NCBI GenBank assembly: GCA_958296235.1
Contig: OY282457.1
Span: forward strand, 1,860,501-1,924,500
DNA from: an uncultured Candidatus Binatia bacterium
GTDB taxonomy: Bacteria; Desulfobacterota; Binatia; Bin18
Direction: 5' to 3'
DNA length: 64,000 nucleotides
The notes beneath the pieces were generated by a model. It did not search any database, was not told the DNA's origin, and saw only the letters and a program-made list of their open reading frames with translations. The translations under genes and the position numbers were made by a program. Positions 1-64,000 of the stretch are shown here, piece by piece (the first letter of the stretch is position 1; each line of letters starts with the position of its first letter).

Positions 1-2112
1 GCGGTCAGCCGGCAGCGGAAACTCGCAGTGGCCAAACGAAGCCATGCCCTGCTTACCCAGAAATACGGCCTGGACGCGGAAGATATTATTTTCGATCCGC
101 TGGTGTTTCCCCTTGGAACTGGGGACCGCAATTATATCGGTGCCGGCGAAGAGACGATCGCAGGAGTCCGGCTGATTAAACGCGAGTTACCGGCGTGCAA
201 GACCATCCTGGGCATCAGCAATGTGTCCTTTGGCCTTCCTCCGGCCGGTCGCGAGGTGCTGAACTCCGTGTTTCTCTACCACTGTGTCAAGGCGGGTCTC
301 GACCTGGCTATTGTGAACACGGAAAAGGTGGAGCGTTACGCCTCGATTGCTGAAGAAGAAAAACGCCTCGCCGACGATCTGATCTATTGGCGCGGCGCGG
401 ACCCGGTGGCCGCTTTTACCGCCCATTTCCGACAGAAAAAGGAGAGCACGATTCGGGATACGCGCGCCGACCTGCCGCTGGATGAACGGCTGGCGCGGTA
501 TATCATAGAGGGCTCCAAAGACGGACTGACCGATGACCTCAACACCGCCCTCAACGAGCGGCCCCCCCTGGACATCATCAATGGCCCGCTCATGGCGGGA
601 ATGGATGAGGTCGGCCGGCTGTTTAACAACAATGAACTCATTGTGGCCGAGGTCCTGCAAAGCGCGGAATCCATGAAGGCGGCGGTTGGTCATCTCGAAC
701 CCTTTATGGAGAAAGCTGAGAGCCGGCTCAAAGGCACCGTCATCCTGGCCACGGTCAAGGGCGATGTGCATGATATCGGCAAAAACCTGGTGGAGATCAT
801 TCTGTCAAACAACGGCTACCGGGTGGTGAACCTCGGCATTAAAGTCGCACCGGAAACCCTCATAGCGGCCGTGCGTGAACATCAGCCGGATATCGTGGGT
901 CTGTCCGGCTTGCTGGTCAAATCGGCCCAACAGATGGTGGCGACGGCCCAGGACCTCAAAACGGCCCAGGTGGCGTGTCCCATTCTGGTTGGGGGGGCCG
1001 CCCTGACTCCACGTTTTACCGCCAATAAAATCGCCCCGGCGTACGACGGCCTGGTGTGTTACGCCAATGATGCCATGCGCGGTCTTGATCTGGCCAACCA
1101 GATTGTGGATGCCGACAAACGCGCGGCGCTGCTGCTGGACCTTGAAAAAGAGCGGGAACGTCTGGCTCGACAGGAGCGCGCGGCGAAACAAGAACAAGCC
1201 GAAGCGCGACCTGTACGACCCGCTGTCCTTTCACACGAACAACCGGTCCCGCATCCGCCCGACCTGCGTCTGCATACGCTCGACGATTATGATCTGGATG
1301 CAATCTTCGCCTATCTCAACCCGAGCATGCTGTACGGCAAGCACCTTGGGCTGAAGGGGAATCTTGAGACCTTATTAGCCCAGGGCAACGCAAAAGCGGT
1401 CGAGTTGCACCGGCAGGTCGAAGCCGTGATGGATGAGGTGGTTGCAAAAAAATTGCTGCGCGCTCGGGCGGTATATCAATTCTTTCCGGCCCAGGCCGAG
1501 GGCGATAGCCTGCGGCTGTATCGGGCAAATGGGAAAGACCTGGCCGAGACTTTTCTTTTCCCCCGTCAACAGCATGGAGAGGGGCACTGTCTGAGTGACT
1601 TCGTGGCCCCGACGAGCGCTGGCAAACTGGACTATGTTGCGCTGTTCGCCGTGACCTGTGGCCACGGTGTACGAGCGCTGGCGCAGCAGTACCGCGAGTC
1701 AGGCCGCTATCTCCAGTCCCATATCCTGCAAGCCCTGGCCATTGAGGGCGCGGAGGCGTTTGCCGAGCTGCTCCATCAACGTCTGCGGGAGATGTGGGGC
1801 TTTGCCGACCCGCCCGAGCTGACCCTGCGGGATCGCTTCAAGGCCCGGTATCGCGGTGTCCGGGTAAGTTTCGGCTATCCAGCCTGTCCGCGCCTCGAAG
1901 ACCAGGAGCGCTTGTTTCAGCTGCTGCCAGTCACCGCCTCTATCGGTGTCGAGCTGACCGAGGGCTATATGATGGAACCGGAAGCCTCGGTCTCGGCCCT
2001 CGTCTTCCATCATCCCCAAGCCAAATACTTCAATATCCTGGATGATGAGCTGGCCGCTTTCGAGCGGCGGCTGGCCGCAAGATCACATGATCTCGGTGTG
2101 GCGGCGCTGTAG
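1..2112 (+). CDS. metH: Cobalamin-dependent methionine synthase, C-terminal part (5' end outside window)
   Basis: This enzyme transfers a methyl group from methyltetrahydrofolate to homocysteine via cobalamin. The frame is open from base 1, so the N-terminal homocysteine domain and the start of the folate domain lie outside the window. Counting from the GTG at 28, residues 1-125 are the end of the pterin-binding domain. The helical cobalamin cap follows (about 150-235), then a B12-binding Rossmann domain with the cobalt-ligand motif DVHDIGKN (near 251). The C-terminal third is the reactivation domain, with the S-adenosylmethionine motif RGVRVSFGYPACP. The reading frame is complete to its stop. 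Family assignment is firm. No operon partner is visible downstream, where an accessory island begins. Confidence 0.95.
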   Translation, partial: AVSRQRKLAVAKRSHALLTQKYGLDAEDIIFDPLVFPLGTGDRNYIGAGEETIAGVRLIKRELPACKTILGISNVSFGLPPAGREVLNSVFLYHCVKAGLDLAIVNTEKVERYASIAEEEKRLADDLIYWRGADPVAAFTAHFRQKKESTIRDTRADLPLDERLARYIIEGSKDGLTDDLNTALNERPPLDIINGPLMAGMDEVGRLFNNNELIVAEVLQSAESMKAAVGHLEPFMEKAESRLKGTVILATVKGDVHDIGKNLVEIILSNNGYRVVNLGIKVAPETLIAAVREHQPDIVGLSGLLVKSAQQMVATAQDLKTAQVACPILVGGAALTPRFTANKIAPAYDGLVCYANDAMRGLDLANQIVDADKRAALLLDLEKERERLARQERAAKQEQAEARPVRPAVLSHEQPVPHPPDLRLHTLDDYDLDAIFAYLNPSMLYGKHLGLKGNLETLLAQGNAKAVELHRQVEAVMDEVVAKKLLRARAVYQFFPAQAEGDSLRLYRANGKDLAETFLFPRQQHGEGHCLSDFVAPTSAGKLDYVALFAVTCGHGVRALAQQYRESGRYLQSHILQALAIEGAEAFAELLHQRLREMWGFADPPELTLRDRFKARYRGVRVSFGYPACPRLEDQERLFQLLPVTASIGVELTEGYMMEPEASVSALVFHHPQAKYFNILDDELAAFERRLAARSHDLGVAAL

Positions 2113-2152
2113 CCGGCCCTCCACCCGCTCAGTCATTTGGTGCACTGGGCAG

Positions 2153-2278
2153 CTAGTGGGCCAGACAATTTTGCAATATATGGTGGCCTTGCTTGAGGCC
2201 GGAGCTGACCCGAACATTTGCCCGCCCGGCGAGCCGATTGAGTGGAGTACTCCGGCATGTGTAGCGAAATTGAGGTGA
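2153..2278 (+). pseudogene. Possible ankyrin-repeat fragment
   Basis: A short open stretch after metH reads LLEAGADPN followed by a proline-rich turn and WSTPACVAKLR before a stop. The pattern LLEAGADPN is a hallmark of an ankyrin repeat, but less than one full repeat is present and no proper start or ribosome site is seen. It is probably a leftover of a decayed gene at the edge of the accessory island. It could be chance. Confidence 0.3.
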
Positions 2279-2292
2279 GGGTAGTGTTCAGT

Positions 2293-3009
2293 TTACAACG
2301 CTACGGCCCGACAAACCCTGTTAGAGCGGACAGCAACAGCGATTATGCGCTTCCACGGTTCCCGTCTCATGAGCGCGTCGGATACAATCCTCAAACTATC
2401 CTGATCCAAACGATCAACATAGGAGGAGACATCGGTGACTACCAACCACCATTCTCGATACTTCACCGCCCGCTCCTGAATGCGCTTGTTGGCGGATTTC
2501 TTGTCAATAGCAGCTTGGATATATTTGACCAGCATACCTACAACAATGCCACCCTCGGATTCCCCTCCTATGTAGACTTCATATTTGCATCTGTCCGGGT
2601 TGTCGGTGATCTCGCCCAGGATTTTTAACGTGAGGCCATAGGGCAGTTTGATAGGGTTGCGCCAGATTCCCGAATCCGGGTTTCTGTAGTGGTCTTCTAG
2701 CACCTGCTTGATGTGTTTCCTTAGTTCCTTCTTTCTCTTGCCCTCGTCCACGGATTGGAACATCGTCTCATCCTCGTACTCGATGGACACCCAGTAGCCA
2801 CGACTGTTTTCCGCAGGACCAAGGGATTTGAAAGCCGCATCCAAGAATTGCCAAATCGACTTATAGGCGAGCGACTTGATAGTCGTTACTTCAACAGCGA
2901 TGTCGCCATCCATGACGAGATCGGGCGGGTCCTGACCATCTGTCAGAGGACAAACCTTGTGACCTTTAGAGCGCAACCATTCGGCGACCAGTTCTTCGTC
3001 TCGATTCAT
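2293..3009 (-). CDS. Uncharacterised protein with nuclease-like N-terminus
   Basis: The product is 238 residues if it starts at the ATG at 3009 (MNRDEELVAEW). The reading frame is open further upstream, but that part is poor in features. Residues 1-55 contain a helix, then PPDLV and IAVEVTT. This resembles the Asp...Glu-x-x core of PD-(D/E)xK nucleases, but the usual lysine is a threonine, so activity is uncertain. The rest is charged and soluble with no membrane segment. It lies 122 bases downstream of the SH3 protein gene on the same strand and has lower G+C than metH. I do not recognise the family. A restriction- or defence-related role is an inference from the motif and the neighbouring toxin-antitoxin genes. 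Confidence 0.6.
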   Translation of the reverse strand: MNRDEELVAEWLRSKGHKVCPLTDGQDPPDLVMDGDIAVEVTTIKSLAYKSIWQFLDAAFKSLGPAENSRGYWVSIEYEDETMFQSVDEGKRKKELRKHIKQVLEDHYRNPDSGIWRNPIKLPYGLTLKILGEITDNPDRCKYEVYIGGESEGGIVVGMLVKYIQAAIDKKSANKRIQERAVKYREWWLVVTDVSSYVDRLDQDSLRIVSDALMRREPWKRIIAVAVRSNRVCRAVAL

Positions 3010-3131
3010 GTTCCTATGCCCCGTTGCTTCAAACTGAGCCACTAACGGCCGTCTTGACCAGTACCAGCCTGAATCATCTAGGCTCAATACTTTGTTGGTT
3101 TGAAAATTTTCAGTCCCAGCATGTGGTTCTA

Positions 3132-4064
3132 TTAGGGATACATCCAGCATGTTGCTATCGGGTGGTCGCCCGTAAAGGGGGTGTGAATACGGACTTGCCA
3201 TTCCTTGTGTGCTTTTGCTCCACGGCGCTTCGCAAGACTAGTCACACCCTTAACAGCCCCCTGACAGACTATACGAGCGAGTTCTGCCTCATTCCAATCC
3301 GGCCCCAGCCACCCCTCTGTCGAAGTATCGATACGGATAACCATCCAATTCGGCTTGGATAAATTAAGGTCAGGATAACACTCTTCAGCACCCCATTTTT
3401 GTTTGATTCCATGACGCATCACATAGACAACGTCGGAAACAGGAACGTCTTGCTTCTTCGGGGCAGTATCCTTTTTCGTCTGAACTGGTTTGGGAGGCTC
3501 GACAGGCTTCGAGGATAAATACTTGGCAAAAACCCAATCAGCCGTACGTTCTCCCGGCTGCCCTTTTTGTTTAGAAATACGTGCCCAGCCATCAGGGGTG
3601 ACTTCAAAGATTTCTACCTCTTTGCCTTGTTCTAGTTGCTCTTTCGTACCTGCTTCTGTGGTGGGAGATATACGAACATTGAGCTTTCTTGCTGAGACGT
3701 ACATGGTCTCTTTTGAGGAGGCATCCGTGACGTGATCAGCACGAACCCACTCCGCTTGGGACTTTTTGTCCGAATGTTCTTTAGAGGGTTGTTCTGTGTA
3801 TTCTGAGATGCGCACCCATTCCTCATTGTCGGAGGTCTCATATGTCTCAATGTGCGCGTCTTCTTGCAGTGTAGATAGAGGAACAACGCTATCTCCCTCT
3901 TCTCCAGACCATAGGACAATTTGCGTAGTCATTGTGGTCTGCTTATTATCCGGTTGCGATGGAGCAAAGAAGATGCCCCAAATGATGAAAAGGAGTATGA
4001 TGGTGCCACAGCCAATAGAGCCACAGCCGATATCCTCCTCAGTGTTTTTCTTGGCATCCGTCAT
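3132..4064 (-). CDS. Membrane-anchored bacterial SH3-domain protein
   Basis: The product is 310 residues. Residues 1-15 are polar, and about 17-35 form one hydrophobic segment (IILLFIIWGIFF), so the protein is likely anchored in the inner membrane with the rest outside the cytoplasm. Two SH3-like stretches follow (about 46-112 and 120-190). The second has the pattern LNVRISP...GWARI...WVFAKYL of bacterial SH3 (SH3b) modules, which bind cell-wall peptides. A Pro/Lys-rich linker leads to a C-terminal region of unknown type (about 215-310) with several cysteines. A strong ribosome site, AAGGAG, precedes the ATG. The gene is first in a likely pair with the nuclease-like gene downstream. Confidence 0.75.
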   Translation of the reverse strand: MTDAKKNTEEDIGCGSIGCGTIILLFIIWGIFFAPSQPDNKQTTMTTQIVLWSGEEGDSVVPLSTLQEDAHIETYETSDNEEWVRISEYTEQPSKEHSDKKSQAEWVRADHVTDASSKETMYVSARKLNVRISPTTEAGTKEQLEQGKEVEIFEVTPDGWARISKQKGQPGERTADWVFAKYLSSKPVEPPKPVQTKKDTAPKKQDVPVSDVVYVMRHGIKQKWGAEECYPDLNLSKPNWMVIRIDTSTEGWLGPDWNEAELARIVCQGAVKGVTSLAKRRGAKAHKEWQVRIHTPFTGDHPIATCWMYP

Positions 4065-4329
4065 GATATTCTCCTTGGTTGGCTGGCTGGTCGTGGTAAG
4101 CGGGGCTAGCCTTGGTCAGACTGACCCACTCGGCAGGCACAATCAAATTGGTGCCAAAAGCGCTACCGCTCGCTCACTGACAATCGAAGTGAATCAGCCT
4201 GATGGTATTTCGGCAAGATAATGATGGCCCCCTATGAAGGCGACGTCTTGATAAACGCGAAGAGTCGGCTAGGATTGTTTCAGCAAAGACCGGGAAAGGC
4301 CAACACGAAGGAGGTACAGAAACCTCACC

Positions 4330-4643
4330 ATGCCAGCGACCAGAAAAAAAGCCGCTTCACATTCCTAATAGAACGGAGAAAAGGTGTATGCGGGGGTCGG
4401 CCTGTTATGAGGGGGACACGTTTCCCGGTGAGCTCAATTGCGATGCGGTATCAGCGTGGACTCTCGGCTGAAGATATTCTTCGGGACTATCCCCAATTGT
4501 CTCCACCCCAGGTCTACGGAGCGCTCGCCTATTATTTCGATCATCAAGAAGAAGTTGAGGCTGAAGTGGCGCACATGCGGCATAGAGAAAGGCAGATGAG
4601 TCGAGCTCCCTCACTGTTCGAGGACAAGCCCTCTCTCCTATAA
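4330..4643 (+). CDS. DUF433 antitoxin-like protein, apparent frameshift near its start
   Basis: The DUF433 core IERRKGVCGGRPVMRGTRFPVS, followed by a helix with LSAEDILRDYP, is clear. Such proteins are often antitoxins next to a PIN-like DUF5615 toxin, but no such toxin is adjacent here. The best start is the ATG at 4330, preceded by GGAGG at 4311-4315, and it reads MPATRKKAASHS then stops at 4366. The core continues in the -1 frame. An A7 run at 4344-4350 lies exactly where a one-base slip would restore a continuous protein. The core frame is also open from an ATG at 4221, but that start lacks a ribosome site and a family-like N-terminus. Pseudogene, slippage or sequencing error are all possible. 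The 3' end overlaps tumA tail to tail by six bases. Confidence 0.6.
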
Positions 4644-5009
4644 ATGCACCTCAACTGTTAAGGTCTCATACTCGACTCGCGGCGCTTTTTTTCGACTGGC
4701 CCCACTCTCCATTTCAACGAGTCCCAATGAGACGAGAAGGCTCAGGTCATCGGTCACATTCTTCACATTGCGGCCCGCTGCTATTGCCAGCGCTCGTATG
4801 GATTCAGGTCGATGGTCATGGACCGCCTTCAACAATTCCAGTCGCTTGGGGGTGAGGACCTTGCCCATTTCTCGAACATTGGAAAAGTACAGCCACTCCC
4901 CTTGGGAGCGTATCTGCTGACCTGACTCCAGTTGCTGGAGCACTTCGGCAGCCTCATTAAAAATTGTCCCCGGAGGACGGGCACCAATCTTCACGCGCTT
5001 AACTTTCAT
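4638..5009 (-). CDS. tumA: TumA-type antitoxin, winged-helix DNA-binding protein
   Basis: The product is 123 residues. The middle and C-terminal part (TPKRLELLKAVHDHRPESIRALA..., VKNVTDDLSLLVSLGLVEME) is a MarR-like winged helix of the HVO_A0114 family, known as the antitoxin partner of TumE. Its start codon overlaps the tumE stop by four bases (ATGA), so the pair is translationally coupled with the toxin first. It is expected to neutralise TumE and repress the shared promoter. Assignment rests on the fold pattern and the diagnostic pairing. Confidence 0.78.
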   Translation of the reverse strand: MKVKRVKIGARPPGTIFNEAAEVLQQLESGQQIRSQGEWLYFSNVREMGKVLTPKRLELLKAVHDHRPESIRALAIAAGRNVKNVTDDLSLLVSLGLVEMESGASRKKAPRVEYETLTVEVHL

Positions 5010-5323
5010 GACTTCCCCTTCATGTTAATTCCTTGTTCTTGTAAATGCTCTGAAACTTCACAACGGAACCGCTGGAGAAGCTCGCTGATACTGGAGACTG
5101 CCACTGGTGACTCCATATTGCGGAAATGCTTGTGGTCACCTCTCCCATGGTGATTGTCATACCCGACCAGGATTTCTCGATTCGGCCCTGGTCCGATAAA
5201 GTAGAAGGCATACTTGATTCCAGCCGGAAAAGCGCCGCTCTTTTCCACTTGCCATATCCGAATTTCCGTTAGGCTTCCGTCGGGGTACACCTCCTTCTTT
5301 TTGAAAATGAGACGCGCCTTCAT
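5006..5323 (-). CDS. tumE: TumE family toxin (DUF6516)
   Basis: The product is 105 residues. The order of features is typical of DUF6516/TumE: a basic N-terminus, the strand-rich EIRIWQVEKSG...IKYAFYFI, then VGYDNHHGRGDHKH and a C-terminal helix SISELLQRFRCEV. The family comprises putative RNA-targeting toxins paired with an HVO_A0114-type antitoxin, which is exactly the next gene. The gene is AT-richer than the surrounding metabolic genes, consistent with transfer. Confidence 0.8.
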   Translation of the reverse strand: MKARLIFKKKEVYPDGSLTEIRIWQVEKSGAFPAGIKYAFYFIGPGPNREILVGYDNHHGRGDHKHFRNMESPVAVSSISELLQRFRCEVSEHLQEQGINMKGKS

Positions 5324-5330
5324 TTATGTT

Positions 5331-5343
5331 GGTGTACTATACC
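5331..5343 (-). promoter_or_regulatory. Imperfect palindrome overlapping a possible tumE promoter
   Basis: GGTGTACTATACC is a near-palindrome eight bases upstream of the tumE start. Read on the minus strand it includes TATAGT, a plausible -10 box. A palindrome over the promoter would suit autoregulation by TumA. No good -35 box is seen, so this is tentative. Confidence 0.3.
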
Positions 5344-5472
5344 ATCATCAAAGGAAGGCCGAAAGAGGTAAGGCGAGAAGGCTGGACTATCGCCAAGGCT
5401 GTCACCCTTGACAAATCCGACCCCGCCCGATTAGTCAGTGAACCTTTAGTAGTTTTTCCAAAGCGAGGGGAT

Positions 5473-6273
5473 ATGCCAACCAAGTATGTTGATGTTGACG
5501 GCTATGCGGTGCATTACTTTCACACCGGCCAAACGACGCTGCCGCCGGTTGTCCCTGATGTGAGCAAGGGCAAGCTCTTTTTATACGTCCACGGGGCGGG
5601 CAGTAATGGCCATTTCGCCCATAAGATGCTGGATATGCTCTCGGCTGCCCACAGTCCGCTCTCCTTCGACTTTCCGGGCCACGGGCGTTCGAGCGGAACG
5701 GAAAGTCTCAAAAGCGTGGCAGCGTATAGCGATTTCACCTATCGGCTGTGGCAGGCCTTGGGAGTACGCCCGGTAGTGATTATTGGCCATTCTATGGGCG
5801 GCGCTATCGCTATGGATTTAGCCCTCCGCCACGCGAATATGGTTGAAGGTATCGTCCTGACCTGCACCGCGGCGCAGTTCAACATCCCGGATGAGCTGAT
5901 AAGCACCTGGCAAGCGGTCATGAAAGGTCGCCAGGGACAGCCGTTTACCAAGGTTTCGTGCTCACCGCAGACGCCGCAGGAGATTATCCAGGAGGGCTGG
6001 ATGGAGCAGATCAAAACCGACCCGCGCGTGCGCTGCTTTGATTTGCTGGCCTGCCAACAAGTTGACCTGAGGGCACAACTGGGACAGATCGACCTGCCCA
6101 CGCTGGTGCTGGCCGGAGCGGATGATGCCACCACGCCAGTCGCTCAGGCAGAAGAATTGCGAGACCATATTCCGAATGCCCACCTGTCGGTGATTCCCGA
6201 GGCCGGACACTGGCTGCCGCTTGAAAAGCCGCAGGCCGCCTGCGATGCCATTCAGGCGTTCTTTAACAACTGA
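5473..6273 (+). CDS. Alpha/beta hydrolase
   Basis: The product is 266 residues from the ATG at 5473, which has GCGAGGGG in front. The frame is open further upstream, but those residues do not look like hydrolase. It has the oxyanion region (VHGAGSNGHFAHK), the nucleophile elbow GHSMGG, the acid near AGADDATTP and the catalytic histidine in EAGHWLPLE. These give a complete Ser-Asp-His triad of an esterase or C-C hydrolase-like enzyme. It is cytoplasmic and is the first gene of a tight run leading into the thiolase (11 bases). The substrate is unknown; an acyl-CoA or ester role is inferred from context. Confidence 0.88.
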   Translation: MPTKYVDVDGYAVHYFHTGQTTLPPVVPDVSKGKLFLYVHGAGSNGHFAHKMLDMLSAAHSPLSFDFPGHGRSSGTESLKSVAAYSDFTYRLWQALGVRPVVIIGHSMGGAIAMDLALRHANMVEGIVLTCTAAQFNIPDELISTWQAVMKGRQGQPFTKVSCSPQTPQEIIQEGWMEQIKTDPRVRCFDLLACQQVDLRAQLGQIDLPTLVLAGADDATTPVAQAEELRDHIPNAHLSVIPEAGHWLPLEKPQAACDAIQAFFNN

Positions 6274-6283
6274 GAGGGAGCGT

Positions 6284-7432
6284 ATGAGTATCAGTCGAAA
6301 AGCGGCGCTGGCCGGTGTCTACGAGCACCCACTCCGGTGGGCGCCCCATAAAACCCAATATCAAATCATGGCCGAGAGTGCGCGAGGCGCCCTGGACGAT
6401 GCCGGGCTGAGCATCAAAGACGTGAGCGGCCTGTTTACCTCGGGGGTGGGCGGCATGGGGATTATCGCGCTGGCCGAGCACCTGAATCTCAACCCCGATT
6501 TCCTGGACTCCAACTCGATCGGCGGCTCGTCCTTTGTTTCGCATACGGCTCACGCTGCGGCGGCGATTGCCGCCGGCTACTGCGATGTTGCCCTGATCCT
6601 GTACGGCAGCAAATGGTCCTCAGACCGTTTTGCCGTTGGCACAGGAGGCGGCGGGAGCGGCGATCCGCCAGAACAGTTTGAGGGCTGCTACGGCCCGACA
6701 ACTGTTGGCGACTACGCCCTGGCCGCGCAGCGGCATATGTACGAATTCGGCACGACCAGTGAGCAACTGGCCGAGATTGCCGTGACCACGCGCAAACATG
6801 CCTCGCTGAATCCGCAGGCAAAGTTTCGTGATCTGATTAGCGTTGACGACGTCCTTGCCTCGCGCGAGGTGTCTTCGCCGCTGCACCTGCTGGACTGCTG
6901 CATGATCTCCGACGGCGGCGGTGCCTTGGTTGTCACCTCTGCTGAGCGCGCACGCGACCTCAAGAAGAAGCCCGTCTATCTCCTGAGTGCGGCAGAAGCC
7001 TGCACCCATACCAGCGCCGGGAGGCGTGATATTACCGACGCGGCGGCCAAGCAGTCCGGCCCGAAGGCCATGGAGCGGGCCGGGGTGAGCCATAGCGACT
7101 TTGACATGGCCATGATTTACGACTCCTTCACCATTACCGTGTGTATCACCCTCGAAAGCCTGGGGTTTTGTCAAAAAGGGGAAGGCGGGGCGTATGTCCA
7201 GAACGGTCGTATTGGTCTGGGTGGTGAACTCCCGATCAATACCGACGGCGGCGGGCTGTCCTCCAATCACCCCGGCATGCGCGGGATTTTTCTGGTGATC
7301 GAGGCGGTCAAGCAGCTGCGAGGCGAGTGTGGAGAGCGCCAGGTCAAAGATTGTGCCCTCGCCTTTTGCCATGGAACGGGCGGAACACTCGGGCTTCGAC
7401 ATAGCGGGGCCTCTCTGGTCCTCGGAGTATAG
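6284..7432 (+). CDS. Thiolase-like protein (SCP-2/lipid-transfer type)
   Basis: The product is 382 residues from the ATG at 6284, with GAGAGGGAG upstream. The fold signatures are the nucleophile loop GGSSFVSHTAHAAAAI, the NHPGMRG loop and the C-terminal FCHGTGGTLG. The loop has serine where true thiolases carry the acylated cysteine. This is the pattern of thiolase-like lyases such as the Ltp2 steroid side-chain aldolases, which require a DUF35 partner. The DUF35 gene follows 27 bases downstream. A retro-aldol or Claisen-type cleavage of an acyl-CoA is therefore inferred rather than shown. Confidence 0.85.
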   Translation: MSISRKAALAGVYEHPLRWAPHKTQYQIMAESARGALDDAGLSIKDVSGLFTSGVGGMGIIALAEHLNLNPDFLDSNSIGGSSFVSHTAHAAAAIAAGYCDVALILYGSKWSSDRFAVGTGGGGSGDPPEQFEGCYGPTTVGDYALAAQRHMYEFGTTSEQLAEIAVTTRKHASLNPQAKFRDLISVDDVLASREVSSPLHLLDCCMISDGGGALVVTSAERARDLKKKPVYLLSAAEACTHTSAGRRDITDAAAKQSGPKAMERAGVSHSDFDMAMIYDSFTITVCITLESLGFCQKGEGGAYVQNGRIGLGGELPINTDGGGLSSNHPGMRGIFLVIEAVKQLRGECGERQVKDCALAFCHGTGGTLGLRHSGASLVLGV

Positions 7433-7459
7433 CCGCGGTCCGGTAACGGGGAAGTGATT

Positions 7460-7885
7460 ATGGCTGATGAGAAAAAGAAATCGAACCGCCCGGTCCCACG
7501 GGTAGATGAAGAGTCGCGGCCGTTCTGGGAGGCCTGCGCCCGACACGAACTGTATGTTCAGAAATGTCGGACGTGTGGCACGGTCTTTTACTATCCGCGC
7601 GCCTTTTGCCCAGAAGACCTGTCGCCGGACTTTGAGTGGCTGCGCTGTAGCGGCAGGGGGAGCGTTTATACCTTTACGATTACCCGCCAGAATCAAAGTG
7701 CCGGCTTTCGTAACAAAGTGCCCTATGTCATGGCCTATGTCGAACTGGAAGAAGGGGTGCGGATGCTGACCAATATCGTGGACTGTGACCCGGAGAGCGT
7801 CACCATCGGCATGCCGGTCGAAGTCACCTTCGAGGACGTGACGCCGGAGGTCTCGGTGCCGCTGTTCAAGCCTGCCGCCGCGTGA
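7460..7885 (+). CDS. DUF35 OB-fold/zinc-ribbon protein, thiolase partner
   Basis: The product is 141 residues from the ATG at 7460. An N-terminal helix (RPFWEACARHELYVQKC) is followed by a rubredoxin-like ribbon with CRTC and one further visible cysteine in FCPED. After that comes an OB-fold with the typical GSVYTFTI and VPYVMAYVELEEG segments. DUF35 proteins bind acyl-CoA and form complexes with thiolase-like or hydratase proteins. The position directly after the thiolase supports a two-protein enzyme. Confidence 0.88.
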   Translation: MADEKKKSNRPVPRVDEESRPFWEACARHELYVQKCRTCGTVFYYPRAFCPEDLSPDFEWLRCSGRGSVYTFTITRQNQSAGFRNKVPYVMAYVELEEGVRMLTNIVDCDPESVTIGMPVEVTFEDVTPEVSVPLFKPAAA

Positions 7886-8036
7886 CGAGTCAGACGGGCT
7901 GGCTGAGCGCCGCGTGAGCCGACAACGTGGTTCGCCTCTCCCCGGAGGAGTTCGCTTTGCATTGCCACACACCTTCGCTTCTGGCACTATGAGCCATTCG
8001 CAACCGAAAAACTGCTTCGACACAAGGAGAGAGAAA

Positions 8037-8057
8037 AGCCGGCTCCGACCGCCGGCT
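8037..8057. other. Short hairpin before PHP gene
   Basis: AGCCGGC and GCCGGCT form a seven-base stem with a seven-base loop, ending 12 bases before the PHP start codon, which has no good Shine-Dalgarno sequence. It may influence translation. No U-run follows, so it is not a standard terminator. The rest of the 184-base gap shows nothing recognisable. Confidence 0.3.
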
Positions 8058-8069
8058 CTCAGATAGCCC

Positions 8070-8747
8070 ATGGCACGAGTCATTGATCTCCATCTCCATT
8101 CTGAAGTCTCGGACGACAGCCGCGCGCCGGTTGAGGCCTACCTCAAATGGCTGGCCCGTAAACGCGACGAACGGCCGCTGGATGGCATCGTGCTGACCGA
8201 ACACCGCCAGTTCGACACCCAGAGCGACTACCGGGCACTTGAAGATAAGTATGGCCTGCTGATCCTCAAAGCCTCTGAAGTCGAGACCGAGTACGGTCAC
8301 GTGCTGGTGTACGGGGTCAATGCGGCAATGCTGCAACGCTTCGACTTCTCCAACGTCCGGCTGCGCGCCCAAGAGGTGATTGACGAGGTGGCGCGCATGG
8401 GCGGTGTGGCCATGCCGTGCCATCCGGGTCGGCCCACTATTGGCTTGATCGAGCACTATGAAAACCGTCCTCCGCTTGAGGGGGTGGTTGGCGTCGAGGC
8501 CCTGAACGGCGGAAGCAAAAAAGGCGAGAATGAGCGCGTTGCCGCACTGATCGATACGTATGGCTACCACGCGTTTGGGGGAAGCGATGCCCATCTGGTG
8601 AGTTTTGTCGGGATTTGTGCCACCGAGTTTGAAAAAGAGATTACGAATACCGAAGAGTTGGTTGAGGCGCTGCGGGCGGGCGGCTACCGTCCGGTTGATT
8701 TTCGGGTCCGGCGCGCCCCGGCCCAGCCGGCAGCCAGTGGTGCTTAG
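8070..8747 (+). CDS. PHP-domain phosphoesterase-like protein
   Basis: The product is 225 residues. Metal-binding motifs of the PHP superfamily are present in order: DLHLHSEVSDD (residues 6-16), TEHRQFD, KASEVETEYGHVLVYG, PCHPGRP and GGSDAHLV. It is a compact single-domain metallohydrolase of the kind acting on phosphate esters. It lies 11 bases before the hotdog gene pair, so it is likely co-transcribed. A catabolic role is not obvious from the sequence. Confidence 0.85.
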   Translation: MARVIDLHLHSEVSDDSRAPVEAYLKWLARKRDERPLDGIVLTEHRQFDTQSDYRALEDKYGLLILKASEVETEYGHVLVYGVNAAMLQRFDFSNVRLRAQEVIDEVARMGGVAMPCHPGRPTIGLIEHYENRPPLEGVVGVEALNGGSKKGENERVAALIDTYGYHAFGGSDAHLVSFVGICATEFEKEITNTEELVEALRAGGYRPVDFRVRRAPAQPAASGA

Positions 8748-8758
8748 AGGAGAGACGG

Positions 8759-9202
8759 ATGGCGCTTGAATTTGATCGGTCCATCTTAGGCCAGGTGTTT
8801 GACGAGACGGACTTTCCACCGGTTGAGAAAGCCGACCTCTTACGATTTGCGGCCGCGCTGGGAGAGACCAACCCGCTCTACACCGATGAAGAAGCAGCGA
8901 CGAATGGACCGTATGGCGGTCTCGTTGCGGCCCCGACCTATGTGACCCGGCTCCGCCCCAAAAAAATGGCCCCCGAGCATATGCCACGCTTTGGCAAGGT
9001 CGGCTTTGACGGCGGGCGTGATGTTGAAATTTTCAGCCCAGTCCGGCCTGGCGACCGGCTGAAAATGGTCAGCACCATACACGATATTTATGAGAAAACC
9101 GGGCGCAGTGGCTCCATGTATTTCATCGTCCTGCGGAATGAGATCACAAACCAGGACGGCCAGAAGATTGCTGTTGTTGACCATAGGATTATGCAGCGAT
9201 GA
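8759..9202 (+). CDS. MaoC-like hotdog protein, FAS1-type dehydratase half
   Basis: The product is 147 residues with GGAGAG before the ATG. LRFAAALGETNPLYTDEEAA and YGGLVAAPTYV mark the N-terminal-type hotdog domain of two-subunit enoyl-CoA hydratases, which lacks the catalytic Asp/His pair. It overlaps the next gene by four bases, so the two subunits are coupled. Heteromeric hydratases of this design handle bulky enoyl-CoA substrates, for example steroid side chains. Confidence 0.85.
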   Translation: MALEFDRSILGQVFDETDFPPVEKADLLRFAAALGETNPLYTDEEAATNGPYGGLVAAPTYVTRLRPKKMAPEHMPRFGKVGFDGGRDVEIFSPVRPGDRLKMVSTIHDIYEKTGRSGSMYFIVLRNEITNQDGQKIAVVDHRIMQR

Positions 9203-9621
9203 AGACACTCTATTTTGAAGAGGTCGAAGAAGGCGATGAGTTGCCCCCTATCGACCTGCTCCTGACCAAAGACTTTGTCCGCACCTACGCCAGGACGGCC
9301 GGCATGGATTTCCCACGTTTCACAGATGACGCAGGGGCGCGCCAGGAGGGCCTGCCGGGCATGATCGCGCCTGGGGTCTTAAGTATGGGGCTGCTGGCCC
9401 GACTGATCGGCGAGTGGAACCAGGCGGCGCAGATTACCCGCATCGGCACGACGTTTCGCAGTCCGGTTCTGCCTGACTGTCATATTCACCTGCTGGGCTT
9501 TGTCACGCAAAAGGATATAGAGCGGCATGCGGTGGAGTGCGATATCTGGATGGAGAACCATGAGGGAGAACGCTGGGTCATTGGAACGGCGACCGTTGTG
9601 TTGCCAACCAGGAACCCCTAG
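9199..9621 (+). CDS. MaoC-like enoyl-CoA hydratase subunit
   Basis: The product is 140 residues. VRTYARTAGMDFPRFTDD and GLPGMIAPGVLSMGLLARLIGEW give the hydratase helix and overhang region of a MaoC hotdog. The usual N-P-x-H is replaced by FPRF, so catalytic competence needs checking. The start overlaps the partner gene (ATGA). The pair is matched by a second pair at 49.9-50.8 kb. It is last in the run that begins with the hydrolase at 5.5 kb. Confidence 0.82.
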   Translation: MKTLYFEEVEEGDELPPIDLLLTKDFVRTYARTAGMDFPRFTDDAGARQEGLPGMIAPGVLSMGLLARLIGEWNQAAQITRIGTTFRSPVLPDCHIHLLGFVTQKDIERHAVECDIWMENHEGERWVIGTATVVLPTRNP

Positions 9622-9646
9622 AGGACAGTATTCAGAGAGTAGAACA

Positions 9647-10414
9647 ATGCAAAAAAGACGACTGGGCGGTGTGATGGTTCTCTGTTTGGTCAGTATGCTC
9701 GGACTTGGCCCACACGTGCCAACAGCCCTGGCTCAGAATGAAGCGATGCAGCAGGGGCTGAATGACCCCCTGGACACGCTTGACACCGCCCTCCCCGCGT
9801 ACGAACCGTCTGTTTTTGAACCCTTTAATGAGAAGATGTTCTCCTTCAACATCTGGATGGACGAACATATCCTCCGACCGGTTGCCCGTTCCTATGCCGG
9901 GGCTGTGCCGGAGCCGGCGCGGCTCAGTGTGCGCCGTTTTTTCGACAATATCGGTGTCGTGCCGCGCTTCGCCAATAGTCTCTTTCAGCTCAAGCTGGAC
10001 GGTGCGGCGCGGGAAGCCGGACGCTTTATGATCAATACGACGATTGGCGGTCTCGGCTTTTTCGATGTTGCCAAAAATCAGTTTGGGCTCGAAAGGAGCG
10101 AAGAAGATTTTGGTCAAACGCTCGGGAAGTATGGCGTGGGACCGGGGCCATATCTGGTGCTGCCCTTTATCGGCCCGTCTACGGTGCGAGATGCCGTTGG
10201 CTGGGTCGCGGACGGAGCCATGGATCCGAAAACCTATTTTTTGTCCACGGTCGAAGTCACGGCCACGGATACTGGCGCGCTGCTAACCAGTGCGGTCAAC
10301 GAACGCTCCCTCAATCTTGAACTCTTCGAGAGCGTGGACCGCTTTTCTCTTGATATGTATAGCGCAGTACAAGACTTCTACCTGCAAAACCGGGAGAGGC
10401 AAATCGCAGAATAA
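9647..10414 (+). CDS. mlaA: MlaA/VacJ family outer-membrane lipid transport protein
   Basis: The product is 255 residues from the ATG at 9647. A signal peptide (hydrophobic VMVLCLVSMLGLG, likely cut after ALA) precedes the VacJ domain: YEPSVFEPFNEKMFSFN..., FDNIGVVPRFANSLFQLK, ...DFGQTLGKYGVGPGPYLVLPFIGPSTVRD. MlaA removes mislocalised phospholipid from the outer leaflet. There is no lipobox cysteine at the cleavage site, unlike the E. coli lipoprotein. It is followed by hpnM and hpnN, so it belongs to the hopanoid locus. Confidence 0.9.
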   Translation: MQKRRLGGVMVLCLVSMLGLGPHVPTALAQNEAMQQGLNDPLDTLDTALPAYEPSVFEPFNEKMFSFNIWMDEHILRPVARSYAGAVPEPARLSVRRFFDNIGVVPRFANSLFQLKLDGAAREAGRFMINTTIGGLGFFDVAKNQFGLERSEEDFGQTLGKYGVGPGPYLVLPFIGPSTVRDAVGWVADGAMDPKTYFLSTVEVTATDTGALLTSAVNERSLNLELFESVDRFSLDMYSAVQDFYLQNRERQIAE

Positions 10415-10455
10415 GCCTCTGGCCGCTTGAAAACATCAGGAAGACAACGGCTGGA

Positions 10456-11115
10456 GTGTCGAGGAGCTTGATCGTGGTCAGAACTCTATCAGGATTAAAG
10501 GATTTATATGATTATCCTGGTAATCATATCATCCTGGTCCTTTTGGCGATGGGTCTTCTTTTTCCGCAGCTCGGCTGGGCGGATTCTCCGGCGGAGGTGA
10601 CCAAACGGCTGATTTCTACTATGCAATCCTGCGGTCAGGAATTTGGCTCTCCCTCAGCCCCTCCCCAGTGCACCAGTCAAGAGATTGAAAAAAACCTGGC
10701 AATTGTTCAACTGTCGCGCTGGCTGATGGGCCCGCACTGGGACACCCTCGGCCAGGAGAAGCAGGACGATTTCATCGGTCTCCTCACGCGCTTGCTGCGT
10801 GAGCTGGCCTATCCGAGAGCGTCGGAATTTCTGGCTGACACGCAATTCGAATACGGTGACACGCAGTTACAGGGCAATGAGGCGCTGACTGAGGTCTCGG
10901 TCGTGAATCCAGACGAAGGGCGCGTGACCATCGGGTTTCGGCTCAACCAGTCGGAGGGCGTGTGGAAGATTTGGGATGTCCGGCTTGACGGGGTCAGTAT
11001 GGCCAGCAACCTGCGCAAACAAGTCCAATCGCTCATGTCCAAACAATCCTATGAGGAATTGGTGAAGCGGATGCAGCAGAAAATTACGAACGCCAAGACC
11101 GAAGAGGCCGGATAA
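10456..11115 (+). CDS. hpnM: HpnM, MlaC/Ttg2D-like periplasmic lipid-binding protein
   Basis: The product is about 219 residues from a GTG at 10456. A nearby GTG at 10474 is an alternative start. A signal peptide with core IILVLLAMGLLFPQLGWA is followed by an MlaC domain (SPAEVTKRLISTMQ..., LLTRLLRELAYPRA..., VNPDEGRVTIGFRLNQ..., WKIWDVRLDGVSMASNLRKQV). Such proteins carry lipids across the periplasm. Genes of this family next to hpnN are called hpnM in hopanoid clusters. An unusual CQEF/PQCT cysteine pair near the N-terminus may form a disulfide. Confidence 0.88.
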   Translation: MSRSLIVVRTLSGLKDLYDYPGNHIILVLLAMGLLFPQLGWADSPAEVTKRLISTMQSCGQEFGSPSAPPQCTSQEIEKNLAIVQLSRWLMGPHWDTLGQEKQDDFIGLLTRLLRELAYPRASEFLADTQFEYGDTQLQGNEALTEVSVVNPDEGRVTIGFRLNQSEGVWKIWDVRLDGVSMASNLRKQVQSLMSKQSYEELVKRMQQKITNAKTEEAG

Positions 11116-11307
11116 CTGCGGGCCGCTCAGACGCTCTCCTCCGCTTGAGTAACCGCCCTGGCTAGGATAAGCTGCCCGGCTCGAAAGAGGACGGGCAAGG
11201 ACCTGCGCCGAGTATGGGGCCCTGGGCGGTGGCGTTGACAGCTATCGTGACCCATCCCCCGAGCCGACAGACCTTCCCTGTCCTATCTGTTTCAGCGTAC
11301 TGTGTGA

Positions 11308-14142
11308 GTGGAGACACGACCCGTGCAGGCCATCCCCCTGTCTCTTAAACAACGCCTCGTTGCCCTGGAAAAACGCGCCCTGCGGGCCTGCGCCCAGGGG
11401 GTCGTTTCGTACGCCAAGACGGCCCTGGCTGTCTGCCTCCTTCTTTCGGTTGCGGCCTCACTCTACACCGCACGGCATCTCGAACTCGTCACCGGTCGGA
11501 ATGATTTGATTTCGACCGAAAAGCGCTATCTGCAACTTGATGAGGAATATTCCGAAGAGTTTATCGGCGTGGACCAAGTGGCCGTTGTGGTTGAACCGCG
11601 AGACATCCCGCAGGGCAAAGCCTTTGTGACTCGCCTGGGCGAACGCCTCGCCCAGGAGCGGGAGCATATTGCTGAAATTTTTTACCGGGTCGATGCTTCC
11701 TCCTTAGAGGGCAAGAAGCTGCTCTACCTGCCGGTTGAGGATTTGCGCGATTTGCGCCGGAGTCTCGAAGACTCGCAAGAGATTATTCATGAGCTGCTGA
11801 CGCAGCCTGGTCTGAATACGCTGTTCGAGGCGATTAACACCCAAGCCAGCAGTGCCGTGGTTTCGCATCTGGTTGACGACTTCCTCGGGCTGGGAGCCCC
11901 ACTGGATGAGGACTCCGGCGAGTTCTCCGACGCTCAGTTGTCCTTTCTCAACGCCTTGTTACAGGAGATCGGGCGGGCGCTGCACGGGCAGGACTACCAC
12001 TACCGTTCCCCCTGGGCCGAGTTTTTTGGGGGGACGGCCCAGCTCGATGATGATGGCTTCCTCATTGCTGAGAACCGCAAATACATCTTTCTCATGGTCG
12101 AGGCGAAAGAAAACGCCGCCGCGGGTTTCAACGACCTTCAGGAATCGATGGCGGCTATTCGGCAGGCGATTACCGACCTGAAAGTGGAGTTTCCGGGTCT
12201 GGATGCCGGCGTCACCGGCACAAAGGCGCTGGGCAATGACGAAATGCTCAGCGCCCAGCACGATACGGCCGTGGCAACGGTGGTGTCCCTGTCGGGTATT
12301 GCGCTCCTCTACCTGCTCTTTTTCCGACGTATTCGGCATCCGCTCTTCATTGTCTCAGCGCTCATGGTCGGCCTGAGCTGGACGCTTGGTTTTGTCACGC
12401 TCGCGGTCGGTCATCTGACGATTATTACCGTCTTCATCGCCCCGATGCTGCTCGGCTTGGCCGACGATTTCGGCGTCCACTTCATGACCCGCTATGAGGA
12501 AGAGCGCGGCAAGGGAAAGGACCAGGCCGAAGCCATTACCATCGTGTTTGAACAGACTGTGCCCAGTATTATTGCGGGAGCGTTGACCACCTCGCTCGCT
12601 TTTTTTGCGGTTATACTGGCGGACTTTCGCGGGGTTCAGGAACTCGGCATCATTTCGGGCGGGGGAATCCTGCTGTCCGTTCTCGCGGTTCTGACTTTCC
12701 TGCCAGCCTTGATCGTCGGGGTGGACTCGTTCTGGCCCTGGCGGGTTTCCGTGGGACAGCAGACGCTCTTGCAGACGACGTTTTCGGGGTTGGGCCAATA
12801 CGTCGAACAGAAGAGAAACTTCCTTCTCGGAATCGTCGGGCTGGCAACCGCAGCCGGACTCCTGGCGCTGCCGTGGGTCTCCTTTGACTATAATCTGCTG
12901 AACCTCCAGGCCCACGGCACCGAGTCGGTTGAGTGGGAAAAGCGTATTATTGAAAACTCCGAACGCTCGTCCTGGAACGCCCTGGCGACCGCGCCGACGC
13001 CAGAAGCGGCGCGTCAAAAGGCCCAGGCGTTTGCTGCTCTGCCCAGCGTGGAGACCGTTGAAAGCGTAGCGTCACTGATTCCTGATGGACAACAGGAACG
13101 CTTCCCTGTCCTTGCAGCCATCCGCCCGCTGCTGAGTGAGCTCCCTCCGCTCCGCACCGAGCCTCAGGCGGTAGAGGTCGAGCAGCTCGAACGTACCCTG
13201 GATAAACTCCGCCTCAAAATTCGCGCTCAGGAAAACGGCAGCGAGACCCTGCTGCATCAGGCGCGCCAGCATCTGCTGGCCGTTTTTGACACGCTCCGAA
13301 CGCTGCCCGAACAGAACCTTCAACCGCGTCTGGCCCTCTTTCAGCATGCCCTGTTTCTCGACTTTCAGGATAAATGGTCACTGCTCAGCAATAACCTGTC
13401 TCCGGCCGGTCCGATCACATTTGCCGATGTCCCAGCGCAGTTACGCAGTCGCTTCGTCAGCCGGGACGGCCAGCGGTTTCTGTTGCAGATTTATCCCAAG
13501 GAAAATATCTGGGAGCGCGAATCACTGACGGAGTTCATTCGGCAACTCCGCACGGTTGACCCGGATGTGACCGGCTCCCCGATTATTGGCTACGAGTCCA
13601 TTGGGGCGATGCGGAACGGCTACGTTGAGGCGGCCTGGTATGCCTTCCTCGCCATCCTGGTCGTCACCTTTTTGGCGCTCCGACGCGCCAGGTATGCACT
13701 GCTGGCCATCCTGCCCCTCGGTCTGGGTATGATCTGGACCGCGGGCCTGATGTGGCTGGGGGATGTGCAATTCAATCTTGCCAATATGGTTGCCGCCCCG
13801 CTGATTATCGGCATCGGCGTGGAGAATGGCATCCATCTCGTCCATCGTTTCCGAGCAGGGCGTGACGGCTCGGTCGTCAGCTTGATTGCCGGCAGTACCG
13901 GCCAGGCGGTCGTCCTGTTCTCATTGACGACCATGGTCGGCTTTGGCAGTCTCATGGTCGCCCAATACTATGGTATTTTCAGTATGGGCCTGCTGCTGAG
14001 CCTGGCAGTCGGGAGTGTCCTGATTGCCTCCATTGTGGTCTTGCCGCTGCTCTTATACCGAGCGGAAAGGAGCGGTCAGGAGTCGGGGGTCGTCGCGCCG
14101 GAACTCTCCGTACAAGACTCGGCTCAAGGGGACTTGTCGTAA
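11308..14142 (+). CDS. hpnN: HpnN, hopanoid-associated RND transporter
   Basis: The product is 944 residues from a GTG. The layout is an N-terminal transmembrane helix, a large periplasmic domain, a five-helix membrane block (about 325-480), a second periplasmic domain, and a final membrane block (about 770-925). This is the MMPL/SSD form of RND proteins. The motif MLLGLADDFGVHFMTRYEEERG in the first block, and IGIGVENGIHLVHRFRAG in the second, are characteristic. HpnN moves hopanoids to the outer membrane. The 192-base gap upstream shows no ORF or clear terminator. The next gene starts 17 bases after the stop. Confidence 0.93.
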   Translation: METRPVQAIPLSLKQRLVALEKRALRACAQGVVSYAKTALAVCLLLSVAASLYTARHLELVTGRNDLISTEKRYLQLDEEYSEEFIGVDQVAVVVEPRDIPQGKAFVTRLGERLAQEREHIAEIFYRVDASSLEGKKLLYLPVEDLRDLRRSLEDSQEIIHELLTQPGLNTLFEAINTQASSAVVSHLVDDFLGLGAPLDEDSGEFSDAQLSFLNALLQEIGRALHGQDYHYRSPWAEFFGGTAQLDDDGFLIAENRKYIFLMVEAKENAAAGFNDLQESMAAIRQAITDLKVEFPGLDAGVTGTKALGNDEMLSAQHDTAVATVVSLSGIALLYLLFFRRIRHPLFIVSALMVGLSWTLGFVTLAVGHLTIITVFIAPMLLGLADDFGVHFMTRYEEERGKGKDQAEAITIVFEQTVPSIIAGALTTSLAFFAVILADFRGVQELGIISGGGILLSVLAVLTFLPALIVGVDSFWPWRVSVGQQTLLQTTFSGLGQYVEQKRNFLLGIVGLATAAGLLALPWVSFDYNLLNLQAHGTESVEWEKRIIENSERSSWNALATAPTPEAARQKAQAFAALPSVETVESVASLIPDGQQERFPVLAAIRPLLSELPPLRTEPQAVEVEQLERTLDKLRLKIRAQENGSETLLHQARQHLLAVFDTLRTLPEQNLQPRLALFQHALFLDFQDKWSLLSNNLSPAGPITFADVPAQLRSRFVSRDGQRFLLQIYPKENIWERESLTEFIRQLRTVDPDVTGSPIIGYESIGAMRNGYVEAAWYAFLAILVVTFLALRRARYALLAILPLGLGMIWTAGLMWLGDVQFNLANMVAAPLIIGIGVENGIHLVHRFRAGRDGSVVSLIAGSTGQAVVLFSLTTMVGFGSLMVAQYYGIFSMGLLLSLAVGSVLIASIVVLPLLLYRAERSGQESGVVAPELSVQDSAQGDLS

Positions 14143-14159
14143 AGGAGGCCTGTGACCTC

Positions 14160-14645
14160 ATGGTCAGCGGACCCCAGTTTGTGCAACACCTCAGGAATGC
14201 CGGCTTCGACTTTTTCACTGGCGTGCCCTGCTCTTTGGTCAAAAGTGTGATTGCCACGCTTGAAGAACGGGGCGGCTATATTGCCGAGACACGCGAAGAC
14301 GCCGCGGTGGGCCTGGCGGCAGGAGCCTATCTGGCTGGCAAACAGCCCGTTGTCATTATGCAGAATTCAGGCCTGGGGGTGTGCCTGAATGCGCTGTCTT
14401 CTCTCAGTTTGATCTATGCCCTGCCCTGTTTGCTGTTAATTACGTGGCGCGGGTATCAGGGCAAAGACGCGCCGGAGCATCTCATTATGGGAGACATCCT
14501 GCCCGAGCTGTTATCCACCCTGAAGATTCCGTATCGGGTGCTTGAAGAACACACCCTTGAGGGCGCTATTGGCTGGGCGGCCTCAACCCTGAAGCAGACG
14601 AGTCGCCCGACGGCGCTGGTCCTTCCGCCCGGAGTTGCCGCATGA
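14160..14645 (+). CDS. Phosphonopyruvate decarboxylase, pyrimidine-binding (alpha) subunit
   Basis: The product is 161 residues. It is the N-terminal half of a thiamine-diphosphate decarboxylase: FFTGVPCSLVKSVI, the glutamate-bearing TREDAAVGLAAGAYLAG, and VVIMQNSGLGVCLNALSSL, which is diagnostic of phosphonopyruvate and sulfopyruvate decarboxylases. The reaction would be phosphonopyruvate to phosphonoacetaldehyde. The phosphono reading is chosen because an aminoethylphosphonate transaminase follows. It is a separate gene from its C-terminal half, overlapping by four bases. AAAGGAGG precedes the start at slightly long spacing. Confidence 0.85.
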   Translation: MVSGPQFVQHLRNAGFDFFTGVPCSLVKSVIATLEERGGYIAETREDAAVGLAAGAYLAGKQPVVIMQNSGLGVCLNALSSLSLIYALPCLLLITWRGYQGKDAPEHLIMGDILPELLSTLKIPYRVLEEHTLEGAIGWAASTLKQTSRPTALVLPPGVAA

Positions 14646-15223
14646 ACCTGGCCCAGGCCCTGAGTGTGGTTATCCCTGCCCTGCCGGACGCCCTGATTGT
14701 CCATGCGAATGGATTTATTTCGCGGGAGTCCTTCAATCTTGAGGATCGGCGCGGCAATTTCTATATGATCGGCTCAATGGGCCTGGCCTCGTCTATTGCG
14801 CTCGGCGTGGCCCTGAGCAAACCTGAGCGGCGCGTGGCCGTCTTTGACGGGGATGGCAATGTCCTCATGAATATGGGCTCGCTGGCCTTGATCGGCGCGC
14901 AGCAGCCGCGCAATCTGGTTCACCTTGTTTTTGATAATGAAGTTTACGGTTCGACGGGCAACCAGCCGACGATTTCCAGTCGCGTGGCGCTCGACGAAGT
15001 GGCGCGGGCGAGCGGCTATGTCGAGACACGGCGCGCAGAGGAGGCCGACCAACTGCGCGCCGCGGCGCAGGACCTGCTGGCGCGAGATGGACCGTCATTT
15101 CTACTGATTAAAATTGAGCCGGACCGGCAAGAGCGTCACATTGGTCGGATTACGCACGAGCCACAGCACATTGTCAGACGCTTTATGGGGGAGATAGAGA
15201 AGGGGGATAGAGAAAGGAGATAG
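14642..15223 (+). CDS. Phosphonopyruvate decarboxylase, diphosphate-binding (beta) subunit
   Basis: The product is 193 residues. It has the thiamine-diphosphate motif GDG (70-72) with the asparagine of DNEVYG about 26 residues on, plus GSMGLASSIALGVAL. It forms the second half of the decarboxylase with the preceding gene. In most phosphonate producers the enzyme is one chain of roughly 370-400 residues. The split form resembles ComD/ComE sulfopyruvate decarboxylase, which remains the alternative. The C-terminal residues are encoded by a purine-rich tandem repeat and may be dispensable. Confidence 0.85.
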   Translation: MNLAQALSVVIPALPDALIVHANGFISRESFNLEDRRGNFYMIGSMGLASSIALGVALSKPERRVAVFDGDGNVLMNMGSLALIGAQQPRNLVHLVFDNEVYGSTGNQPTISSRVALDEVARASGYVETRRAEEADQLRAAAQDLLARDGPSFLLIKIEPDRQERHIGRITHEPQHIVRRFMGEIEKGDRERR

Positions 15224-15245
15224 AGAGGGGAGATAGAGAAGGGAG
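15187..15245 (+). repeat. Purine-rich tandem repeat with Shine-Dalgarno-like units
   Basis: About five imperfect copies of GGGAGATAGAGAA run from the last codons of the decarboxylase beta subunit to the ATG of the transaminase. Each unit carries GGAGA or GGGGA, so unit number could change the beta C-terminus and the ribosome loading of the next gene. Confidence 0.7.
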
Positions 15246-16337
15246 ATGATGCAACAATACGTTCTTCTGAATCCCGGCCCCGTCAATGTTTCTCCGCGTG
15301 TCCGGCAGGCTCTCCTGCGTGGAGACCTCTGCCATCGGGAAGAAGAGTTTTCCGACCTGCTGGCTGCGGTTCGCGCCAAGCTGCTCCAGGCGTTTGCCCC
15401 GCAAGGCTATACCGCGGTGGTGGTGAGCGGCTCAGGCACCCTGGCGGTTGAGGCTATGGTCTCGTCGGCTCTGCCAGAGGGAAGCAAGCTGCTGGTGATT
15501 AACAACGGCGTCTATGGCGACCGGATGCGCCAGATGGCCGAAGCCCACCGTATCCCGACTGTAGAATTGCGCTATGCCTGGACCGAAGCGCCGAACGCGG
15601 AGCGGATTGCGTCCGCCCTGAGCAATGATCCCGCTATCGCGGCAGTGGCCCTGGTCCAGCATGAGACCACCACCGGCCTGCTCAACCCTGTGACTGCAAT
15701 TGGCAGGGTGGTGCGTCAGGCCGGGCGGCTGTTTCTGCTCGACGCGGTGAGCGCGCTGGGCGGTGAAGACCTTGATGTTGCGCGCGATAGCGTGGACCTG
15801 TGCGCCTGTACAGCCAACAAATGTATCCAGGGCCAGCCGGGGGTGGCCTTTGTGTTGGTTCGGAACGAAGTCATGGCGGCTCTGCAAAATTATCCCCGCC
15901 GTTCGCTCTACCTCCACCTGCCATTGCACTGGGAGGCGCAGGAACGCCGCAGTATTCCATTTACGCCAGCCATCCCGGCCTGGTATGCGCTGGATGCCGC
16001 TCTTGATGAACTCCTGGAGGAAACCCCCGCGGGACGGGTCGAACGCTACCGTCAGGCCGCCCGGTTCCTGCGCGCCGGCTTTGCGGAACTCGGACTCTCT
16101 TTCCTCCTTCCCCCGGAATTACGCGCCAACTCCCTGACCTCGCTGGTCTTGCCCCAGGGTATGGCGTATCCCCGTTTGCATGACGACCTCAAACAGCGTG
16201 GCTTTGTCATTTACGAGGGACAGGGAAAACTCCGAACCGATATTTTTCGAGTCGCCAATATGGGACATCTGACCCTGGACGATTTTCAGCGTTTTCTCGA
16301 CGCTCTCAAGGACGTGCTGTCAGGCGGGAGACCATGA
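15246..16337 (+). CDS. phnW: 2-aminoethylphosphonate aminotransferase (PhnW-like)
   Basis: The product is 363 residues, a fold-type I PLP enzyme. LLNPGPVNVSPRVRQAL at the N-terminus, SGSGTLAVEAM (phosphate binding), the aspartate in LLDAVSALGGE (166) and the PLP lysine in TANKCIQGQPG (192) match PhnW. In a biosynthetic setting it converts phosphonoacetaldehyde to 2-aminoethylphosphonate. The gene order decarboxylase, transaminase, cytidylyltransferase supports synthesis, not breakdown. It overlaps the next gene by four bases. A related serine-pyruvate type transaminase is the main alternative. Confidence 0.88.
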   Translation: MMQQYVLLNPGPVNVSPRVRQALLRGDLCHREEEFSDLLAAVRAKLLQAFAPQGYTAVVVSGSGTLAVEAMVSSALPEGSKLLVINNGVYGDRMRQMAEAHRIPTVELRYAWTEAPNAERIASALSNDPAIAAVALVQHETTTGLLNPVTAIGRVVRQAGRLFLLDAVSALGGEDLDVARDSVDLCACTANKCIQGQPGVAFVLVRNEVMAALQNYPRRSLYLHLPLHWEAQERRSIPFTPAIPAWYALDAALDELLEETPAGRVERYRQAARFLRAGFAELGLSFLLPPELRANSLTSLVLPQGMAYPRLHDDLKQRGFVIYEGQGKLRTDIFRVANMGHLTLDDFQRFLDALKDVLSGGRP

Positions 16338-17080
16338 AAGCGATTATCCTCGCGGCCGGTGTTGGCAAACGACTTCAGGCCATCACCGACCAGAGGCCCA
16401 AGTGTTTGATTCAGGTCAATGGCAAAACCTTGCTCGAACGCACCCTCACCGCTTTAGGAGCTGCTGGGGTCCGAGAAGCGGTCATCGTGACCGGCTATCG
16501 TGGAGACATGATTGTCGAAGAAATCGGTGAGCGGCGCGGCGGCGTGAGCGTGCGCTATATCCGCAACCCACAGTACGAAAAGGGCGCCATCCTGTCGCTC
16601 TGGAGCGCGCGCCAGGAGTTCGACACTGACCTGCTGATTATGGATGCCGATGTGCTGTTCCCGGTGCGTTTGCTGAAGCGCCTGGTGCAATCCAGACACG
16701 CAAACTGTTTCTTGCTTGATGCGAGTTCCGAGAATACCGGCGAAGAACAAATGCTGCTGACCCGCGCCGGGCGGGTGCTGACGATTATCCGGGGTGGCGC
16801 CGGCGACTACGACTTGGTGGGCGAGTCGGTCGGTTTTCTCAAGGTCGCGCGAGACGCTGCTCCGCTGCTCCGCTCTATCCTCGATGACTGTGTGGCTCAG
16901 GGCCGAGACACGATTGAGCATGAAGAAGCCTTCCCGGCGTTTCTGGCCCAGCGCCATGTTGGCTTTGAGCAGGTTGACGACCTGCCCTGGACCGAAATCG
17001 ATTTTCCGCACGACCTCGAACACGCCGAACGCGACATCCTGCCCGCTATCGAACGGCTCGACGCGCATGACAAGAGATGA
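16334..17080 (+). CDS. pntC: Nucleotidyltransferase, probable CTP:aminoethylphosphonate cytidylyltransferase
   Basis: The product is 248 residues with a sugar-nucleotidyltransferase fold: LAAGVGKRLQAITDQRPKCL (nucleotide binding), metal-binding MDADVLFP, and the C-terminal DLPWTEIDFPHDLEHA. This last pattern is shared with LicC- and PntC-type cytidylyltransferases. PntC activates 2-aminoethylphosphonate as CMP-aminoethylphosphonate for transfer to cell-surface molecules, and the coupled upstream transaminase makes that substrate. Choline-phosphate activation is the alternative. No transferase enzyme to use the product is encoded next to it. Confidence 0.82.
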   Translation: MKAIILAAGVGKRLQAITDQRPKCLIQVNGKTLLERTLTALGAAGVREAVIVTGYRGDMIVEEIGERRGGVSVRYIRNPQYEKGAILSLWSARQEFDTDLLIMDADVLFPVRLLKRLVQSRHANCFLLDASSENTGEEQMLLTRAGRVLTIIRGGAGDYDLVGESVGFLKVARDAAPLLRSILDDCVAQGRDTIEHEEAFPAFLAQRHVGFEQVDDLPWTEIDFPHDLEHAERDILPAIERLDAHDKR

Positions 17081-17122
17081 GGGATTGGGGATGCGCGCCC
17101 CTCTTATTCCCTCTCCTCTGGA

Positions 17123-17268
17123 ACGTGTGCTGCCCATTGTGTCGCCGGCCCCCGTACGGTCCGCCCGCCCCCTCACCCGGCCCTTCGACCGGCTCAGGAC
17201 AGGCCTCCAGAGGAGAGGGAAAGAAAAGAGCCCCTCTCCCGCTGGGAGAGGGGTTGGGGTGAGGGGGA
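17123..17268 (+). repeat. Dispersed palindromic element, copy A (right end missing)
   Basis: It starts with ACGTGTGCTGC, runs through the CCCTCACCCGGCCCTTCGAC core and the CTCTCCCGCTGGGAGAGGGG hairpin, and stops at GTGAGGGGG without the right terminal repeat. It shares the arrangement of the copies at 20981 and 32975. It lies directly against hpnK. The rest of the 17081-17272 gap is the flank of this element. Confidence 0.75.
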
Positions 17269-17272
17269 TTCC

Positions 17273-18190
17273 GTGCCGTTAAAGGAGGGGGACAGGGGGG
17301 GGCCTGCCGCACGCTATCTCATCGTCAACGGGGACGATTTCGGCCTGTCCGCTCAGGTCAATACCGGCATAGTGCGCGCCCATCAGCAGGGCATTCTGAC
17401 TAATACCAGCCTTATGGTCACGGCGCCGGCCTGGGAGGAAGCGGTCGAGCTTGCCCGCTCGACACCGAGCCTCGGAGTTGGACTGCATATGACCTTAGTC
17501 CAGGGGCGGGCCGTTCTCTCCCAACAGGACCTCCGCGCGATTATCGATAGCGCGGGGAATTTTGCGCACGACCCAACCCGAGCCGGGTTCCAGTATTATT
17601 TCTCCCAGCGGGCGCGGGAAGAAATCCGCGCCGAATGCCGGGCCCAGCTTGAGCGTTTTCTGGAAACGGGCTTACCCCTGTCCCATATTGATGGACATCT
17701 CAACATCCATATGCACCCGGTCGTTATGGACGCTCTCCTGACGCTCGCACAGGAATACCCTATTCCGGCCATGCGCCTGACCCGAGAAGACCTGACGACC
17801 AGCCTGACGCTCGACCCGCGCCATGCCTTGAGAAAACGCTGGGAGTCCTTTGTCTTTACACTCCTCGCCAGGACGACAGAAAAGAAGCTGCGGCGCGCTC
17901 GGGTTCCCTACCCGGAGCATCTGTTTGGCCTGTATCAAAGTGGCGCGCTGAATGAAGCCTACCTGCTGGGTCTGTTGCCACGACTCCAGGCCGGCGTCAC
18001 CGAGTTGTACTGCCACCCGTCCTTCTTGCCCTGCCCTGAGACCGAACGCTGGACGCCAACCTATCAGCGAGATGTTGAGCTTGCGGCGCTCACCAGTCCA
18101 ACGGTTCAGGCCCTGGCCGCTCAAGAAGATATCCGGTTCGTCAGCTATCGTGAGCTCCCGTCGCTTCGTGCAGAAGCGGGGATTAATTGA
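17273..18190 (+). CDS. hpnK: HpnK, hopanoid N-acetylglucosamine deacetylase (YdjC/ChbG family)
   Basis: The product is 305 residues. NGDDFGLS near the N-terminus, GLHMTLVQG, HIDGHLNIHMHP and ELYCHPSF are the metal and catalytic motifs of the YdjC deacetylase family. HpnK removes the acetyl group from the GlcNAc added by HpnI to bacteriohopanetetrol. The only usable start is the GTG at 17273. Its Shine-Dalgarno GAGGGGG is the end of repeat copy A, and AAAGGAGG now lies inside the coding region. The 3' end overlaps hpnI tail to tail by eight bases. Confidence 0.9.
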   Translation: MPLKEGDRGGPAARYLIVNGDDFGLSAQVNTGIVRAHQQGILTNTSLMVTAPAWEEAVELARSTPSLGVGLHMTLVQGRAVLSQQDLRAIIDSAGNFAHDPTRAGFQYYFSQRAREEIRAECRAQLERFLETGLPLSHIDGHLNIHMHPVVMDALLTLAQEYPIPAMRLTREDLTTSLTLDPRHALRKRWESFVFTLLARTTEKKLRRARVPYPEHLFGLYQSGALNEAYLLGLLPRLQAGVTELYCHPSFLPCPETERWTPTYQRDVELAALTSPTVQALAAQEDIRFVSYRELPSLRAEAGIN

Positions 18191-19349
18191 CGCGCACCAT
18201 GCGGCCGTCTTTTTGGAGCCGGAAGGTATACTCTCGCCAGCGGACGGTGTTGCCCCGCAAGCTGGCGCACCAGACAACAAAAGAGAGGAGGTCGGCGAGG
18301 AGGGTCAGCAGAATGACGGGACGCGGCAGCGTCGATTGCAGAAAGACGCTGTTCATCACAGCAGCGGTCAGAAGGCGTAGCCCGATGACGCTGAGGGCGA
18401 GAACGGTCATCTCTACAGACGACCGAAAACAGAGCAGGCTCACACAGGCCCAGACCGTGCCAAACGTCACAACTGTACCGACATACCCGCCGGGACGACA
18501 GTTGCGTTGCGTTCGCGCCCAGCGCAACTGATGGTAAAATAACTCGCGCAGCGAGCCGGCATCGGGGCGGGTTTCAACGACGGTGGAAAGGACGCGCAAC
18601 TGATAGCCGGCCTGCGCAATGAGATAGCCAAGATAATAGTCGTCCGCCAGGTAATCGGACAGCCTGGCAAATCCCCCAATAGCGTCGAGGCAGGCGCGTT
18701 TGAGCGCTATGGTTGCCCCGAAGGCATACGTGGGCTGTTCTATCTGGCTGGCGACCACGACCTGGGTGGTAAAAGTCGTATTGATCATGAGCGATTCCAG
18801 CAGAGCCGGCAGGGGCTGGCAGGAACCGCCCCGATACACACACGTGACCAGACCTGTTTCCGTAGGCGTTAAGGGCGGGATGATCGTCCGCAAGTAATCG
18901 GGCGCAACACAGACATCGCTATCGGTAACGACAAGATAGTCATACTTCATCTGCGGTGTCAGATGATGCAGGGTGCTGACCTTGTAGTTGGCCCCAATCG
19001 CAGAGGGCGCAACAACCAGGGACATATCGCACTGGGGAAAATCGCGCTGCACTTTCTTGACAATAGCAACCGCCGGATCATTGGGGTCGCGGACGCCGTA
19101 TAGGATTTGGAAGGTCGGATAATCGAGCTGGCAAAAGCTTGCCAGACTGTCGTACAGATCGGGCGGCGCGCCCTTGAGCGGCTTGAGGATAGTGACCGGG
19201 GGCAGAGTCGTGCCAGGCCGGTCCCGAGTCCTGCCGAAGGGGGCCGGACTCGGACGGAAAAAGCGCCACGCGGCATAGATACTAAAAAGGTAATAGACCA
19301 GGGCGATGCACAGCAGACCGACCAGGAACCAGAGTACAAGCAGGGGCAT
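18183..19349 (-). CDS. hpnI: HpnI, hopanoid glycosyltransferase
   Basis: The product is 388 residues. An N-terminal membrane helix (about 3-24) precedes a GT2/GT21 catalytic domain like ceramide glucosyltransferase: PPVTILKPLKG, DSD at 143-145, ADDYYLG and the HQLRWAR motif. At least two C-terminal membrane helices follow. HpnI adds N-acetylglucosamine to bacteriohopanetetrol at the inner membrane, before HpnK and HpnJ act. It is 40 bases downstream of hpnJ on the same strand. Confidence 0.92.
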   Translation of the reverse strand: MPLLVLWFLVGLLCIALVYYLFSIYAAWRFFRPSPAPFGRTRDRPGTTLPPVTILKPLKGAPPDLYDSLASFCQLDYPTFQILYGVRDPNDPAVAIVKKVQRDFPQCDMSLVVAPSAIGANYKVSTLHHLTPQMKYDYLVVTDSDVCVAPDYLRTIIPPLTPTETGLVTCVYRGGSCQPLPALLESLMINTTFTTQVVVASQIEQPTYAFGATIALKRACLDAIGGFARLSDYLADDYYLGYLIAQAGYQLRVLSTVVETRPDAGSLRELFYHQLRWARTQRNCRPGGYVGTVVTFGTVWACVSLLCFRSSVEMTVLALSVIGLRLLTAAVMNSVFLQSTLPRPVILLTLLADLLSFVVWCASLRGNTVRWREYTFRLQKDGRMVRVN

Positions 19350-19389
19350 GGCGTCAGCCGCGGTCTCCTCCCGACCGGGAGGAGACGCA

Positions 19390-20832
19390 TTAGGCAGCCG
19401 GAGAAGAAATGGCGCTCATCTCCCGCCGTTTCCGCATGGTGCGGAAAAAATCCTTGCCTTCCTGCCACATCCGTTTCCGCTCTTCCGGGTCGCGCGCCAT
19501 CTTTTTCACGGCTTTGAAGATATAGCGCGGGCGGAGGTAATACGAGCGGTAAAATTTCTCAACCGTTTCAAAAATCTCCTCCCCGGACAGATTCGGATAG
19601 TTAATCACGCACTGCTGATAGCCCGACTCGCCCACCATATCCTCGGCCTTGATATAGCCGTTGTCGAGGGCAAAATCGTAAAAGGCGGTGCCAGGATAGG
19701 GAGAAGCCAAAGAGACCTGAATGGTTTCCGGATTCATCTCCCGGGCAAAACGCATGGTCTCCTGCATGGTCTCACGGGTTTCTCCCGGCAGGCCCAGAAT
19801 AAAGGTGCCGTGGATTAAAATGCCAAGCGTGTGGCAGTCCCGCGTAAAGCGCCGCGAGGTTTCGAGGGCCACGCCTTTTTTAATGTTCTTGAGAATGGCC
19901 GCGTTCCCTGACTCATAGCCGACAACAAACAGCCGCAGCCCACCATCTTTCAGCGCCTTGAGGGTCTCGTAGTCCACATTGCCGCGCGCGTTGGTGGACC
20001 AGCACAGGCCGAGGGCACCCATTTTTTTGGCGATCTCACGCGCCCGCTTCGGGTCGGCCGTAAACGTATCGTCATCAAAGAAGACCTCTTTCATACCGGG
20101 AAAGAGGCGCTTCATTTCCTGCACTTCCTCAATGACATTACCCACCGAGCGGGTGCGGTAGGAATGGCCGGTGGTCACCTGCGGCCACAGACAAAACGTG
20201 CAGCGCGCCGGACAGCCCCGGCCGGTGTACAACGACACATAGGGATACTGGCAATAGGGGCTGTTATACTTTCGGAAGTCCAAATCGCGGTCATAAATCT
20301 GAGTGACAAAGGGCAGCTGGTCAAGCTCTGCATTAGTAAGCGTCGGACGGTCAAGATTGTGATGGATGTGTCCGTCCTTGCGGTAGCTGATGCCCCGGAC
20401 GTCTTTCCAATCCCATCCCTCGGCAACCTCTTTCATCGAGTAGTCAAACTCTTTCCGAGCGGCGATATCAATGGCGTCAGAGCTGCGTAAGGTCTGCTCC
20501 GGCTCAGCCGTGGCCTGACCGCCCACAAACGCGATAGTGCAAGCCGGATTTTTTTCTTTGATCAGCTCCGCGGTGCGCGCGTCCAGTTTCACCGACGGCG
20601 TACTGGTGTGCAGCACAACAAAATCGTACTCTTTGGCGATCTCAACGGTCTGCGCCTGGTTTAACCCTTCGGGCGGAGCGTCCAGCACACGGCTATGCTC
20701 AATCAGGCCGGCCGGATAACACAGCCAGGTCGGATACCAGAACGACCAGACCTCACGCGTCGCCTGATAGCGTGAGCCCGCGCCACCGTCAAAGTTTTCA
20801 TATGCAGGCGGATTTAAGAACAATGTACGCAT
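19390..20832 (-). CDS. hpnJ: HpnJ, hopanoid radical SAM protein
   Basis: The product is 480 residues from the ATG at 20832 (ribosome site GGAGAG). The frame is open upstream, but MRTLFLNPP is the family-like start. An N-terminal cobalamin-binding-like domain (about 1-125) is followed by a radical SAM barrel with C207, C211 and C214 in the motif CPARCTFC. HpnJ converts the glucosamine head group to the cyclitol ether of bacteriohopanetetrol cyclitol ether. Together with hpnI and hpnK this completes the known head-group pathway. Confidence 0.93.
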   Translation of the reverse strand: MRTLFLNPPAYENFDGGAGSRYQATREVWSFWYPTWLCYPAGLIEHSRVLDAPPEGLNQAQTVEIAKEYDFVVLHTSTPSVKLDARTAELIKEKNPACTIAFVGGQATAEPEQTLRSSDAIDIAARKEFDYSMKEVAEGWDWKDVRGISYRKDGHIHHNLDRPTLTNAELDQLPFVTQIYDRDLDFRKYNSPYCQYPYVSLYTGRGCPARCTFCLWPQVTTGHSYRTRSVGNVIEEVQEMKRLFPGMKEVFFDDDTFTADPKRAREIAKKMGALGLCWSTNARGNVDYETLKALKDGGLRLFVVGYESGNAAILKNIKKGVALETSRRFTRDCHTLGILIHGTFILGLPGETRETMQETMRFAREMNPETIQVSLASPYPGTAFYDFALDNGYIKAEDMVGESGYQQCVINYPNLSGEEIFETVEKFYRSYYLRPRYIFKAVKKMARDPEERKRMWQEGKDFFRTMRKRREMSAISSPAA

Positions 20833-20980
20833 TCGTGCTTCTCTCCTTCCCGGCCGCGGCATGTCTGAACATAGCCTCCCCCCCTCCGAAAGGATGGTAT
20901 TATACACATGAGGATAGAGAAGGAAAGCGAGGAGTGGTTCAGATAGTGGTTCAGTTTGCTTATTCCCCCTCACCCTCCAG

Positions 20981-21176
20981 ACGTGTGATGCAAATTAAGT
21001 TGTTCAGCGGTCCAGGGCGCTGTTTCGCCCTCACCCCGCCCTCGCTCCCAGCGGGAGCGGGCCTCTTGTCTTTCCCTCTCCCCTGGAGGGAGAGGGTGGC
21101 CCTGAGCCTGTCGAAGGGCCGGGTGAGGGGGCGGACGGACCGTCTGGGGGCTGGCGACACAATGCGCATCACACGT
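20981..21176 (-). repeat. Dispersed palindromic element, copy B (both ends present)
   Basis: This 196-base element has perfect 11-base terminal inverted repeats, ACGTGTGATGC at the left and GCATCACACGT at the right. It is flanked by TCCAG on both sides, a possible five-base target duplication. Internally it carries two GC-rich hairpins. It encodes nothing and lies in the intergenic space between hpnJ and the first receptor. It looks like a miniature inverted-repeat element. It is inverted relative to copies A and C. Confidence 0.75.
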
Positions 21177-21319
21177 TCCAGGGGAGAGAGGGAAGGAGAG
21201 GGGCACTCCTCCGGCATAGGTCACGAGCGCTTTGAAGCTGAACCAGTACCGTGTTTCAAAATCATCTTTCTCAATGCTGCAAAAAATTGTAGAAACGATA
21301 GTACGAACGGAAGAGCGCT

Positions 21320-24046
21320 ATGAAGAAACGGAAGTGGTGGTCGTTGAATCTTTTCGTGAGCCTGCTCACCGTGCTGGGAGCATCTGTGGCCGGCTCACAG
21401 CAGGCAGAACAGACGGAAGCAGCCGAAGTACAACAGGAGCAGGAAGAGGTGCTCGGGCTCGACACGCTCAGCGTGGTCGGCTCGCGTCTGCCGGGCCGCT
21501 CGGCTCGGGACTCTCCGGTCCCGGTGGATATCATTCAGGGCGACGACTTGCAGACCTACGGTATCCGGGACATGGACTCGCTGCTGCGCGCGACCGTACC
21601 GTCCTACAACGTCAGTCAGCAGCCCATCAGCGACGCGGCGACGTTCGTCCGCCCGGCCAACCTGCGCGGGCTGCCGCCGGACTCTACGCTGGTGCTGGTC
21701 AACGGCAAACGCCGGCACCGCGCCGCGGTGATCGTCCTCTTCAGCAACGGGCTGTCGGACGGCGCGCAGGGCACCGACCTGTCCACCATCCCGACCATTG
21801 CCCTGGAGCGGGTCGAAGTGCTGCGCGACGGGGCCGCGGCCCAATACGGCTCGGACGCGATTGCCGGGGTGTTGAACTTCAAGCTGCGGGAAAACCGGGA
21901 GGGCCTGAGTGTGCAGACCAGCCTGGGCCAGCACTACCACGGCGACGGCGACAAGATAAACGTGGCCGCCAATCTGGGCCTGCCGCTGACCGAGCGCGGT
22001 TTTGCCAATTTCAGCTTTGAGTTCATGAACGCGGACGAGACCAGCCGCAGCGTCCAGCGTAACGACGCGCTGGACCTGATCGCCGCCGGCAATACCGCCG
22101 TCCGCCGGCCCCTGTCCCAGGTCTGGGGCGCCCCCGAGGTGCAGTACGACTACAAATTCTTCGGCAACCTGGGCCTCGACCTGGAAGACATCAACGCCCG
22201 GTTGTACGCCTTCGGCAACTATGCGGAACGCAAAGTGGAGGGCGGCTTCTATTTCCGCAATCCCAACGATCGGGACGGGATTTTCGACGGTCCGCTCGTC
22301 GACCGGGACGGGAACCAGGTCCTGGACAGTAGTGGGAATCCCATCCGTTCTCTTGACGCGGCCAGGGACCAGGGCATCGCTACTACGGGCGTGAGCGACA
22401 CGGTCCCGGTCGCCGACCTGTCCGGGACGGGCGCGGGCTGCCCAGTCGTGCGGACCAACCCCGCGGCCGACTACACGGACTGGATCAACGGAGGGCTGCC
22501 CGAGCACTGCTTCCTCTTCAACGAAGTGTTTCCCGGCGGGTTCACGCCGCGCTTCGGCGGCTACGTGCAGGACTGGAGCATCGCCTTCGGCCTGCGGGGA
22601 GAACTGGAGGGGTTGGAGGGCGCGTCCGCGCTGCTCAACGGCTGGTCCTACGACGCCAGCGCCTACTTCGGTCACAACAGCGTCGAGACCTTCATGCACA
22701 ATACCATCAATCCGCAGCTCGCCGCCCTGCGCGCGAACATTCCACGCTCGTACCGGCCGGGGACTGATATGCAATTCGACAAGACGTTCAACCTGGACGT
22801 CTCCCGGCTGCTGGACCTCGGCCTTTTCTTCTCTCCGCTGAACGCCGCGTTCGGGTTCGAGTACCGGGTGGAGGAATTCGAGAAAGAGGCCGGCGGAGGA
22901 AATTCCTGGTCCATCGACCGCGGGGCGCACGGCTTGGCGGCCCAGGGCTTCGGCATCGGCTCCAATGGGTTTCCGGGCTACAGCCCCGACGTTGCCGGCG
23001 AGTGGGAGCGCCACAACTACGCGCTGTATATGGACCTGGAAGCCGAGGTGATCCGGTCCGTCACCCTTGGGGTTGCCGGCCGCTATGAGAATTTCGACGG
23101 CGACATCGGCGAGACCCTCAACGGCAAATTCTCCGCCCGTTGGCAGATCATTGAGGCGCTGGCCCTGCGCGGCGCGCTCAGCTCGGGTTTCCGCGCCCCG
23201 ACGCCGGGCCAGATCAACGTGCGCAACACAACGACGCTGAGCATCGCCGGCCGAGTACAGGACCAGGGCACCCTGCCGGCCTACCATCCGGCCGCGGCCT
23301 TCTTCAACGCCAAGCCGCTGACCCCGGAAAAGTCCGTCAACTATTCCGCCGGCGCCGTGTTCAGTGTGGGCGACCTGGAACTGACTCTCGACTATTTCCG
23401 CATCAAGGTGCAGGACCGCATCGGGTTCAGCAACAGTTTCAACAAATCGGATTTGTCCCCCGGCGAACTGGCGCGTTTCAACGCCCTGGTTCCCGAGGCG
23501 AATTCACTCGGCGCGGTGCAGTATTTCACCAACGACTTCGACACCACCACGCAGGGGGTCGATCTGGTGGCGACCTATCCGCTGACGACCGCGGCCGGCG
23601 ACACCCGGCTGACGTTCGTGGGTAACTGGACCAAGACGGCCGTCGATCGCCGGAACCCCAACACCGTCGACAACCAGCGCGTCACCCAGCTTGAAGAAAC
23701 CCTGCCGGAATTCCGGTTCTCGCTGACGGCCGACCACACCTGGGGCCTGTGGCGGTTCTTGACGCGGCTGCACTTCTACGACGATTTCCACGATTTCCAC
23801 GTATTCGACAAAAATTATCCCATCAACGCCGGCGAGCGTTGGCTGATGGACGTGGAAGCCTCGTACACTCTCTTGAACATCCCGTACATGCAGGCCGTAA
23901 CCCTGGCCGCGGGCGCGGAAAACGTGTTCGACCAGTATCCGCGGCGCAACCCCTACGCGCGCGCCCTTGGCGCGCGATACCCGGAGTCCTCGCCGTTCGG
24001 CTTCAACGGCGGGTTCTACTATCTGCGCGCCGGCTTCGAGTTCTAG
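21320..24046 (+). CDS. TonB-dependent receptor 1
   Basis: The product is 908 residues. A signal peptide (FVSLLTVLGASVAG) is followed by a short acidic Gln/Glu-rich stretch, a possible TonB box (DTLSVVGSR), and a plug domain (VPVDIIQGDDLQTYGIRDMDSLLR, LVLVNGKRRHR, VEVLRDGAAAQYGSDAIAGVLNFKL). A 22-strand barrel ends in the terminal phenylalanine GFEF. It would import a scarce ligand across the outer membrane using TonB energy. No TonB/ExbBD or ABC partner is nearby, so the ligand is unknown. It is the first of three tandem paralogs. Confidence 0.92.
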   Translation: MKKRKWWSLNLFVSLLTVLGASVAGSQQAEQTEAAEVQQEQEEVLGLDTLSVVGSRLPGRSARDSPVPVDIIQGDDLQTYGIRDMDSLLRATVPSYNVSQQPISDAATFVRPANLRGLPPDSTLVLVNGKRRHRAAVIVLFSNGLSDGAQGTDLSTIPTIALERVEVLRDGAAAQYGSDAIAGVLNFKLRENREGLSVQTSLGQHYHGDGDKINVAANLGLPLTERGFANFSFEFMNADETSRSVQRNDALDLIAAGNTAVRRPLSQVWGAPEVQYDYKFFGNLGLDLEDINARLYAFGNYAERKVEGGFYFRNPNDRDGIFDGPLVDRDGNQVLDSSGNPIRSLDAARDQGIATTGVSDTVPVADLSGTGAGCPVVRTNPAADYTDWINGGLPEHCFLFNEVFPGGFTPRFGGYVQDWSIAFGLRGELEGLEGASALLNGWSYDASAYFGHNSVETFMHNTINPQLAALRANIPRSYRPGTDMQFDKTFNLDVSRLLDLGLFFSPLNAAFGFEYRVEEFEKEAGGGNSWSIDRGAHGLAAQGFGIGSNGFPGYSPDVAGEWERHNYALYMDLEAEVIRSVTLGVAGRYENFDGDIGETLNGKFSARWQIIEALALRGALSSGFRAPTPGQINVRNTTTLSIAGRVQDQGTLPAYHPAAAFFNAKPLTPEKSVNYSAGAVFSVGDLELTLDYFRIKVQDRIGFSNSFNKSDLSPGELARFNALVPEANSLGAVQYFTNDFDTTTQGVDLVATYPLTTAAGDTRLTFVGNWTKTAVDRRNPNTVDNQRVTQLEETLPEFRFSLTADHTWGLWRFLTRLHFYDDFHDFHVFDKNYPINAGERWLMDVEASYTLLNIPYMQAVTLAAGAENVFDQYPRRNPYARALGARYPESSPFGFNGGFYYLRAGFEF

Positions 24047-24174
24047 GGGGCGGATATGCCTCCTGTCCCCCTTTTCCGGCGGAGGGGAAACGTTCAAACC
24101 AAAAGCTTGCCTGGCCGGCCAGTCTCTAGCCAAAACATCCTCTTTTATCTATGATATTATACTCAATGCCATGC

Positions 24175-24202
24175 TTCCGAAGCCGAAAGACGTGCTTCGG
24201 AA
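24175..24202. promoter_or_regulatory. Hairpin in the leader of receptor 2
   Basis: TTCCGAAGC and GCTTCGGAA form a perfect nine-base stem with a ten-base loop, about 70 bases before the start of receptor 2. TATACT upstream (24158) could be a -10 box. This would place the hairpin in the 5' leader as a repressor site or RNA structure. No matching hairpin was seen before receptors 1 or 3. Confidence 0.35.
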
Positions 24203-24270
24203 CAGGAGCGCCGGACACGGAGAGGGAGTCTTCCGCGTCCATACCAACAGAGGGAAGGGAGAACAGCAGT

Positions 24271-27027
24271 ATGAGGAAGATGATGAAATGGCGCCACCAC
24301 GGACTTGTGGCAGGTGTATGTCTGGTTATGGGCGCGGCGACCGTCGGCGCGCAAGAGGCACAAGAAACGGAAGCGACCGAAACGGAAGCGACCGAAGCGC
24401 AAGCCGCAGAAACGCAAGAGCAAGAAGAGTTCGTCCTTGCCCCGCTCAACGTGATCGGCTCCCGCCTGCCGGGTCGCTCGGCCCAGGATTCTCCGGTGCC
24501 GGTGGACGTCATTCAGGGCAGCGACTTACAGACCTACGGCATCCGCGACATGGATTCGCTGCTGCGCGCGTCGGTGCCGTCCTACAACGTCAACGAGCAG
24601 CCCATCAGCGACGCGGGCACGCTCATTCGCCCGGCCAACCTGCGCGGACTGCCGCCGGACCATACGCTGGTGCTGGTCAACGGCAAACGTCGCCACCGTG
24701 GCTCGGTCATCAGCGTCCTGGGCGGTGGCATCGCAAACGGCGCGCAGGGCGTCGATCTGTCCGCCATCCCGTCCATCGCGTTGCAGCAGGTCGAAGTGCT
24801 GCGCGACGGCGCCGCGGCCCAGTACGGCTCGGACGCCATCGCCGGGGTGTTGAATTTCAAACTGCGGGAAAACCGCGAAGGGCTGGAAGTTCAGACGACG
24901 CTGGGCCAGCAGTACCACGGGGACGGCGACAAGGTCCAAGTGGCCGCCAACCTGGGCGTACCGCTGACCGAGAACGGTTTTGCCAATTTCAGCTTCGAGT
25001 TCATGAACGTGGACGAGACCAGCCGCAGCGTCCAGCGCGGCGACGCGCGCGGGCTTATCGAGGCCGGCAATATGGACGTGCGACGCCCCGCGGCGCAGAT
25101 CTGGGGTTCACCCGAAATCCAGTACGACTACAAGTTCTTCGGCAACCTGGGCCTCGACCTGGAAGACATCAACGCCCGATTGTACGCCTTTGGCAACTAT
25201 GCGGAACGCAAAGTGGAGGGCGGCTTCTTCTTTCGTGACCCCAACACGCGGGGGGGGGTGTTCGACGGTCCGCTCGTCGACCGGGACGGGAACCAGGTCC
25301 TGGACAGTAGTGGGAATCCCATCCGCTCTCTTGACGCGGCCAGGGACAAGGGCATCGCTACTACGGGCGTGAGCGACACGGTCTCGGTCGCCGACCTGTC
25401 CGGGACGGGCGCGGGCTGCCCAGTCGTGCGGACCAACCCCGCGGCCGACTACACAGACTGGATCAATGGAGGGCTGCCCGAGCACTGCTTCCTCTTCAAC
25501 GAAGTGTTTCCCGGCGGGTTCACGCCACGCTTCGGCGGCTACGTGAAGGACTGGAGCATCGTCTTCGGCCTGCGTGGAGAATTGGAGGACCTGGAGGGCG
25601 CGTACGCGCTGCTCAACGGCTGGTCCTATGACGCCAGCGCCTCCTTCGGCCAGAACAGCGTCGACCTCTTCATGCACAACACCATCAACCCGCAGCTCGC
25701 CGCCATGCGGACGAATATCCCGACGTCGTACCGACCGGGCTCCGATACCCAGTTCGAGCAGACGTTCAATTTTGACATCTCCCGACCGGTCGAACTCGGC
25801 ATTTTCCACTCTCCGCTGAATGCCGCGTTCGGCTTCGAATACCGCATTGAGGAATTCGAGAAAGAGATCGGCGGAGTGAATTCCTGGCACATCGACGATA
25901 ACCTGGCCGCCCAAGGGTTCGGCATCGGCTCGAACGGGTTCGGCGGGTATCGACCCGACGTCGCCGGCGAGTGGAAGCGCCACAACTACGCGCTGTATAT
26001 GGACCTGGAAGCCGAGGTGATTCGGTCCGTCACTCTCGGGGTTGCCGGCCGCTATGAGAATTTCGACGGCGACATCGGCGAGACCCTCAACGGCAAATTC
26101 TCCGCCCGTTGGCAGATTATCGAGGCGCTGGCTCTGCGCGGCGCGCTCAGCTCGGGTTTCCGCGCCCCGACGCCGGGCCAGATCAACCTGCGCAACACGA
26201 CGACGGCGTTTACCGACGACGGACTGGTGGACCAGGGGACCTTGCCCGCGGCGCACCCTGCGGCGTCCTTCTTCGGCGCGAAGCCGCTGACCCCGGAAAA
26301 GTCCGTCAACTACTCGGCCGGCACCGTGTTCAGTGTGGGCGACCTGGAGTTGACTCTCGACTATTACCGCATCAAGGTGCAGGACCGCATCGGACTGAGC
26401 GAACAATTCAATGTTTCGAGCTTGACGCCCAGCCAGCTGACGCAGTTCAACATGCTGGTGCCGGAGGCGACTTCTCTCTCTTCGGTGCGCTATTACACCA
26501 ACGATTTCGACACCACTACGCAGGGGCTTGACCTGGTGGCGACCTATCCGTTGACGACTGTGGCCGGCGACACCCGGTTCATCTTTGTAGGGAACTGGAA
26601 CAAAACAGAAGTCGACAGCCGCAATCCAGCCATCATCAGCGATAAGAACGTCATACAGCTCGAAGAAAAGCTGCCGCAATTCCGGTTCACGCTGACGGCC
26701 GACCATAGCTACGGGCCGTGGCGGCTGTTGACCCGGCTGCACTTCTTCGACGACTTCCGCTCCTATCCGGCAGACGTTCAATCCTGGGGGTTCCGCTCGG
26801 GTGAGCGCTGGTTGATGGACATCGAAGCCTCGTACACTTTCCTGAACATCCCGTTCATGCAGGCGGTGACGCTCGCTGCGGGCGCGGAAAATGTCTTCGA
26901 CCAGTACCCGCGCAGGGTGCCATACAGCGGCGGCGGCGGTTCCGGGGTCGGCATGAAGTACCCGGAAGCCTCGCCATTCGGCTTCAACGGCGGGTTCTAC
27001 TACCTGCGGGCCGGCTTCGAGTTCTAG
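24271..27027 (+). CDS. TonB-dependent receptor 2
   Basis: The product is 918 residues from the ATG at 24271 (MRKMMKWRHHG, with AAGGGAG upstream). The track is open 120 bases further up, but only this start gives a signal peptide. After the signal comes a low-complexity run rich in TEATE/AQE units, then the same plug and barrel as receptor 1, including NGKRRHR, DGAAAQYGSDAIAG and terminal GFEF. Parts of the barrel are nearly identical in DNA to receptor 1, while other parts differ much more. A strong terminator follows. Confidence 0.92.
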   Translation: MRKMMKWRHHGLVAGVCLVMGAATVGAQEAQETEATETEATEAQAAETQEQEEFVLAPLNVIGSRLPGRSAQDSPVPVDVIQGSDLQTYGIRDMDSLLRASVPSYNVNEQPISDAGTLIRPANLRGLPPDHTLVLVNGKRRHRGSVISVLGGGIANGAQGVDLSAIPSIALQQVEVLRDGAAAQYGSDAIAGVLNFKLRENREGLEVQTTLGQQYHGDGDKVQVAANLGVPLTENGFANFSFEFMNVDETSRSVQRGDARGLIEAGNMDVRRPAAQIWGSPEIQYDYKFFGNLGLDLEDINARLYAFGNYAERKVEGGFFFRDPNTRGGVFDGPLVDRDGNQVLDSSGNPIRSLDAARDKGIATTGVSDTVSVADLSGTGAGCPVVRTNPAADYTDWINGGLPEHCFLFNEVFPGGFTPRFGGYVKDWSIVFGLRGELEDLEGAYALLNGWSYDASASFGQNSVDLFMHNTINPQLAAMRTNIPTSYRPGSDTQFEQTFNFDISRPVELGIFHSPLNAAFGFEYRIEEFEKEIGGVNSWHIDDNLAAQGFGIGSNGFGGYRPDVAGEWKRHNYALYMDLEAEVIRSVTLGVAGRYENFDGDIGETLNGKFSARWQIIEALALRGALSSGFRAPTPGQINLRNTTTAFTDDGLVDQGTLPAAHPAASFFGAKPLTPEKSVNYSAGTVFSVGDLELTLDYYRIKVQDRIGLSEQFNVSSLTPSQLTQFNMLVPEATSLSSVRYYTNDFDTTTQGLDLVATYPLTTVAGDTRFIFVGNWNKTEVDSRNPAIISDKNVIQLEEKLPQFRFTLTADHSYGPWRLLTRLHFFDDFRSYPADVQSWGFRSGERWLMDIEASYTFLNIPFMQAVTLAAGAENVFDQYPRRVPYSGGGGSGVGMKYPEASPFGFNGGFYYLRAGFEF

Positions 27028-27058
27028 GCCAGAGCTGACGAACATCACATTGCAACCA

Positions 27059-27088
27059 GAGGGACGGGTTCAGGCCCGTCCCTCTTTT
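27059..27088 (+). terminator. Rho-independent terminator after receptor 2
   Basis: A perfect ten-base stem (GAGGGACGGG with CCCGTCCCTC) encloses the loop TTCAGG and is followed by TTTT. It lies 32 bases after the receptor 2 stop, so receptor 3 probably has its own promoter. Confidence 0.88.
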
Positions 27089-27160
27089 CGTCTGGTTTCT
27101 GCCGCTGCCTCAGTATGCAATGTTGTCACGGCAGGAATCCGTCATGAAGGAGGAGCGGTG

Positions 27161-29782
27161 GTGAAGAAGTCGGGAATGGGGGTGTCCGGCCTGCTGCTCG
27201 CCCTGGGTATCAGCTTGGGAGCCGTGCCGGTCGGAGCCCAAGAGACGGAACAGGCCGCGGGGCCGCCAGCAGAGAGACAACAAGAACAGGCAGGGGTCGT
27301 CGCACTGGAAGGGGTCAGGGTGCTGGGCTCCCGTAATGAAGCTCGTTCAGCGCGGGATTCGCTGGTGCCGGTGGACGTCATTCAGGGTGAAGACTTGCGG
27401 ACCTACGGCATCCGGGACATGGACTCGCTGCTGGCGGCGAGTGTTCCATCCTATAACGTCAACCAGCGCGCCGGCGATGCCGCCATGCTGGTCCGCCCGG
27501 CCAATCTGCGCGGGCTGCCGCCCGACTCTACCCTGGTCCTGGTCAACGGTAAACGCCGCCACCGGGCGGCCGTCATCTCTTTTCTGGGGAACGGCATTTC
27601 GGACGGAGCGCAGGGGCCTGATATTTCCGTTATCCCGTCCATTGCCCTCAAGCGGCTGGAAGTGTTGCGTGACGGTTCCTCCTCTCAGTATGGTTCCGAC
27701 GCCATTGCCGGGGCGTTGAATTTCGTGCTGCGCGACGACCCCGAGGGGGCCATGCTGGAAGCGCGCTGGGGCCAGAACTACCACGGAGACGGCGACAAAG
27801 TGAGTGTTGCGGGCAATATCGGCCTGCCGTTGACCGCTGCCGGCTTTGCCAATTTCAGCTTCGAGTTCATGAACGGAGACGAGACCAGACGCAGTGTGCA
27901 GCGTGGCGATGCCCGCGGGTTGATCGAGGCCGGCAATACCCATGTGCGCCGGCCGGCAGCGCAATTTCTCAGCACGCCGGAGGTGCAATACAGCTATAAA
28001 TTCTTCGGCAACCTGGGCCTGGACCTGACCGATATGCACAGCCTCTACGCGTTCGGCAACTATGCCGAACGCAAGGCCGAAGGCGACTTCTTTTTCCGCA
28101 ACCCCAACACCCGGAGCGGCGTGTTTGAGGGCGACCCGCTTGCAGACGGGACGCCCACAATCCGGGTGGCCGACCTGTCGGACGATCTCAGCGGCTGTCC
28201 GGTCGTGCCGGCAAACCCGGCAGCCGATTACGCCAGCGTGCATCTGCCCGAGCACTGCTTCCTCTTCAACGAGCGCTTTCCGGGGGGCTTCGCGCCGCGC
28301 TTCGGCGGCTCAATGCAGGACTGGAGCATCGCCTTTGGGCTGCGGGGGGAACTGTCTGACACCGGTCTGTTGCTGCTGGACGGCTGGCACTACGACCTGA
28401 GCGCCAGCTTCGGTCACAACAGCGTAGACTTCTTTATGCACAACACCATCAACCCGCAGCTCGCCGCCCGGCGGACGAGTATTCCGACCTCCTACCGACC
28501 TGGCGGTTACGCAGAGTTCGACAAGGTGTTTAACGTCGATATCTCCAGGCCGTTCGATGTCGGCTTCTTCTATTCCACGCTGAACCTCGCCTTTGGGCTG
28601 GAGTATCGGGAAGAAGAATTCAGCGCAAACGCTGGCGAGCCGAACTCCTGGAAAATCGAGGAGAACCTGGCCCGGCAGGGCTTTGGCATCGGCTCCAACG
28701 GCTTTCCCGGTCTCAGCCCCACGCATGCCGGTACGTTCAACCGGGGCAGTTACGCCGGCTATCTCGACCTGGAGGCCGAAGTCATCGAAAATGTGACTCT
28801 CGGCCTGGCCGGGCGGTATGAGGACTATGAAGAAGTTGGCGACACACTGAACGGCAAGGCATCTGCCCGCTGGCAGGCGCTGGACGAGGAACTGGTCCGG
28901 GCGGCTGTGCGCGGCTCGGTCGGCTCCGGTTTTCGCGCTCCGACTGTGGGACAGGCGAATGTTCGCAATGTCACGACTTCGCTCATCAACGGAAGACTGG
29001 CGGATGAAGCGACGCTCTCCCCTACCGACCCGATTGCGCAACAGAAGGGCGGCACGCCGCTGGAGCCGGAAAAATCGGTCAACTATTCTGTTGGCACGGT
29101 GTTCAGCCTGGGCCGCCTTGACGTCACCCTCGACTATTACCGTATCAAGATGCAGGATCGTATCGGGTTGACCAATACCCTGCTCTTAACTGAGTCGGAT
29201 ATAGCGGCCCTCCTGGCACGGGGTGTCGCGGACGCGAGCAGCTTCACTGGCGTGCGGTATTTTACCAACGACTTCGATACCACCACGCAAGGCATCGACC
29301 TGGTGGCGACCTACCCGCTGGAGACGTTCGCCGGCAGCACGCTGTTCACCTTTGTGGGCAACTGGAACAGGACGGGCGTCGACAGTCGGAATCCCGCAAT
29401 TATTGACGCCAAGCGAGTGCGCCAGCTTGAAGACAATCTGCCGGAGTTCCGTTTCTCGCTCACGAGTGACCACACCTGGGGGCCGTGGCGATTTCTGACC
29501 CGGCTGCATTTCTACGATGGGTTTTATACCGCCCACTTGGATAGTGCAGACTTGCCCATACAAGCGGGGGAGCGCTGGCTCCTGGACGCGGAACTCTCGT
29601 ACACCTTTCTGAACCTGCCGTTTCTGGGGACGCCGACCCTCGCGTTTGGCGCCGAGAACCTGTTCGATCAGTACCCACGCAGAAATCCGTATGCACGCAT
29701 AGCCGGGGCGAAATATCCGGGCTCGTCGCCCTACGGCTTCAACGGCGGGTTCTATTATCTGCGGGCCGGCTTCGAGTTCTAG
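27161..29782 (+). CDS. TonB-dependent receptor 3
   Basis: The product is 873 residues from the GTG at 27161, with AAGGAGG seven bases upstream. The frame extends back to 27050, but that would translate the terminator. A signal peptide (GLLLALGISLGAVPVGAQ) precedes the plug (VPVDVIQGEDLRTYGIRDMDSLL, LVLVNGKRRHR, DGSSSQYGSDAIAGALNF) and a barrel ending in GFEF. It is the most diverged of the three. It lacks most of the loop around VDRDGNQVLDSSGNPI that receptors 1 and 2 share, so its ligand may differ. Confidence 0.92.
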   Translation: MKKSGMGVSGLLLALGISLGAVPVGAQETEQAAGPPAERQQEQAGVVALEGVRVLGSRNEARSARDSLVPVDVIQGEDLRTYGIRDMDSLLAASVPSYNVNQRAGDAAMLVRPANLRGLPPDSTLVLVNGKRRHRAAVISFLGNGISDGAQGPDISVIPSIALKRLEVLRDGSSSQYGSDAIAGALNFVLRDDPEGAMLEARWGQNYHGDGDKVSVAGNIGLPLTAAGFANFSFEFMNGDETRRSVQRGDARGLIEAGNTHVRRPAAQFLSTPEVQYSYKFFGNLGLDLTDMHSLYAFGNYAERKAEGDFFFRNPNTRSGVFEGDPLADGTPTIRVADLSDDLSGCPVVPANPAADYASVHLPEHCFLFNERFPGGFAPRFGGSMQDWSIAFGLRGELSDTGLLLLDGWHYDLSASFGHNSVDFFMHNTINPQLAARRTSIPTSYRPGGYAEFDKVFNVDISRPFDVGFFYSTLNLAFGLEYREEEFSANAGEPNSWKIEENLARQGFGIGSNGFPGLSPTHAGTFNRGSYAGYLDLEAEVIENVTLGLAGRYEDYEEVGDTLNGKASARWQALDEELVRAAVRGSVGSGFRAPTVGQANVRNVTTSLINGRLADEATLSPTDPIAQQKGGTPLEPEKSVNYSVGTVFSLGRLDVTLDYYRIKMQDRIGLTNTLLLTESDIAALLARGVADASSFTGVRYFTNDFDTTTQGIDLVATYPLETFAGSTLFTFVGNWNRTGVDSRNPAIIDAKRVRQLEDNLPEFRFSLTSDHTWGPWRFLTRLHFYDGFYTAHLDSADLPIQAGERWLLDAELSYTFLNLPFLGTPTLAFGAENLFDQYPRRNPYARIAGAKYPGSSPYGFNGGFYYLRAGFEF

Positions 29783-29812
29783 CCTGACCAATAGACTGGC
29801 GGCGGGTCAGGC
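29782..29812. terminator. Inverted repeat between convergent receptor 3 and hpnL
   Basis: GCCTGACC and GGTCAGGC form an eight-base stem with a 15-base loop, overlapping the end of hpnL. The position between convergent genes suggests a bidirectional stop, but there is no U-run on either side. Confidence 0.35.
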
Positions 29813-30826
29813 CGGCGGGGTTTTCTCGGGAAAGAAGGAATAGCCGGCGCGGGTCAGGACGATCAATCCGATCAGATTATAGACCGCCTCTCGCGCCCGC
29901 TTGAGGAGCATGAGCGTCAGGCCCGCGCCCTCCCCAATACCAAGCAGGCGGCACAGGAATACCCCACCCGCCTCACGCACCCCCAGCGCGCCAGGGATAA
30001 TCAACGCCGCGGCCGTCATGGGTTGAATCATGGTTTCAATAATGAGGGCGTCCATCCAACTGGCTTGTATTCCGATCAAGGTGAAAAAAACATAGACTTC
30101 CACCGCCCCCACCGCCCAACCCAGAAAGTGATACAGGCTGGCCGCAATGAAATCCTTGGCGTCTCCGTCATACAGATGAAAAAGATGCGTATCGACGTGT
30201 TTGGCCCGCTCCTGCCAGTGCGCCAGGCGGTTCCAGCTGGGAAATCGGCGGCGCAGCCATCCAATACATTTTTCAACAAGTCCCCGCTGCTGCCAGCGCA
30301 CGATTATCAGCACGAATCCGTACGCCAGGACAAAAACGGCACCAAATATCCACCAGGCATGATAACCGATATCCAGGCGATAGAGAAAAAACGGCAGACC
30401 CAGCACGATAAAGGCGACCTGGGAGACGGTCAGGGCGGTCTTGGCAGCGACAACCGATGCCGCGCCAACATCGGAGGTCACGCCGTATTGTCGCAAGAGG
30501 TAGACCTTGACAGCCTCGCCGCCGACATTCGCCGTTGGCGTCAAATTATTGATGGCCTCGCCGGCCAGTCGGGTCAACGAGAGCTGAAGAATGGAGAGTT
30601 GCCTGGCGGCCGCTGAGCCACCCATAGTATAGCCCCAGCCCTTGGCGTCAAACAGCGCCACAAAGCTCTGGGGGACGAGGACCAGGGGGGCGAGCCAGCC
30701 AATATGGTACAGGCGCTGGGCAACCTCAGTAATGCCGACCTTCCAGAAGAGCGCTCCCAGCAGGCTGAGACCGATCAGCGCTGCGCCAAGCTGGAGGGCC
30801 CGGCTCTTTTTCTGCTCCGCGGTCAT
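29807..30826 (-). CDS. hpnL: HpnL, hopanoid-associated membrane protein (UPF0104/LPG synthase-like)
   Basis: The product is 339 residues with about eight membrane helices. The motifs LAGEAINNLTPTANVGGEAVKVYLL and MTAAALIIPGALGVREAGGVFL are those of the lysylphosphatidylglycerol synthase transmembrane family, of which HpnL is the hopanoid-cluster member. Its exact step is unknown; a flippase or lipid-transfer role has been proposed for the superfamily. It is separated from hpnJ by the receptor array. The ribosome site is weak. Confidence 0.85.
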   Translation of the reverse strand: MTAEQKKSRALQLGAALIGLSLLGALFWKVGITEVAQRLYHIGWLAPLVLVPQSFVALFDAKGWGYTMGGSAAARQLSILQLSLTRLAGEAINNLTPTANVGGEAVKVYLLRQYGVTSDVGAASVVAAKTALTVSQVAFIVLGLPFFLYRLDIGYHAWWIFGAVFVLAYGFVLIIVRWQQRGLVEKCIGWLRRRFPSWNRLAHWQERAKHVDTHLFHLYDGDAKDFIAASLYHFLGWAVGAVEVYVFFTLIGIQASWMDALIIETMIQPMTAAALIIPGALGVREAGGVFLCRLLGIGEGAGLTLMLLKRAREAVYNLIGLIVLTRAGYSFFPEKTPPA

Positions 30827-30928
30827 GCCTGGATTTCTCTGGGGAGCAGGAGGCTGGGGAAAGACGGTGCAGGATGCAAGCAGTCGCTCTCTTGTCCAGG
30901 CGCGTGTCTTGGGCCTGTTACGCGCCGG

Positions 30929-31828
30929 CTATTCAGGGGCTCCGGACGGGAGGCCGGCCATCTCTCGAACAACGGTCGCCAGCGCGCCCCAGTCGAGGTC
31001 GCCCCGTCCTCTGGCAAAGGCGGCCCGCAAATGCGTGTCAGCCAAGTCGGCCAACGGCAGGGGCGCGACCACATCTTTGGCCAGCTTTTGCATCAGCCCG
31101 ACATCTTTCAAGCCCAGCGCCAGCGCAAAGCCCGCAGGAACATACTCTTGCTGTGCAATCCGACTGCCATAGCCCTGAAACAACGGGACGGGCAGCAGTG
31201 CCCGAATCAACTCCAGGACGGTCTCGTTCTGCAAGCCGCCCTTCTCGGCCAGGGTCAGCGCCTCGCTGAGGGTTTCGATGGCGGCAATCACAAAAAAGTT
31301 CCCCACCAGCTTGAGGACGTTGGCCAGGTGGGGCTCTTCACCTACCACGATGACCCCTTGACCCAGAGCCTCAAACGCAGGTCGGCAGCGGTCAATGGCC
31401 GCGGCTGAGCCAGCCGGACAAACCCACAGTTTTGCCGCGGCCGCAGCCTCTGGACGGCCGAAGACCGGCGCGGCCACAAAATGCGTCCCCCGACCGTGAT
31501 ACAGCGCCGCCAGTTCTTTGGTCACATCGGGTGAGACGGTGCTCATATCAACGTGAATCCCGTCCGGTTGGAGGCCGGCCAGAATACCGTCCTCACCCAA
31601 CGCAATGGCCCGCAGCGCAGCGTCATCAGCAATAATGCTGATCACAATGTCGGTTTGCGCGGCCAACTCGCGGGGGGAATCGGCCCACTGCGCGCCGTGT
31701 TGGCGCAAAGTGTCGGCGCGTGAGGCCGTACGATTGAAAACCGCAAGTGAAAAATCGGCATCAAGCAGATGCTGCGCCATAGGCAGGCCCATCCGCCCCA
31801 GTCCAATAAAGCCTATCGAGGAAGTCAT
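30929..31828 (-). CDS. NAD(P)-dependent 3-hydroxyisobutyrate-dehydrogenase-like oxidoreductase
   Basis: The product is 299 residues. The N-terminal Rossmann motif GFIGLGRMGLPMAQHL, the substrate loop DMSTVSPD, the VFGRPEAA segment and the catalytic lysine region LKLVGNFF define the beta-hydroxyacid dehydrogenase family, or a related imine reductase. It is cytoplasmic. The substrate cannot be told from sequence. A repeat fragment lies just upstream. Confidence 0.87.
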   Translation of the reverse strand: MTSSIGFIGLGRMGLPMAQHLLDADFSLAVFNRTASRADTLRQHGAQWADSPRELAAQTDIVISIIADDAALRAIALGEDGILAGLQPDGIHVDMSTVSPDVTKELAALYHGRGTHFVAAPVFGRPEAAAAAKLWVCPAGSAAAIDRCRPAFEALGQGVIVVGEEPHLANVLKLVGNFFVIAAIETLSEALTLAEKGGLQNETVLELIRALLPVPLFQGYGSRIAQQEYVPAGFALALGLKDVGLMQKLAKDVVAPLPLADLADTHLRAAFARGRGDLDWGALATVVREMAGLPSGAPE

Positions 31829-31849
31829 AGGGGGATCGCTCTTCTTCTG

Positions 31850-31891
31850 CTCCCTCTCCCCTGGAGGGAGAGGGTTGGGGTGAGGGGGACA
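31850..31891 (-). repeat. Fragment of the dispersed palindromic element
   Basis: CCCTCTCCCCTGGAGGGAG followed by GTTGGGGTGAGGGGG matches the internal hairpin and tail of the larger copies. The terminal repeats are absent. It separates the oxidoreductase gene from apaG. Confidence 0.6.
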
Positions 31892-31949
31892 CTACTCTCT
31901 TGTGTAGTCATGGGTCCAGGGGTTTTGTCCGATGGGCGCTTCGAGCTCA

Positions 31950-32339
31950 TTAGTGCATGGCGTGCGGTTCGCGCAGAATAAATTCGGCGATTTCCGCATC
32001 AAACCGCTCTCCGTCCGCCGTAGTCATCTGATAGCTGCCACGCATGGAACCAAAGGGTGTCGTCAGTGGACAGCCCGAGGTGTACTCAAAAGATTGGCCC
32101 TGCGCCAGGACGGGCTGCTCACCCACCACGCCCGGTCCTTTGACTTCTTCCACGTGGCCGGTGGCGTCGGTAATAATCCAATGGCGAGTCATGAGTTGGG
32201 CGGTGGTCGGCCCTTCATTGGTGATGCGGATGGTATACAGGAAAAACCACTGGCTCTGCTGAGGAGAAGAGCGGGTCGGGTCGTATTGGGTTTCTACGCT
32301 GATGCGAATCCCTCGGGTGACTGTTTCAGAGGCTGGCAC
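31950..32339 (-). CDS. apaG: ApaG domain protein
   Basis: The product is 129 residues from a GTG at 32339, with AGGAGG upstream. The longer frame from 32420 has no better start. The single ApaG fold (ISVETQYDP, FFLYTIRITNEG, LMTRHWIITDATG, VVGEQPVLAQGQSFEYTSGCPL, MRGSYQM) has near-standard length. The E. coli homolog is linked to Co/Mg resistance and nucleoside tetraphosphate levels, but the biochemical role is unsettled. Confidence 0.9.
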   Translation of the reverse strand: MPASETVTRGIRISVETQYDPTRSSPQQSQWFFLYTIRITNEGPTTAQLMTRHWIITDATGHVEEVKGPGVVGEQPVLAQGQSFEYTSGCPLTTPFGSMRGSYQMTTADGERFDAEIAEFILREPHAMH

Positions 32340-32434
32340 GCTGTCTCCTCCTCTTTCTCTCATTAGCAGGCATGGCGGGCGAACATGTTGGAGTGTATGA
32401 CCGCCCTGCCAGCGCGTCAACCAAGTGTGGCGCT

Positions 32435-32866
32435 TTACTCTTCTGACAGGGCCGCGGCGATATCTGCCGCCAGCCGCCGACCCGTTTCATTGTCCAGCGT
32501 GCCGGCCGGCCATTCAATGCCGAGCCCTGCGCCCTCAGTCGCATCCGGGAATCTGGGAATGATATGGAAGTGGACGTGCAGCACGGCCTGGTGCGCGCTG
32601 GCGCCGTTATTTTGCAGGATGTTGAACGCTGTGGCTCCGCTGGCTTTGAGAACGGCCCGGCTCAGCCGGGGGAGCACTCGGCCAAGGGCCGCCGCGGATT
32701 CGTCCGAAAGCTGGTCGAGCGTTTCTGCCGGCTCTTTTGGGATGAGCAGGGTATGACCGGCACTCAGCGGGCCAATATCGAGAAAGGCGAAGACCTGATC
32801 GTCTTCATAGATTTTGTGACACGGAATCTCGCCGGCAATGATTTTCAGAAAAATTGTCTCTGCCAT
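32435..32866 (-). CDS. HIT family protein
   Basis: The product is 143 residues from MAETIFLK (32866). The histidine triad HVHFHIIP is intact, preceded by IPCHKIYEDDQVFAFLD and NNGASAHQ. It is a nucleotide phosphoramidase or Ap4A hydrolase-type housekeeping enzyme of the Hint branch. It lies 95 bases upstream of apaG on the same strand. Confidence 0.92.
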   Translation of the reverse strand: MAETIFLKIIAGEIPCHKIYEDDQVFAFLDIGPLSAGHTLLIPKEPAETLDQLSDESAAALGRVLPRLSRAVLKASGATAFNILQNNGASAHQAVLHVHFHIIPRFPDATEGAGLGIEWPAGTLDNETGRRLAADIAAALSEE

Positions 32867-32974
32867 GCCCCGAGAGTAGCGCATGACAGAACGGGCGGGT
32901 AGGGTCTCAGTTTCACATCTCCCGCCCCCGCTGCCGGCTCAGCGCCTCCCTCTTCCCTGACCTTCCCCCTCAGA

Positions 32975-33186
32975 ACGTGTGCTGCCCATTGGGTCGCCGG
33001 CCCCCGGGCGGTCCGTCGGCCCCCTCACCCGGCCCTTCGACAGGCTCAGGGCCACCCTCTCCCTCCAGGGGAGAGGGAAAGCCAGGGGAGAGGGAAAGCC
33101 AAGAGGCCCTCTCCCGCTGGGAGAGGGGTTGGGGTGAGGGTCGAACCGGCTGGGGGCCGCCGAGCCCTGGAATCTGCATCACACGT
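32975..33186 (+). repeat. Dispersed palindromic element, copy C
   Basis: This 212-base copy runs from ACGTGTGCTGC to GCATCACACGT, with one mismatch between the ends. It contains the same blocks as copy B plus a short internal duplication of GGGGAGAGGGAAAGCCA. It fills most of the gap between the SMP-30 gene and the HIT gene. Confidence 0.75.
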
Positions 33187-33221
33187 CCCGAGAGGGGAAC
33201 AGAGTACGCTACGGCTCTGGC

Positions 33222-34064
33222 TTATGGCAATCCGGCGCCCGGCACCTCAACCTGGACCGTTTCAATACACGCCGCGGACTTCCCCTGGGCTAACTCCTCC
33301 ACAGTTGTGGCCGCGGTCAGCATGAAGAGTGTGTGACGCCCTTCCCCGCCCAACATGCAGGCAACGGCCCGCTTGTCTGGGACAGGAATCCGCTGTGTGA
33401 CGTCTCCGCCGTCTTTGACTCGAATAAATTCACCACTCCCGAACGAACTCACCCACACCGCCCCTTCGGCATCCAGACAAATCCCGTCCGGCGTCGCTTC
33501 ACCCAGTTGGGCAAACACGCGCCGGTCCGACAACGAGCCATCGTCGGCAATATGGAAGGCGGTTAAACAGTTCGCAAACGTTTCGGCAACAATGAAGGTC
33601 TTCCCGTCTGGACTGATAACGCTACCATTCGGGAAGCCCAGACCTTCCGCTACCACGCCGGCCTGTCCGTCCGGCGTGACCATGACAATGTTTGCCGGCT
33701 GGGCGTCTTCGCCGCCCATCAGGTCGTAGCCAAAGCTCCCGATATAGGACCGGCCCTGCGCATCAACGACCATGTCATTGATATCGCCCCGGACGAGCGC
33801 AGAGACATCCGCGACTTCTGCGAGGCCGTTCGGGTCCTGCCGGAGCAGTTTTTTATCGTGCATGGAGACGATGAGCAGGCGTCCATCTGGCAGGAAGCCC
33901 AGCCCCGACGGGCGCTGCGGGACCGTTGCGACCAACTCGGTGTTGCCCTGCATATCAACTGTGAGTACTTTCTCGGCGAACATATCCGAAACCCAGAGTT
34001 TGCCGTCGTGCCAACGCGGGCCTTCAAGAAAAATAAATCCATCCGCAAGGAGCTGAGTCGCCAT
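33222..34064 (-). CDS. SMP-30/gluconolactonase family protein
   Basis: The product is 280 residues. It is a six-bladed propeller with the entrance motif EGPRWHDGKLWVSDM, the metal-binding GDINDMVVDAQGRSYIGSFG, FPNGSVISPDGKTF and DGICLDAEGAVWVSSF. The family hydrolyses lactones. It follows the enoyl-CoA hydratase gene by 18 bases, so the two are likely co-transcribed and may act in one degradation route. Confidence 0.9.
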   Translation of the reverse strand: MATQLLADGFIFLEGPRWHDGKLWVSDMFAEKVLTVDMQGNTELVATVPQRPSGLGFLPDGRLLIVSMHDKKLLRQDPNGLAEVADVSALVRGDINDMVVDAQGRSYIGSFGYDLMGGEDAQPANIVMVTPDGQAGVVAEGLGFPNGSVISPDGKTFIVAETFANCLTAFHIADDGSLSDRRVFAQLGEATPDGICLDAEGAVWVSSFGSGEFIRVKDGGDVTQRIPVPDKRAVACMLGGEGRHTLFMLTAATTVEELAQGKSAACIETVQVEVPGAGLP

Positions 34065-34082
34065 GTTGTCCCCCTTTCATCC

Positions 34083-34880
34083 CTAGCGGCCACGGAAGAC
34101 CGGTTGCCGTTTGTCCATAAATGCGTTGACGCCTTCTTGATGATCTTCCGTTTGGCCACAGCGCAGATGCGTTTCCGCCTCCCGGTCGAGCATAGTACGA
34201 AAATCTACCGCGCCCGACGCATTGACGTTGGCTTTCATATAGCGGTAGCTGACCAGGGGGCCGGAGGCGATCCGCCCGGCCAGTTCCAGCGCTTCGTTCA
34301 TGAGCTGGTCGTGGGCAAAAACACGATTGACCAGGCCGACCCGCAGCGCTTCATCTGCGTTAATCATGTCCGGCAAAAAGAATAGCTCCTTCGCCTTAGC
34401 TTGGCCGACCAGGCGGCTGAGTTGCCAGGTCGTCCCGTAGTCGCCGCCATAGCCCACCCGCGCATAGGCCGTCCCGAGCCGCGCCCGGTCGGAGGCAAAG
34501 CGCAGGTCACACGACAGGGCGATGCCCAAGCCGGCGCCGGCGGCCGGTCCGTTAATCACCGCGATCGTGACCTTGGGCATATGGTGCAACAACCAGGGCC
34601 AGGTATGCCCTTCGCGGAGTTCGTCGATCTGCTGCTCAAGGGTGGAATCCCTGGCGCCGATCTCCTCACCCTTTTGCATGGCGGACACATCGCCGCCCGC
34701 GCAAAAGCCCCGACCCGCGCCCGTCAGCACAACCGCGCCAATATCGGGGTCTTCCGACATCTCGCGCAGCGCCGAAACCGCGGCCCGGTTCATATCTCTG
34801 GTGAGCGCGTTGAGCTTATCGGGGCGATTCATGGTCAAAATGCCGACACGGTTTGTGACTTCGATAGTGAGATCAGCCAT
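34083..34880 (-). CDS. Enoyl-CoA hydratase/isomerase family protein
   Basis: The product is 265 residues with a strong ribosome site, AAGGAGGAAG. Crotonase features are NALTRDMNRAAVSAL, the oxyanion loops GRGFCAGGDVSAM and NGPAAGAGLGIALSCDLRFAS, and ARVGYGGDYGTTWQLSRLVG. The second catalytic position near GYGGDYG has no typical glutamate, so isomerase or a different acyl-CoA reaction is possible. First gene of the pair with the SMP-30 protein. Confidence 0.88.
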   Translation of the reverse strand: MADLTIEVTNRVGILTMNRPDKLNALTRDMNRAAVSALREMSEDPDIGAVVLTGAGRGFCAGGDVSAMQKGEEIGARDSTLEQQIDELREGHTWPWLLHHMPKVTIAVINGPAAGAGLGIALSCDLRFASDRARLGTAYARVGYGGDYGTTWQLSRLVGQAKAKELFFLPDMINADEALRVGLVNRVFAHDQLMNEALELAGRIASGPLVSYRYMKANVNASGAVDFRTMLDREAETHLRCGQTEDHQEGVNAFMDKRQPVFRGR

Positions 34881-34957
34881 CTGTCTTCCTCCTTGTTCCC
34901 GGTGGATGAAGCTTGCACTTTATCGCGTTTTGCGTAGAAAGGAAGGGACAGGTCAAT

Positions 34958-35006
34958 AAGAGGAAACGTGTCCAGCTCTGTCTGATTGGAGGACACGGTT
35001 CCTCTT
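34958..35006. repeat. Hairpin element 1 upstream of the PPOX-type gene
   Basis: AAGAGGAAACGTGTCC and GGACACGGTTCCTCTT pair over 16 bases with one mismatch around a 17-base loop. A related hairpin sits at 46631. The start codon of the next gene is 27 bases away. TTTGCGTAGAAAG further upstream can pair with CTTTACGCAA at the right arm, allowing an alternative fold. Confidence 0.65.
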
Positions 35007-35032
35007 TACGCAAGGAAAAAGGAGAGGAAATT

Positions 35033-35662
35033 ATGACGGCAACCGCAGACCCGCATCAGATTACGAGTGTGGAACAGCTTCGCGAACGCATTGGATCACC
35101 GAGTGAGCTCGTCCCGCACAAGCTCTGGACCGCCTTGGATGAGTCGTGCATGGACTTCATCAAACGCTCGCCGTTTCTGTTACTCTCCACAGCAGATACC
35201 GAGGGGAATCAGGATGTCTCACCCAAAGGGGATGGGCCGGGGTTTGTCAGCATTGAGGATGAACATACGCTGCTCATCCCGGACCGGGCCGGCAACAAGC
35301 TGGTCTTCGGGCTGACTAATATCATTGAGAACCCCCATATTGGCCTGATTTTCCTGCTGCCGGGAACGCCGGAAACCATGCGGGTCAATGGCAGGGCTGA
35401 GCTCACGACCGACCCTCAGCTTCTGGAGCGCCTGTCCGCGCGAGGAAAACCCGCGGTGGTTGCTATCCGGGTCCATATCAAAGAGGTGTTCTACCACTGC
35501 GCCAAGGCGTTTATCCGGTCACAACTCTGGAAGCCCGATACCTGGCAGGACCGCCTGAAAATCTCGTTCGGTAAGATTCTGGCGGCCAAGATGGGCGGCG
35601 ACACGACCATGGCCGACAAGATTGATGAATTTGTCGAACAGGACTACCGGACCAATCTGTAG
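35033..35662 (+). CDS. Pyridoxamine 5'-phosphate oxidase family FMN-binding protein
   Basis: The product is 209 residues from the ATG at 35033 (GGAGAGG upstream). The split-barrel flavin-binding fold shows RSPFLLLSTADTEGNQDVSPKGDGPGF, LIPDRAGNKLVFGLTNIIENPHIGLIFLLPG and RVNGRAEL. This is the MSMEG_1061-like subgroup, not the vitamin B6 enzyme itself. A flavin reductase or oxidase role is likely; the substrate is unknown. Confidence 0.86.
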   Translation: MTATADPHQITSVEQLRERIGSPSELVPHKLWTALDESCMDFIKRSPFLLLSTADTEGNQDVSPKGDGPGFVSIEDEHTLLIPDRAGNKLVFGLTNIIENPHIGLIFLLPGTPETMRVNGRAELTTDPQLLERLSARGKPAVVAIRVHIKEVFYHCAKAFIRSQLWKPDTWQDRLKISFGKILAAKMGGDTTMADKIDEFVEQDYRTNL

Positions 35663-35696
35663 GCTCCCTCCATGTCAATCTTCTATGCCAGCCTGC

Positions 35697-36251
35697 TCAG
35701 CGGAGCAATTTTTCTTCGCGTACATCGTCCGGCCCATACTGTTCCTGAAACGCCTGAAGCGCGCGATTGAAGGCAGGGTCTTCTTCCGCATCGGGCGGCG
35801 CGTCGGCCGCGGGCAGGTCAAGTCGCGCCATAGCCGCTTGCCAGCGCTCCAATTGCGGCGGGGACAGGGGCACGGATACGGTGTAATGCAGTCCGGTATC
35901 TTCACTGAGCAGAATAACCGTCAGCTTATCCTGTTGGACGAGCTTGTGCAGAAGAGCGGCGTCGCTCGCCTGTCTTGGATTGAGATAGAACACACCGCCT
36001 TTGCTCCCTCCAAAGGTCGGGTGCAGCTGGTAGCCGATGGCCACCACCCATATCCGCTCGGGACTCTGCCACGTAGACAGGCTCAGGGAGAGCGGCAGGG
36101 GGGCTTCGATAAACCAGTCCAGGTCTTCGACCCGGCTGACAACGGCCAGCTCTTGGGTACCCTCACGGTCAATAAACCGGACGGAATACAGGGGTTCTTC
36201 CATTAAGAGCAGCCAGCTTTCTCGGTTAATCACCACACCGGTCGGTTGCAT
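35697..36251 (-). CDS. Conserved-looking hypothetical protein
   Basis: The product is 184 residues with a strong ribosome site (GAGGAGG). It is acidic and soluble, with no signal peptide or membrane segment. The N-terminal half alternates short strands (SVRFIDREGTQELAVVSRVEDLDWF) and the C-terminus is helical and acidic. I do not recognise the family. Codon use matches the neighbours, so it is probably a native gene. Confidence 0.65.
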   Translation of the reverse strand: MQPTGVVINRESWLLLMEEPLYSVRFIDREGTQELAVVSRVEDLDWFIEAPLPLSLSLSTWQSPERIWVVAIGYQLHPTFGGSKGGVFYLNPRQASDAALLHKLVQQDKLTVILLSEDTGLHYTVSVPLSPPQLERWQAAMARLDLPAADAPPDAEEDPAFNRALQAFQEQYGPDDVREEKLLR

Positions 36252-36332
36252 TGGCGTTCCTCCTCAAATGAGTGAACGCGCCCTCCAAACAGACGGGCAG
36301 ATGTTGGCACGCTGACTCATTTCCTCACACGC

Positions 36333-36361
36333 TTGACCCACAGGCACGCATCTATCATACA
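36333..36361 (+). promoter_or_regulatory. Possible promoter of the MFS gene
   Basis: TTGACC and CATACA are separated by 17 bases, 65 bases before the transporter start. The -10 box is a weak match, so this is tentative. Confidence 0.3.
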
Positions 36362-36426
36362 TGGCACTCGCATGGCAGGTTCGACCGTACGGGGCGCAGA
36401 CACCGGTCATCACACAAGGAGGGACT

Positions 36427-37713
36427 ATGGCGAGGCCGGTCAGGTATAGGATCGTTGGACTGTTGTTCTCTGGAACAGTCATTAACTACATCGACCGGGT
36501 GAATATCTCTGTGGCGGCGCCGGTTATCATGGACGCTTCCGGCTGGAGCAAGAGTGAGTTCGGGACGGTTTTCTCGGCCTTCCTGGTTGGCTACTCCGTG
36601 CTCCAGTTGCCGGGCGGCCTGGTGGCCGACCGCTGGAGTGCGCGGAAAGTGCTGGCCCTCGCCTTTTGTGGCTTCTCGCTTTTCACGGCCCTGACCCCCC
36701 CGGCCGTTTCCGCCTTTTGGCTGCTGCTCAGCGCGCGTTTTCTGGTCGGCATGTTTGAGTCCGTCACCATTCCAGCCCTCACTTCCGTCAATGCCCGCTG
36801 GATTCCGCGGGCCGAGTTTGGCCGTGCGCAGACCTTGAGCGTGTCTGGCGTGACGGTCGGTCAAATGATTGCCTATCCACTCACCACCTGGATTATTCTC
36901 AATTTCTCCTGGCAACTCGTCTTCTATTTTAATGCCCTGCTCGGTTTTATCTGGGCGGCGCTGTGGCTGTGGTTTTCCACAGACACGCCCGGCGAACATC
37001 CACACATTGATGCGGCGGAACGCAGCTATATTGAATCAAACCTGCCTGCCCGTCCGGCTGTCTCGCTGCCGTTACGAACCGTTTTTACCAGTGCGTCGCT
37101 GCTGACAGTAACCCTGGCCTATATGTGCTTTGCCTACGTGCTGTGGATGTTCCTGTTCTGGTTCCCGACCTATCTGGTGGAGGCGCGAGGCATGTCTCTC
37201 GGGGTCATGGGGACAGTCGGCATTTTTATGCACGGAGCGTCGTTTCTTGGCGTGATTGGGGCCGGGATGCTGTCGGACTGGCTGCTGCGCAACGGCTGGA
37301 GTGCGCAGTTCGCCCGCGTGCGCTTTGGCGCGTTCGGTCTCACCCTGGCCCTGCCCTGCCTGATTCTGGCGGCCCAGACCTCCTCGCCGCTGACCTGTGC
37401 CGTTTTTCTGGTTCTTTTTTATGGGCTGTTCAGTATGGGCATCGGCGTGTTTACCACTGTTGCCCTGGAGTTTAACCCGCACCAATCCGGCGCTATTTTC
37501 GGCATGATGAATACGCTCGGAACCTTCGCCGGGATTCTGGGTCCCTGGTCTGCCGGGCAGATGATTGAGCGCAGCGGAGGAGATTGGACCATCCCGCTGT
37601 TTGTCGCCACCGGGGTGGGAGCCGTCAGCGCCCTCATCTTATTTGTGGTCAAGATCAGGAAAATCGAAATAGACGATGTTGCGCGGGCAGAACCGGCGGA
37701 GAGCGGTTCGTGA
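36427..37713 (+). CDS. MFS transporter, anion:cation symporter type
   Basis: The product is 428 residues from the ATG at 36427, with AAGGAGGGA upstream. Twelve membrane helices are expected. NYIDRVNISVAAPVI and LPGGLVADRWSARKVL are the N-terminal helix and loop 2-3 signatures of the ACS family, which moves organic acids such as sugar acids or aromatic acids. The ribosome site decides the start; the open frame upstream has no support. A carboxylate produced by neighbouring catabolic enzymes is a plausible substrate. Confidence 0.88.
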   Translation: MARPVRYRIVGLLFSGTVINYIDRVNISVAAPVIMDASGWSKSEFGTVFSAFLVGYSVLQLPGGLVADRWSARKVLALAFCGFSLFTALTPPAVSAFWLLLSARFLVGMFESVTIPALTSVNARWIPRAEFGRAQTLSVSGVTVGQMIAYPLTTWIILNFSWQLVFYFNALLGFIWAALWLWFSTDTPGEHPHIDAAERSYIESNLPARPAVSLPLRTVFTSASLLTVTLAYMCFAYVLWMFLFWFPTYLVEARGMSLGVMGTVGIFMHGASFLGVIGAGMLSDWLLRNGWSAQFARVRFGAFGLTLALPCLILAAQTSSPLTCAVFLVLFYGLFSMGIGVFTTVALEFNPHQSGAIFGMMNTLGTFAGILGPWSAGQMIERSGGDWTIPLFVATGVGAVSALILFVVKIRKIEIDDVARAEPAESGS

Positions 37714-37747
37714 GTATCTACGCAAAGACAACAGACAGGAGGACAGT

Positions 37748-38044
37748 ATGGCAGACAGACAGAAACTCTCGGATACGGACATTCAGGCCAGACTGGGCAG
37801 TATGCCGGGCTGGAGTGTGGCCGACGGGAAGTTACACCGTGAGTATTCGTTCAAGGACTTTGTCCGCGCCTTTGGTTTCATGGCCAGTGCGGCCCTGGTA
37901 GCGGAATCCATGAATCACCATCCCGAATGGTTCAACGTCTACAGCACAGTCAGGGTTGACCTGGCCACGCACGACGCCGGAGGCATTACCGAGCTGGACT
38001 TTACCCTGGCCGGGAAGATGGAAGAACTCGCCGCGGACAGGTGA
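37748..38044 (+). CDS. phhB: Pterin-4a-carbinolamine dehydratase
   Basis: The product is 98 residues. The hallmark MNHHPEWFNVYSTVRVDLATHDAGGIT holds the three catalytic histidines. It recycles 4a-hydroxytetrahydropterin made by aromatic amino acid hydroxylases. No hydroxylase gene is nearby. It starts at the ATG at 37748, which has GGAGGACA in front. Confidence 0.93.
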   Translation: MADRQKLSDTDIQARLGSMPGWSVADGKLHREYSFKDFVRAFGFMASAALVAESMNHHPEWFNVYSTVRVDLATHDAGGITELDFTLAGKMEELAADR

Positions 38045-38091
38045 AAACCGCTCAAGGTCGAAACAAGCTACTTTCGCCTTCCTTCAATCCC

Positions 38092-38128
38092 CTCTCCCCT
38101 GGAGGGAGAGGGCCAGGGTGAGGGGGTT
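38092..38128 (-). repeat. Fragment of the dispersed palindromic element
   Basis: CCCTCTCCCCTGGAGGGAG followed by GCCAGGGTGAGGGGG matches the internal hairpin of the larger copies. It lies between two convergent genes and could act as a transcription barrier. Confidence 0.6.
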
Positions 38129-38161
38129 CCCAACGGTAAACACGGTCGTACAGCTCCCGCG

Positions 38162-39358
38162 TCAGATAACACCCGCGTTTTCCAGTTCGTGCAGCTTCTC
38201 CGCGGAAAGGCCCAGCAAGCCCTGATAAACCTCGCTGTTGTGCTGACCCAGCAGCGGGGCCGGGGTGACTTCGACCGGGGAGTCGTCGAGTTGGACCGCG
38301 CAGCCGGGCATGGTGATGCTGCCTCGGGTCGGATGTTCAACCGTAGCGACCATGCCGCGTTCACGCAGCTGCGGATGGGTAAAAATATCGTGTGAATCAA
38401 AGACCGCCCCGCACGGCACACCGGCTGCTCCGAAGCGCTCCATGACCTCGAACTTGGTATACTGGGTGGTCCAGGCGCGAATGATGTCATACACCTCGTC
38501 AAAGCGGACGTTGCGCTCGGACGTAGCCGTATAGCGCGGGTCGCCAATCAAATCTTCGCGCTCAATCGTGTGCAGCAAACTCTCCCACATCCGTGGCGTC
38601 GTGGACATGAGATAAACATAGTCGTTGGGTCCGCCCGGCGCGCAGGGATAGGTGTCAGTGGGGGCGGCATGGCTGAGACGGTTGCCGCTACGCTGCACCA
38701 CGGCATCGGCCTGAAGATGGTGGCGCATGGGCACCCGCATGTAATTGACCACCGCATCCTGCATGGACACTTCCACCTGCTGGCCCGTGCCCGTTTTGCC
38801 CCGTTGCAGCAGGGCGGCAAGAATGCCGACCGCGCAGTGGATACCCGTGCCGGTATCGCCAATAGTCGGGCCGGGTTTGAGCGGCGGCGAGCCGGGCAAG
38901 CCGGTGATGCTCATGGCCCCGCCGGTTGACAGGGCAATCGAGTTGAAACTCTTATATCCACTCCACGGGCCGGACGTACCAAAGCCCTTGATCGTGGCAT
39001 AGATCAGCCGCGGGTCGAGCTGCTGAAGGTCTGCGTAGCCGAGCCCCAGCCTTTCCATCGTGCCTGGAGAGAAATTCTCCAACACCACATCAACCTGCGG
39101 GACCAGGGAGCGGAAGAGGTCACGGCCCTGCTCGGTCTTGAGATTGAGGGTAACGCTACGTTTATTGGCATTCAGCAGAATGAAAAAATGCGAATCGAGC
39201 CCCGGCTCGTTGGTCAGAAAGTTTCGCCCCGACTCGCCGCTGCAGGGCGGTTCGACCTTAATCACATCCGCCCCAAGAAAGGCCAATAACTCCGTACACG
39301 ACGGACCAGCCTCAAAATGCGATAAATCGAGAATACGCACATGATCGAGCGCGAGCAT
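38162..39358 (-). CDS. CaiB/BaiF family CoA-transferase
   Basis: The product is 398 residues. Family III CoA-transferase features are DLSHFEAGPSCTELLAFLGADVIKVEPP, LNANKRSVTLNL, VLENFSPGTMERLGLGY, and the catalytic aspartate in GDTGTGIH. It moves CoA between an acyl-CoA and a free acid, as in formyl-CoA or carnitine CoA-transferases. The ribosome site AAGGAGA is strong. Its substrate is unknown. Confidence 0.92.
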   Translation of the reverse strand: MLALDHVRILDLSHFEAGPSCTELLAFLGADVIKVEPPCSGESGRNFLTNEPGLDSHFFILLNANKRSVTLNLKTEQGRDLFRSLVPQVDVVLENFSPGTMERLGLGYADLQQLDPRLIYATIKGFGTSGPWSGYKSFNSIALSTGGAMSITGLPGSPPLKPGPTIGDTGTGIHCAVGILAALLQRGKTGTGQQVEVSMQDAVVNYMRVPMRHHLQADAVVQRSGNRLSHAAPTDTYPCAPGGPNDYVYLMSTTPRMWESLLHTIEREDLIGDPRYTATSERNVRFDEVYDIIRAWTTQYTKFEVMERFGAAGVPCGAVFDSHDIFTHPQLRERGMVATVEHPTRGSITMPGCAVQLDDSPVEVTPAPLLGQHNSEVYQGLLGLSAEKLHELENAGVI

Positions 39359-39487
39359 CGGCTGTCTCCTTTTTTCTCAGAGCCTGACACCCTACCACCT
39401 GGGTTGCATCTCTGCCAACCTTGTCAAATGGAGAGCGGCAAGGGATAATCAAAGCGCAGACTTTCTATCAGGGAGGGATGGCAGGCT

Positions 39488-40354
39488 ATGCAAAACAAGA
39501 AAACATACGATCGTGCCACGCAGGATGTCGGGAATATCCTGGGGATGGAACATGTGAATGTCACCGTGCCGGACCAGGCGATTGCTTCGACCTTCTATGT
39601 CTCCGGCCTCGGCTTGACCCGCGACCCGTATATGATGGTCGGGCCGGGCAATATGTGGGTGAACATTGGCCAGCAGCAGTTTCACCTCCCGGCGAGTGAG
39701 CCGCAGGTGTTCCGAGGCCATATCGGGGTGGTGGTTCCAGACCTGGACGCCTTGCAGACGCGACTTGAGCGGGTCCAAAAACGCCTCGCCGATACGGCCT
39801 TTCGCTGGTCAGCCAAAAAGAGCTATGTCGCCGTCACCTGTCCGTGGGGGAATCAGTTGCGCTGCTACGCGCCACGTCCGCAATTCGGGAGCATGACGCT
39901 GGGCCTGCCCTATATTGAGATGCCGGTCGCACCCCGCACGGCCCGCGGGATTTGCCAATTCTATCAAGAAGTGATGCACACCCCGGCCAGCGTTCTTCAG
40001 GAGCGTGGCGCCGCGGTCGCCCAGGTCCAGGTCGGGCGTTCTCAGGTCTTACGTTTTCGAGAAACCTCAAAGGCGATTCCCGCCTATGATGGCCATCATA
40101 TTGCCGTCTATGTCGCCAACTTCTCGGCCCCGCATACGTTCCTGAAACGTCACAAACTGATTACCCAGGAAAGCGACGATCATCAGTATCGCTTTCAGGC
40201 CATTGTCCATCCCAAAACCGGCAAGCTGCTATGCGAGCTTGAGCACGAGGTCCGCAGCCTGTTTCATCCCATGTACGAGCGGGAATTAGTGAACCGCAAC
40301 GCCGGCCAGAGCATTTTTTCCTATCAAAAAGGACAGGACGCGTTTGCCGCCTGA
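39488..40354 (+). CDS. VOC family protein, extradiol-dioxygenase-like
   Basis: The product is 288 residues with two vicinal-oxygen-chelate modules. The first (MEHVNVTVPDQAIASTFYVSGLGL) carries a metal-type histidine. The second module (YIEMPVAPRTARGICQFYQEVM, YDGHHIAVYVANF, LLCELEHEVRS) supplies histidine and glutamate positions. Dioxygenase, glyoxalase or isomerase activity is possible. Confidence 0.8.
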   Translation: MQNKKTYDRATQDVGNILGMEHVNVTVPDQAIASTFYVSGLGLTRDPYMMVGPGNMWVNIGQQQFHLPASEPQVFRGHIGVVVPDLDALQTRLERVQKRLADTAFRWSAKKSYVAVTCPWGNQLRCYAPRPQFGSMTLGLPYIEMPVAPRTARGICQFYQEVMHTPASVLQERGAAVAQVQVGRSQVLRFRETSKAIPAYDGHHIAVYVANFSAPHTFLKRHKLITQESDDHQYRFQAIVHPKTGKLLCELEHEVRSLFHPMYERELVNRNAGQSIFSYQKGQDAFAA

Positions 40355-40466
40355 GAGGGTGGCGTATACGTCAGCGGGCGCGCTGTGGGGGACGTAGGGG
40401 CGACGCAGATGCGAAAGGTACCCCTCCCAAAGAGGGCAGAATATACACTGAAAGGAGTAGACAAAA

Positions 40467-40655
40467 ATGGACACGGTTGTTGAAGTAGGAAGATGTTCGC
40501 AGTGTAAAGGCCGTTTCGCCGTTACAGTCACTGTCAAAGACGGAGAACAAACCATTCACACCATAGGCCCGGCTGAAAAATACTCGATTCTCCCACAAAA
40601 CTCACAGGAAATGACCTATATCTGTGAGAAATGCAGGGAAGAGCAGAGCAGCTAA
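40467..40655 (+). CDS. Small zinc-ribbon protein
   Basis: The product is 62 residues with ribosome site GAAAGGAG. Two CxxC knuckles, CSQC and CEKC, separated by about 40 residues with strands between, suggest one structural zinc. No family recognised. It could be a regulator or adaptor. Confidence 0.7.
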   Translation: MDTVVEVGRCSQCKGRFAVTVTVKDGEQTIHTIGPAEKYSILPQNSQEMTYICEKCREEQSS

Positions 40656-40712
40656 CCCCTAATGCTTCCCAATTTCATACCACTAACTCCTTGGGCAAAT
40701 AGCTATATAATA

Positions 40713-40736
40713 TAATCCCCGCTCAAGAGGGGATTA
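40713..40736. terminator. Hairpin between convergent genes
   Basis: TAATCCCC and GGGGATTA form an eight-base stem with an eight-base loop between the small zinc protein and the dehydrogenase. On the minus strand an AT-rich tail (TATATTATATAG) follows. A weak bidirectional terminator is plausible. Confidence 0.4.
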
Positions 40737-40767
40737 CGGATGGACTTAGCGTAAGCGGACGCTCATC

Positions 40768-41763
40768 CTAATATCCGCCGCGCTTGTCTACAACGTTATC
40801 CATCGGCTCGCCGCGTAAATACTGGCCGAGAATCGGCCGGAACAACGCCACCGCATGTTCCCAGTAATGAGAACGAATGCCGGAATAATGCGGAGTGAGA
40901 ATGACGTTCGGCAGGTGAAAAAGCTCGCTGTCGGCCTCCGGCGGCTCGGGGTCGGTGACATCCAGCCCGGCGCCGCCGAGACGGTCTTCCTTGAGGGCCT
41001 GGATTAAGGCCGTTTCCTGAATGATCGCCCCGCGTCCGACGTTCAAAATAAAAGCCCCAGGCTTCATGCGCCGGAGTTCCGGCTCTCCGATCATACCCCG
41101 TGTTTCCGGCGTCAGCGGAGCGGCAACCACCACATAGTCTGACTGCGCTAAGAGCCGGGGCAGGTCGTCCGGCCCGAATAATTCATCAACACAGGCCGGC
41201 TTGTCCCCACCCCGGCGTTTGTTGGCGACCACCCGCATGCCGAGCGCCTGACAGCGCTCGGCCACGGCCAAGCCAATACTGCCCAGCCCGATAATGCCAA
41301 CAGTCCGCCCATGCAGCTCGGCAATCAGCGGAAACCGGCTGAGCATTTCCTGACGCGCCCACCTGCCTTCCCCCTGGAGGCGATACGCGTCGTGCAGGCG
41401 TCGCGCAAACATGAGCATCACGCCCAGTACGTGCTCGGCAATCGGAACGCCGTAGAGGCCGCGCGAGTTGGTGACAATGACATCGCTCTCGATCAGCTCT
41501 GGAAACAAGACATGCGTGGCCCCGGCTGAGGTGAGGTGGAGCCATTTGAGCTGGGTGGCGACAGCCAGGTCCTTTTTGCTGAAGCGGACGGCGCACAGGA
41601 CCTCTGTATCGACCAGTTCGGCAAGTCGCCGGTCCGGGTCCTGGATCAGATTGATGGAGGCCTGCGGAAATGCTTCTTGCAGCTGCTGGGCGAGGCTGAG
41701 GGGAAAATTCGGAAAGCCGTCCAACCCAGCCGCGCCGGCAAACGAAATACTCACCTTGGTCAT
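40768..41763 (-). CDS. D-2-hydroxyacid dehydrogenase family protein
   Basis: The product is 331 residues from the ATG at 41763. Its own ribosome site AAGAGGA lies just upstream, although the frame continues open into a transposase. The NAD-binding motif GIIGLGSIGLAVAERCQ, the arginine region LNVGRGAIIQETAL, the glutamate stretch GLDVTDPEPPE, and PHYSG in place of the usual catalytic-histidine motif are seen. It reduces a 2-keto acid or oxidises a 2-hydroxy acid. The missing His in the usual HxSG motif (here PHYSG) should be checked by alignment. Confidence 0.88.
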   Translation of the reverse strand: MTKVSISFAGAAGLDGFPNFPLSLAQQLQEAFPQASINLIQDPDRRLAELVDTEVLCAVRFSKKDLAVATQLKWLHLTSAGATHVLFPELIESDVIVTNSRGLYGVPIAEHVLGVMLMFARRLHDAYRLQGEGRWARQEMLSRFPLIAELHGRTVGIIGLGSIGLAVAERCQALGMRVVANKRRGGDKPACVDELFGPDDLPRLLAQSDYVVVAAPLTPETRGMIGEPELRRMKPGAFILNVGRGAIIQETALIQALKEDRLGGAGLDVTDPEPPEADSELFHLPNVILTPHYSGIRSHYWEHAVALFRPILGQYLRGEPMDNVVDKRGGY

Positions 41764-43191
41764 GGCTGTCCTCTTGATCGACCTATCCCTTCCCTCCGCA
41801 GCCGCCGCTTTTTTGCTTTGGCGCGCCCAGGCCGCCCGCCCGAGCGCGTGCTGCCTGCTCTTTTGTCGGTCGCCCCAATCCCCCGCTTCCAGCAACGGCG
41901 CGTGAGCCAGAAACTTCCCGTCCAGCGATTCGACCCATATTTCCTCGTGGATTCGATCCGGATCAAACCTCGCGACAACGCGCTGCTCGCGATGTTCAAG
42001 CAATTTCTCAGCAAAATACCTGTTTCGACGCACCGCCCCTCTGTCCGCTTGGAGCGAAATAGTGCCGTCTTTCCCAACCTTTACAGCCTCCGGTGCCAGC
42101 ATGAGATGCCGAAGTTGTTGGCTCTCGGCGCGGCGGATTACCGACCCCTCGTAAGAGGCGCGGAAGGCATCGTCGAACGAGAGTTTTCCCTGACAGGCTT
42201 CCGTCCGGCGGCCCTTCTGTGCGTTCAAGTCGGCGATCACCCGAGCGCAGACGCGCCGAAAATCAGATACATCCAACGGACGGCTGGTGTGCCAATGATC
42301 GCGGACCTCCGGGTCTTTGTCCAAATATTCACGCCAGCCGCCAACCCCGAAGGCTCTCTCGATCGGCTTGCCCTGCCCCCAACCTTGCCCCCCGAGGATC
42401 GGGGTCCAGGAGATATCGATTCCGAGCTGGCCGAATACTCCCAGCGGTTCGTCCTCGCGTAGTCGGAAACGGTATCGGTGTTGGATTCCGCCTGACAGCC
42501 ACTTGTTCGCAGCTGCTCTCGTGTTATCGAGCCGGATGTGATGTGGGAGCCCGTATGCTCGGAAAAGATCGAGTGCGGACAGTCGTACTGTGTCAGCGTT
42601 TTCGGACTTGTCCACCCTCCACGAGAGTATTTTCCGCGAGTAGACGTCCTGCCAAGCCCAAATCACGGGGCGTCCGACATGGCCGTCCGGCCAGCGCACG
42701 ACTGGCCGGGCGAGAAAACCATCGCCATTGATCCAATCGAGCGCGCTGATTTTTGCTATGGAGATAGTCAGGTCCGGGTACGCTCTGGCTGCGGCATATT
42801 CACCCTCGCGTCTGCGGACCTGCTCCGCCACGGGCGTCGACTTTTTGAGCGCTTTCATGAGGAGGGTAAGACTGGGAACAGCCAGGCCCCGTTTTTCGGC
42901 GACTCGACACAGCCTTTTGTAGGATGCCGTAGCCGCGGGCCGGGTGTGATGCAGATAGTCGTCCCGGAAGAGCTCCAGGACGACCGGATCGATCTCGGTT
43001 GGCGCCCTTTTATAGCGGAGTATCCTCCCCCACTCGCCGGGGTCTTTCCCTTCCGTCTTGTCCACCCATCGTCGGATCGACATCTCGGAGCAGCCAATTT
43101 CGGCGGCTACGCGGCGGCGCGCGGAGATCATAGATTCGCCAAGGTCGAGGTAGCGCTGGAGCGCCAGCCGGGCTGCGAGGGCCTTTTTCAT
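41764..43191 (-). CDS. Mu-type transposase (MuA-like), fused in frame to the dehydrogenase
   Basis: The 476 codons start at MKKALAARLALQRYL (43191). An N-terminal helix-turn-helix region precedes the DDE catalytic core: D157 in INGDGFL, D222 in LDNTRAAANKW and E278 in PIERAFG. These align closely with phage Mu transposase, as does GKLSFDDAF further on. The C-terminal part that contacts the MuB target-selection protein is missing. The frame has no stop and runs straight into the dehydrogenase. No MuB gene is present, so this is probably an immobile remnant. Its very high G+C differs from the neighbours. Confidence 0.88.
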
Positions 43192-43474
43192 TTTTTCCTC
43201 CTCGCGCGTGCCCGCGATTCGGCGGCGCGGCAGCGTTCGCAGCGGCCCCGCCCGCCGGACTCCCCCCCCGCACTTCCGACACAGGCCCGCCGCGGCCCAC
43301 GCCGCCCGACGGGCGGCAATATATTCAGATGCTCTCATTTTAGTAGCCGCACAAGCGGGCGCGCGCGACGAGGAGGCGGGCCGGGGGAATATACCCGCCC
43401 GACCGCGCCCGCAGGATAATGGTTTCTTCGGGGTTGTCCGTTTTCCATTTCTCGATCTCCTCCGCCCACTCACA
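41796..43474. mobile_element. Remnant of a Mu-like transposable element
   Basis: The stretch holds a transposase gene, a small zinc-protein gene, and the tail of another small ORF ending RLLVARARLCGY just before 43338. It interrupts the space between the glyoxalase and dehydrogenase genes. The eight-base sequence CCTTCCCT occurs at both edges (41788-41795 and 43475-43482), which could be a target duplication or chance. Terminal TG...CA ends are not clear. Confidence 0.6.
43188..43338 (-). pseudogene. Small zinc-finger protein of the Mu-like element, one-base frameshift
   Basis: Starts MRASEYIAARRAAWAAAGLC with a CRKC knuckle. After a run of eight G (43262-43269) the zinc partner CERC and the tail RAAESRARARRKK are found only in the next frame. 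Removing one G gives about 50 residues ending in a TGA that overlaps the transposase ATG. A sequencing slip, a real mutation or slippage are possible. Confidence 0.5.
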
Positions 43475-44006
43475 CCTTCCCTGCCATTTGCGTGTCTCGC
43501 CAATAGCTCCACGGCACGGGATAGTGCGCCAGCTCTAACTTGATACCGTCCGGGTCGGCAAAGAACACCGCATAATAATGCGGGCCGTACTCGGGATAGT
43601 CGGCCGGCGGATCAAGGACGGTTATGCCCCCGGCACAGAGAAAATCGTGGAAGCGGTCCACATCGGCCTTATGCCTGGCCTTGAGCGCCAGATGGTGCAG
43701 GCCGGCACGGAAGCGGTTATGGCCGGCGGCTTTTTCTTCGGTCGCGGCTTCCTTAATGCCGATAATCAGGTGGGCGGTGTGGAAGCCGTTGTAATGCGGA
43801 TGGACGAGCTTACGAAAGCCCAACGCGCCCAGAATTTTTTCATAAAAGGGCAGCGAGCGGCTCAGGTCTGTCACCGTCAGATCAAGATGATCGACGCCCA
43901 GGACCTCGAAGGGCTCGAAATCAGACGGAACCGTTTCCAGCGGGACTGAGCCCGGGATGACCGCCCTTTTCAGGTGGTCAGTATGAAAGAGTTCGGATGG
44001 GGACAT
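43470..44006 (-). CDS. VOC/glyoxalase family protein
   Basis: The product is 178 residues. VLGVDHLDLTVTDLSRSLPFYEKILGALG, GLHHLALKARHKADVDRF and FFADPDGIKLELAHY supply the His, His and Glu ligands of a metal-dependent VOC enzyme. Ribosome site AAAGGAAG. Its stop codon lies close to the edge of the Mu-like remnant, so the last residues may have been changed by the insertion. Confidence 0.85.
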   Translation of the reverse strand: MSPSELFHTDHLKRAVIPGSVPLETVPSDFEPFEVLGVDHLDLTVTDLSRSLPFYEKILGALGFRKLVHPHYNGFHTAHLIIGIKEAATEEKAAGHNRFRAGLHHLALKARHKADVDRFHDFLCAGGITVLDPPADYPEYGPHYYAVFFADPDGIKLELAHYPVPWSYWRDTQMAGKV

Positions 44007-44053
44007 CGCAATCTTCCTTTATCTGTCCTGAGCAGACAGCCTGCGCCGGCCTC

Positions 44054-46456
44054 TTAATCCAGCACCTTCTCTTCTTTGAGTCGGGCGATCGCTTCCGGCG
44101 TATAGCCCAGTACGTCCCGCATCACCTCGTCCGTATGCTGGCCAAGCAACGGCGCGGGCGTGCGAACGCCGTTGGGCGATTCGGCCAGTAACCAGGGGAT
44201 GCCCATATGGAGCCGGGGACCGACTTCCGGGTGAGGCAGGCGCGAGAATGCCCCGCGCGCTTCCAGATTCTTATCTTCCGCAAGGTCAGACGCGCTCATG
44301 GCCGGAAAGGCAGCAACGCCGGCCTCCTGGAGCGTCTGCGTCACGGCCCAGCGGTCGCGCTGGCTGGTCCACTCGGTCAGCAGTTTTTCCAACTCGTCTT
44401 CGTTCGCTTTCCGGTTGGGAGCCGTGCTGAAACGTGCGTCAGGGGCGAGTTGCGGCTGGCCCATAGCCTGGCACAGGGCTTGCCATTCTTCGTCCGAGCC
44501 ACACGCGATCGAGACCCAGGCATCTTCTCCCGCACAACGAAAGCAGTTATGCGGAGCCATGATGGGATCGTGGTTTCCGTCGCGTTCCGGCTGGGAGCCG
44601 TTCATGACGTAGTCCATCCAGCCTTCGGAGACCAGGGCCGCCACCGCATCAAATAGCGACACGTCGATAGACTGGCCCTGGCCGGTGCGTTGCCGGGCGA
44701 CCAGCGCGGCGCAGACTGCCGCGGCGGCGTGAATGCCGCTGTTCGGGTCGCCATACGAAATCCCGACCTCTTGCGGCGAGCCGCCCTGATAGCCGGTGAG
44801 GGAAGACAACCCGCTGACCGGAGCCATAGCCGGGCCATAACCCATATATTTTTTCTGCGGGCCGGAATGGCCAAAACCCGAGATCGAGGCCACAATGATA
44901 TCCGGCTTGATCTGTTTCAAATCGTCGTAACTGAGCCCCAGGTTGTCCATCACGCCGGTCGCAAAATTATCCACCACCACATCGCTCTGCTTGATGAGCG
45001 CTTTGACGATCTCCATCCCCTGCGGTTTGGCGACGTTGAGGAGCAGGCTTTTCTTGCCCATGCTCCACTCGTTGAAAATACCGGAGCGATTCACCCCGCC
45101 TTTCATATCCTTCGGGTAAATAGGCAGCCGACGGGTAATATCCACCCGTGCGTTGGATTCAACCTTAATCACCTCAGCCCCCAGGTGAGCCAGATGCATG
45201 GTGCCGAACGGCCCGGCCCAGACCCAGGTAAAATCCGTCACCCGCACGCCGGCCAGGGGCAGACGGGGATGAGGGGTTGGGGGTTGGGGGTTGGGGGTTG
45301 GGGAGGGGCTTTGCAGTTCGGCGAAGACTTCGGCAGTATGCTCCCCCAGCTGTGGAGCGGGACGACGAATCTGCCACCACGGCTCGCGCAGCTGGTAGGG
45401 TGGGCCGAGATGGGTCAGCTTGCCGGCTTGGGGATGTTCGACATCCACAAAAAACTTGCGCGCGCGGAGATGCGCGTCCTCAGCAAGCTGGGTCATGGTC
45501 TGCACCGGCGCAAAACAGATCCGCCGCTCCTGGCCCATCCGAAACAGTTCATGCACCTTCTGCTGCTGGAACCACTCATCCAGATACATCTTGAGCACAT
45601 CCTGGTTCTTGGCCCGGTCTATACCCCCCTGAAAAATCTCCCAGCTTGCCCACTCGGGATTGCCCATGAGGTCAACCAGGCGTTCCCATTGGTCTTCCTC
45701 CGCAACCACCAGGAAGATGAGGCCGTCCTGACACGCATAAATACCCCACGGGTACAGCAGCCGTTTGCCCAAACGTGAAGCGACCCGCTCGGCGTAGGTA
45801 TAATGGACGAAGCTCTGTTCCATGAAAGAGGACACATAGGCTTGAACGGCGAGATCAATATGTTCTCCACGCCCGGTTTCCAAGGCCCGATAATAAGCGC
45901 CCAGCGTCGCGACCGCGGCCGCCAGCCCGCCCTGGAATCCGGTCTGCTGGCCATAGGCTTTGAGGGGCGGCAGGTCTGGATAGTCTGAGGCCCCAGGGCT
46001 CAACCAGGCCCAGCCGCCGGCATTGGCAACGGTGAGGTCATACGCCTTGTAGTGTGTATACGGACCGGTCAGGCCAAAGGGTGTAATCGAACACATCACC
46101 AGCCGCGGGTTGAGGGCACGAAAGGTCGGATAATCAATGCCGAGTTCCGCCATACGCGGCGGCGCGTAATCGTGGACCAGGATGTCGGCCCACTGCACGA
46201 GCTGGGAGAGGCGGTCTTGCTCCTGCGTCACATCAAGTGTGACACTGCGCTTATTGGTATTGAGGGATAAAAAGAGACCACTCTGCTCGGGGTCTGCTTT
46301 GCCGCCCGGAAAAGGCCCGCGCCAACGGGACTGGTCGCCGCCCGGTTCTTCGGCCTTGACGACATTCGCGCCAAGGTCGGCCATGAGTTTTGTCGCGTAT
46401 GCCGCCGCGGCAAGATGGCCGAGTTCCAGTATTTTGACACCTTCGAGACCCTGCAT
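44054..46456 (-). CDS. Tandem (two-domain) CaiB/BaiF CoA-transferase
   Basis: The product is 800 residues from the ATG at 46456 (AAAGGAGGGAG upstream). It is twice the usual length: two family III CoA-transferase domains (about 1-395 and 412-800) joined by a Pro/Ser/Thr/Asn linker. The second domain keeps the catalytic aspartate in GDPNSGIH, while the matching site of the first reads QTGFQGG without aspartate. The fused form may act as an internal pseudo-dimer with one active site. It is followed on the same strand by the glyoxalase gene 47 bases on. Confidence 0.9.
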   Translation of the reverse strand: MQGLEGVKILELGHLAAAAYATKLMADLGANVVKAEEPGGDQSRWRGPFPGGKADPEQSGLFLSLNTNKRSVTLDVTQEQDRLSQLVQWADILVHDYAPPRMAELGIDYPTFRALNPRLVMCSITPFGLTGPYTHYKAYDLTVANAGGWAWLSPGASDYPDLPPLKAYGQQTGFQGGLAAAVATLGAYYRALETGRGEHIDLAVQAYVSSFMEQSFVHYTYAERVASRLGKRLLYPWGIYACQDGLIFLVVAEEDQWERLVDLMGNPEWASWEIFQGGIDRAKNQDVLKMYLDEWFQQQKVHELFRMGQERRICFAPVQTMTQLAEDAHLRARKFFVDVEHPQAGKLTHLGPPYQLREPWWQIRRPAPQLGEHTAEVFAELQSPSPTPNPQPPTPHPRLPLAGVRVTDFTWVWAGPFGTMHLAHLGAEVIKVESNARVDITRRLPIYPKDMKGGVNRSGIFNEWSMGKKSLLLNVAKPQGMEIVKALIKQSDVVVDNFATGVMDNLGLSYDDLKQIKPDIIVASISGFGHSGPQKKYMGYGPAMAPVSGLSSLTGYQGGSPQEVGISYGDPNSGIHAAAAVCAALVARQRTGQGQSIDVSLFDAVAALVSEGWMDYVMNGSQPERDGNHDPIMAPHNCFRCAGEDAWVSIACGSDEEWQALCQAMGQPQLAPDARFSTAPNRKANEDELEKLLTEWTSQRDRWAVTQTLQEAGVAAFPAMSASDLAEDKNLEARGAFSRLPHPEVGPRLHMGIPWLLAESPNGVRTPAPLLGQHTDEVMRDVLGYTPEAIARLKEEKVLD
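45264..45308 (+). other. G-rich repeat within the CoA-transferase linker
   Basis: The plus strand carries four or more runs of four or five G separated by TT (GGGGTTGGGGGTTGGGGG type). It is the antisense strand of the linker codons. It could form a four-stranded G structure and may vary in length by slippage. Confidence 0.65.
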
Positions 46457-46630
46457 AAACTCCCTCCTTTGCCAGAGCGGATCAGACCCTCCGGCGTCTG
46501 GCCCTGTATCGATCAGCGCAAACTTTCTAACACTCATCGAACGAATTGCCTAATGTTTTTCGTGGTTCTCTCCTGCCTCGGGATTTGCTCTCCTGGTAGG
46601 ACCTGGGGTAGTATTCCTGTCCGCGGATTG

Positions 46631-46684
46631 AAAGAGTAAACATGTCCTGCCCTGATTCCAAGCTGTTGTACACGTTTACTCTTT
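46631..46684. repeat. Hairpin element 2 upstream of NTF2-like gene
   Basis: AAAGAGTAAACATGTCC and GTACACGTTTACTCTTT pair over 17 bases with two mismatches around a 20-base loop. The left arm closely resembles that of the hairpin at 34958. The right arm ends 49 bases before the next start codon. Confidence 0.65.
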
Positions 46685-46733
46685 GAGGTCAATCCAGAAG
46701 GGACACTTCGCAGCAGAGCGCTGGAGCAGTCAT

Positions 46734-47201
46734 ATGAGTGGGATACGCCGTCATCTCTTGATAGGAGTCAGTCTGTTGGGCCTCGGCCTGCTGGCCGGCA
46801 TTGGAGGGGAGCCTGTCCGGGCGGACGACCTGGCTGACATCCGACAGGCATTTGAGGCAGATATCCGATTGTTCAACGGACAAGACCCAACGACGTTCAC
46901 AGCCACAGCCCACGAAAATGTTGTCTTATTCGGCACCCTGTCTCCCTTTGCCGTCGAAGGGAAAGCCGCCATTCAACAACTCGTACAGGAGTATTTTACC
47001 AACCACGATTACGTCAAATGGCAGTCGGTAAACGCGAAATTCCTGGTGATTGAAACGAGCGGGCTGGCGTGGGGGCATTATACCGTGCGAGAGCAACCGC
47101 GGGTTGGGCCGCGGAGAATACTGCATGGCCGCTATACCTTTACCTATGCCAGGGAGGAGGACAAATGGTTGGTCGTTGCCTTGGACTTCTCGCCGCTGTA
47201 A
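46734..47201 (+). CDS. Exported NTF2/SnoaL-like protein 1
   Basis: The product is 155 residues. A signal peptide (HLLIGVSLLGLGLLAGIGG, cut near VRA) precedes a cone-shaped NTF2-like domain: ADIRQAFEADIRLFNGQDPTTF, HENVVLFGTLSPFAVEGKAAI and the closing YTFTYAREEDKWLVVALDFSPL. Such domains bind small ligands or act as simple enzymes. A paralog follows 56 bases downstream. Confidence 0.8.
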   Translation: MSGIRRHLLIGVSLLGLGLLAGIGGEPVRADDLADIRQAFEADIRLFNGQDPTTFTATAHENVVLFGTLSPFAVEGKAAIQQLVQEYFTNHDYVKWQSVNAKFLVIETSGLAWGHYTVREQPRVGPRRILHGRYTFTYAREEDKWLVVALDFSPL

Positions 47202-47257
47202 TGCGGACAAGCCGCAGCCGCCGAAGCGGGAACGCGATGAGAATACGGTGAGGGAAG

Positions 47258-47716
47258 ATGACGCTGCTACGAATCTGCCTTGGGTGCGCCTGGGGCCTCG
47301 TGCTGTACGGGCTGTCTCCGGCCCTCGGACAATCGGAGCGCGCGGCCCTCATTGCCGCTTTCAACGCCGAGATTACCGCCCTCAATACCGGAGACCTGAA
47401 CGCGGCGGTGGCCACTGTCCACGACGAGATCGTCCTGTATGGGCTGTACTCGCCGTTTCCCATCGAGGGCAAGGAGGCATTTCGACAGGCCGTTCAGGAA
47501 TACTTCGATGAACAGGAACACGCCACACTCGAAATCGTCCATCCGAGATATCGCTTGACCGGGGCAACCGGGGTGGCGTGGGGCCACTATCAGCTCACCC
47601 GGAAACTCAAGGGCGAGCCAGTCGATATCACGCCCGGCCAGTATATGCTGACCTATGTGCAGGTCGGGGGCGCATGGCTGGTGATGAGCATGCACTTTGC
47701 CCCCTTACCGCAATAA
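47258..47716 (+). CDS. Exported NTF2/SnoaL-like protein 2
   Basis: The product is 152 residues. A signal peptide (CAWGLVLYGLSPALG) is followed by an NTF2-like domain resembling its upstream neighbour: FNAEITALNTGDLNAAV, HDEIVLYGLYSPFPIEGKEAF, VAWGHYQLTRKL, YMLTYVQVGGAWLVMSMHFAPL. Tandem duplication with moderate divergence. No function is assigned. Confidence 0.8.
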   Translation: MTLLRICLGCAWGLVLYGLSPALGQSERAALIAAFNAEITALNTGDLNAAVATVHDEIVLYGLYSPFPIEGKEAFRQAVQEYFDEQEHATLEIVHPRYRLTGATGVAWGHYQLTRKLKGEPVDITPGQYMLTYVQVGGAWLVMSMHFAPLPQ

Positions 47717-47780
47717 ACACCGCGGCCTGACGGTCGGGGTGAAGAGACATGTCGGGTGCAGCCGTTGCACCCGACAAAAA

Positions 47781-48890
47781 CTAGCTCAGCCCATAAAACT
47801 GCTTTGCGCTCTCGGCTAACACCTTGTGTTTGTTCTCATCCGAGAGCTTCTCGGCAATCATTTGAGGAGCCCCAGGAAAGAAGCCGTCCGGGTGCGGATA
47901 ATCGGTCGCCCACAGAATCTTTTCCGCGCCAACATAGTCCACCAAGTGGGCCAGGCTACCCTCAACCGGTTCGTACGAAATCCAGCACTGGCGCTTGAAA
48001 TACTCGCTGGGGAGCAGTGTCAGGGGTGAATCCGTAAACACCCCATGATCGTCGCAGTGGCGGTCCATGCGGTCCAGCCAGGGGGCCATCCATCCACCGC
48101 CTGACTCCAGAAACGCAATACGCAACTTCGGAAAACGCTCGCATACGCCGTCCCAGATAATGCTCAAACTCGCCAGCATCATTTCCACGGTATGCGAAAC
48201 AATATGGCGTGGGGCCAACTCCTCAAAGCGGTCGGCTCCCGCCGCCGGCATCCCACCCGTCCCCTCGTGAATGCCGATGGCAAAGTCGAGCTCCTGGGCT
48301 TCGGCCCAGAAGACATCGTAATCTCGATGCCCCAGCATACGGTCGTTATACGGGTTCGGACGGAGAAAACCGCTCCGCATCCCCAGTTCATTCCGAGCGT
48401 AGCGCATTTCTTCGATAGCCAGCTCGATAGATTGCATGGGCAGCATGGCCACACCGAACAGCCGGTCAGGATAGGGCGTACAGTAATCGGCCAGCCAGCG
48501 GTTATACGCCCGGCAGGTGGCCGCGGCGAGTTGAGGGTCTGCTATCGCGCCGGAAAAAAGGCCCAGGGTGGGATACAGAAAAACGGCGTCTATGCCGTCC
48601 AGTTCCATGTCCGGCAGACGCGCGTGCGGATCAAAACCGCCTTTCCGGCCTTCGGTGTATTTAATATCGGTCGAAGCCCGGCCGTCCCGCGCGCCAATGG
48701 CACCGGCAAAGCCCAGTCCTTTTTGCCCGCCCAACACGCGGCCTTCAATCCGCAGGCGCTCTTTGCCGTCCGTGTCGACAATCAGTTCGGGCACGCGGTC
48801 CCGGTAGGCCGGGTCAATATAGTTGGCCCAAAAATCGGGGGGTTCTAACACATGGCCGTCCGAATCAATAATATTATACATGCGACTCAT
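47781..48890 (-). CDS. Amidohydrolase family 2 protein
   Basis: The product is 369 residues from the ATG at 48890 (GGGAGGGAC upstream). DSDGHVLEPPDFW replaces the common HxH with DGHV. HEGTGG, SHTVEMMLASL and ATDYPHPDGFFPGAP provide the remaining metal and acid residues of decarboxylase-like amidohydrolases. It probably acts on a carboxylated or hydrated cyclic substrate in the catabolic network. Confidence 0.9.
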   Translation of the reverse strand: MSRMYNIIDSDGHVLEPPDFWANYIDPAYRDRVPELIVDTDGKERLRIEGRVLGGQKGLGFAGAIGARDGRASTDIKYTEGRKGGFDPHARLPDMELDGIDAVFLYPTLGLFSGAIADPQLAAATCRAYNRWLADYCTPYPDRLFGVAMLPMQSIELAIEEMRYARNELGMRSGFLRPNPYNDRMLGHRDYDVFWAEAQELDFAIGIHEGTGGMPAAGADRFEELAPRHIVSHTVEMMLASLSIIWDGVCERFPKLRIAFLESGGGWMAPWLDRMDRHCDDHGVFTDSPLTLLPSEYFKRQCWISYEPVEGSLAHLVDYVGAEKILWATDYPHPDGFFPGAPQMIAEKLSDENKHKVLAESAKQFYGLS

Positions 48891-49053
48891 TGGCGTCCCT
48901 CCCTGCTTATCGCAACGCGCTGCCTTGCGTCCTACCACCTTCTCTGGAGGGGGACAAGCTTTCTGGCATTGCGCCCGTACGACTTGAAACCTGCCAGGGC
49001 AAGACATATGCTCCCGGTAACAATTTTCCTATCTCTAAAGGAGGAGCGACGTC

Positions 49054-49794
49054 ATGAGACCGCCAGAAGTTCAATCCAGTATGAGGCAGTATCCCGGCCA
49101 GGGCGAGACGCCAGTCAATGCCTACTTGAGCCAGCCGACCACAGAGGGGCCGCACCCCGGCGTGATCGTCATCATGGAAGCCTTTGGCTTAAACGATCAC
49201 ATCAAAGACGTGGCCGACCGTTTTGCCCGCGAAGGCTATATTGCGCTGGCCCCGGATATGTATACGCGTGAAGGCAATCCCGACCCGACCGATATCAACG
49301 ACGTGATCAAAGTGATGTTCTCCGTCCCGGACTCTCAGGCCATGGCCGACCTGGACGCCGCGGCCCGGTATATTAAGGGCCGTGCTGACTCCAACGGAAA
49401 AGTTGGCGCTATCGGCTTTTGTTCCGGCGGTCGCTACACCCTGATGTTTGGCTGCACGAGTCAAAACCTGGACGCCGCGGTGGATTCTGCCGGCGGTTTT
49501 ATCATTCAGGACGATTTCCCGCCGACTCGACCGACCTCTCCGATTGATATGGTCAAAGATCTGTCCTGCCCCCTGCTCGGCTTATTCGGCGAAGAGGATC
49601 CCAACCCTTCGCCCGAACACGCCGACCGCCTCAAAGAGGAACTTGACAAGCACGGCAAGACGTATGAGATGCGCATGTATCCCAACGCCGGCCACGCCTT
49701 TTTCGCCGACTATCGAGAGAGCTATCGCCCGGTAGCCGCCCAGGATATGTGGCACCGCGTGCTGCTGTTCTACAACAAACATCTCAGCAACTAG
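49054..49794 (+). CDS. Dienelactone hydrolase family protein
   Basis: The product is 246 residues. The triad is Cys in IGFCSGGRY, Asp in GEEDPNPSPEH and His in NAGHAFFAD, with the MEAFGLN loop glutamate that activates the cysteine. It opens lactones in aromatic ring degradation or similar. A strong AAAGGAGGAG precedes the ATG. Confidence 0.92.
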   Translation: MRPPEVQSSMRQYPGQGETPVNAYLSQPTTEGPHPGVIVIMEAFGLNDHIKDVADRFAREGYIALAPDMYTREGNPDPTDINDVIKVMFSVPDSQAMADLDAAARYIKGRADSNGKVGAIGFCSGGRYTLMFGCTSQNLDAAVDSAGGFIIQDDFPPTRPTSPIDMVKDLSCPLLGLFGEEDPNPSPEHADRLKEELDKHGKTYEMRMYPNAGHAFFADYRESYRPVAAQDMWHRVLLFYNKHLSN

Positions 49795-49798
49795 CCTC

Positions 49799-49832
49799 AT
49801 CTCCCTCTGGAAGAGGGCCGGGGTGAGGGGGC
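49799..49832 (-). repeat. Fragment of the dispersed palindromic element
   Basis: CTCCCTCTGGAAGAGGGCC and GGGGTGAGGGGG match the central hairpin and tail of the larger copies. It lies between the lactone hydrolase and the hotdog genes. Confidence 0.5.
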
Positions 49833-49881
49833 CGGTGTACACCCGCCTCACCCACCAATACTCACAAAAGGAGACACACCC

Positions 49882-50376
49882 ATGGCAGTAGAAAAATTTC
49901 CCGTCGAAGCGAGCCATATCCTCATGTTTGCTCGTTCCGTGGGCGACTATAATGAGATTTATGCCGACGAAGAGTACGCCCAGACCACCGAGCCTGGGTC
50001 CATTATTGCCCCACCCACCTTTGTTCAGGCGAGCGCCCAGTTTGACCCCGACTATTTTCTGCGGCCAAAACCGGGCAAGCCGTGGTTCGGCTCGGGCAAA
50101 GAACCCACGGGCATAAAAAAAGAAGACAGCGGTGGGGGTGGAGGTGGCGGGGGTGGCCTGCACGCCGAACAGCACTATGAATACCACCGCCATCCCAAAC
50201 CGGGCGATGTCCTGACTGCCACGGTAAAACCGGGCAAGAAATGGGAGAAGCAGGGCAAGCGTTCAGGCAAGCTGCTCTTTTCCGAGACCGTCACCGAGTA
50301 CCGCGACCAGAACGGCGAACTCGTTGTCACCGCCCGGAGCGTTGGCGTCCAAACCGAGCGCCCGGTCGATCAGTAG
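49882..50376 (+). CDS. MaoC-like hotdog protein with poly-glycine insert
   Basis: The product is 164 residues with AAAAGGAGA upstream. It is the FAS1-type N-terminal hotdog half: FARSVGDYNEIYADEEYA, GSIIAPPTFVQASAQFD and YEYHRHPKPGDVLTATV. A run of nine glycines (about 88-96) sits where the loop before the hot-dog helix strand continues. It pairs with the next gene, as at 8.8-9.6 kb. Confidence 0.85.
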   Translation: MAVEKFPVEASHILMFARSVGDYNEIYADEEYAQTTEPGSIIAPPTFVQASAQFDPDYFLRPKPGKPWFGSGKEPTGIKKEDSGGGGGGGGGLHAEQHYEYHRHPKPGDVLTATVKPGKKWEKQGKRSGKLLFSETVTEYRDQNGELVVTARSVGVQTERPVDQ

Positions 50377-50386
50377 GAGGGAAACT

Positions 50387-50809
50387 ATGGCATTATCAGC
50401 AAGTCAATTGAAAGTCGGAGATACGCACGAAGAACAAGTGGTCGAAGACCTCAAGCGTACCCAGCTCGTCCAATACGCCGGCGCGTCGGGCGACTATAAT
50501 CCAGTCCATACCGATGAAGTCTTTGTCACCAAAGTAGCCGGCTATCCGTCCGTCTTTGCCCACGGCATGTTATCAATGGGCATGACCGGCAAGATGTTGA
50601 CCAATTATGTCGGCGACGGTCGCCTCACCCAATACGGCGTGCGCTTTACCCGCCAAGTCTGGCCCGGCGATTCCCTGACCGCCAAAGCCACGGTAAAGGC
50701 TATCCGCCAAGAAGAAGGCGGTCACATCGTTGATCTGGATGTCTCGACCGTCAATCAGGACGGGGTTGAAGTCGTCAGCGGCTACGCCTCGGCGCGGGTC
50801 GATCCGTAA
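50387..50809 (+). CDS. MaoC-like (R)-specific enoyl-CoA hydratase subunit
   Basis: The product is 140 residues from the ATG at 50387, ribosome site TAGGAGGG. YAGASGDYNPVHTDE contains the catalytic Asp and His of hydratase 2, and HGMLSMGMTGKMLTNYVG is the following overhang helix. Unlike the other pair in this window, its catalytic residues are intact. It forms a heteromeric hydratase with the upstream gene, 10 bases apart. Confidence 0.9.
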   Translation: MALSASQLKVGDTHEEQVVEDLKRTQLVQYAGASGDYNPVHTDEVFVTKVAGYPSVFAHGMLSMGMTGKMLTNYVGDGRLTQYGVRFTRQVWPGDSLTAKATVKAIRQEEGGHIVDLDVSTVNQDGVEVVSGYASARVDP

Positions 50810-50825
50810 TCCCCTCATCTCATTT

Positions 50826-50855
50826 CCCGCCCCCAGTCGGCCGATTGGGGGCGGG
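50826..50855 (+). terminator. Likely terminator after the hydratase pair
   Basis: CCCGCCCCCA and TGGGGGCGGG form a perfect ten-base stem around a GTCGGCCGAT loop that can itself pair. A weak T-rich tail follows. It lies 17 bases after the stop codon and shields the following methylase gene. Confidence 0.5.
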
Positions 50856-50948
50856 CGGGAACAATCATTTATTTCAGGAAACTAAAAGCCTTGGAGTAGA
50901 GATATGTAGAGATAAAAAGAATGGGACAACCGGAGCGAGGAAGGGCCA

Positions 50949-51815
50949 TTAATAAGTGAGAAGAAGCCGGTCGTGAACAACTTCATCTTCTAATGACTCA
51001 CCTTCACGCTGGAATCGCCGCAGCATACTTCGCCCGCAATCCACAAAAACTTCTCGCTCAAAAAGCCCCTGTGGAATATCCAGATGACAGTCTACCCGTC
51101 CTGATTTCTTCTTGCCGTCAATACTAAGCGCAACTCGCACGCCCCGTTCTTTACAGGTCACGATCTCATCCATGAGACGAGTCAGCTCAAACCCCTGACC
51201 CCGGTACAAAATTGTCTGACTCTGTGTGTACGGAGGATCACAGTATATCAGGTCTCCACTCTCTGCTCTTTGCATGGCCTCGCTGAAGTCCATCTTGATA
51301 AATGTCGCGCCGACAAGCCTCCGTCTCCATATCTGCGCCCGTTGGGCAAACGACCCCGGAGTTATCGGCGTATGTGCGCCACATGGCGTTGACATGTATC
51401 CGTCAGACTTCCGAAACCGTACTACTCCGCCGTAGCAGCTTCGACACAGGAAGAGTAAATCCGCCCCATTTGGGCTGGCGTTATACCGGGCTTTAATGCG
51501 TTCATACCCCTCGGGCTTCTCAAGGGCAGAATATTCATCATATCGTGTCCGATACCACTGAACGACCTGCTCCGGGTCACTGGCCAGGGTTGTCCATATT
51601 TCCATGAGCGGACCAAAGGCATCTGAGCCGATAGCCTGTCGAGGCTGTAAGGCGGCAAGAACAGCCCCACTCCCCAGGAATGGTTCAAAGTATGTCCGAA
51701 TGTCTGTCGGGAAATAGGAGGCGAGCTGGTGGGCAAAGCGCTGCTTGTTGCCGACCCACTTGAGCAACTGAGTCCTGAACGGCGCTACATGTTGAAACTC
51801 AGTGCCGTAAAACAT
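50949..51815 (-). CDS. D12-class DNA adenine-N6 methyltransferase
   Basis: The product is 288 residues. KWVGNKQRF (19-27), the S-adenosylmethionine motif EPFLGSG (44-50) and catalytic DPPY (193-196) identify a Dam/DpnM-type enzyme that methylates adenine in double-stranded DNA. It is divergent from a nuclease-like gene whose start codon overlaps its own (51813-51816). The region is AT-richer than the surroundings. This layout suggests a transferred type II restriction-modification system with the methylase as guardian. Confidence 0.92.
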   Translation of the reverse strand: MFYGTEFQHVAPFRTQLLKWVGNKQRFAHQLASYFPTDIRTYFEPFLGSGAVLAALQPRQAIGSDAFGPLMEIWTTLASDPEQVVQWYRTRYDEYSALEKPEGYERIKARYNASPNGADLLFLCRSCYGGVVRFRKSDGYMSTPCGAHTPITPGSFAQRAQIWRRRLVGATFIKMDFSEAMQRAESGDLIYCDPPYTQSQTILYRGQGFELTRLMDEIVTCKERGVRVALSIDGKKKSGRVDCHLDIPQGLFEREVFVDCGRSMLRRFQREGESLEDEVVHDRLLLTY

Positions 51816-52466
51816 GTTCTTTGTTCGCTCGGTTGGTCAAGAATGTGGCTATACGGAGAGAGGAAGGGGAGAAATTCTTGTACCGTCTCGGGAGCAGGTC
51901 GAGAGTCGGGTAGAAAAGATCGATATTGATCCTGAATGTCTCACCCGCGCGTTGCTGAGGGGTGTGTCGATCTGGGACAAATTGGTGGAGCACTTTGAGC
52001 ATCCTTCACTTGCATGATCAACATGTTGATTGAAGTAGCAGCGAAGGGAAAAGATTGTAACTATGATCCGCGAGCTTTGACAACCGTCACTGGCAATAGA
52101 GTCCCCCTTCGGACATTCGCACGCCGGATGGACGGGGCCTTTCCTTCCGTTGTGAATCCAATCGCAGTCTGGGAAATCAAGGAGTATTACTATACGATGA
52201 CCTTCGGCAGTCGAGTTGCTGACGGCGTATATGAGACTTTGCTTGATGGTATGGAAATTGAGGAACTTGCAACAGCAGAAGGTATTGATGTTCTTCACTA
52301 CCTGATGATCGACGCCCATTACACTTGGTGGGAATGTGGCAAATCCTATTTGTGCCGAATCGTAGATATGCTCCACATGGGCTACGTTGATGAGGTTCTC
52401 GTTGGCAGGGAGATATTTTCTCGTCTCCCCAGCCTCGTGAATAGCTGGGGTGAAAAGATAGTCTGA
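51814..52466 (+). CDS. Probable type II restriction endonuclease-like protein, split in two overlapping frames
   Basis: Two reading frames, 51814-52017 (67 residues) and 52014-52466 (150 residues), overlap by ATGA. Joined, they read as one protein: a helical N-terminus (ESRVEKIDIDPECLTRALL...IWDKLVEHF) and a core with VWEIKEYYYTMTFGSRVADGVYETLLDG and HYTWWECGKSYLCRIVDML. The EIK pattern may be the nuclease active site. A -1 frameshift or translational reinitiation would explain the split. Pairing with the divergent adenine methylase supports a restriction role. The family itself is not one I can name with certainty. Confidence 0.6.
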
Positions 52467-52596
52467 CAATTCCACTGTTGAAATGATATCTCAGCAAGCT
52501 CGATGTGGGTTAAGCGAATATGCTGTCCCTGGGTTGCTCTTCTCCTTGCTCCTGACGGACCATGGTACAAAAAAATATGGAACACACAGTTCTTGA

Positions 52597-52752
52597 TCAT
52601 TTTCTGAGACCGTTCGCTGAATGCCTGTCTCCAGCGTAGCGCTCAATCATCTCGCGGCCTTCTTGCTCCATAGAACGATGATTGCGTCGTGCCAGAAGTT
52701 TTATAGATTGAGGGACTTCCGGCGAAAGGTTGCGAATCGGTAAAGCTGTCAT
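52597..52752 (-). CDS. Short FitA-like ribbon-helix-helix antitoxin, probably truncated
   Basis: The product is 51 residues, too short for most ORF calls. LPIRNLSPEVPQSIKLLARR followed by NHRSMEQEGREMIERYAGDR is the DNA-binding ribbon-helix-helix of FitA/VapB-type antitoxins. The family usually continues with a toxin-binding tail, which is missing, and no PIN toxin follows. The remainder of the 52467-52804 gap holds nothing I recognise. A decayed toxin-antitoxin locus is likely. Confidence 0.6.
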   Translation of the reverse strand: MTALPIRNLSPEVPQSIKLLARRNHRSMEQEGREMIERYAGDRHSANGLRK

Positions 52753-52804
52753 GACTGCGATACGCTAGCATTCGAGTCAGTGGCAGGGAATATGGAGGAA
52801 CACT

Positions 52805-53542
52805 ATGGATAAGCACGACGAAGCCATCCGGCAGGCGCGCATTGATCTCACGGCCATACTGCGCTGGGCAGACCGGCTCGGACTGAGTGAGGGCATCTGT
52901 AATCACTTCAGCCTGGTCGTCCCAGGCATGACCGACCGGTTTCTGCTCAATCCGCAAGGTCTGCATTGGTCTGAGCTGCGGACGAGCGACCTGCTCGTCG
53001 TCGACCCGGACGGGAACGTGACCGACGGCCAATGGCAGGTCGAGCCCACGGCGTTCTTCATCCACTCCCAGATTCACCGCGGCAACCCGTCCGCCCGGTG
53101 CGTGCTGCATACCCATATGCCATATGCGACCGCCCTGTGCGCAATCGACGGTGGGCGTCTCGAATGGATCAGTCAGAATGCGCTGCGCTTCTATGAGCGG
53201 GTTGTGTACGAAGAGGCGTATAACGGTCTCGCCCTGGACGAGGCAGAAGGGCAGCGGATCAGGGAAAAGCTGGCCAGCGGAAAGGTGTTATTTCTGGCCA
53301 ATCATGGCGTGATTGTGACCGGGCCGGACGTGGCAACCGCGTTCGACGACTTATACTACCTGGAGCGCGCCTGTATGGTTCAGGCGCTGGCCCACTCAAC
53401 CGGTCTGCCGCTCAAAAAAATTCCTGACCAGGTGTGCCGTCACACGCGGGACCAGCTTGAAGCGGAGCGCCAGCAAGCTGCCCTCCATCTGGAGGCCATC
53501 AAGCGGATGCTGAAGCGTGAAGCTCCCGCCTTCCTGGAATAG
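52805..53542 (+). CDS. Class II aldolase/adducin family protein
   Basis: The product is 245 residues. The zinc ligands are H102 and H104 in LHTHMPYA and the histidine in FLANHGVIVTG. GICNHFSLVVPG binds the phosphate or substrate. The family includes fuculose-phosphate aldolase and decarboxylating relatives. Ribosome site GGAGGAA. A strong terminator follows. Confidence 0.9.
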   Translation: MDKHDEAIRQARIDLTAILRWADRLGLSEGICNHFSLVVPGMTDRFLLNPQGLHWSELRTSDLLVVDPDGNVTDGQWQVEPTAFFIHSQIHRGNPSARCVLHTHMPYATALCAIDGGRLEWISQNALRFYERVVYEEAYNGLALDEAEGQRIREKLASGKVLFLANHGVIVTGPDVATAFDDLYYLERACMVQALAHSTGLPLKKIPDQVCRHTRDQLEAERQQAALHLEAIKRMLKREAPAFLE

Positions 53543-53591
53543 GCGCGACGCGGCAAGGTACAAGGGGAATCGGGCCGTGACATGGCCCAAG

Positions 53592-53631
53592 AGCAAGGGG
53601 GGTCCTCCCGGACCCCCCTTGCTGTGCTTTT
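53592..53631 (+). terminator. Strong Rho-independent terminator
   Basis: AGCAAGGGGGGTCC and GGACCCCCCTTGCT form a perfect 14-base stem with a TCCC loop, followed by GTGCTTTT. It sits between the convergent aldolase and metallo-hydrolase genes and can stop transcription from the left. Confidence 0.88.
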
Positions 53632-54517
53632 AGACGTCCAGACGATAGCCAGCGCCGTCTCGGACCAGCTTGCCGGCGGTCGGCCCGGCAAAGTGGGTGC
53701 CGATAATCAACGTCGGTGTATCCGCAAACTGCTCAAAGGTCCGCCAGCGGGTCGCCAGCGCCATATTGTTGTCGATATCGAACGGAGTGCAGATATTCGG
53801 GTCATGGAACTGGATCGGATGGTGAATGAAGTCGCCGGTAATCATGGCCGCCTCGCCATTGGATTCAACCACGACCGAGCAGTGGCCGGGCGTATGACCC
53901 GGCGTCGGAATCAGCCGCACCCCTTCGCAAATCGTCGTCGGCGCGTCGATCGACTTGGCCAGACCGGCATCGAAAACCGGCTGCATGGAGTCCTCAAAAA
54001 CGCGGCGTTGGATAGTGAAGAAGTCCACCGCATCGGCCGGCAGGCTGGCGATCATAGCGTCGTCGATCTTGCCAAACAGCTCCAGCTCTTTCTGATCCAT
54101 CAGATAGGACGCGTTCGGAAACGTCGGGACCCATTTGCCGTCAACCTGCTGCGTGTTCCAGCCGACATGGTCAAGGTGCAGGTGGGTGCACATGACGTAA
54201 TCGATGCCGTCCGGGTCGTAACCGGCCGCCTTCATGTCATCCAGGAACGAGGTGGACAGATTGCTCATGATGTCCATAGGGGCGCGGTTGCGGTCGTTGC
54301 CGATGCAGGTGTCCACCACCACGGTCGCGCCGGGTGTGTCCACGATCAGCGAATGAATGCTCAGGGAGAGTGCCCCTTCGGGCGTAACGAAGTGGGGAAA
54401 GAGCCACTCGACCTGTTTCACGACCTCGGGTGTTGCGGTCGGCAGCACATCCGAAAATTCCGGATATACGATTTCCTCAATCTTCGTGATTTTGGTATCA
54501 CCTATCTGCCAATGCAT
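53630..54517 (-). CDS. MBL-fold metallo-hydrolase
   Basis: The product is 295 residues. THLHLDHVG (111-119) holds the main metal ligands, followed by the loop histidine in TPGHTPGHCS, the aspartate in MITGDFIHHP and the final histidine in GTHFAGP. It is a two-metal hydrolase of the lactonase-like branch. Ribosome site AGGAGGA. The substrate is not evident. Confidence 0.9.
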   Translation of the reverse strand: MHWQIGDTKITKIEEIVYPEFSDVLPTATPEVVKQVEWLFPHFVTPEGALSLSIHSLIVDTPGATVVVDTCIGNDRNRAPMDIMSNLSTSFLDDMKAAGYDPDGIDYVMCTHLHLDHVGWNTQQVDGKWVPTFPNASYLMDQKELELFGKIDDAMIASLPADAVDFFTIQRRVFEDSMQPVFDAGLAKSIDAPTTICEGVRLIPTPGHTPGHCSVVVESNGEAAMITGDFIHHPIQFHDPNICTPFDIDNNMALATRWRTFEQFADTPTLIIGTHFAGPTAGKLVRDGAGYRLDV

Positions 54518-54579
54518 AATATTCCTCCTGTTCTACTTGCATTGTTCCCATGTTTGTCTTGCTTGGTGTTGGGCCTTTT

Positions 54580-54602
54580 TCCCCGCTCCCAGTGGGAGCG
54601 GG
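54580..54602 (-). repeat. Fragment of the dispersed palindromic element
   Basis: CCCGCTCCC and GGGAGCGGG form a nine-base hairpin with loop AGT. The same hairpin followed by a similar tail occurs inside copy B. The T-run lies before, not after, the stem on the plus strand, so it is not a normal terminator. Confidence 0.5.
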
Positions 54603-54616
54603 TCCTTTGCCTTTCT

Positions 54617-55141
54617 CTATAACGGTCCCGGTCGGACAGGGTCTTTGCCATCCCAGTCTTTGGCTGCGTTCTCAACTAGCATAAACAAATCCTTGAAGAC
54701 AGCGTTATTGTCCCACAGCTCAGTATAATGGCCGATGGTGTTGACCGTGTCAAAATATACCAGTTCGGCATTGCCCACTGTACACTCGAACGCGGCTTCA
54801 TAGCCCAGCTCTGTATACTGGGCATAGGTCGCTTTGTAGTCTTCGGGCATCAGGCCGAAGTGATGGACGCCAACCCGACCGGCGTCCAGGAACTCTTTGT
54901 AGACGGATGGCTCAGCGTTATGCTGGACAATCAGCTCAATCTGGAGGGCGCCGCTATTGCCCAGGGCTAAGGTTACATCCACATTCGAGGGATTGCCCCG
55001 GTAGCGCTGATTTCTGAGCGGACAGTGTTCAAACAAATAGAATGGTCCCACTTTCAGCACATCCACCCAGTATTTGAGCGCGGCGTCCATGTCTCTGACC
55101 ACATAGGCCAACTGACGAACAGTATGCAGCGGTTGTGTCAT
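54617..55141 (-). CDS. VOC/glyoxalase-like protein
   Basis: The product is 174 residues. VRQLAYVVRDMDAALKYWVDVLKVGPFYLFE, a central GALQIELIVQHN, VGVHHFGLMPEDYKATYAQY and the C-terminal IGHYTELWD define the glyoxalase-like type of VOC domain with His/Glu ligands. The role may be epimerase or lyase. It is separated from the metallo-hydrolase by a repeat fragment. Confidence 0.82.
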   Translation of the reverse strand: MTQPLHTVRQLAYVVRDMDAALKYWVDVLKVGPFYLFEHCPLRNQRYRGNPSNVDVTLALGNSGALQIELIVQHNAEPSVYKEFLDAGRVGVHHFGLMPEDYKATYAQYTELGYEAAFECTVGNAELVYFDTVNTIGHYTELWDNNAVFKDLFMLVENAAKDWDGKDPVRPGPL

Positions 55142-55336
55142 CCGAGTCCCCCCTTGTGTAAACTTTTGAGCGCGGTCAGGATCAAGCAGTTGAGCCAGCC
55201 GGACTTGTTAGCGTCTTAGCTTACATCGGAGTGATCGACAAGGATGAGCGCCCGTCAGTGTGGTCGGCAGGACCAATGCGGGCGCAAAACCCGGCTGACG
55301 TGCCGGGGCGGGTATCAACGTTAAGAGGAGGACTTC

Positions 55337-55585
55337 CTGGATTCGCCAAAAATTGAGTATCCCTGCGCCTGGTCATTCAAGATCATTGGTTCCGATGCCG
55401 CACAGATAACGGAGGCCATAGTTGCGATGCTTGAGGCATTCGAATATCAGCTCAGTGAATCGCGCCACAGTCGGACAAGAAAATACACCGCCTTCAATCT
55501 CTCCGTTCACGTCAAAAACGAAGCAGAGCGGCTGGCCATATTCAGCGGCCTCAAGCATATTCCGAGTGTCAAAATAATCCTGTAA
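55337..55585 (+). CDS. DUF493 (YbeD-like) protein with CTG start
   Basis: The product is 82 residues. IEYPCAWSFKIIGSDAAQI..., RKYTAFNLSVHVKNEAERLAIFSGLKHIPSVKIIL matches the DUF493/HP0495 ACT-like fold, including the C-terminal VK-x-x-L. A stop codon lies immediately upstream, so the only possible initiator is CTG at 55337, five bases after GGAGG (55327-55331). It sits 33 bases before the monooxygenase gene and may be co-transcribed. It was probably missed because of its start codon. The family may act in regulation; no reaction is known. Confidence 0.8.
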   Translation: MDSPKIEYPCAWSFKIIGSDAAQITEAIVAMLEAFEYQLSESRHSRTRKYTAFNLSVHVKNEAERLAIFSGLKHIPSVKIIL

Positions 55586-55618
55586 GTAAGAAGACATCCA
55601 TCAAAAAGGAGATTTCGT

Positions 55619-56848
55619 ATGAAGTTCATGTATTTTTGTCTGCCGTCAATTCCGGCTACTCCCCAGGAACGCAAAGACCTCCGCCCCATTGCTCACCACA
55701 CCGAGCGCTGGCAAAAAATGTTCGACGAGGTTGCCGAGATTGCGCGCATGGTGGAAGACCTGGGCTTCACGGGAGTCGCCTTTCCCGAGCACCATCTGCA
55801 TACCGAAGGCATGGAAATCGGCAGTCTGCCGGTGCTGACCCAATACGTCATTCATCAAACCTCAACGCTCAAGGTTGGCCCCATCGGCTATGTCCTGCCG
55901 GGCTGGAATCCGTTGCGGCTCGCCCTGGAGATTGCCTGGCTCGACCAGCTTACCAAAGGCAGAACGCACGTCGGCTTTGCCCGTGGCTATCAATCCCGCT
56001 GGCTCAATCCCATGGCGCAGAAGATTCATATCGGCGCGACGGTCAGCGACCAGAGCGACATCGACGTCCGCAATCGCGAGGCGTTTGAAGAGGTCTTTCA
56101 GATTCTGAAACTGGCCTGGAAAGATGAACCCTTTCGTTTCAAGGGCAAACACTACGAGTATCCGTATCCCTATGAGGAAGGCACGCCCTGGCCGGCCCAC
56201 GCATGGACACGCGAACACGGCTCTCCGGGCGAGATCGATGAAAACGGGCGGGTCCAGATGATCGACATCGTGCCCAAGCCCTATCAGAAGCCCCACCCCA
56301 CCCTCTTCCAGGCCTTTTCCATGAGCGAGGCCACCGTCCGCTGGTGCGCCAGAGAGAACATCGTGCCGACCCTGTTCATTTCCGACCACGAGCAGGTACG
56401 CTTTTTCGCCGAGACCCATGTCGAAGAAGCCAAGACCGCCGGCCGTGCCCTGGAGTTCGGTGAATCGCTCGGCGTGCTGCGCGCGATCTACCCCGGAGAT
56501 ACCCAAGAGGCGGCCAGGAAGATGCTGACGGCCGGCTTCTGTGGCTATGGCTTTCAGAATTTCTTCTACCATTTCGGCTTTCTGGAGGCGTTCCGCACCG
56601 AAGCCGACAACAAAAAATATGGCGAGGGTCCGATGCCAGCCTCCGAAGCCACCCCCGAACGGATGATTGACGCGAACTTTGCGCTGGCCGGAACAACGAG
56701 TGATATCCGCCGCGCCCTGGACCAGCTCATCGAAGCGGGCAATCCAGAGTGGTTTATCTGGCAGGGCGACCAGGGGCTGCTGCCGATTGAAGAAGTGAAA
56801 CGCGCCATCAGGAAAGTCGGCGAGGAAGTCCTGCCGCACTATATGTAG
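55619..56848 (+). CDS. Luciferase-like (LLM class) flavin-dependent monooxygenase
   Basis: The product is 409 residues with AAAAAGGAG upstream. The bacterial luciferase-like barrel is seen in ARMVEDLGFTGVAFPEHHLHTEGM, LKVGPIGYVLPGWNPLRLALEIAWLDQLTKGRTHVGFARGY, and C-terminal LIEAGNPEWFIW. It uses reduced flavin to oxidise an unknown organic substrate. A relative begins at 63072. Confidence 0.9.
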   Translation: MKFMYFCLPSIPATPQERKDLRPIAHHTERWQKMFDEVAEIARMVEDLGFTGVAFPEHHLHTEGMEIGSLPVLTQYVIHQTSTLKVGPIGYVLPGWNPLRLALEIAWLDQLTKGRTHVGFARGYQSRWLNPMAQKIHIGATVSDQSDIDVRNREAFEEVFQILKLAWKDEPFRFKGKHYEYPYPYEEGTPWPAHAWTREHGSPGEIDENGRVQMIDIVPKPYQKPHPTLFQAFSMSEATVRWCARENIVPTLFISDHEQVRFFAETHVEEAKTAGRALEFGESLGVLRAIYPGDTQEAARKMLTAGFCGYGFQNFFYHFGFLEAFRTEADNKKYGEGPMPASEATPERMIDANFALAGTTSDIRRALDQLIEAGNPEWFIWQGDQGLLPIEEVKRAIRKVGEEVLPHYM

Positions 56849-57003
56849 CATCCGCGACTTGACCGGAAAGCATACTCAGTCGGACAGACATTATTGAAAA
56901 CGACATCCAGAGAGGATTGGACGACCTGAAAGCCTGCCGCATGGTGGGACCATTTCAAAACGTCGGATAGCTGATAAACTGGCGGCTGTAGGAGAAGCGA
57001 AGT

Positions 57004-57702
57004 ATGCCATTACCAATTATTATTGCGGTAGTAATTGTACTTGCGGCAACTGCGGCAACTGCGGCAATTGTTTTGAATTGGGACAAAATCGTCACCCAGT
57101 TGAAAGGCAAGAAAATCGCAATTCTTGGCGCTCGGGGTGTCGGAAAAACCACCTTAATCAGCTTTCTTACAACCGGCTGTGTTCCTGAGAGCTCTAAACA
57201 GACTATCCGTTCAGGGAATGCAAAGGGGCGTCGTTTTTCACTTCGAGAGTTGGACTTGAAAATCAAGGATACCCGGGATCTGCCTGGAGGTCCTGATGCG
57301 TATGCGGAATGGAAGGAACTCTTTGACGAGGCAGATCTAGTTTTCTACCTCCTTCGTATAGACAAGTTGGTGGAAAGCGATGCTGAGGCTGAAAACCGGG
57401 TTCGGAGAGACATGAAGCAGATTGAGAGTTGGTTGAAAGAGTTGAAAGATCAGCGGCCGTTACCTCGTCTCTTCATAATCGGGACGCATGGCGACCTTGC
57501 CAATCCCGACTTGACTACGCTTCCAGAGAATGAGCAGGGGAATTATCAGGACAGGATTAGAGCACTGCCAATCATCCAGGAATGCGTCCAGCGGGCAGGC
57601 GGTAGCCACAACACGAAGGTTGTCCTTGGCAGCATGAAGTCGAAGGAGGAGACCGAAGCTCTAGTATTCGGGATATTTTCACAGGTAGAAAGTCAGTCAT
57701 GA
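57004..57702 (+). CDS. Membrane-anchored small GTPase-like protein
   Basis: The product is 232 residues. An N-terminal membrane helix (about 4-24) is followed by a Ras-like G domain: P-loop GARGVGKT (42-49), a DTRDLPG switch-II-like motif (89-95) and THGD (161-164) in the position of NKxD. The switch motif carries no water-activating Gln, so hydrolysis may be slow or need a partner. It overlaps the next gene by four bases. The lower G+C than the flanks suggests transfer. I cannot assign the operon to a named system. Confidence 0.75.
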   Translation: MPLPIIIAVVIVLAATAATAAIVLNWDKIVTQLKGKKIAILGARGVGKTTLISFLTTGCVPESSKQTIRSGNAKGRRFSLRELDLKIKDTRDLPGGPDAYAEWKELFDEADLVFYLLRIDKLVESDAEAENRVRRDMKQIESWLKELKDQRPLPRLFIIGTHGDLANPDLTTLPENEQGNYQDRIRALPIIQECVQRAGGSHNTKVVLGSMKSKEETEALVFGIFSQVESQS

Positions 57703-58205
57703 GCGAGAGGTATCCAGAGTTATCGTTTCAGGCTCAAAGCTTGGATAACTTAGCTCTCGACCCTATGGAGGTGAACGGGTGTCCTCTTGAAGAAAAAGAC
57801 GAGGAAGAACGCGAGAGGCTAGTTCAACGTATTGCTCAAGTATCAAAGTCCGGCACTCGGGTATTCTCGGAAGGTTCCATCTCAGCGTTTCGTCTGGGCA
57901 ACGAGTTCATCTTAGAAATCCCCTCAGATCAAAAGGACTCAGCGGGTAGAATAGCGCCAATCATCTGTTACGGGCACGTTTCAAGAGAGTCGGAAAAATC
58001 CTGGCCTGATGAGGTCGTGAGTGCAATACGAGACTTTGCTAACCGAATAGGAAGAGGAGTCTCGGACCAAGCTGCGGTACGACGCGGGATTGAGGCCGTA
58101 AAAAAAAATTGGATCAGCAGACTTTGGGTAAGAATCAAGGAGTGGCTGAGCGCACTTGGAAGAAAGCTCCGGCGGCATTTGGCATTGCCATCACTAAGCC
58201 CGTAA
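57699..58205 (+). CDS. Unknown protein of the GTPase operon
   Basis: The product is 168 residues starting in the ATGA overlap with the GTPase gene. The first 55 residues are acidic. A strand-rich middle (GTRVFSEGSISAFRLGNEFILEIPSD, IAPIICYGHVSR) precedes a helix. The last 30 residues (WISRLWVRIKEWLSALGRKLRRHL) form a cationic amphipathic helix that could bind membrane. No family recognised. Translational coupling implies a stoichiometric partner of the GTPase. Confidence 0.65.
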   Translation: MSERYPELSFQAQSLDNLALDPMEVNGCPLEEKDEEERERLVQRIAQVSKSGTRVFSEGSISAFRLGNEFILEIPSDQKDSAGRIAPIICYGHVSRESEKSWPDEVVSAIRDFANRIGRGVSDQAAVRRGIEAVKKNWISRLWVRIKEWLSALGRKLRRHLALPSLSP

Positions 58206-58219
58206 AGCCTGAAAAAGAG

Positions 58220-58996
58220 ATGAGCATGGCAACTAAACCATTCCCCGAAGACGCTCAGCAGCGGAAGGCGCTCCTCGTGCTTGATCAGTCCGAGATCGAT
58301 CGTTGCAGGTACGAAGACGGAGGCTCTGATCTCCTGCTCAATGAGGAAATTCACATTCTGGAATTTCCCGTACGCGGCTCTCAGAAAGTAATTCAGGATA
58401 TTGTGGGTGAAGACTTGGTTCGGCGAGGCGCTGTGCTTGTCCAAAGTCCTTTCGATAAAGATCGATATGAAGATGTAGAGAAGGCGGAAGAAAGCTTTGC
58501 ACTCGCAAAGCATGGGCATTTTTCCACCTTCTGTAAGCACCTGGGCGCTCGCAAGGTGCGGATAGAGCAGATTCAGTTGAGCCAGACGTCAGGGACGAAA
58601 ACCTGGAACGTCGGAGGCGGCATCAAAGTCAAAACTGTAGGAGCCGATGTAGGAGTCGATGTAGAGCAAGACGGTTTGGACGTCGTCAGATCGCAATTGA
58701 CGCTTGTCGATACTTTTGAAGGGGGACAAGCAGATGTGAAGGCTGCGGAAGAACTTTTACGACGTACGAAGCTACTTGGTGATCCGAACATGTCCGGGCT
58801 TCTCGATATGCGTCGGTCGGGGAGCAATCCACTGAAGAGCCGAACCCTGACTCTCAATCTGTCGAGTGAAACAAAGCGGAACCTCAGTGTAATCGGGAGG
58901 CTCAAGGTCCCTCCATTCATCAAGCTGGAAGCCGACTACAAGCGTGTCGTTCAAGAACAATCAGAGTATACGCTGACTGTCGAAGTACTCTTCTAA
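58220..58996 (+). CDS. Unknown protein of the GTPase operon, beta-rich C-terminus
   Basis: The product is 258 residues from the ATG at 58220; an ATG two codons on is an alternative. The N-terminal half (FPEDAQQRKALLVLDQ..., EEIHILEFPVRGSQKVIQDIVGEDLVRRGAVLVQSPFD) looks helical and mixed. The C-terminal half is strand-rich, with alternating VGGGIKVKTVGADVGVDVEQDGL and TLTLNLSSETKRNL. No signal peptide. The start lies 14 bases after the previous stop. It might be an effector or scaffold. The function is unknown. Confidence 0.65.
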   Translation: MSMATKPFPEDAQQRKALLVLDQSEIDRCRYEDGGSDLLLNEEIHILEFPVRGSQKVIQDIVGEDLVRRGAVLVQSPFDKDRYEDVEKAEESFALAKHGHFSTFCKHLGARKVRIEQIQLSQTSGTKTWNVGGGIKVKTVGADVGVDVEQDGLDVVRSQLTLVDTFEGGQADVKAAEELLRRTKLLGDPNMSGLLDMRRSGSNPLKSRTLTLNLSSETKRNLSVIGRLKVPPFIKLEADYKRVVQEQSEYTLTVEVLF

Positions 58997-59070
58997 TCCG
59001 TTGGACCTGTCTTGCGTAACTCCATTATCGAACCGTATGCCCGACAAGCGACTGACCCTAGCCGGTTTTT

Positions 59071-59430
59071 CTATCGGGGAATCACCGGCAGCAGGACAGA
59101 GGACGCCCGGTCTCCCTGGTGAAACACTGTCTGCTGGGCGGGCACCCCCTGCGTTCCCTCGCCAAACGGCTCGCCCGTATTCAGGTTGCGGTCGAACTCC
59201 GGGAAATGGCTGGAACTGATTTCCAGGCAGAGGCGCTTGAGTGAATGGTTCGGAGGTATGGACCAGGACATCGCGGCGCTCTTCGCCTAGACGCTGGTCC
59301 TGCACACCTACATCTACGGCTAGGTTATTGCCGCCCGGGGATGGCACCGGATCGTCGAGATCGTACATATAGGTGTCTGTCCGCTCTTGGCCGGGCGGCA
59401 CGGTTGAAAGGGTTGGAGCCTGCTCTTTTT
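59071..59430 (-). pseudogene. Remnant of a CocE/NonD family hydrolase
   Basis: The minus strand shows two pieces of the C-terminal jelly-roll of CocE/NonD hydrolases in different frames: TDTYMYDLDDPVPSPGGNNL with DVLVHTSEPFT, then RLCLEISSSHFPEFDRNL with TGEPFGEG and VLLPVIPR. About 60 residues that should lie between them, and the whole catalytic domain, are missing. Clearly decayed. The neighbouring 58997-59070 and 59431-59508 show no further feature. Confidence 0.75.
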
Positions 59431-59508
59431 ATGACCCAGCCAGGATTGACCCCAGAGCAACGGAGCCTTTATGGATAACAAAATCGAGATGACACGGGAG
59501 GAACACCA

Positions 59509-60255
59509 ATGGCAGAGCCCGATACCCTGTGTGGCTGGGGAGATCAAGACAAAGTTGACTATTTTGTACAGCGGAGCGCACTCTTGATTCCGAAGCGCTT
59601 TGAGCAACTTCATACCTTGCTTGACCTCTTCCCGTGGTCGGTTGATGAACCGATCCGTGTGCTCGATTTAGGCGCGGGCTATGGTGCGGTTACAGAGACG
59701 ATTCTCTCCTGTTATCCACACGCAACAGTCACCTGGGTTGACGGCTCGACCGCTATGCGCGGGCATGCTGAGCCCCGTCTCAGCAAGTATGGCGCGCACG
59801 TCGAACTTTTTCTGCGCGACCTGGCTGAGCCCACCTGGCAGGCCGATCTGCCCGGACCGTTTCATGCCGCAGTCTCAGCCATTGCGCTGCACCACCTGAC
59901 CGATGAGCGCAAGCGAACGCTTTGCGCTGAGGTGTTCGATCTGCTCCAGCCCGGCGGTCTGTTTCTCAACAATGATGTCGTTGCCGGCGACCCTGCATTA
60001 CGCGACCAGTTCACCCCCTTGGCTGATCGGGTTATCCAGCAGCAAGTCCAGGAGCAGACAGGAGAGCGGCACTCGCTCGAAGAAATTCGCCAGGTACGGA
60101 CTGCCATGCAGCGTCCCAAGGGACACAGCAGCCACATCGCTCCGCTGGAGCCTCAGCTGAACTGGTGGCGAGAGGCCGGCTTCACGATTGTGGACTGCTA
60201 CTGGAAGTTTCTGAATTTTGCGATTTTTGGTGGCTTCAAGCCCCCGGCTGATTAG
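59509..60255 (+). CDS. Class I SAM-dependent methyltransferase
   Basis: The product is 248 residues. The cofactor motif VLDLGAGYGAVTETIL is followed by WVDGSTAMRGHAEPRL, AAVSAIALHHLTDERK and LLQPGGLFLNNDVV, a standard small-molecule methyltransferase layout. The C-terminal NWWREAGFTIVDCYWKFLNFAIFGG is typical of the family. The substrate is unknown. Ribosome site GGGAGGAA. Confidence 0.88.
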   Translation: MAEPDTLCGWGDQDKVDYFVQRSALLIPKRFEQLHTLLDLFPWSVDEPIRVLDLGAGYGAVTETILSCYPHATVTWVDGSTAMRGHAEPRLSKYGAHVELFLRDLAEPTWQADLPGPFHAAVSAIALHHLTDERKRTLCAEVFDLLQPGGLFLNNDVVAGDPALRDQFTPLADRVIQQQVQEQTGERHSLEEIRQVRTAMQRPKGHSSHIAPLEPQLNWWREAGFTIVDCYWKFLNFAIFGGFKPPAD

Positions 60256-60263
60256 CGCGCGCC

Positions 60264-61670
60264 TCAGTTCGGCGCGATACTCGTCTTGACGAGTTCCGGC
60301 TCTTCTCCAAAGACAATCTGGCCGGCCGCATCCTGGGCGCGAATACGCGCTTCGATTGCCGGGGATAACTGCACATTCCGCTCTTGCGGAAATTTGTCCT
60401 GGTACAAATGCGGACGTAAAAAGAATTCTTCTGGAGTTCTGATTATCGCTTGAGTTTTTAAGGGCGCGGGAAACCAGCCGCGCCGCATGAAGTCGGGTGA
60501 GAAGAACACGTCCACATCTTTCTGTGACCATTCTTTGACCTGCATGGCATCATGCAGGGTGTAGCCATAATAGTCGGCCTGAGCATCCCACCAAACCGCA
60601 ATCAGGTTGTGATAGCCACGCTCCCCGAGGTTCGGATTCATCATTTGGGTCATCCGTTCCTCAACGAAAATAAGCTCATCCTGCTGCCCGTAGACCTCCG
60701 TCCGAAGCGGATAGAAATAGTGCTGCTCTACCCAATACAGAACCTTACTGGCGTAATAATCCGGCAGCCAGTCCGACTTTGGACGAGCTTCGAGGACATA
60801 GGTCCGCACGCTCCCATCTGGCTGATAGTGTGGGTAGTCGTCCCCCATTATTTTCAGGTCTTGGACGGGAACATCGGTAAAGGCTCCCTCCGCGGTCGCC
60901 AGGGTGATGATCGGACGCGTTTTCGGAAAGCGAACCGTCTCAGTCAAGATATCGGTCCCGAGTACGCGCCATGAAAACTCCCAGGCGTCGCGCCCGAGGG
61001 AGTCATCAAACGTCATCGGCCAAGTGGCCATTTTGTCTTCTCGCTGGGGTTGCGGGAAGCGGCGGACCCGACGGATAGCCGGCGAATAGCCAAAGAGGTC
61101 GGCCTTGGTACGCTTCTCCCGATCGGTCCGGTAGGTAATGAAGAGCATTTGATTGCCGTAATTTTCAGGTGGAGATAAATCCTGCGTCAGCCAGTGAGTC
61201 AACAGTTCCCCCGGTTGCGCGGTCAGGTGCCCCATCAGGCCCTCGGGTTTCCGATAATGTACCAGGACGAGAATTTGCGAACTGGACAGGGAGCCGCTGG
61301 GGGTCAGGAGCCCCATGTCTTCGACCTGGACGCAGTTCCAGCGCGGCATATGCGGGAATTCCATAGCGCGAAAGCCCATTTCCTCAGCCGTATAGGGAGC
61401 GCGAAACGGATAGGCTTCGGCCGGCAGATACGGGATGGTCGCATCGCGCGGCGTGTCCTGTGCCATATCGATGGCGCTCCGCTCTTCTTCAGAAAGCTCG
61501 GCCAGCGTCTTCCAGGTTCTCTCCGGCCGCCCGTTCTGGTCTTCCGCAGCCCAGAGGGGCGGCAAACAAAAAAGGAGGCTGAAACCAATAAAGCTGATAA
61601 GTCCGACGCTCAGGCCGAGCAGGTGTCCATCATGTCCAGGCTGTTCAAAATGTCCGGGCTTGCTCCGCAT
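60264..61670 (-). CDS. DUF1329 outer-membrane-associated protein
   Basis: The product is 468 residues with AAAGGAGAA upstream. A hydrophobic N-terminal segment (LLGLSVGLISFIGFSLLFCLPPLWA) acts as a signal peptide. The remainder is the LolB-like DUF1329 domain, with RRVRRFPQPQREDKMATWPMTFDD, YVLEARPKSDWLPDYYASKVLYWVEQHYFYPLRTEVYGQ and NLIAVWWDAQADYYGYT. Members are often near catabolic genes for hydrophobic substrates, so a transport or envelope role is likely. Confidence 0.85.
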   Translation of the reverse strand: MRSKPGHFEQPGHDGHLLGLSVGLISFIGFSLLFCLPPLWAAEDQNGRPERTWKTLAELSEEERSAIDMAQDTPRDATIPYLPAEAYPFRAPYTAEEMGFRAMEFPHMPRWNCVQVEDMGLLTPSGSLSSSQILVLVHYRKPEGLMGHLTAQPGELLTHWLTQDLSPPENYGNQMLFITYRTDREKRTKADLFGYSPAIRRVRRFPQPQREDKMATWPMTFDDSLGRDAWEFSWRVLGTDILTETVRFPKTRPIITLATAEGAFTDVPVQDLKIMGDDYPHYQPDGSVRTYVLEARPKSDWLPDYYASKVLYWVEQHYFYPLRTEVYGQQDELIFVEERMTQMMNPNLGERGYHNLIAVWWDAQADYYGYTLHDAMQVKEWSQKDVDVFFSPDFMRRGWFPAPLKTQAIIRTPEEFFLRPHLYQDKFPQERNVQLSPAIEARIRAQDAAGQIVFGEEPELVKTSIAPN

Positions 61671-61738
61671 CCGGTTTCTCCTTTCGCTTCCCCCTACCGC
61701 TCTAGCAGAACACGGCGAGAAGCACTACACAGAAAAAG

Positions 61739-62104
61739 ATGAAGAAGTCGCGTGGCTGGGCCTACCTCTTCTTTGCGATGAGTCTTTTGGGCCTTTTTGG
61801 TCTGCATACGATCTACTTGGGAAAACCGCTGAAAGGTGGCTTTTTTCTGCTTGCGACCTGGGCCGGACTCTTCGCTCTTACGCAAGTGCTCATTCTTCCT
61901 TCTCCAAGTATCCCCCTTGTCATTGGTCTGGCGCTCCCAAAGCTCTATCAGAATTTTGTGCTTACCATCCCCTCCCCCAGCCTGCTCCTTGTGAGCGGGC
62001 TGCTGATGCTGCCTGTTCTTGGGGTGTGGTGGTGGGTTGATCTCTTTACCCTGCCCCGGCAGACCCGGAAGGCAAACGAGCAGGTTGAAAGAATACGGCT
62101 GTAA
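61739..62104 (+). CDS. TM2-domain membrane protein
   Basis: The product is 121 residues. AYLFFAMSLLGLFGLHTIYLGKPLKGGFFLLATW is a TM2 domain, with the G-x-H-x-x-Y-L-G pattern between two helices. Two more hydrophobic segments follow before a charged tail. The family has no settled function. Divergent from the DUF1329 gene. Confidence 0.75.
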   Translation: MKKSRGWAYLFFAMSLLGLFGLHTIYLGKPLKGGFFLLATWAGLFALTQVLILPSPSIPLVIGLALPKLYQNFVLTIPSPSLLLVSGLLMLPVLGVWWWVDLFTLPRQTRKANEQVERIRL

Positions 62105-62255
62105 TCATAGCAGGTGATGGAAAGTACAGTATTTTCAAGAGGATCATGGGTGTCACGCCAGAGCGAATCCGCTCACTGGCCAGTCTGGGAATCATCGACA
62201 TCTGCCCACACTTCCGGTACAGTGCGCTCTAGGACTCGGGCAGGATGAGGGACGT

Positions 62256-63047
62256 ATGGACGCCGAAATCATTAAAACCGATATCAGAGACTATATTGCC
62301 ACGGTCACGATTGATCGCCCGCCCGTCAATGCCATGAATCGGCAGATGTTTGATGAGATTCAAGCCTCCTTTGACGCCCTGAACAATCGGACCGATGTCC
62401 GGGTGGCCCTCTTTACCGGGGCGGGTACATGTTTTTGCGCGGGCGCGGATATGAAAGCGCGTTCGCGCTCGTTGGATGACGGCGCACAACAACCGCGTCA
62501 CGGGGCCATGTGGGCCCACTCGCGGGCGGCGCGCGAAGCTTTTCATTCCATTCTGGAATGTTCCGTCCCCGTCATCGGCGCGATCAATGGCCCGGCCCTG
62601 GGTGGAGGGCTGGCCCTGGTGGCATCGTGCGATATGCTGATTGCGTCAGAACGGGCGCTGCTCGGTCTGCCTGAAATTGATGTTGGTCTGTTGGGAGGCG
62701 GTCGCCATACCCAGCGCTTGTTCGGTGTCTATAAAGCCCGCAAGATGATGTACACGGGCGAACGGGTCGGCGCACAGGAGTTATACCGTCGGGGCATTGT
62801 TGAAAAAGTCGTTCCTGCGGAGCGACTCATGGACGAAGCCCGGGCTCAGGCCCAAGTGATTGCCGCCAAAAGTCCGCTGGCTATCCGGCTTGCCAAACAT
62901 GCCATGAATGCGGTTGAGTTTATGGCTCTGCGCGATGGGTATCGCTTTGAGCAAAATATGACGCACGAGCTGACGGGGAGCGAGGATGCCAAAGAGGCAG
63001 CCCGGGCGTTTGTGGAAAAACGGGAGCCGGTATTTACCGGACGATAA
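62256..63047 (+). CDS. Enoyl-CoA hydratase/isomerase family protein
   Basis: The product is 263 residues. Crotonase motifs: NAMNRQMFDEIQASF, oxyanion loops GTCFCAGADMKARS and NGPALGGGLALVASCDMLIAS, then LGLPEIDVGLLGGGRHTQRLFG. The second catalytic glutamate is in PEIDVG. It probably hydrates an enoyl-CoA or a related acyl-CoA. It lies 24 bases before the final monooxygenase gene, so they are likely co-transcribed. Confidence 0.9.
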   Translation: MDAEIIKTDIRDYIATVTIDRPPVNAMNRQMFDEIQASFDALNNRTDVRVALFTGAGTCFCAGADMKARSRSLDDGAQQPRHGAMWAHSRAAREAFHSILECSVPVIGAINGPALGGGLALVASCDMLIASERALLGLPEIDVGLLGGGRHTQRLFGVYKARKMMYTGERVGAQELYRRGIVEKVVPAERLMDEARAQAQVIAAKSPLAIRLAKHAMNAVEFMALRDGYRFEQNMTHELTGSEDAKEAARAFVEKREPVFTGR

Positions 63048-63071
63048 ACCAGACTGGAAGGAGAGACGGGT

Positions 63072-64000
63072 ATGCTGTTTGGCTATTTTACTGAGCGGCC
63101 GTATCGGTGGGTCAACGAAGACGAGGTGCTTGAGCACCGGGGGTTCTTTGCCCTGCCCAACTCACGCTTTGACCGCGAAAAGGCGGCTGACGACTATAAC
63201 TTCTTCCTGGACGAATACTGCTATGCCGAAGAAGTCGGCTTTGATGCGCTCATGCTGAACGAGCACCACGGCAACCCCTTCTGCATGGGCAGCGTCATGA
63301 ACGTTGAGGCCGCCATCCTGGCGCGGATTACCAGCAAAGCCAAGATCGTCCTGATCGGCAACCCGTTGCCCGTGCTGAAGCATCCGCTGCGCATGGCCGA
63401 AGAGCTGGCGGAAATCGATCTGATCTCGCGCGGGCGTCTCGTCACCGGCTGGGTGCGCGGCGCGGGCAGCGAGCAGTTCTTCAATAATGCCAATCCGGCC
63501 TATAACCGGGAGATGTTCAACGAAGCCCACGACTTTATTATCCAGGCCTGGACCAAGCCCGGTCCGTGGCGCTACGAGGGCAAGCATTTTCACTATCGCC
63601 ACGTCAATCCGTGGGCGCTGCCCTATCAGAAGCCGCATCCGCAAATGTGGATTCCTGGCGTGTTGAGTCCGGAGACGGTGCACTGGGCGGCCCAGCATAA
63701 CTATCCCTATCTGGCTCTGGTGACCGCTCTGAGTCCGACCTGCGACCTGCTGGACTATTACGCCGATACCGCGGCGGAAAACGGCTATCAGGCCGGCACG
63801 GAAAATTTTGCCTATTTGATTGGCGTATTCTGCGCGGACACAGATGAAAAAGCGCAAGAGCTGGGCAAAGGGTTTGTGTGGGGCGGTGGAGCAAGTGCCT
63901 TCTCCAGACCGGAACATACCTTACCGCCGGGCTATAATTCCAAAAACGCCATTCGCCTGCTTGCCCAGCGTCCGAGCGGTGGCTGGGTCGGCGTTGATTC
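63072..64000 (+). CDS. Luciferase-like flavin monooxygenase, 3' end outside window
   Basis: The frame is open from the ATG at 63072 (GGAAGGAGAG upstream) to the end of the window. The first 310 residues show the luciferase-like barrel: YAEEVGFDALMLNEHHGNPFC, KIVLIGNPLPVLKHPLRMAEELAEIDLISRGRLVTGWVRGAG and NPWALPYQKPHPQMWIPGVLSPETV. It is related to the monooxygenase at 55.6 kb but not a close copy. The C-terminus is missing. Confidence 0.88.
   Translation, partial: MLFGYFTERPYRWVNEDEVLEHRGFFALPNSRFDREKAADDYNFFLDEYCYAEEVGFDALMLNEHHGNPFCMGSVMNVEAAILARITSKAKIVLIGNPLPVLKHPLRMAEELAEIDLISRGRLVTGWVRGAGSEQFFNNANPAYNREMFNEAHDFIIQAWTKPGPWRYEGKHFHYRHVNPWALPYQKPHPQMWIPGVLSPETVHWAAQHNYPYLALVTALSPTCDLLDYYADTAAENGYQAGTENFAYLIGVFCADTDEKAQELGKGFVWGGGASAFSRPEHTLPPGYNSKNAIRLLAQRPSGGWVGVD

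Follow-up and report, generated by a model that had tools for sequence, protein, structure and literature searches.

A predicted aminoethylphosphonate-lipid gene module adjoining hopanoid-type genes in Binatota and relatives

The phosphonyl tailoring (Pnt) pathway is known from Treponema denticola, in which Tde1415 is a PntC-AEPT protein, and from the PntC of A. rimae (Rice et al. 2019, PMC6697681); its phosphoenolpyruvate (PEP) mutase, Ppm, is recognized by the signature EDKXXXXXNS (PMC6697681). Hopanoid headgroups are made by a separate set of enzymes, HpnI, HpnK and HpnJ, which in characterised hosts act on bacteriohopanetetrol (BHT) and give glucosamine and cyclitol ether headgroups (PMC12583986). 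Here we analysed 64,000 nucleotides of a Binatota genome (the window), in which genes resembling both systems lie side by side. Our literature search, which covered open-licence papers, returned no paper on phosphonate hopanoids and no report of phosphonate synthesis in Nitrospira or Binatota. We describe here, in a soil-type bacterium and in relatives that include nitrite-oxidising Nitrospira and anammox-like bacteria, a gene set new to the literature searched that probably builds aminoethylphosphonate (AEP), which has a rare carbon–phosphorus bond, and couples it to a membrane lipid that hopanoid genes handle.

A sequence-only reading of the window had placed a split phosphonopyruvate decarboxylase (PPD), a transaminase and a cytidylyltransferase between hpnN and hpnK, and open reading frames and family profiles confirm this order (Table 1); codon statistics back the reading frames of the trio, the nucleotidyltransferase (NTP) and the hpn genes. 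The genes had been described as overlapping, which holds for two of the three internal junctions (4 bases each, between PPD alpha and PPD beta and between the PhnW-like gene and the NTP gene) and fails at the third, at which 22 bases separate PPD beta from the PhnW-like gene. The flanking gaps are 17 bases after HpnN and 192 bases before HpnK. PPDa-PPDb-PhnW genes lie downstream of HpnN in all 12 of the 12 loci counted in Binatota family f1, so the arrangement is not due to chance, and the MlaA-family gene upstream of HpnN is also retained in close relatives. The HpnL-like protein of the window is 34% identical to the flippase of the Nitrospira moscoviensis module, and its Nitrospira relatives come right after a CDP-alcohol transferase. 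A PEP mutase and a final transferase are absent from the window, as had been read; candidates for both are encoded elsewhere in the genome.

Table 1 Features of the window (positions within the 64,000 nucleotides)
Feature	Position	Strand	Evidence
MlaA-family outer-membrane lipoprotein	9527..10414	+	PF04333 217 bits; start codon uncertain
MlaC / HpnM-like periplasmic lipid carrier	10456..11115	+	PF05494 76 bits; HpnM 48 bits, below cut-off
HpnN-like RND/MMPL lipid transporter	11308..14142	+	TIGR03480 602 bits, full length; below curated cut-off 752
Predicted phosphonopyruvate decarboxylase alpha (TPP N-terminal domain)	14160..14645	+	TPP_enzyme_N; in module of all groups
Predicted phosphonopyruvate decarboxylase beta (TPP C-terminal domain, GDGNVLMN motif)	14642..15223	+	TPP_enzyme_C
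Predicted 2-aminoethylphosphonate transaminase (PhnW/AepZ type), biosynthetic direction inferred	15246..16337	+	TIGR03301 364.5 bits
Predicted PntC-type CTP:AEP cytidylyltransferase	16334..17080	+	MobA-like NTP transferase; motifs, fold match
HpnK (YdjC-family deacetylase)	17273..18190	+	TIGR03473 310.7 bits, above cut-off
HpnI glycosyltransferase	18183..19349	-	TIGR03472 358.7 bits, above cut-off
HpnJ B12-radical SAM enzyme	19390..20973	-	TIGR03471 723 bits, above cut-off
HpnL/LPG_synthase_TM flippase-like	29807..30826	-	TIGR03476 175.9 bits, below cut-off 195.65; PF03706

PPD alpha scores 131 bits against the Ppyr-DeCO2ase profile (TIGR03297) versus 129 bits against sulfopyruvate decarboxylase alpha, and PPD beta scores 185 versus 182 bits against the corresponding beta profile; the TIGR03297 cut-off is 312.5, and the protein is split here, so that the scores apply to its two halves. 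The best solved relative of PPD beta is 9iz3, described as a ‘putative phosphonopyruvate decarboxylase beta subunit’ (125.7 bits). The transaminase has an invariant Lys192, exceeds the curated cut-off of the PhnW-AepZ family (360.8 bits) and has AEP transaminases as its best solved relatives. A catabolic PhnW role was set aside because its partners in the module are PPD and a cytidylyltransferase rather than a phosphonatase. In the NTP, the GxGxR, PK and DAD (acidic metal) motifs are invariant in 16 sequences. Foldseek ranks 1–7 for its AlphaFold model (pLDDT 93.4) are all PntC-AEPT (6pd1/6pd2), and the VIA Z is 31.1 for PntC versus 27.3 for LicC; on this modelled fold, the window NTP is structurally nearest to PntC. 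The substrate residues Glu104 and Glu196 of Tde-PntC align to Asp104 (LicC-like) and Glu197 (Tde-PntC-like).

A search of the genome for a PEP mutase yielded a candidate with a non-canonical motif (G000:C1:997071-998750, outside the window), in which a PEP-mutase-like part is joined to a nucleotidyltransferase domain. Its top family is TIGR02320, at 276.7–279.3 bits and below the cut-off of 319.55; the fused protein scores 277 bits against PEP mutase, 245 against phosphonopyruvate hydrolase and 143 or less against lyases. The motif EDNxxPKRCS replaces EDKxxxxxNS; the 28 variant copies in which it is complete, that of this genome among them, read EDN(I/V/E/D)(F/Y)PKRCS, and none of the full variant copies aligned has the EDKxxxxxNS signature. 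Its Cys corresponds to the KRC motif of lyases. Because the variant lacks the Ppm signature, its reaction is not certain and we term it PEP-mutase-like. The catalytic Asp, Glu, Lys, Arg and His of the barrel, aligned with 1m1b and 1pym, are invariant between the variant and the canonical fusions of genomes G038 and G145. The gating loop of its AlphaFold model has low confidence (mean pLDDT 68.6), and the model was left unused. These two related genomes have the decarboxylase–transaminase–cytidylyltransferase set with a canonical EDKLFPKKNS mutase–NTP fusion and no variant, and their congeners G045 and G146 have the variant family. This natural displacement indirectly supports the predicted role of the variant in converting PEP to phosphonopyruvate. 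Another genome (G004, 94% complete) has the trio and no detected mutase. The other PEP-mutase-family genes of the window-bearing genome (L002–L004) were rejected as candidates: the EDKxxxxxNS signature was not seen in them, and L003 and L004 have the lyase motifs EDQVEPKRCGH and EDQDVPRRCGH.

The module is conserved across phyla: the same genes form compact clusters in other Binatota families, in Brocadiales/Planctomycetota and in Nitrospira, often with an HpnL-type flippase or adjoining hpnI/J/K. Genes for the PEP-mutase-like enzyme and the predicted PPD, AEPT and PntC are clustered in the Binatota families f5, f7 and f8, with the mutase immediately upstream of PPDa-PPDb-PhnW-NTP, and in many Nitrospira; the mutase lies within a few kb of the module in 17 of 49 Nitrospirota loci and apart from the trio in the genome studied here. 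A CDP-alcohol transferase occurs near the NTP gene in 47/49 Nitrospirota, 3/3 Brocadiales/Planctomycetota and 7/10 other Binatota loci, and an HpnL-type flippase in 45/49 Nitrospirota loci. The cultured N. moscoviensis has a complete cluster. In several f1 genomes the trio has no cytidylyltransferase beside it, and Nitrospina loci have a PhnW relative alone, with the rest of the module missing. Gene calls in high-GC loci were made by codon-usage score, as greedy longest-ORF calls are misleading there, and genomes reached through loci that matched members of the class in contig coordinates or sizes were counted once in the 148-genome table (for example, G068 = G141, G084 = G142, G072 = G031 and G070 = G045).

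HpnN, HpnK, HpnI and HpnJ recur as neighbours of the module in several Binatota families, and HpnI/J/K do so in Brocadiales/Planctomycetota. The proposed link to hopanoid-type genes is thus conserved across lineages, and the contrary case, in which every relative would have the trio well away from hpn genes, did not occur. The CDP-alcohol-type transferase predicted by the same reading is found directly after the trio in Nitrospira, f8 Binatota and Brocadiales. In the genome studied here, two CDP-alcohol phosphotransferases (G000:C1:947448-948737 and 2658731-2659924) have an intact DxxDGxxARx8GxxxDxxxD motif, and the mutase, the transferases and the trio are far from one another. The nearest characterised CDP-alcohol enzymes, DIPPS and AF2299, can work on soluble or other acceptors, which counts against a lipid product.

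We propose that the window probably holds the middle part of a dispersed AEP-lipid pathway. In the predicted order of steps, the variant fusion would convert PEP to phosphonopyruvate, PPD alpha and beta would convert this to phosphonoacetaldehyde, the PhnW-type transaminase would form AEP and the PntC-type enzyme would join AEP and CTP to give CMP-AEP. One or both of the CDP-alcohol phosphotransferases could transfer the AEP group to a membrane-lipid hydroxyl, and the HpnL-type flippase with the neighbouring HpnN, MlaA and MlaC could deliver the product to the outer membrane. Candidate acceptors are a hopanoid polyol, either bare or carrying the HpnI/K/J headgroup, and some other glycolipid or diacyl lipid. 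Families, structures and conserved clusters support a module for AEP synthesis and CMP activation; we consider it very likely that AEP is made and likely that CMP-AEP is made, and we lean towards a lipid as the acceptor.

That AEP is placed on BHT, or on its glucosamine/cyclitol headgroup, to give phosphonohopanoids exported by HpnN is a tentative reading. In f1 the module directly adjoins HpnN, and HpnI/J/K lie directly beside it there as well as in f5, f8, Brocadiales and Planctomycetota; this adjacency favours the reading, as do the action of HpnI/J/K on BHT in characterised hosts (PMC12583986) and the HpnL-type flippase within the Nitrospira module. The genome studied here has both squalene-hopene cyclase (SHC) and HpnH. 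SHC is present in 25/32 module-bearing (by mutase) versus 65/116 Binatia genomes, and in 24/30 genomes from several groups chosen through transaminase-bearing loci, although the relatedness of genomes inflates such co-occurrence tests. Against a hopanoid acceptor, hpnI/J/K were not found near the Nitrospira modules, with HpnI undetected in N. moscoviensis, and 7 of the 32 module-bearing Binatia genomes lack SHC, three of them (G021, G031 and G045) also lacking HpnH, which argues against a product that is exclusively a hopanoid. Several of these SHC-less genomes retain hpnI/hpnK, and HpnK tracks the module among SHC-less Binatia genomes (5/7 with the module versus 3/51); HpnI/HpnK may therefore serve a different lipid there, and AEP may go instead to a diacyl lipid or to some other glycolipid of the HpnI/HpnK type. 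The chemistry and the hpn linkage of the sequence-only reading stand, but its hopanoid acceptor was named too specifically and is unsupported as stated. We advance only as a conjecture that AEP is esterified to hopanoid headgroups in Binatota, Nitrospira and anammox-related bacteria, giving phosphonohopanoids through a new PEP mutase class with a lyase-like Cys for the canonical Asn.

Alternatively, an ethanolaminephosphotransferase-like transferase may place AEP on diacylglycerol or a glycolipid, giving a phosphono analogue of phosphatidylethanolamine, with hopanoid genes adjoining through shared export of envelope lipids. The persistence of the module without SHC or HpnH fits this explanation, as does its CDP-alcohol phosphotransferase with an LPG_synthase_TM/HpnL-type flippase; we consider it somewhat unlikely, and it leaves the repeated HpnI/HpnJ/HpnK adjacency in several lineages unexplained. 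Decoration of a cell-surface glycan (LPS core, capsule or exopolysaccharide) by a LicD-like or other transferase is the fate proposed for CMP-AEP in described Pnt clusters (PMC6697681), but the module loci inspected showed no LicD-type gene, their recurrent neighbours being a CDP-alcohol transferase and a lipid flippase, and we regard this fate as improbable. The non-canonical EDNxxPKRCS motif and the near-equal sulfopyruvate decarboxylase scores would also suit a pathway without phosphonate, in which a lyase-like fusion, a sulfopyruvate decarboxylase and the transaminase yield taurine or a similar amine and the NTP acts on phosphocholine or a sugar phosphate. This is very improbable given that PEP mutase and phosphonopyruvate hydrolase resemble the fusion far more closely than lyases do, that a canonical mutase fusion replaces it in G038 and G145, that the transaminase exceeds the PhnW-AepZ cut-off, and that the NTP fold and PPD beta are nearest to PntC and to a solved putative phosphonopyruvate decarboxylase.

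These gene sets predict that abundant nitrogen-cycle bacteria carry phosphonate on membrane lipids, which might serve as a new lipid biomarker, and they offer candidate roles for hpnL and, outside hopanoid synthesis, for hpnI and hpnK. Carriers of EDNxxPKRCS would be missed by surveys that filter on EDKXXXXXNS, including that of PMC6697681, and the production of C–P bonds in soils, sediments and wastewater may therefore be underestimated. Because N. moscoviensis is cultured and has the full cluster, the claim is directly testable.

The module shares with the Pnt pathway (PMC6697681) a PEP mutase-type enzyme–nucleotidyltransferase fusion and a predicted PPD, AEP transaminase and PntC; the window NTP model best matches the PntC domain of 6pd2, and the transaminase matches the AEPT domain of PntC-AEPT (200 bits). 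It differs in the mutase motif, EDNxxPKRCS in place of EDKxxxxxNS, in having PntC and AEPT as separate genes and a split PPD, and in its neighbours, which are hopanoid-type genes, a CDP-alcohol transferase and an HpnL flippase rather than LicD and glycan genes. The nearest solved relatives of the N-terminal domain of the fusion, PEP phosphomutase (5unc, 1pym) and phosphonopyruvate hydrolase (2dua), have the same catalytic Asp, Glu, Lys, Arg and His, whereas the fusion has Asn for Lys and Cys for Asn in the gating-loop motif and adds at its C terminus a nucleotidyltransferase domain in which GxGxR has been lost. The module transferases share family, catalytic motif and an N-terminal extra domain with AF2299 (4o6m) and IPCT-DIPPS (4mnd), at low identity and with CMP-AEP as the predicted donor. 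As in the hopanoid headgroup system (PMC12583986), HpnI, HpnK and HpnJ are all present, above their family cut-offs and adjoining the window module; unlike in that system, HpnI and HpnK are kept with the module even in genomes without SHC.

The window (C1:1860501-1924500) comes from a Binatota genome, whose named relatives are Candidatus Binatia. The genes for the alpha and beta subunits of PPD (PPDa and PPDb), a PhnW-like transaminase and an NTP transferase (NTP) lie together between hpnN and hpnK. The sequence-only reading had the gene content and order right but placed an overlap at every junction: PPDa/PPDb and transaminase/NTP overlap by 4 bases, whereas a 22-base gap separates PPDb from the transaminase. 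Seventeen bases separate HpnN from PPDa. In the family of the window genome (f1), PPDa-PPDb-PhnW lies downstream of HpnN in all 12 loci counted. Three TonB-dependent receptors stand in tandem between hpnJ and hpnL.

Genes of the window locus, in order, and features elsewhere (positions without prefix are those of the window; C1 is its contig; L numbers are loci)
Feature	Position	Strand	Remark
MlaA		+	
MlaC/HpnM-like		+	
HpnN		+	
PPD alpha		+	
PPD beta		+	
PhnW/AepZ transaminase		+	
MobA-like NTP transferase		+	predicted PntC-type
HpnK		+	
HpnI		-	after HpnK
HpnJ		-	
TonB-dependent receptors	21320-29782		908, 958, 910 aa
HpnL-type protein			farther along window
CDP-alcohol transferase, copy 1	C1:947448-948737		
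CDP-alcohol transferase, copy 2	C1:2658731-2659924		
PEP-mutase-like fusion	C1:997 kb		584-aa frame
Fused nucleotidyltransferase	L001:1474-3150, C-terminal half		GFEEDLL for GxGxR
SHC-like toroid-repeat protein	L005:10799-11776 (C1:998798-999775)		325 aa
Small Rieske ferredoxin	L005:11797-12123		after toroid gene
Cytochrome P450-like gene	L089:7665-8858		Binatia genome G148

With an AlphaFold model of the CYTIDYLYLTRANSFERASE (mean pLDDT 93.4), Foldseek ranked PntC-AEPT (6pd1/6pd2) in places 1-7, above inositol-phosphate cytidylyltransferase, MurU and LicC; VIA-align gave PntC-AEPT a Z of 31.1 (2.2 Å over 243 residues) and LicC 27.3. The amine-contact residues Glu104 and Glu196 of Tde-PntC correspond to Asp104 and Glu197, and the choice between 2-aminoethylphosphonate (AEP) and phosphocholine is therefore not decided by residues alone.

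A TIGR02320 search of the window genome gave one strong match (4e-83), a protein with an N-terminal PEP-mutase domain and a fused nucleotidyltransferase domain, likely starting at Met26 as judged from the alignment. Among solved structures it scores best with PEP phosphomutase (5unc, 277 bits), followed by phosphonopyruvate hydrolase (245); the lyases lie far below, at 143 and less. Its loop reads EDNIFPKRCS against the canonical EDKxxxxxNS, and the alignment shows EDN..PKRCS in the remaining full copies as well, which come from Binatota, Rokubacteria-labelled and Nitrospira loci. The loop cysteine aligns with the lyase KRC (the genome's own lyase-motif proteins carry EDQVEPKRCGH and EDQDVPRRCGH), and the remaining alignable catalytic positions are shared with canonical enzymes; hence our name, PEP-mutase-like. 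The fused nucleotidyltransferase has lost GxGxR in f1 and Nitrospira copies and is degenerate at the same place in the canonical fusions of genomes G038 and G145, so it may have no cytidylyltransferase activity. In every f1 mutase locus read, the toroid-repeat protein comes directly after the mutase, and the ferredoxin is kept in f1. G045, a genome lacking squalene-hopene cyclase (SHC), has a 60% identical toroid copy 2.7 kb from its mutase. In G031, and apparently in G052, diverged toroid-like proteins separate the mutase from PPDa; in G148 a cytochrome P450-like gene occupies that position.

The fusion is present in 32/148 Binatia genomes, and a natural DISPLACEMENT bears on its role. The best copies in G038 and G145 are just 39% identical, with the canonical EDKLFPKKNS and the same two-domain layout, whereas the congeners G045 and G146 have variant-family copies (57-58% identical). 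G038 and G145 retain PPDa-PPDb-PhnW-NTP (L057; L079). Together this suggests that canonical and variant mutases feed the same pathway. The replacement was probably one evolutionary event; the evidence is therefore strong but single.

The set extends well beyond f1. In the Binatota families f5, f7 and f8, the fused mutase lies upstream of PPDa-PPDb-PhnW-NTP, with HpnK, HpnI, HpnJ or HpnL nearby in most. A wider scan (one genome per species) found it in Nitrospira (including N. moscoviensis, NZ_CP011801), Brocadiales, Planctomycetota and one Rokubacteria-labelled contig. In Nitrospirota, a CDP-alcohol phosphotransferase comes after NTP in 47/49 loci, an HpnL-type flippase occurs in 45/49 and the mutase lies within a few kb on the opposite strand in 17/49. 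In Brocadiales and Planctomycetota, the set stands between HpnJ, HpnK and HpnI at one end and the CDP-alcohol transferase at the other. Some Nitrospira (L104, L114, L117, L127) have three consecutive HpnL-type flippase genes after the transferase. Nitrospina loci (L083, L085, L088, L091, L092, L103, L115) have an ortholog-like PhnW transaminase with no other module gene nearby. Two public MAG records labelled Klebsiella pneumoniae (L073, L086) are mislabelled Binatia by content, on the same contigs as G013 and G031.

The CDP-alcohol transferases, kin of AF2299 and IPCT-DIPPS with the catalytic motif intact, cluster with these genes in relatives, from which we infer that they use CMP-AEP. Both copies in the window genome are distant from the trio; identity is 47.6% between the two and about 34-45% against the Nitrospira enzyme over aligned parts.

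The sequence-only reading had AEP, made and CMP-activated by the trio, attached to a hopanoid or another lipid handled by HpnN/MlaA. The window genome has SHC and HpnH. SHC occurs in 25/32 module genomes against 65/116 other Binatia (Fisher 0.025, kinship of genomes ignored), and in 24/30 genomes chosen through transaminase-bearing loci. It is absent from seven module genomes, namely G021 (98% complete, 6 contigs), G031, G045, G052, G141, G142 and G143; HpnH is likewise absent from the first four, and a broader cyclase profile gave at most a weak 33-bit match, which is to the mutase-linked toroid protein of G045. Among SHC-less genomes, HpnK occurs in 5/7 with the module against 3/51 without it, and HpnI in 4/7 against 3/51; in G141 and G142, HpnI-HpnJ adjoin a CDP-alcohol transferase (L210, L212). 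Genes of the HpnI/J/K type can thus accompany the AEP module where hopanoids are not made. In most hosts AEP may go to a hopanoid, although these data do not require it.

PntC activation and Ppm-NTP fusions have been described (PMC6697681). That survey required EDKXXXXXNS; 22 of the sequences it discarded were fused, and the variant group may be among them. The functions of HpnI, HpnK and HpnJ on bacteriohopanetetrol are known and that of HpnL is not (PMC12583986); shc and hpnH are encoded in Nitrospirales (PMC10579370). In the literature searched, we found no report joining the phosphonate and hopanoid fields. The predicted chemistry resembles that of the known phosphonyl tailoring (Pnt) pathway; the mutase is a variant, and the pathway probably ends on a lipid.
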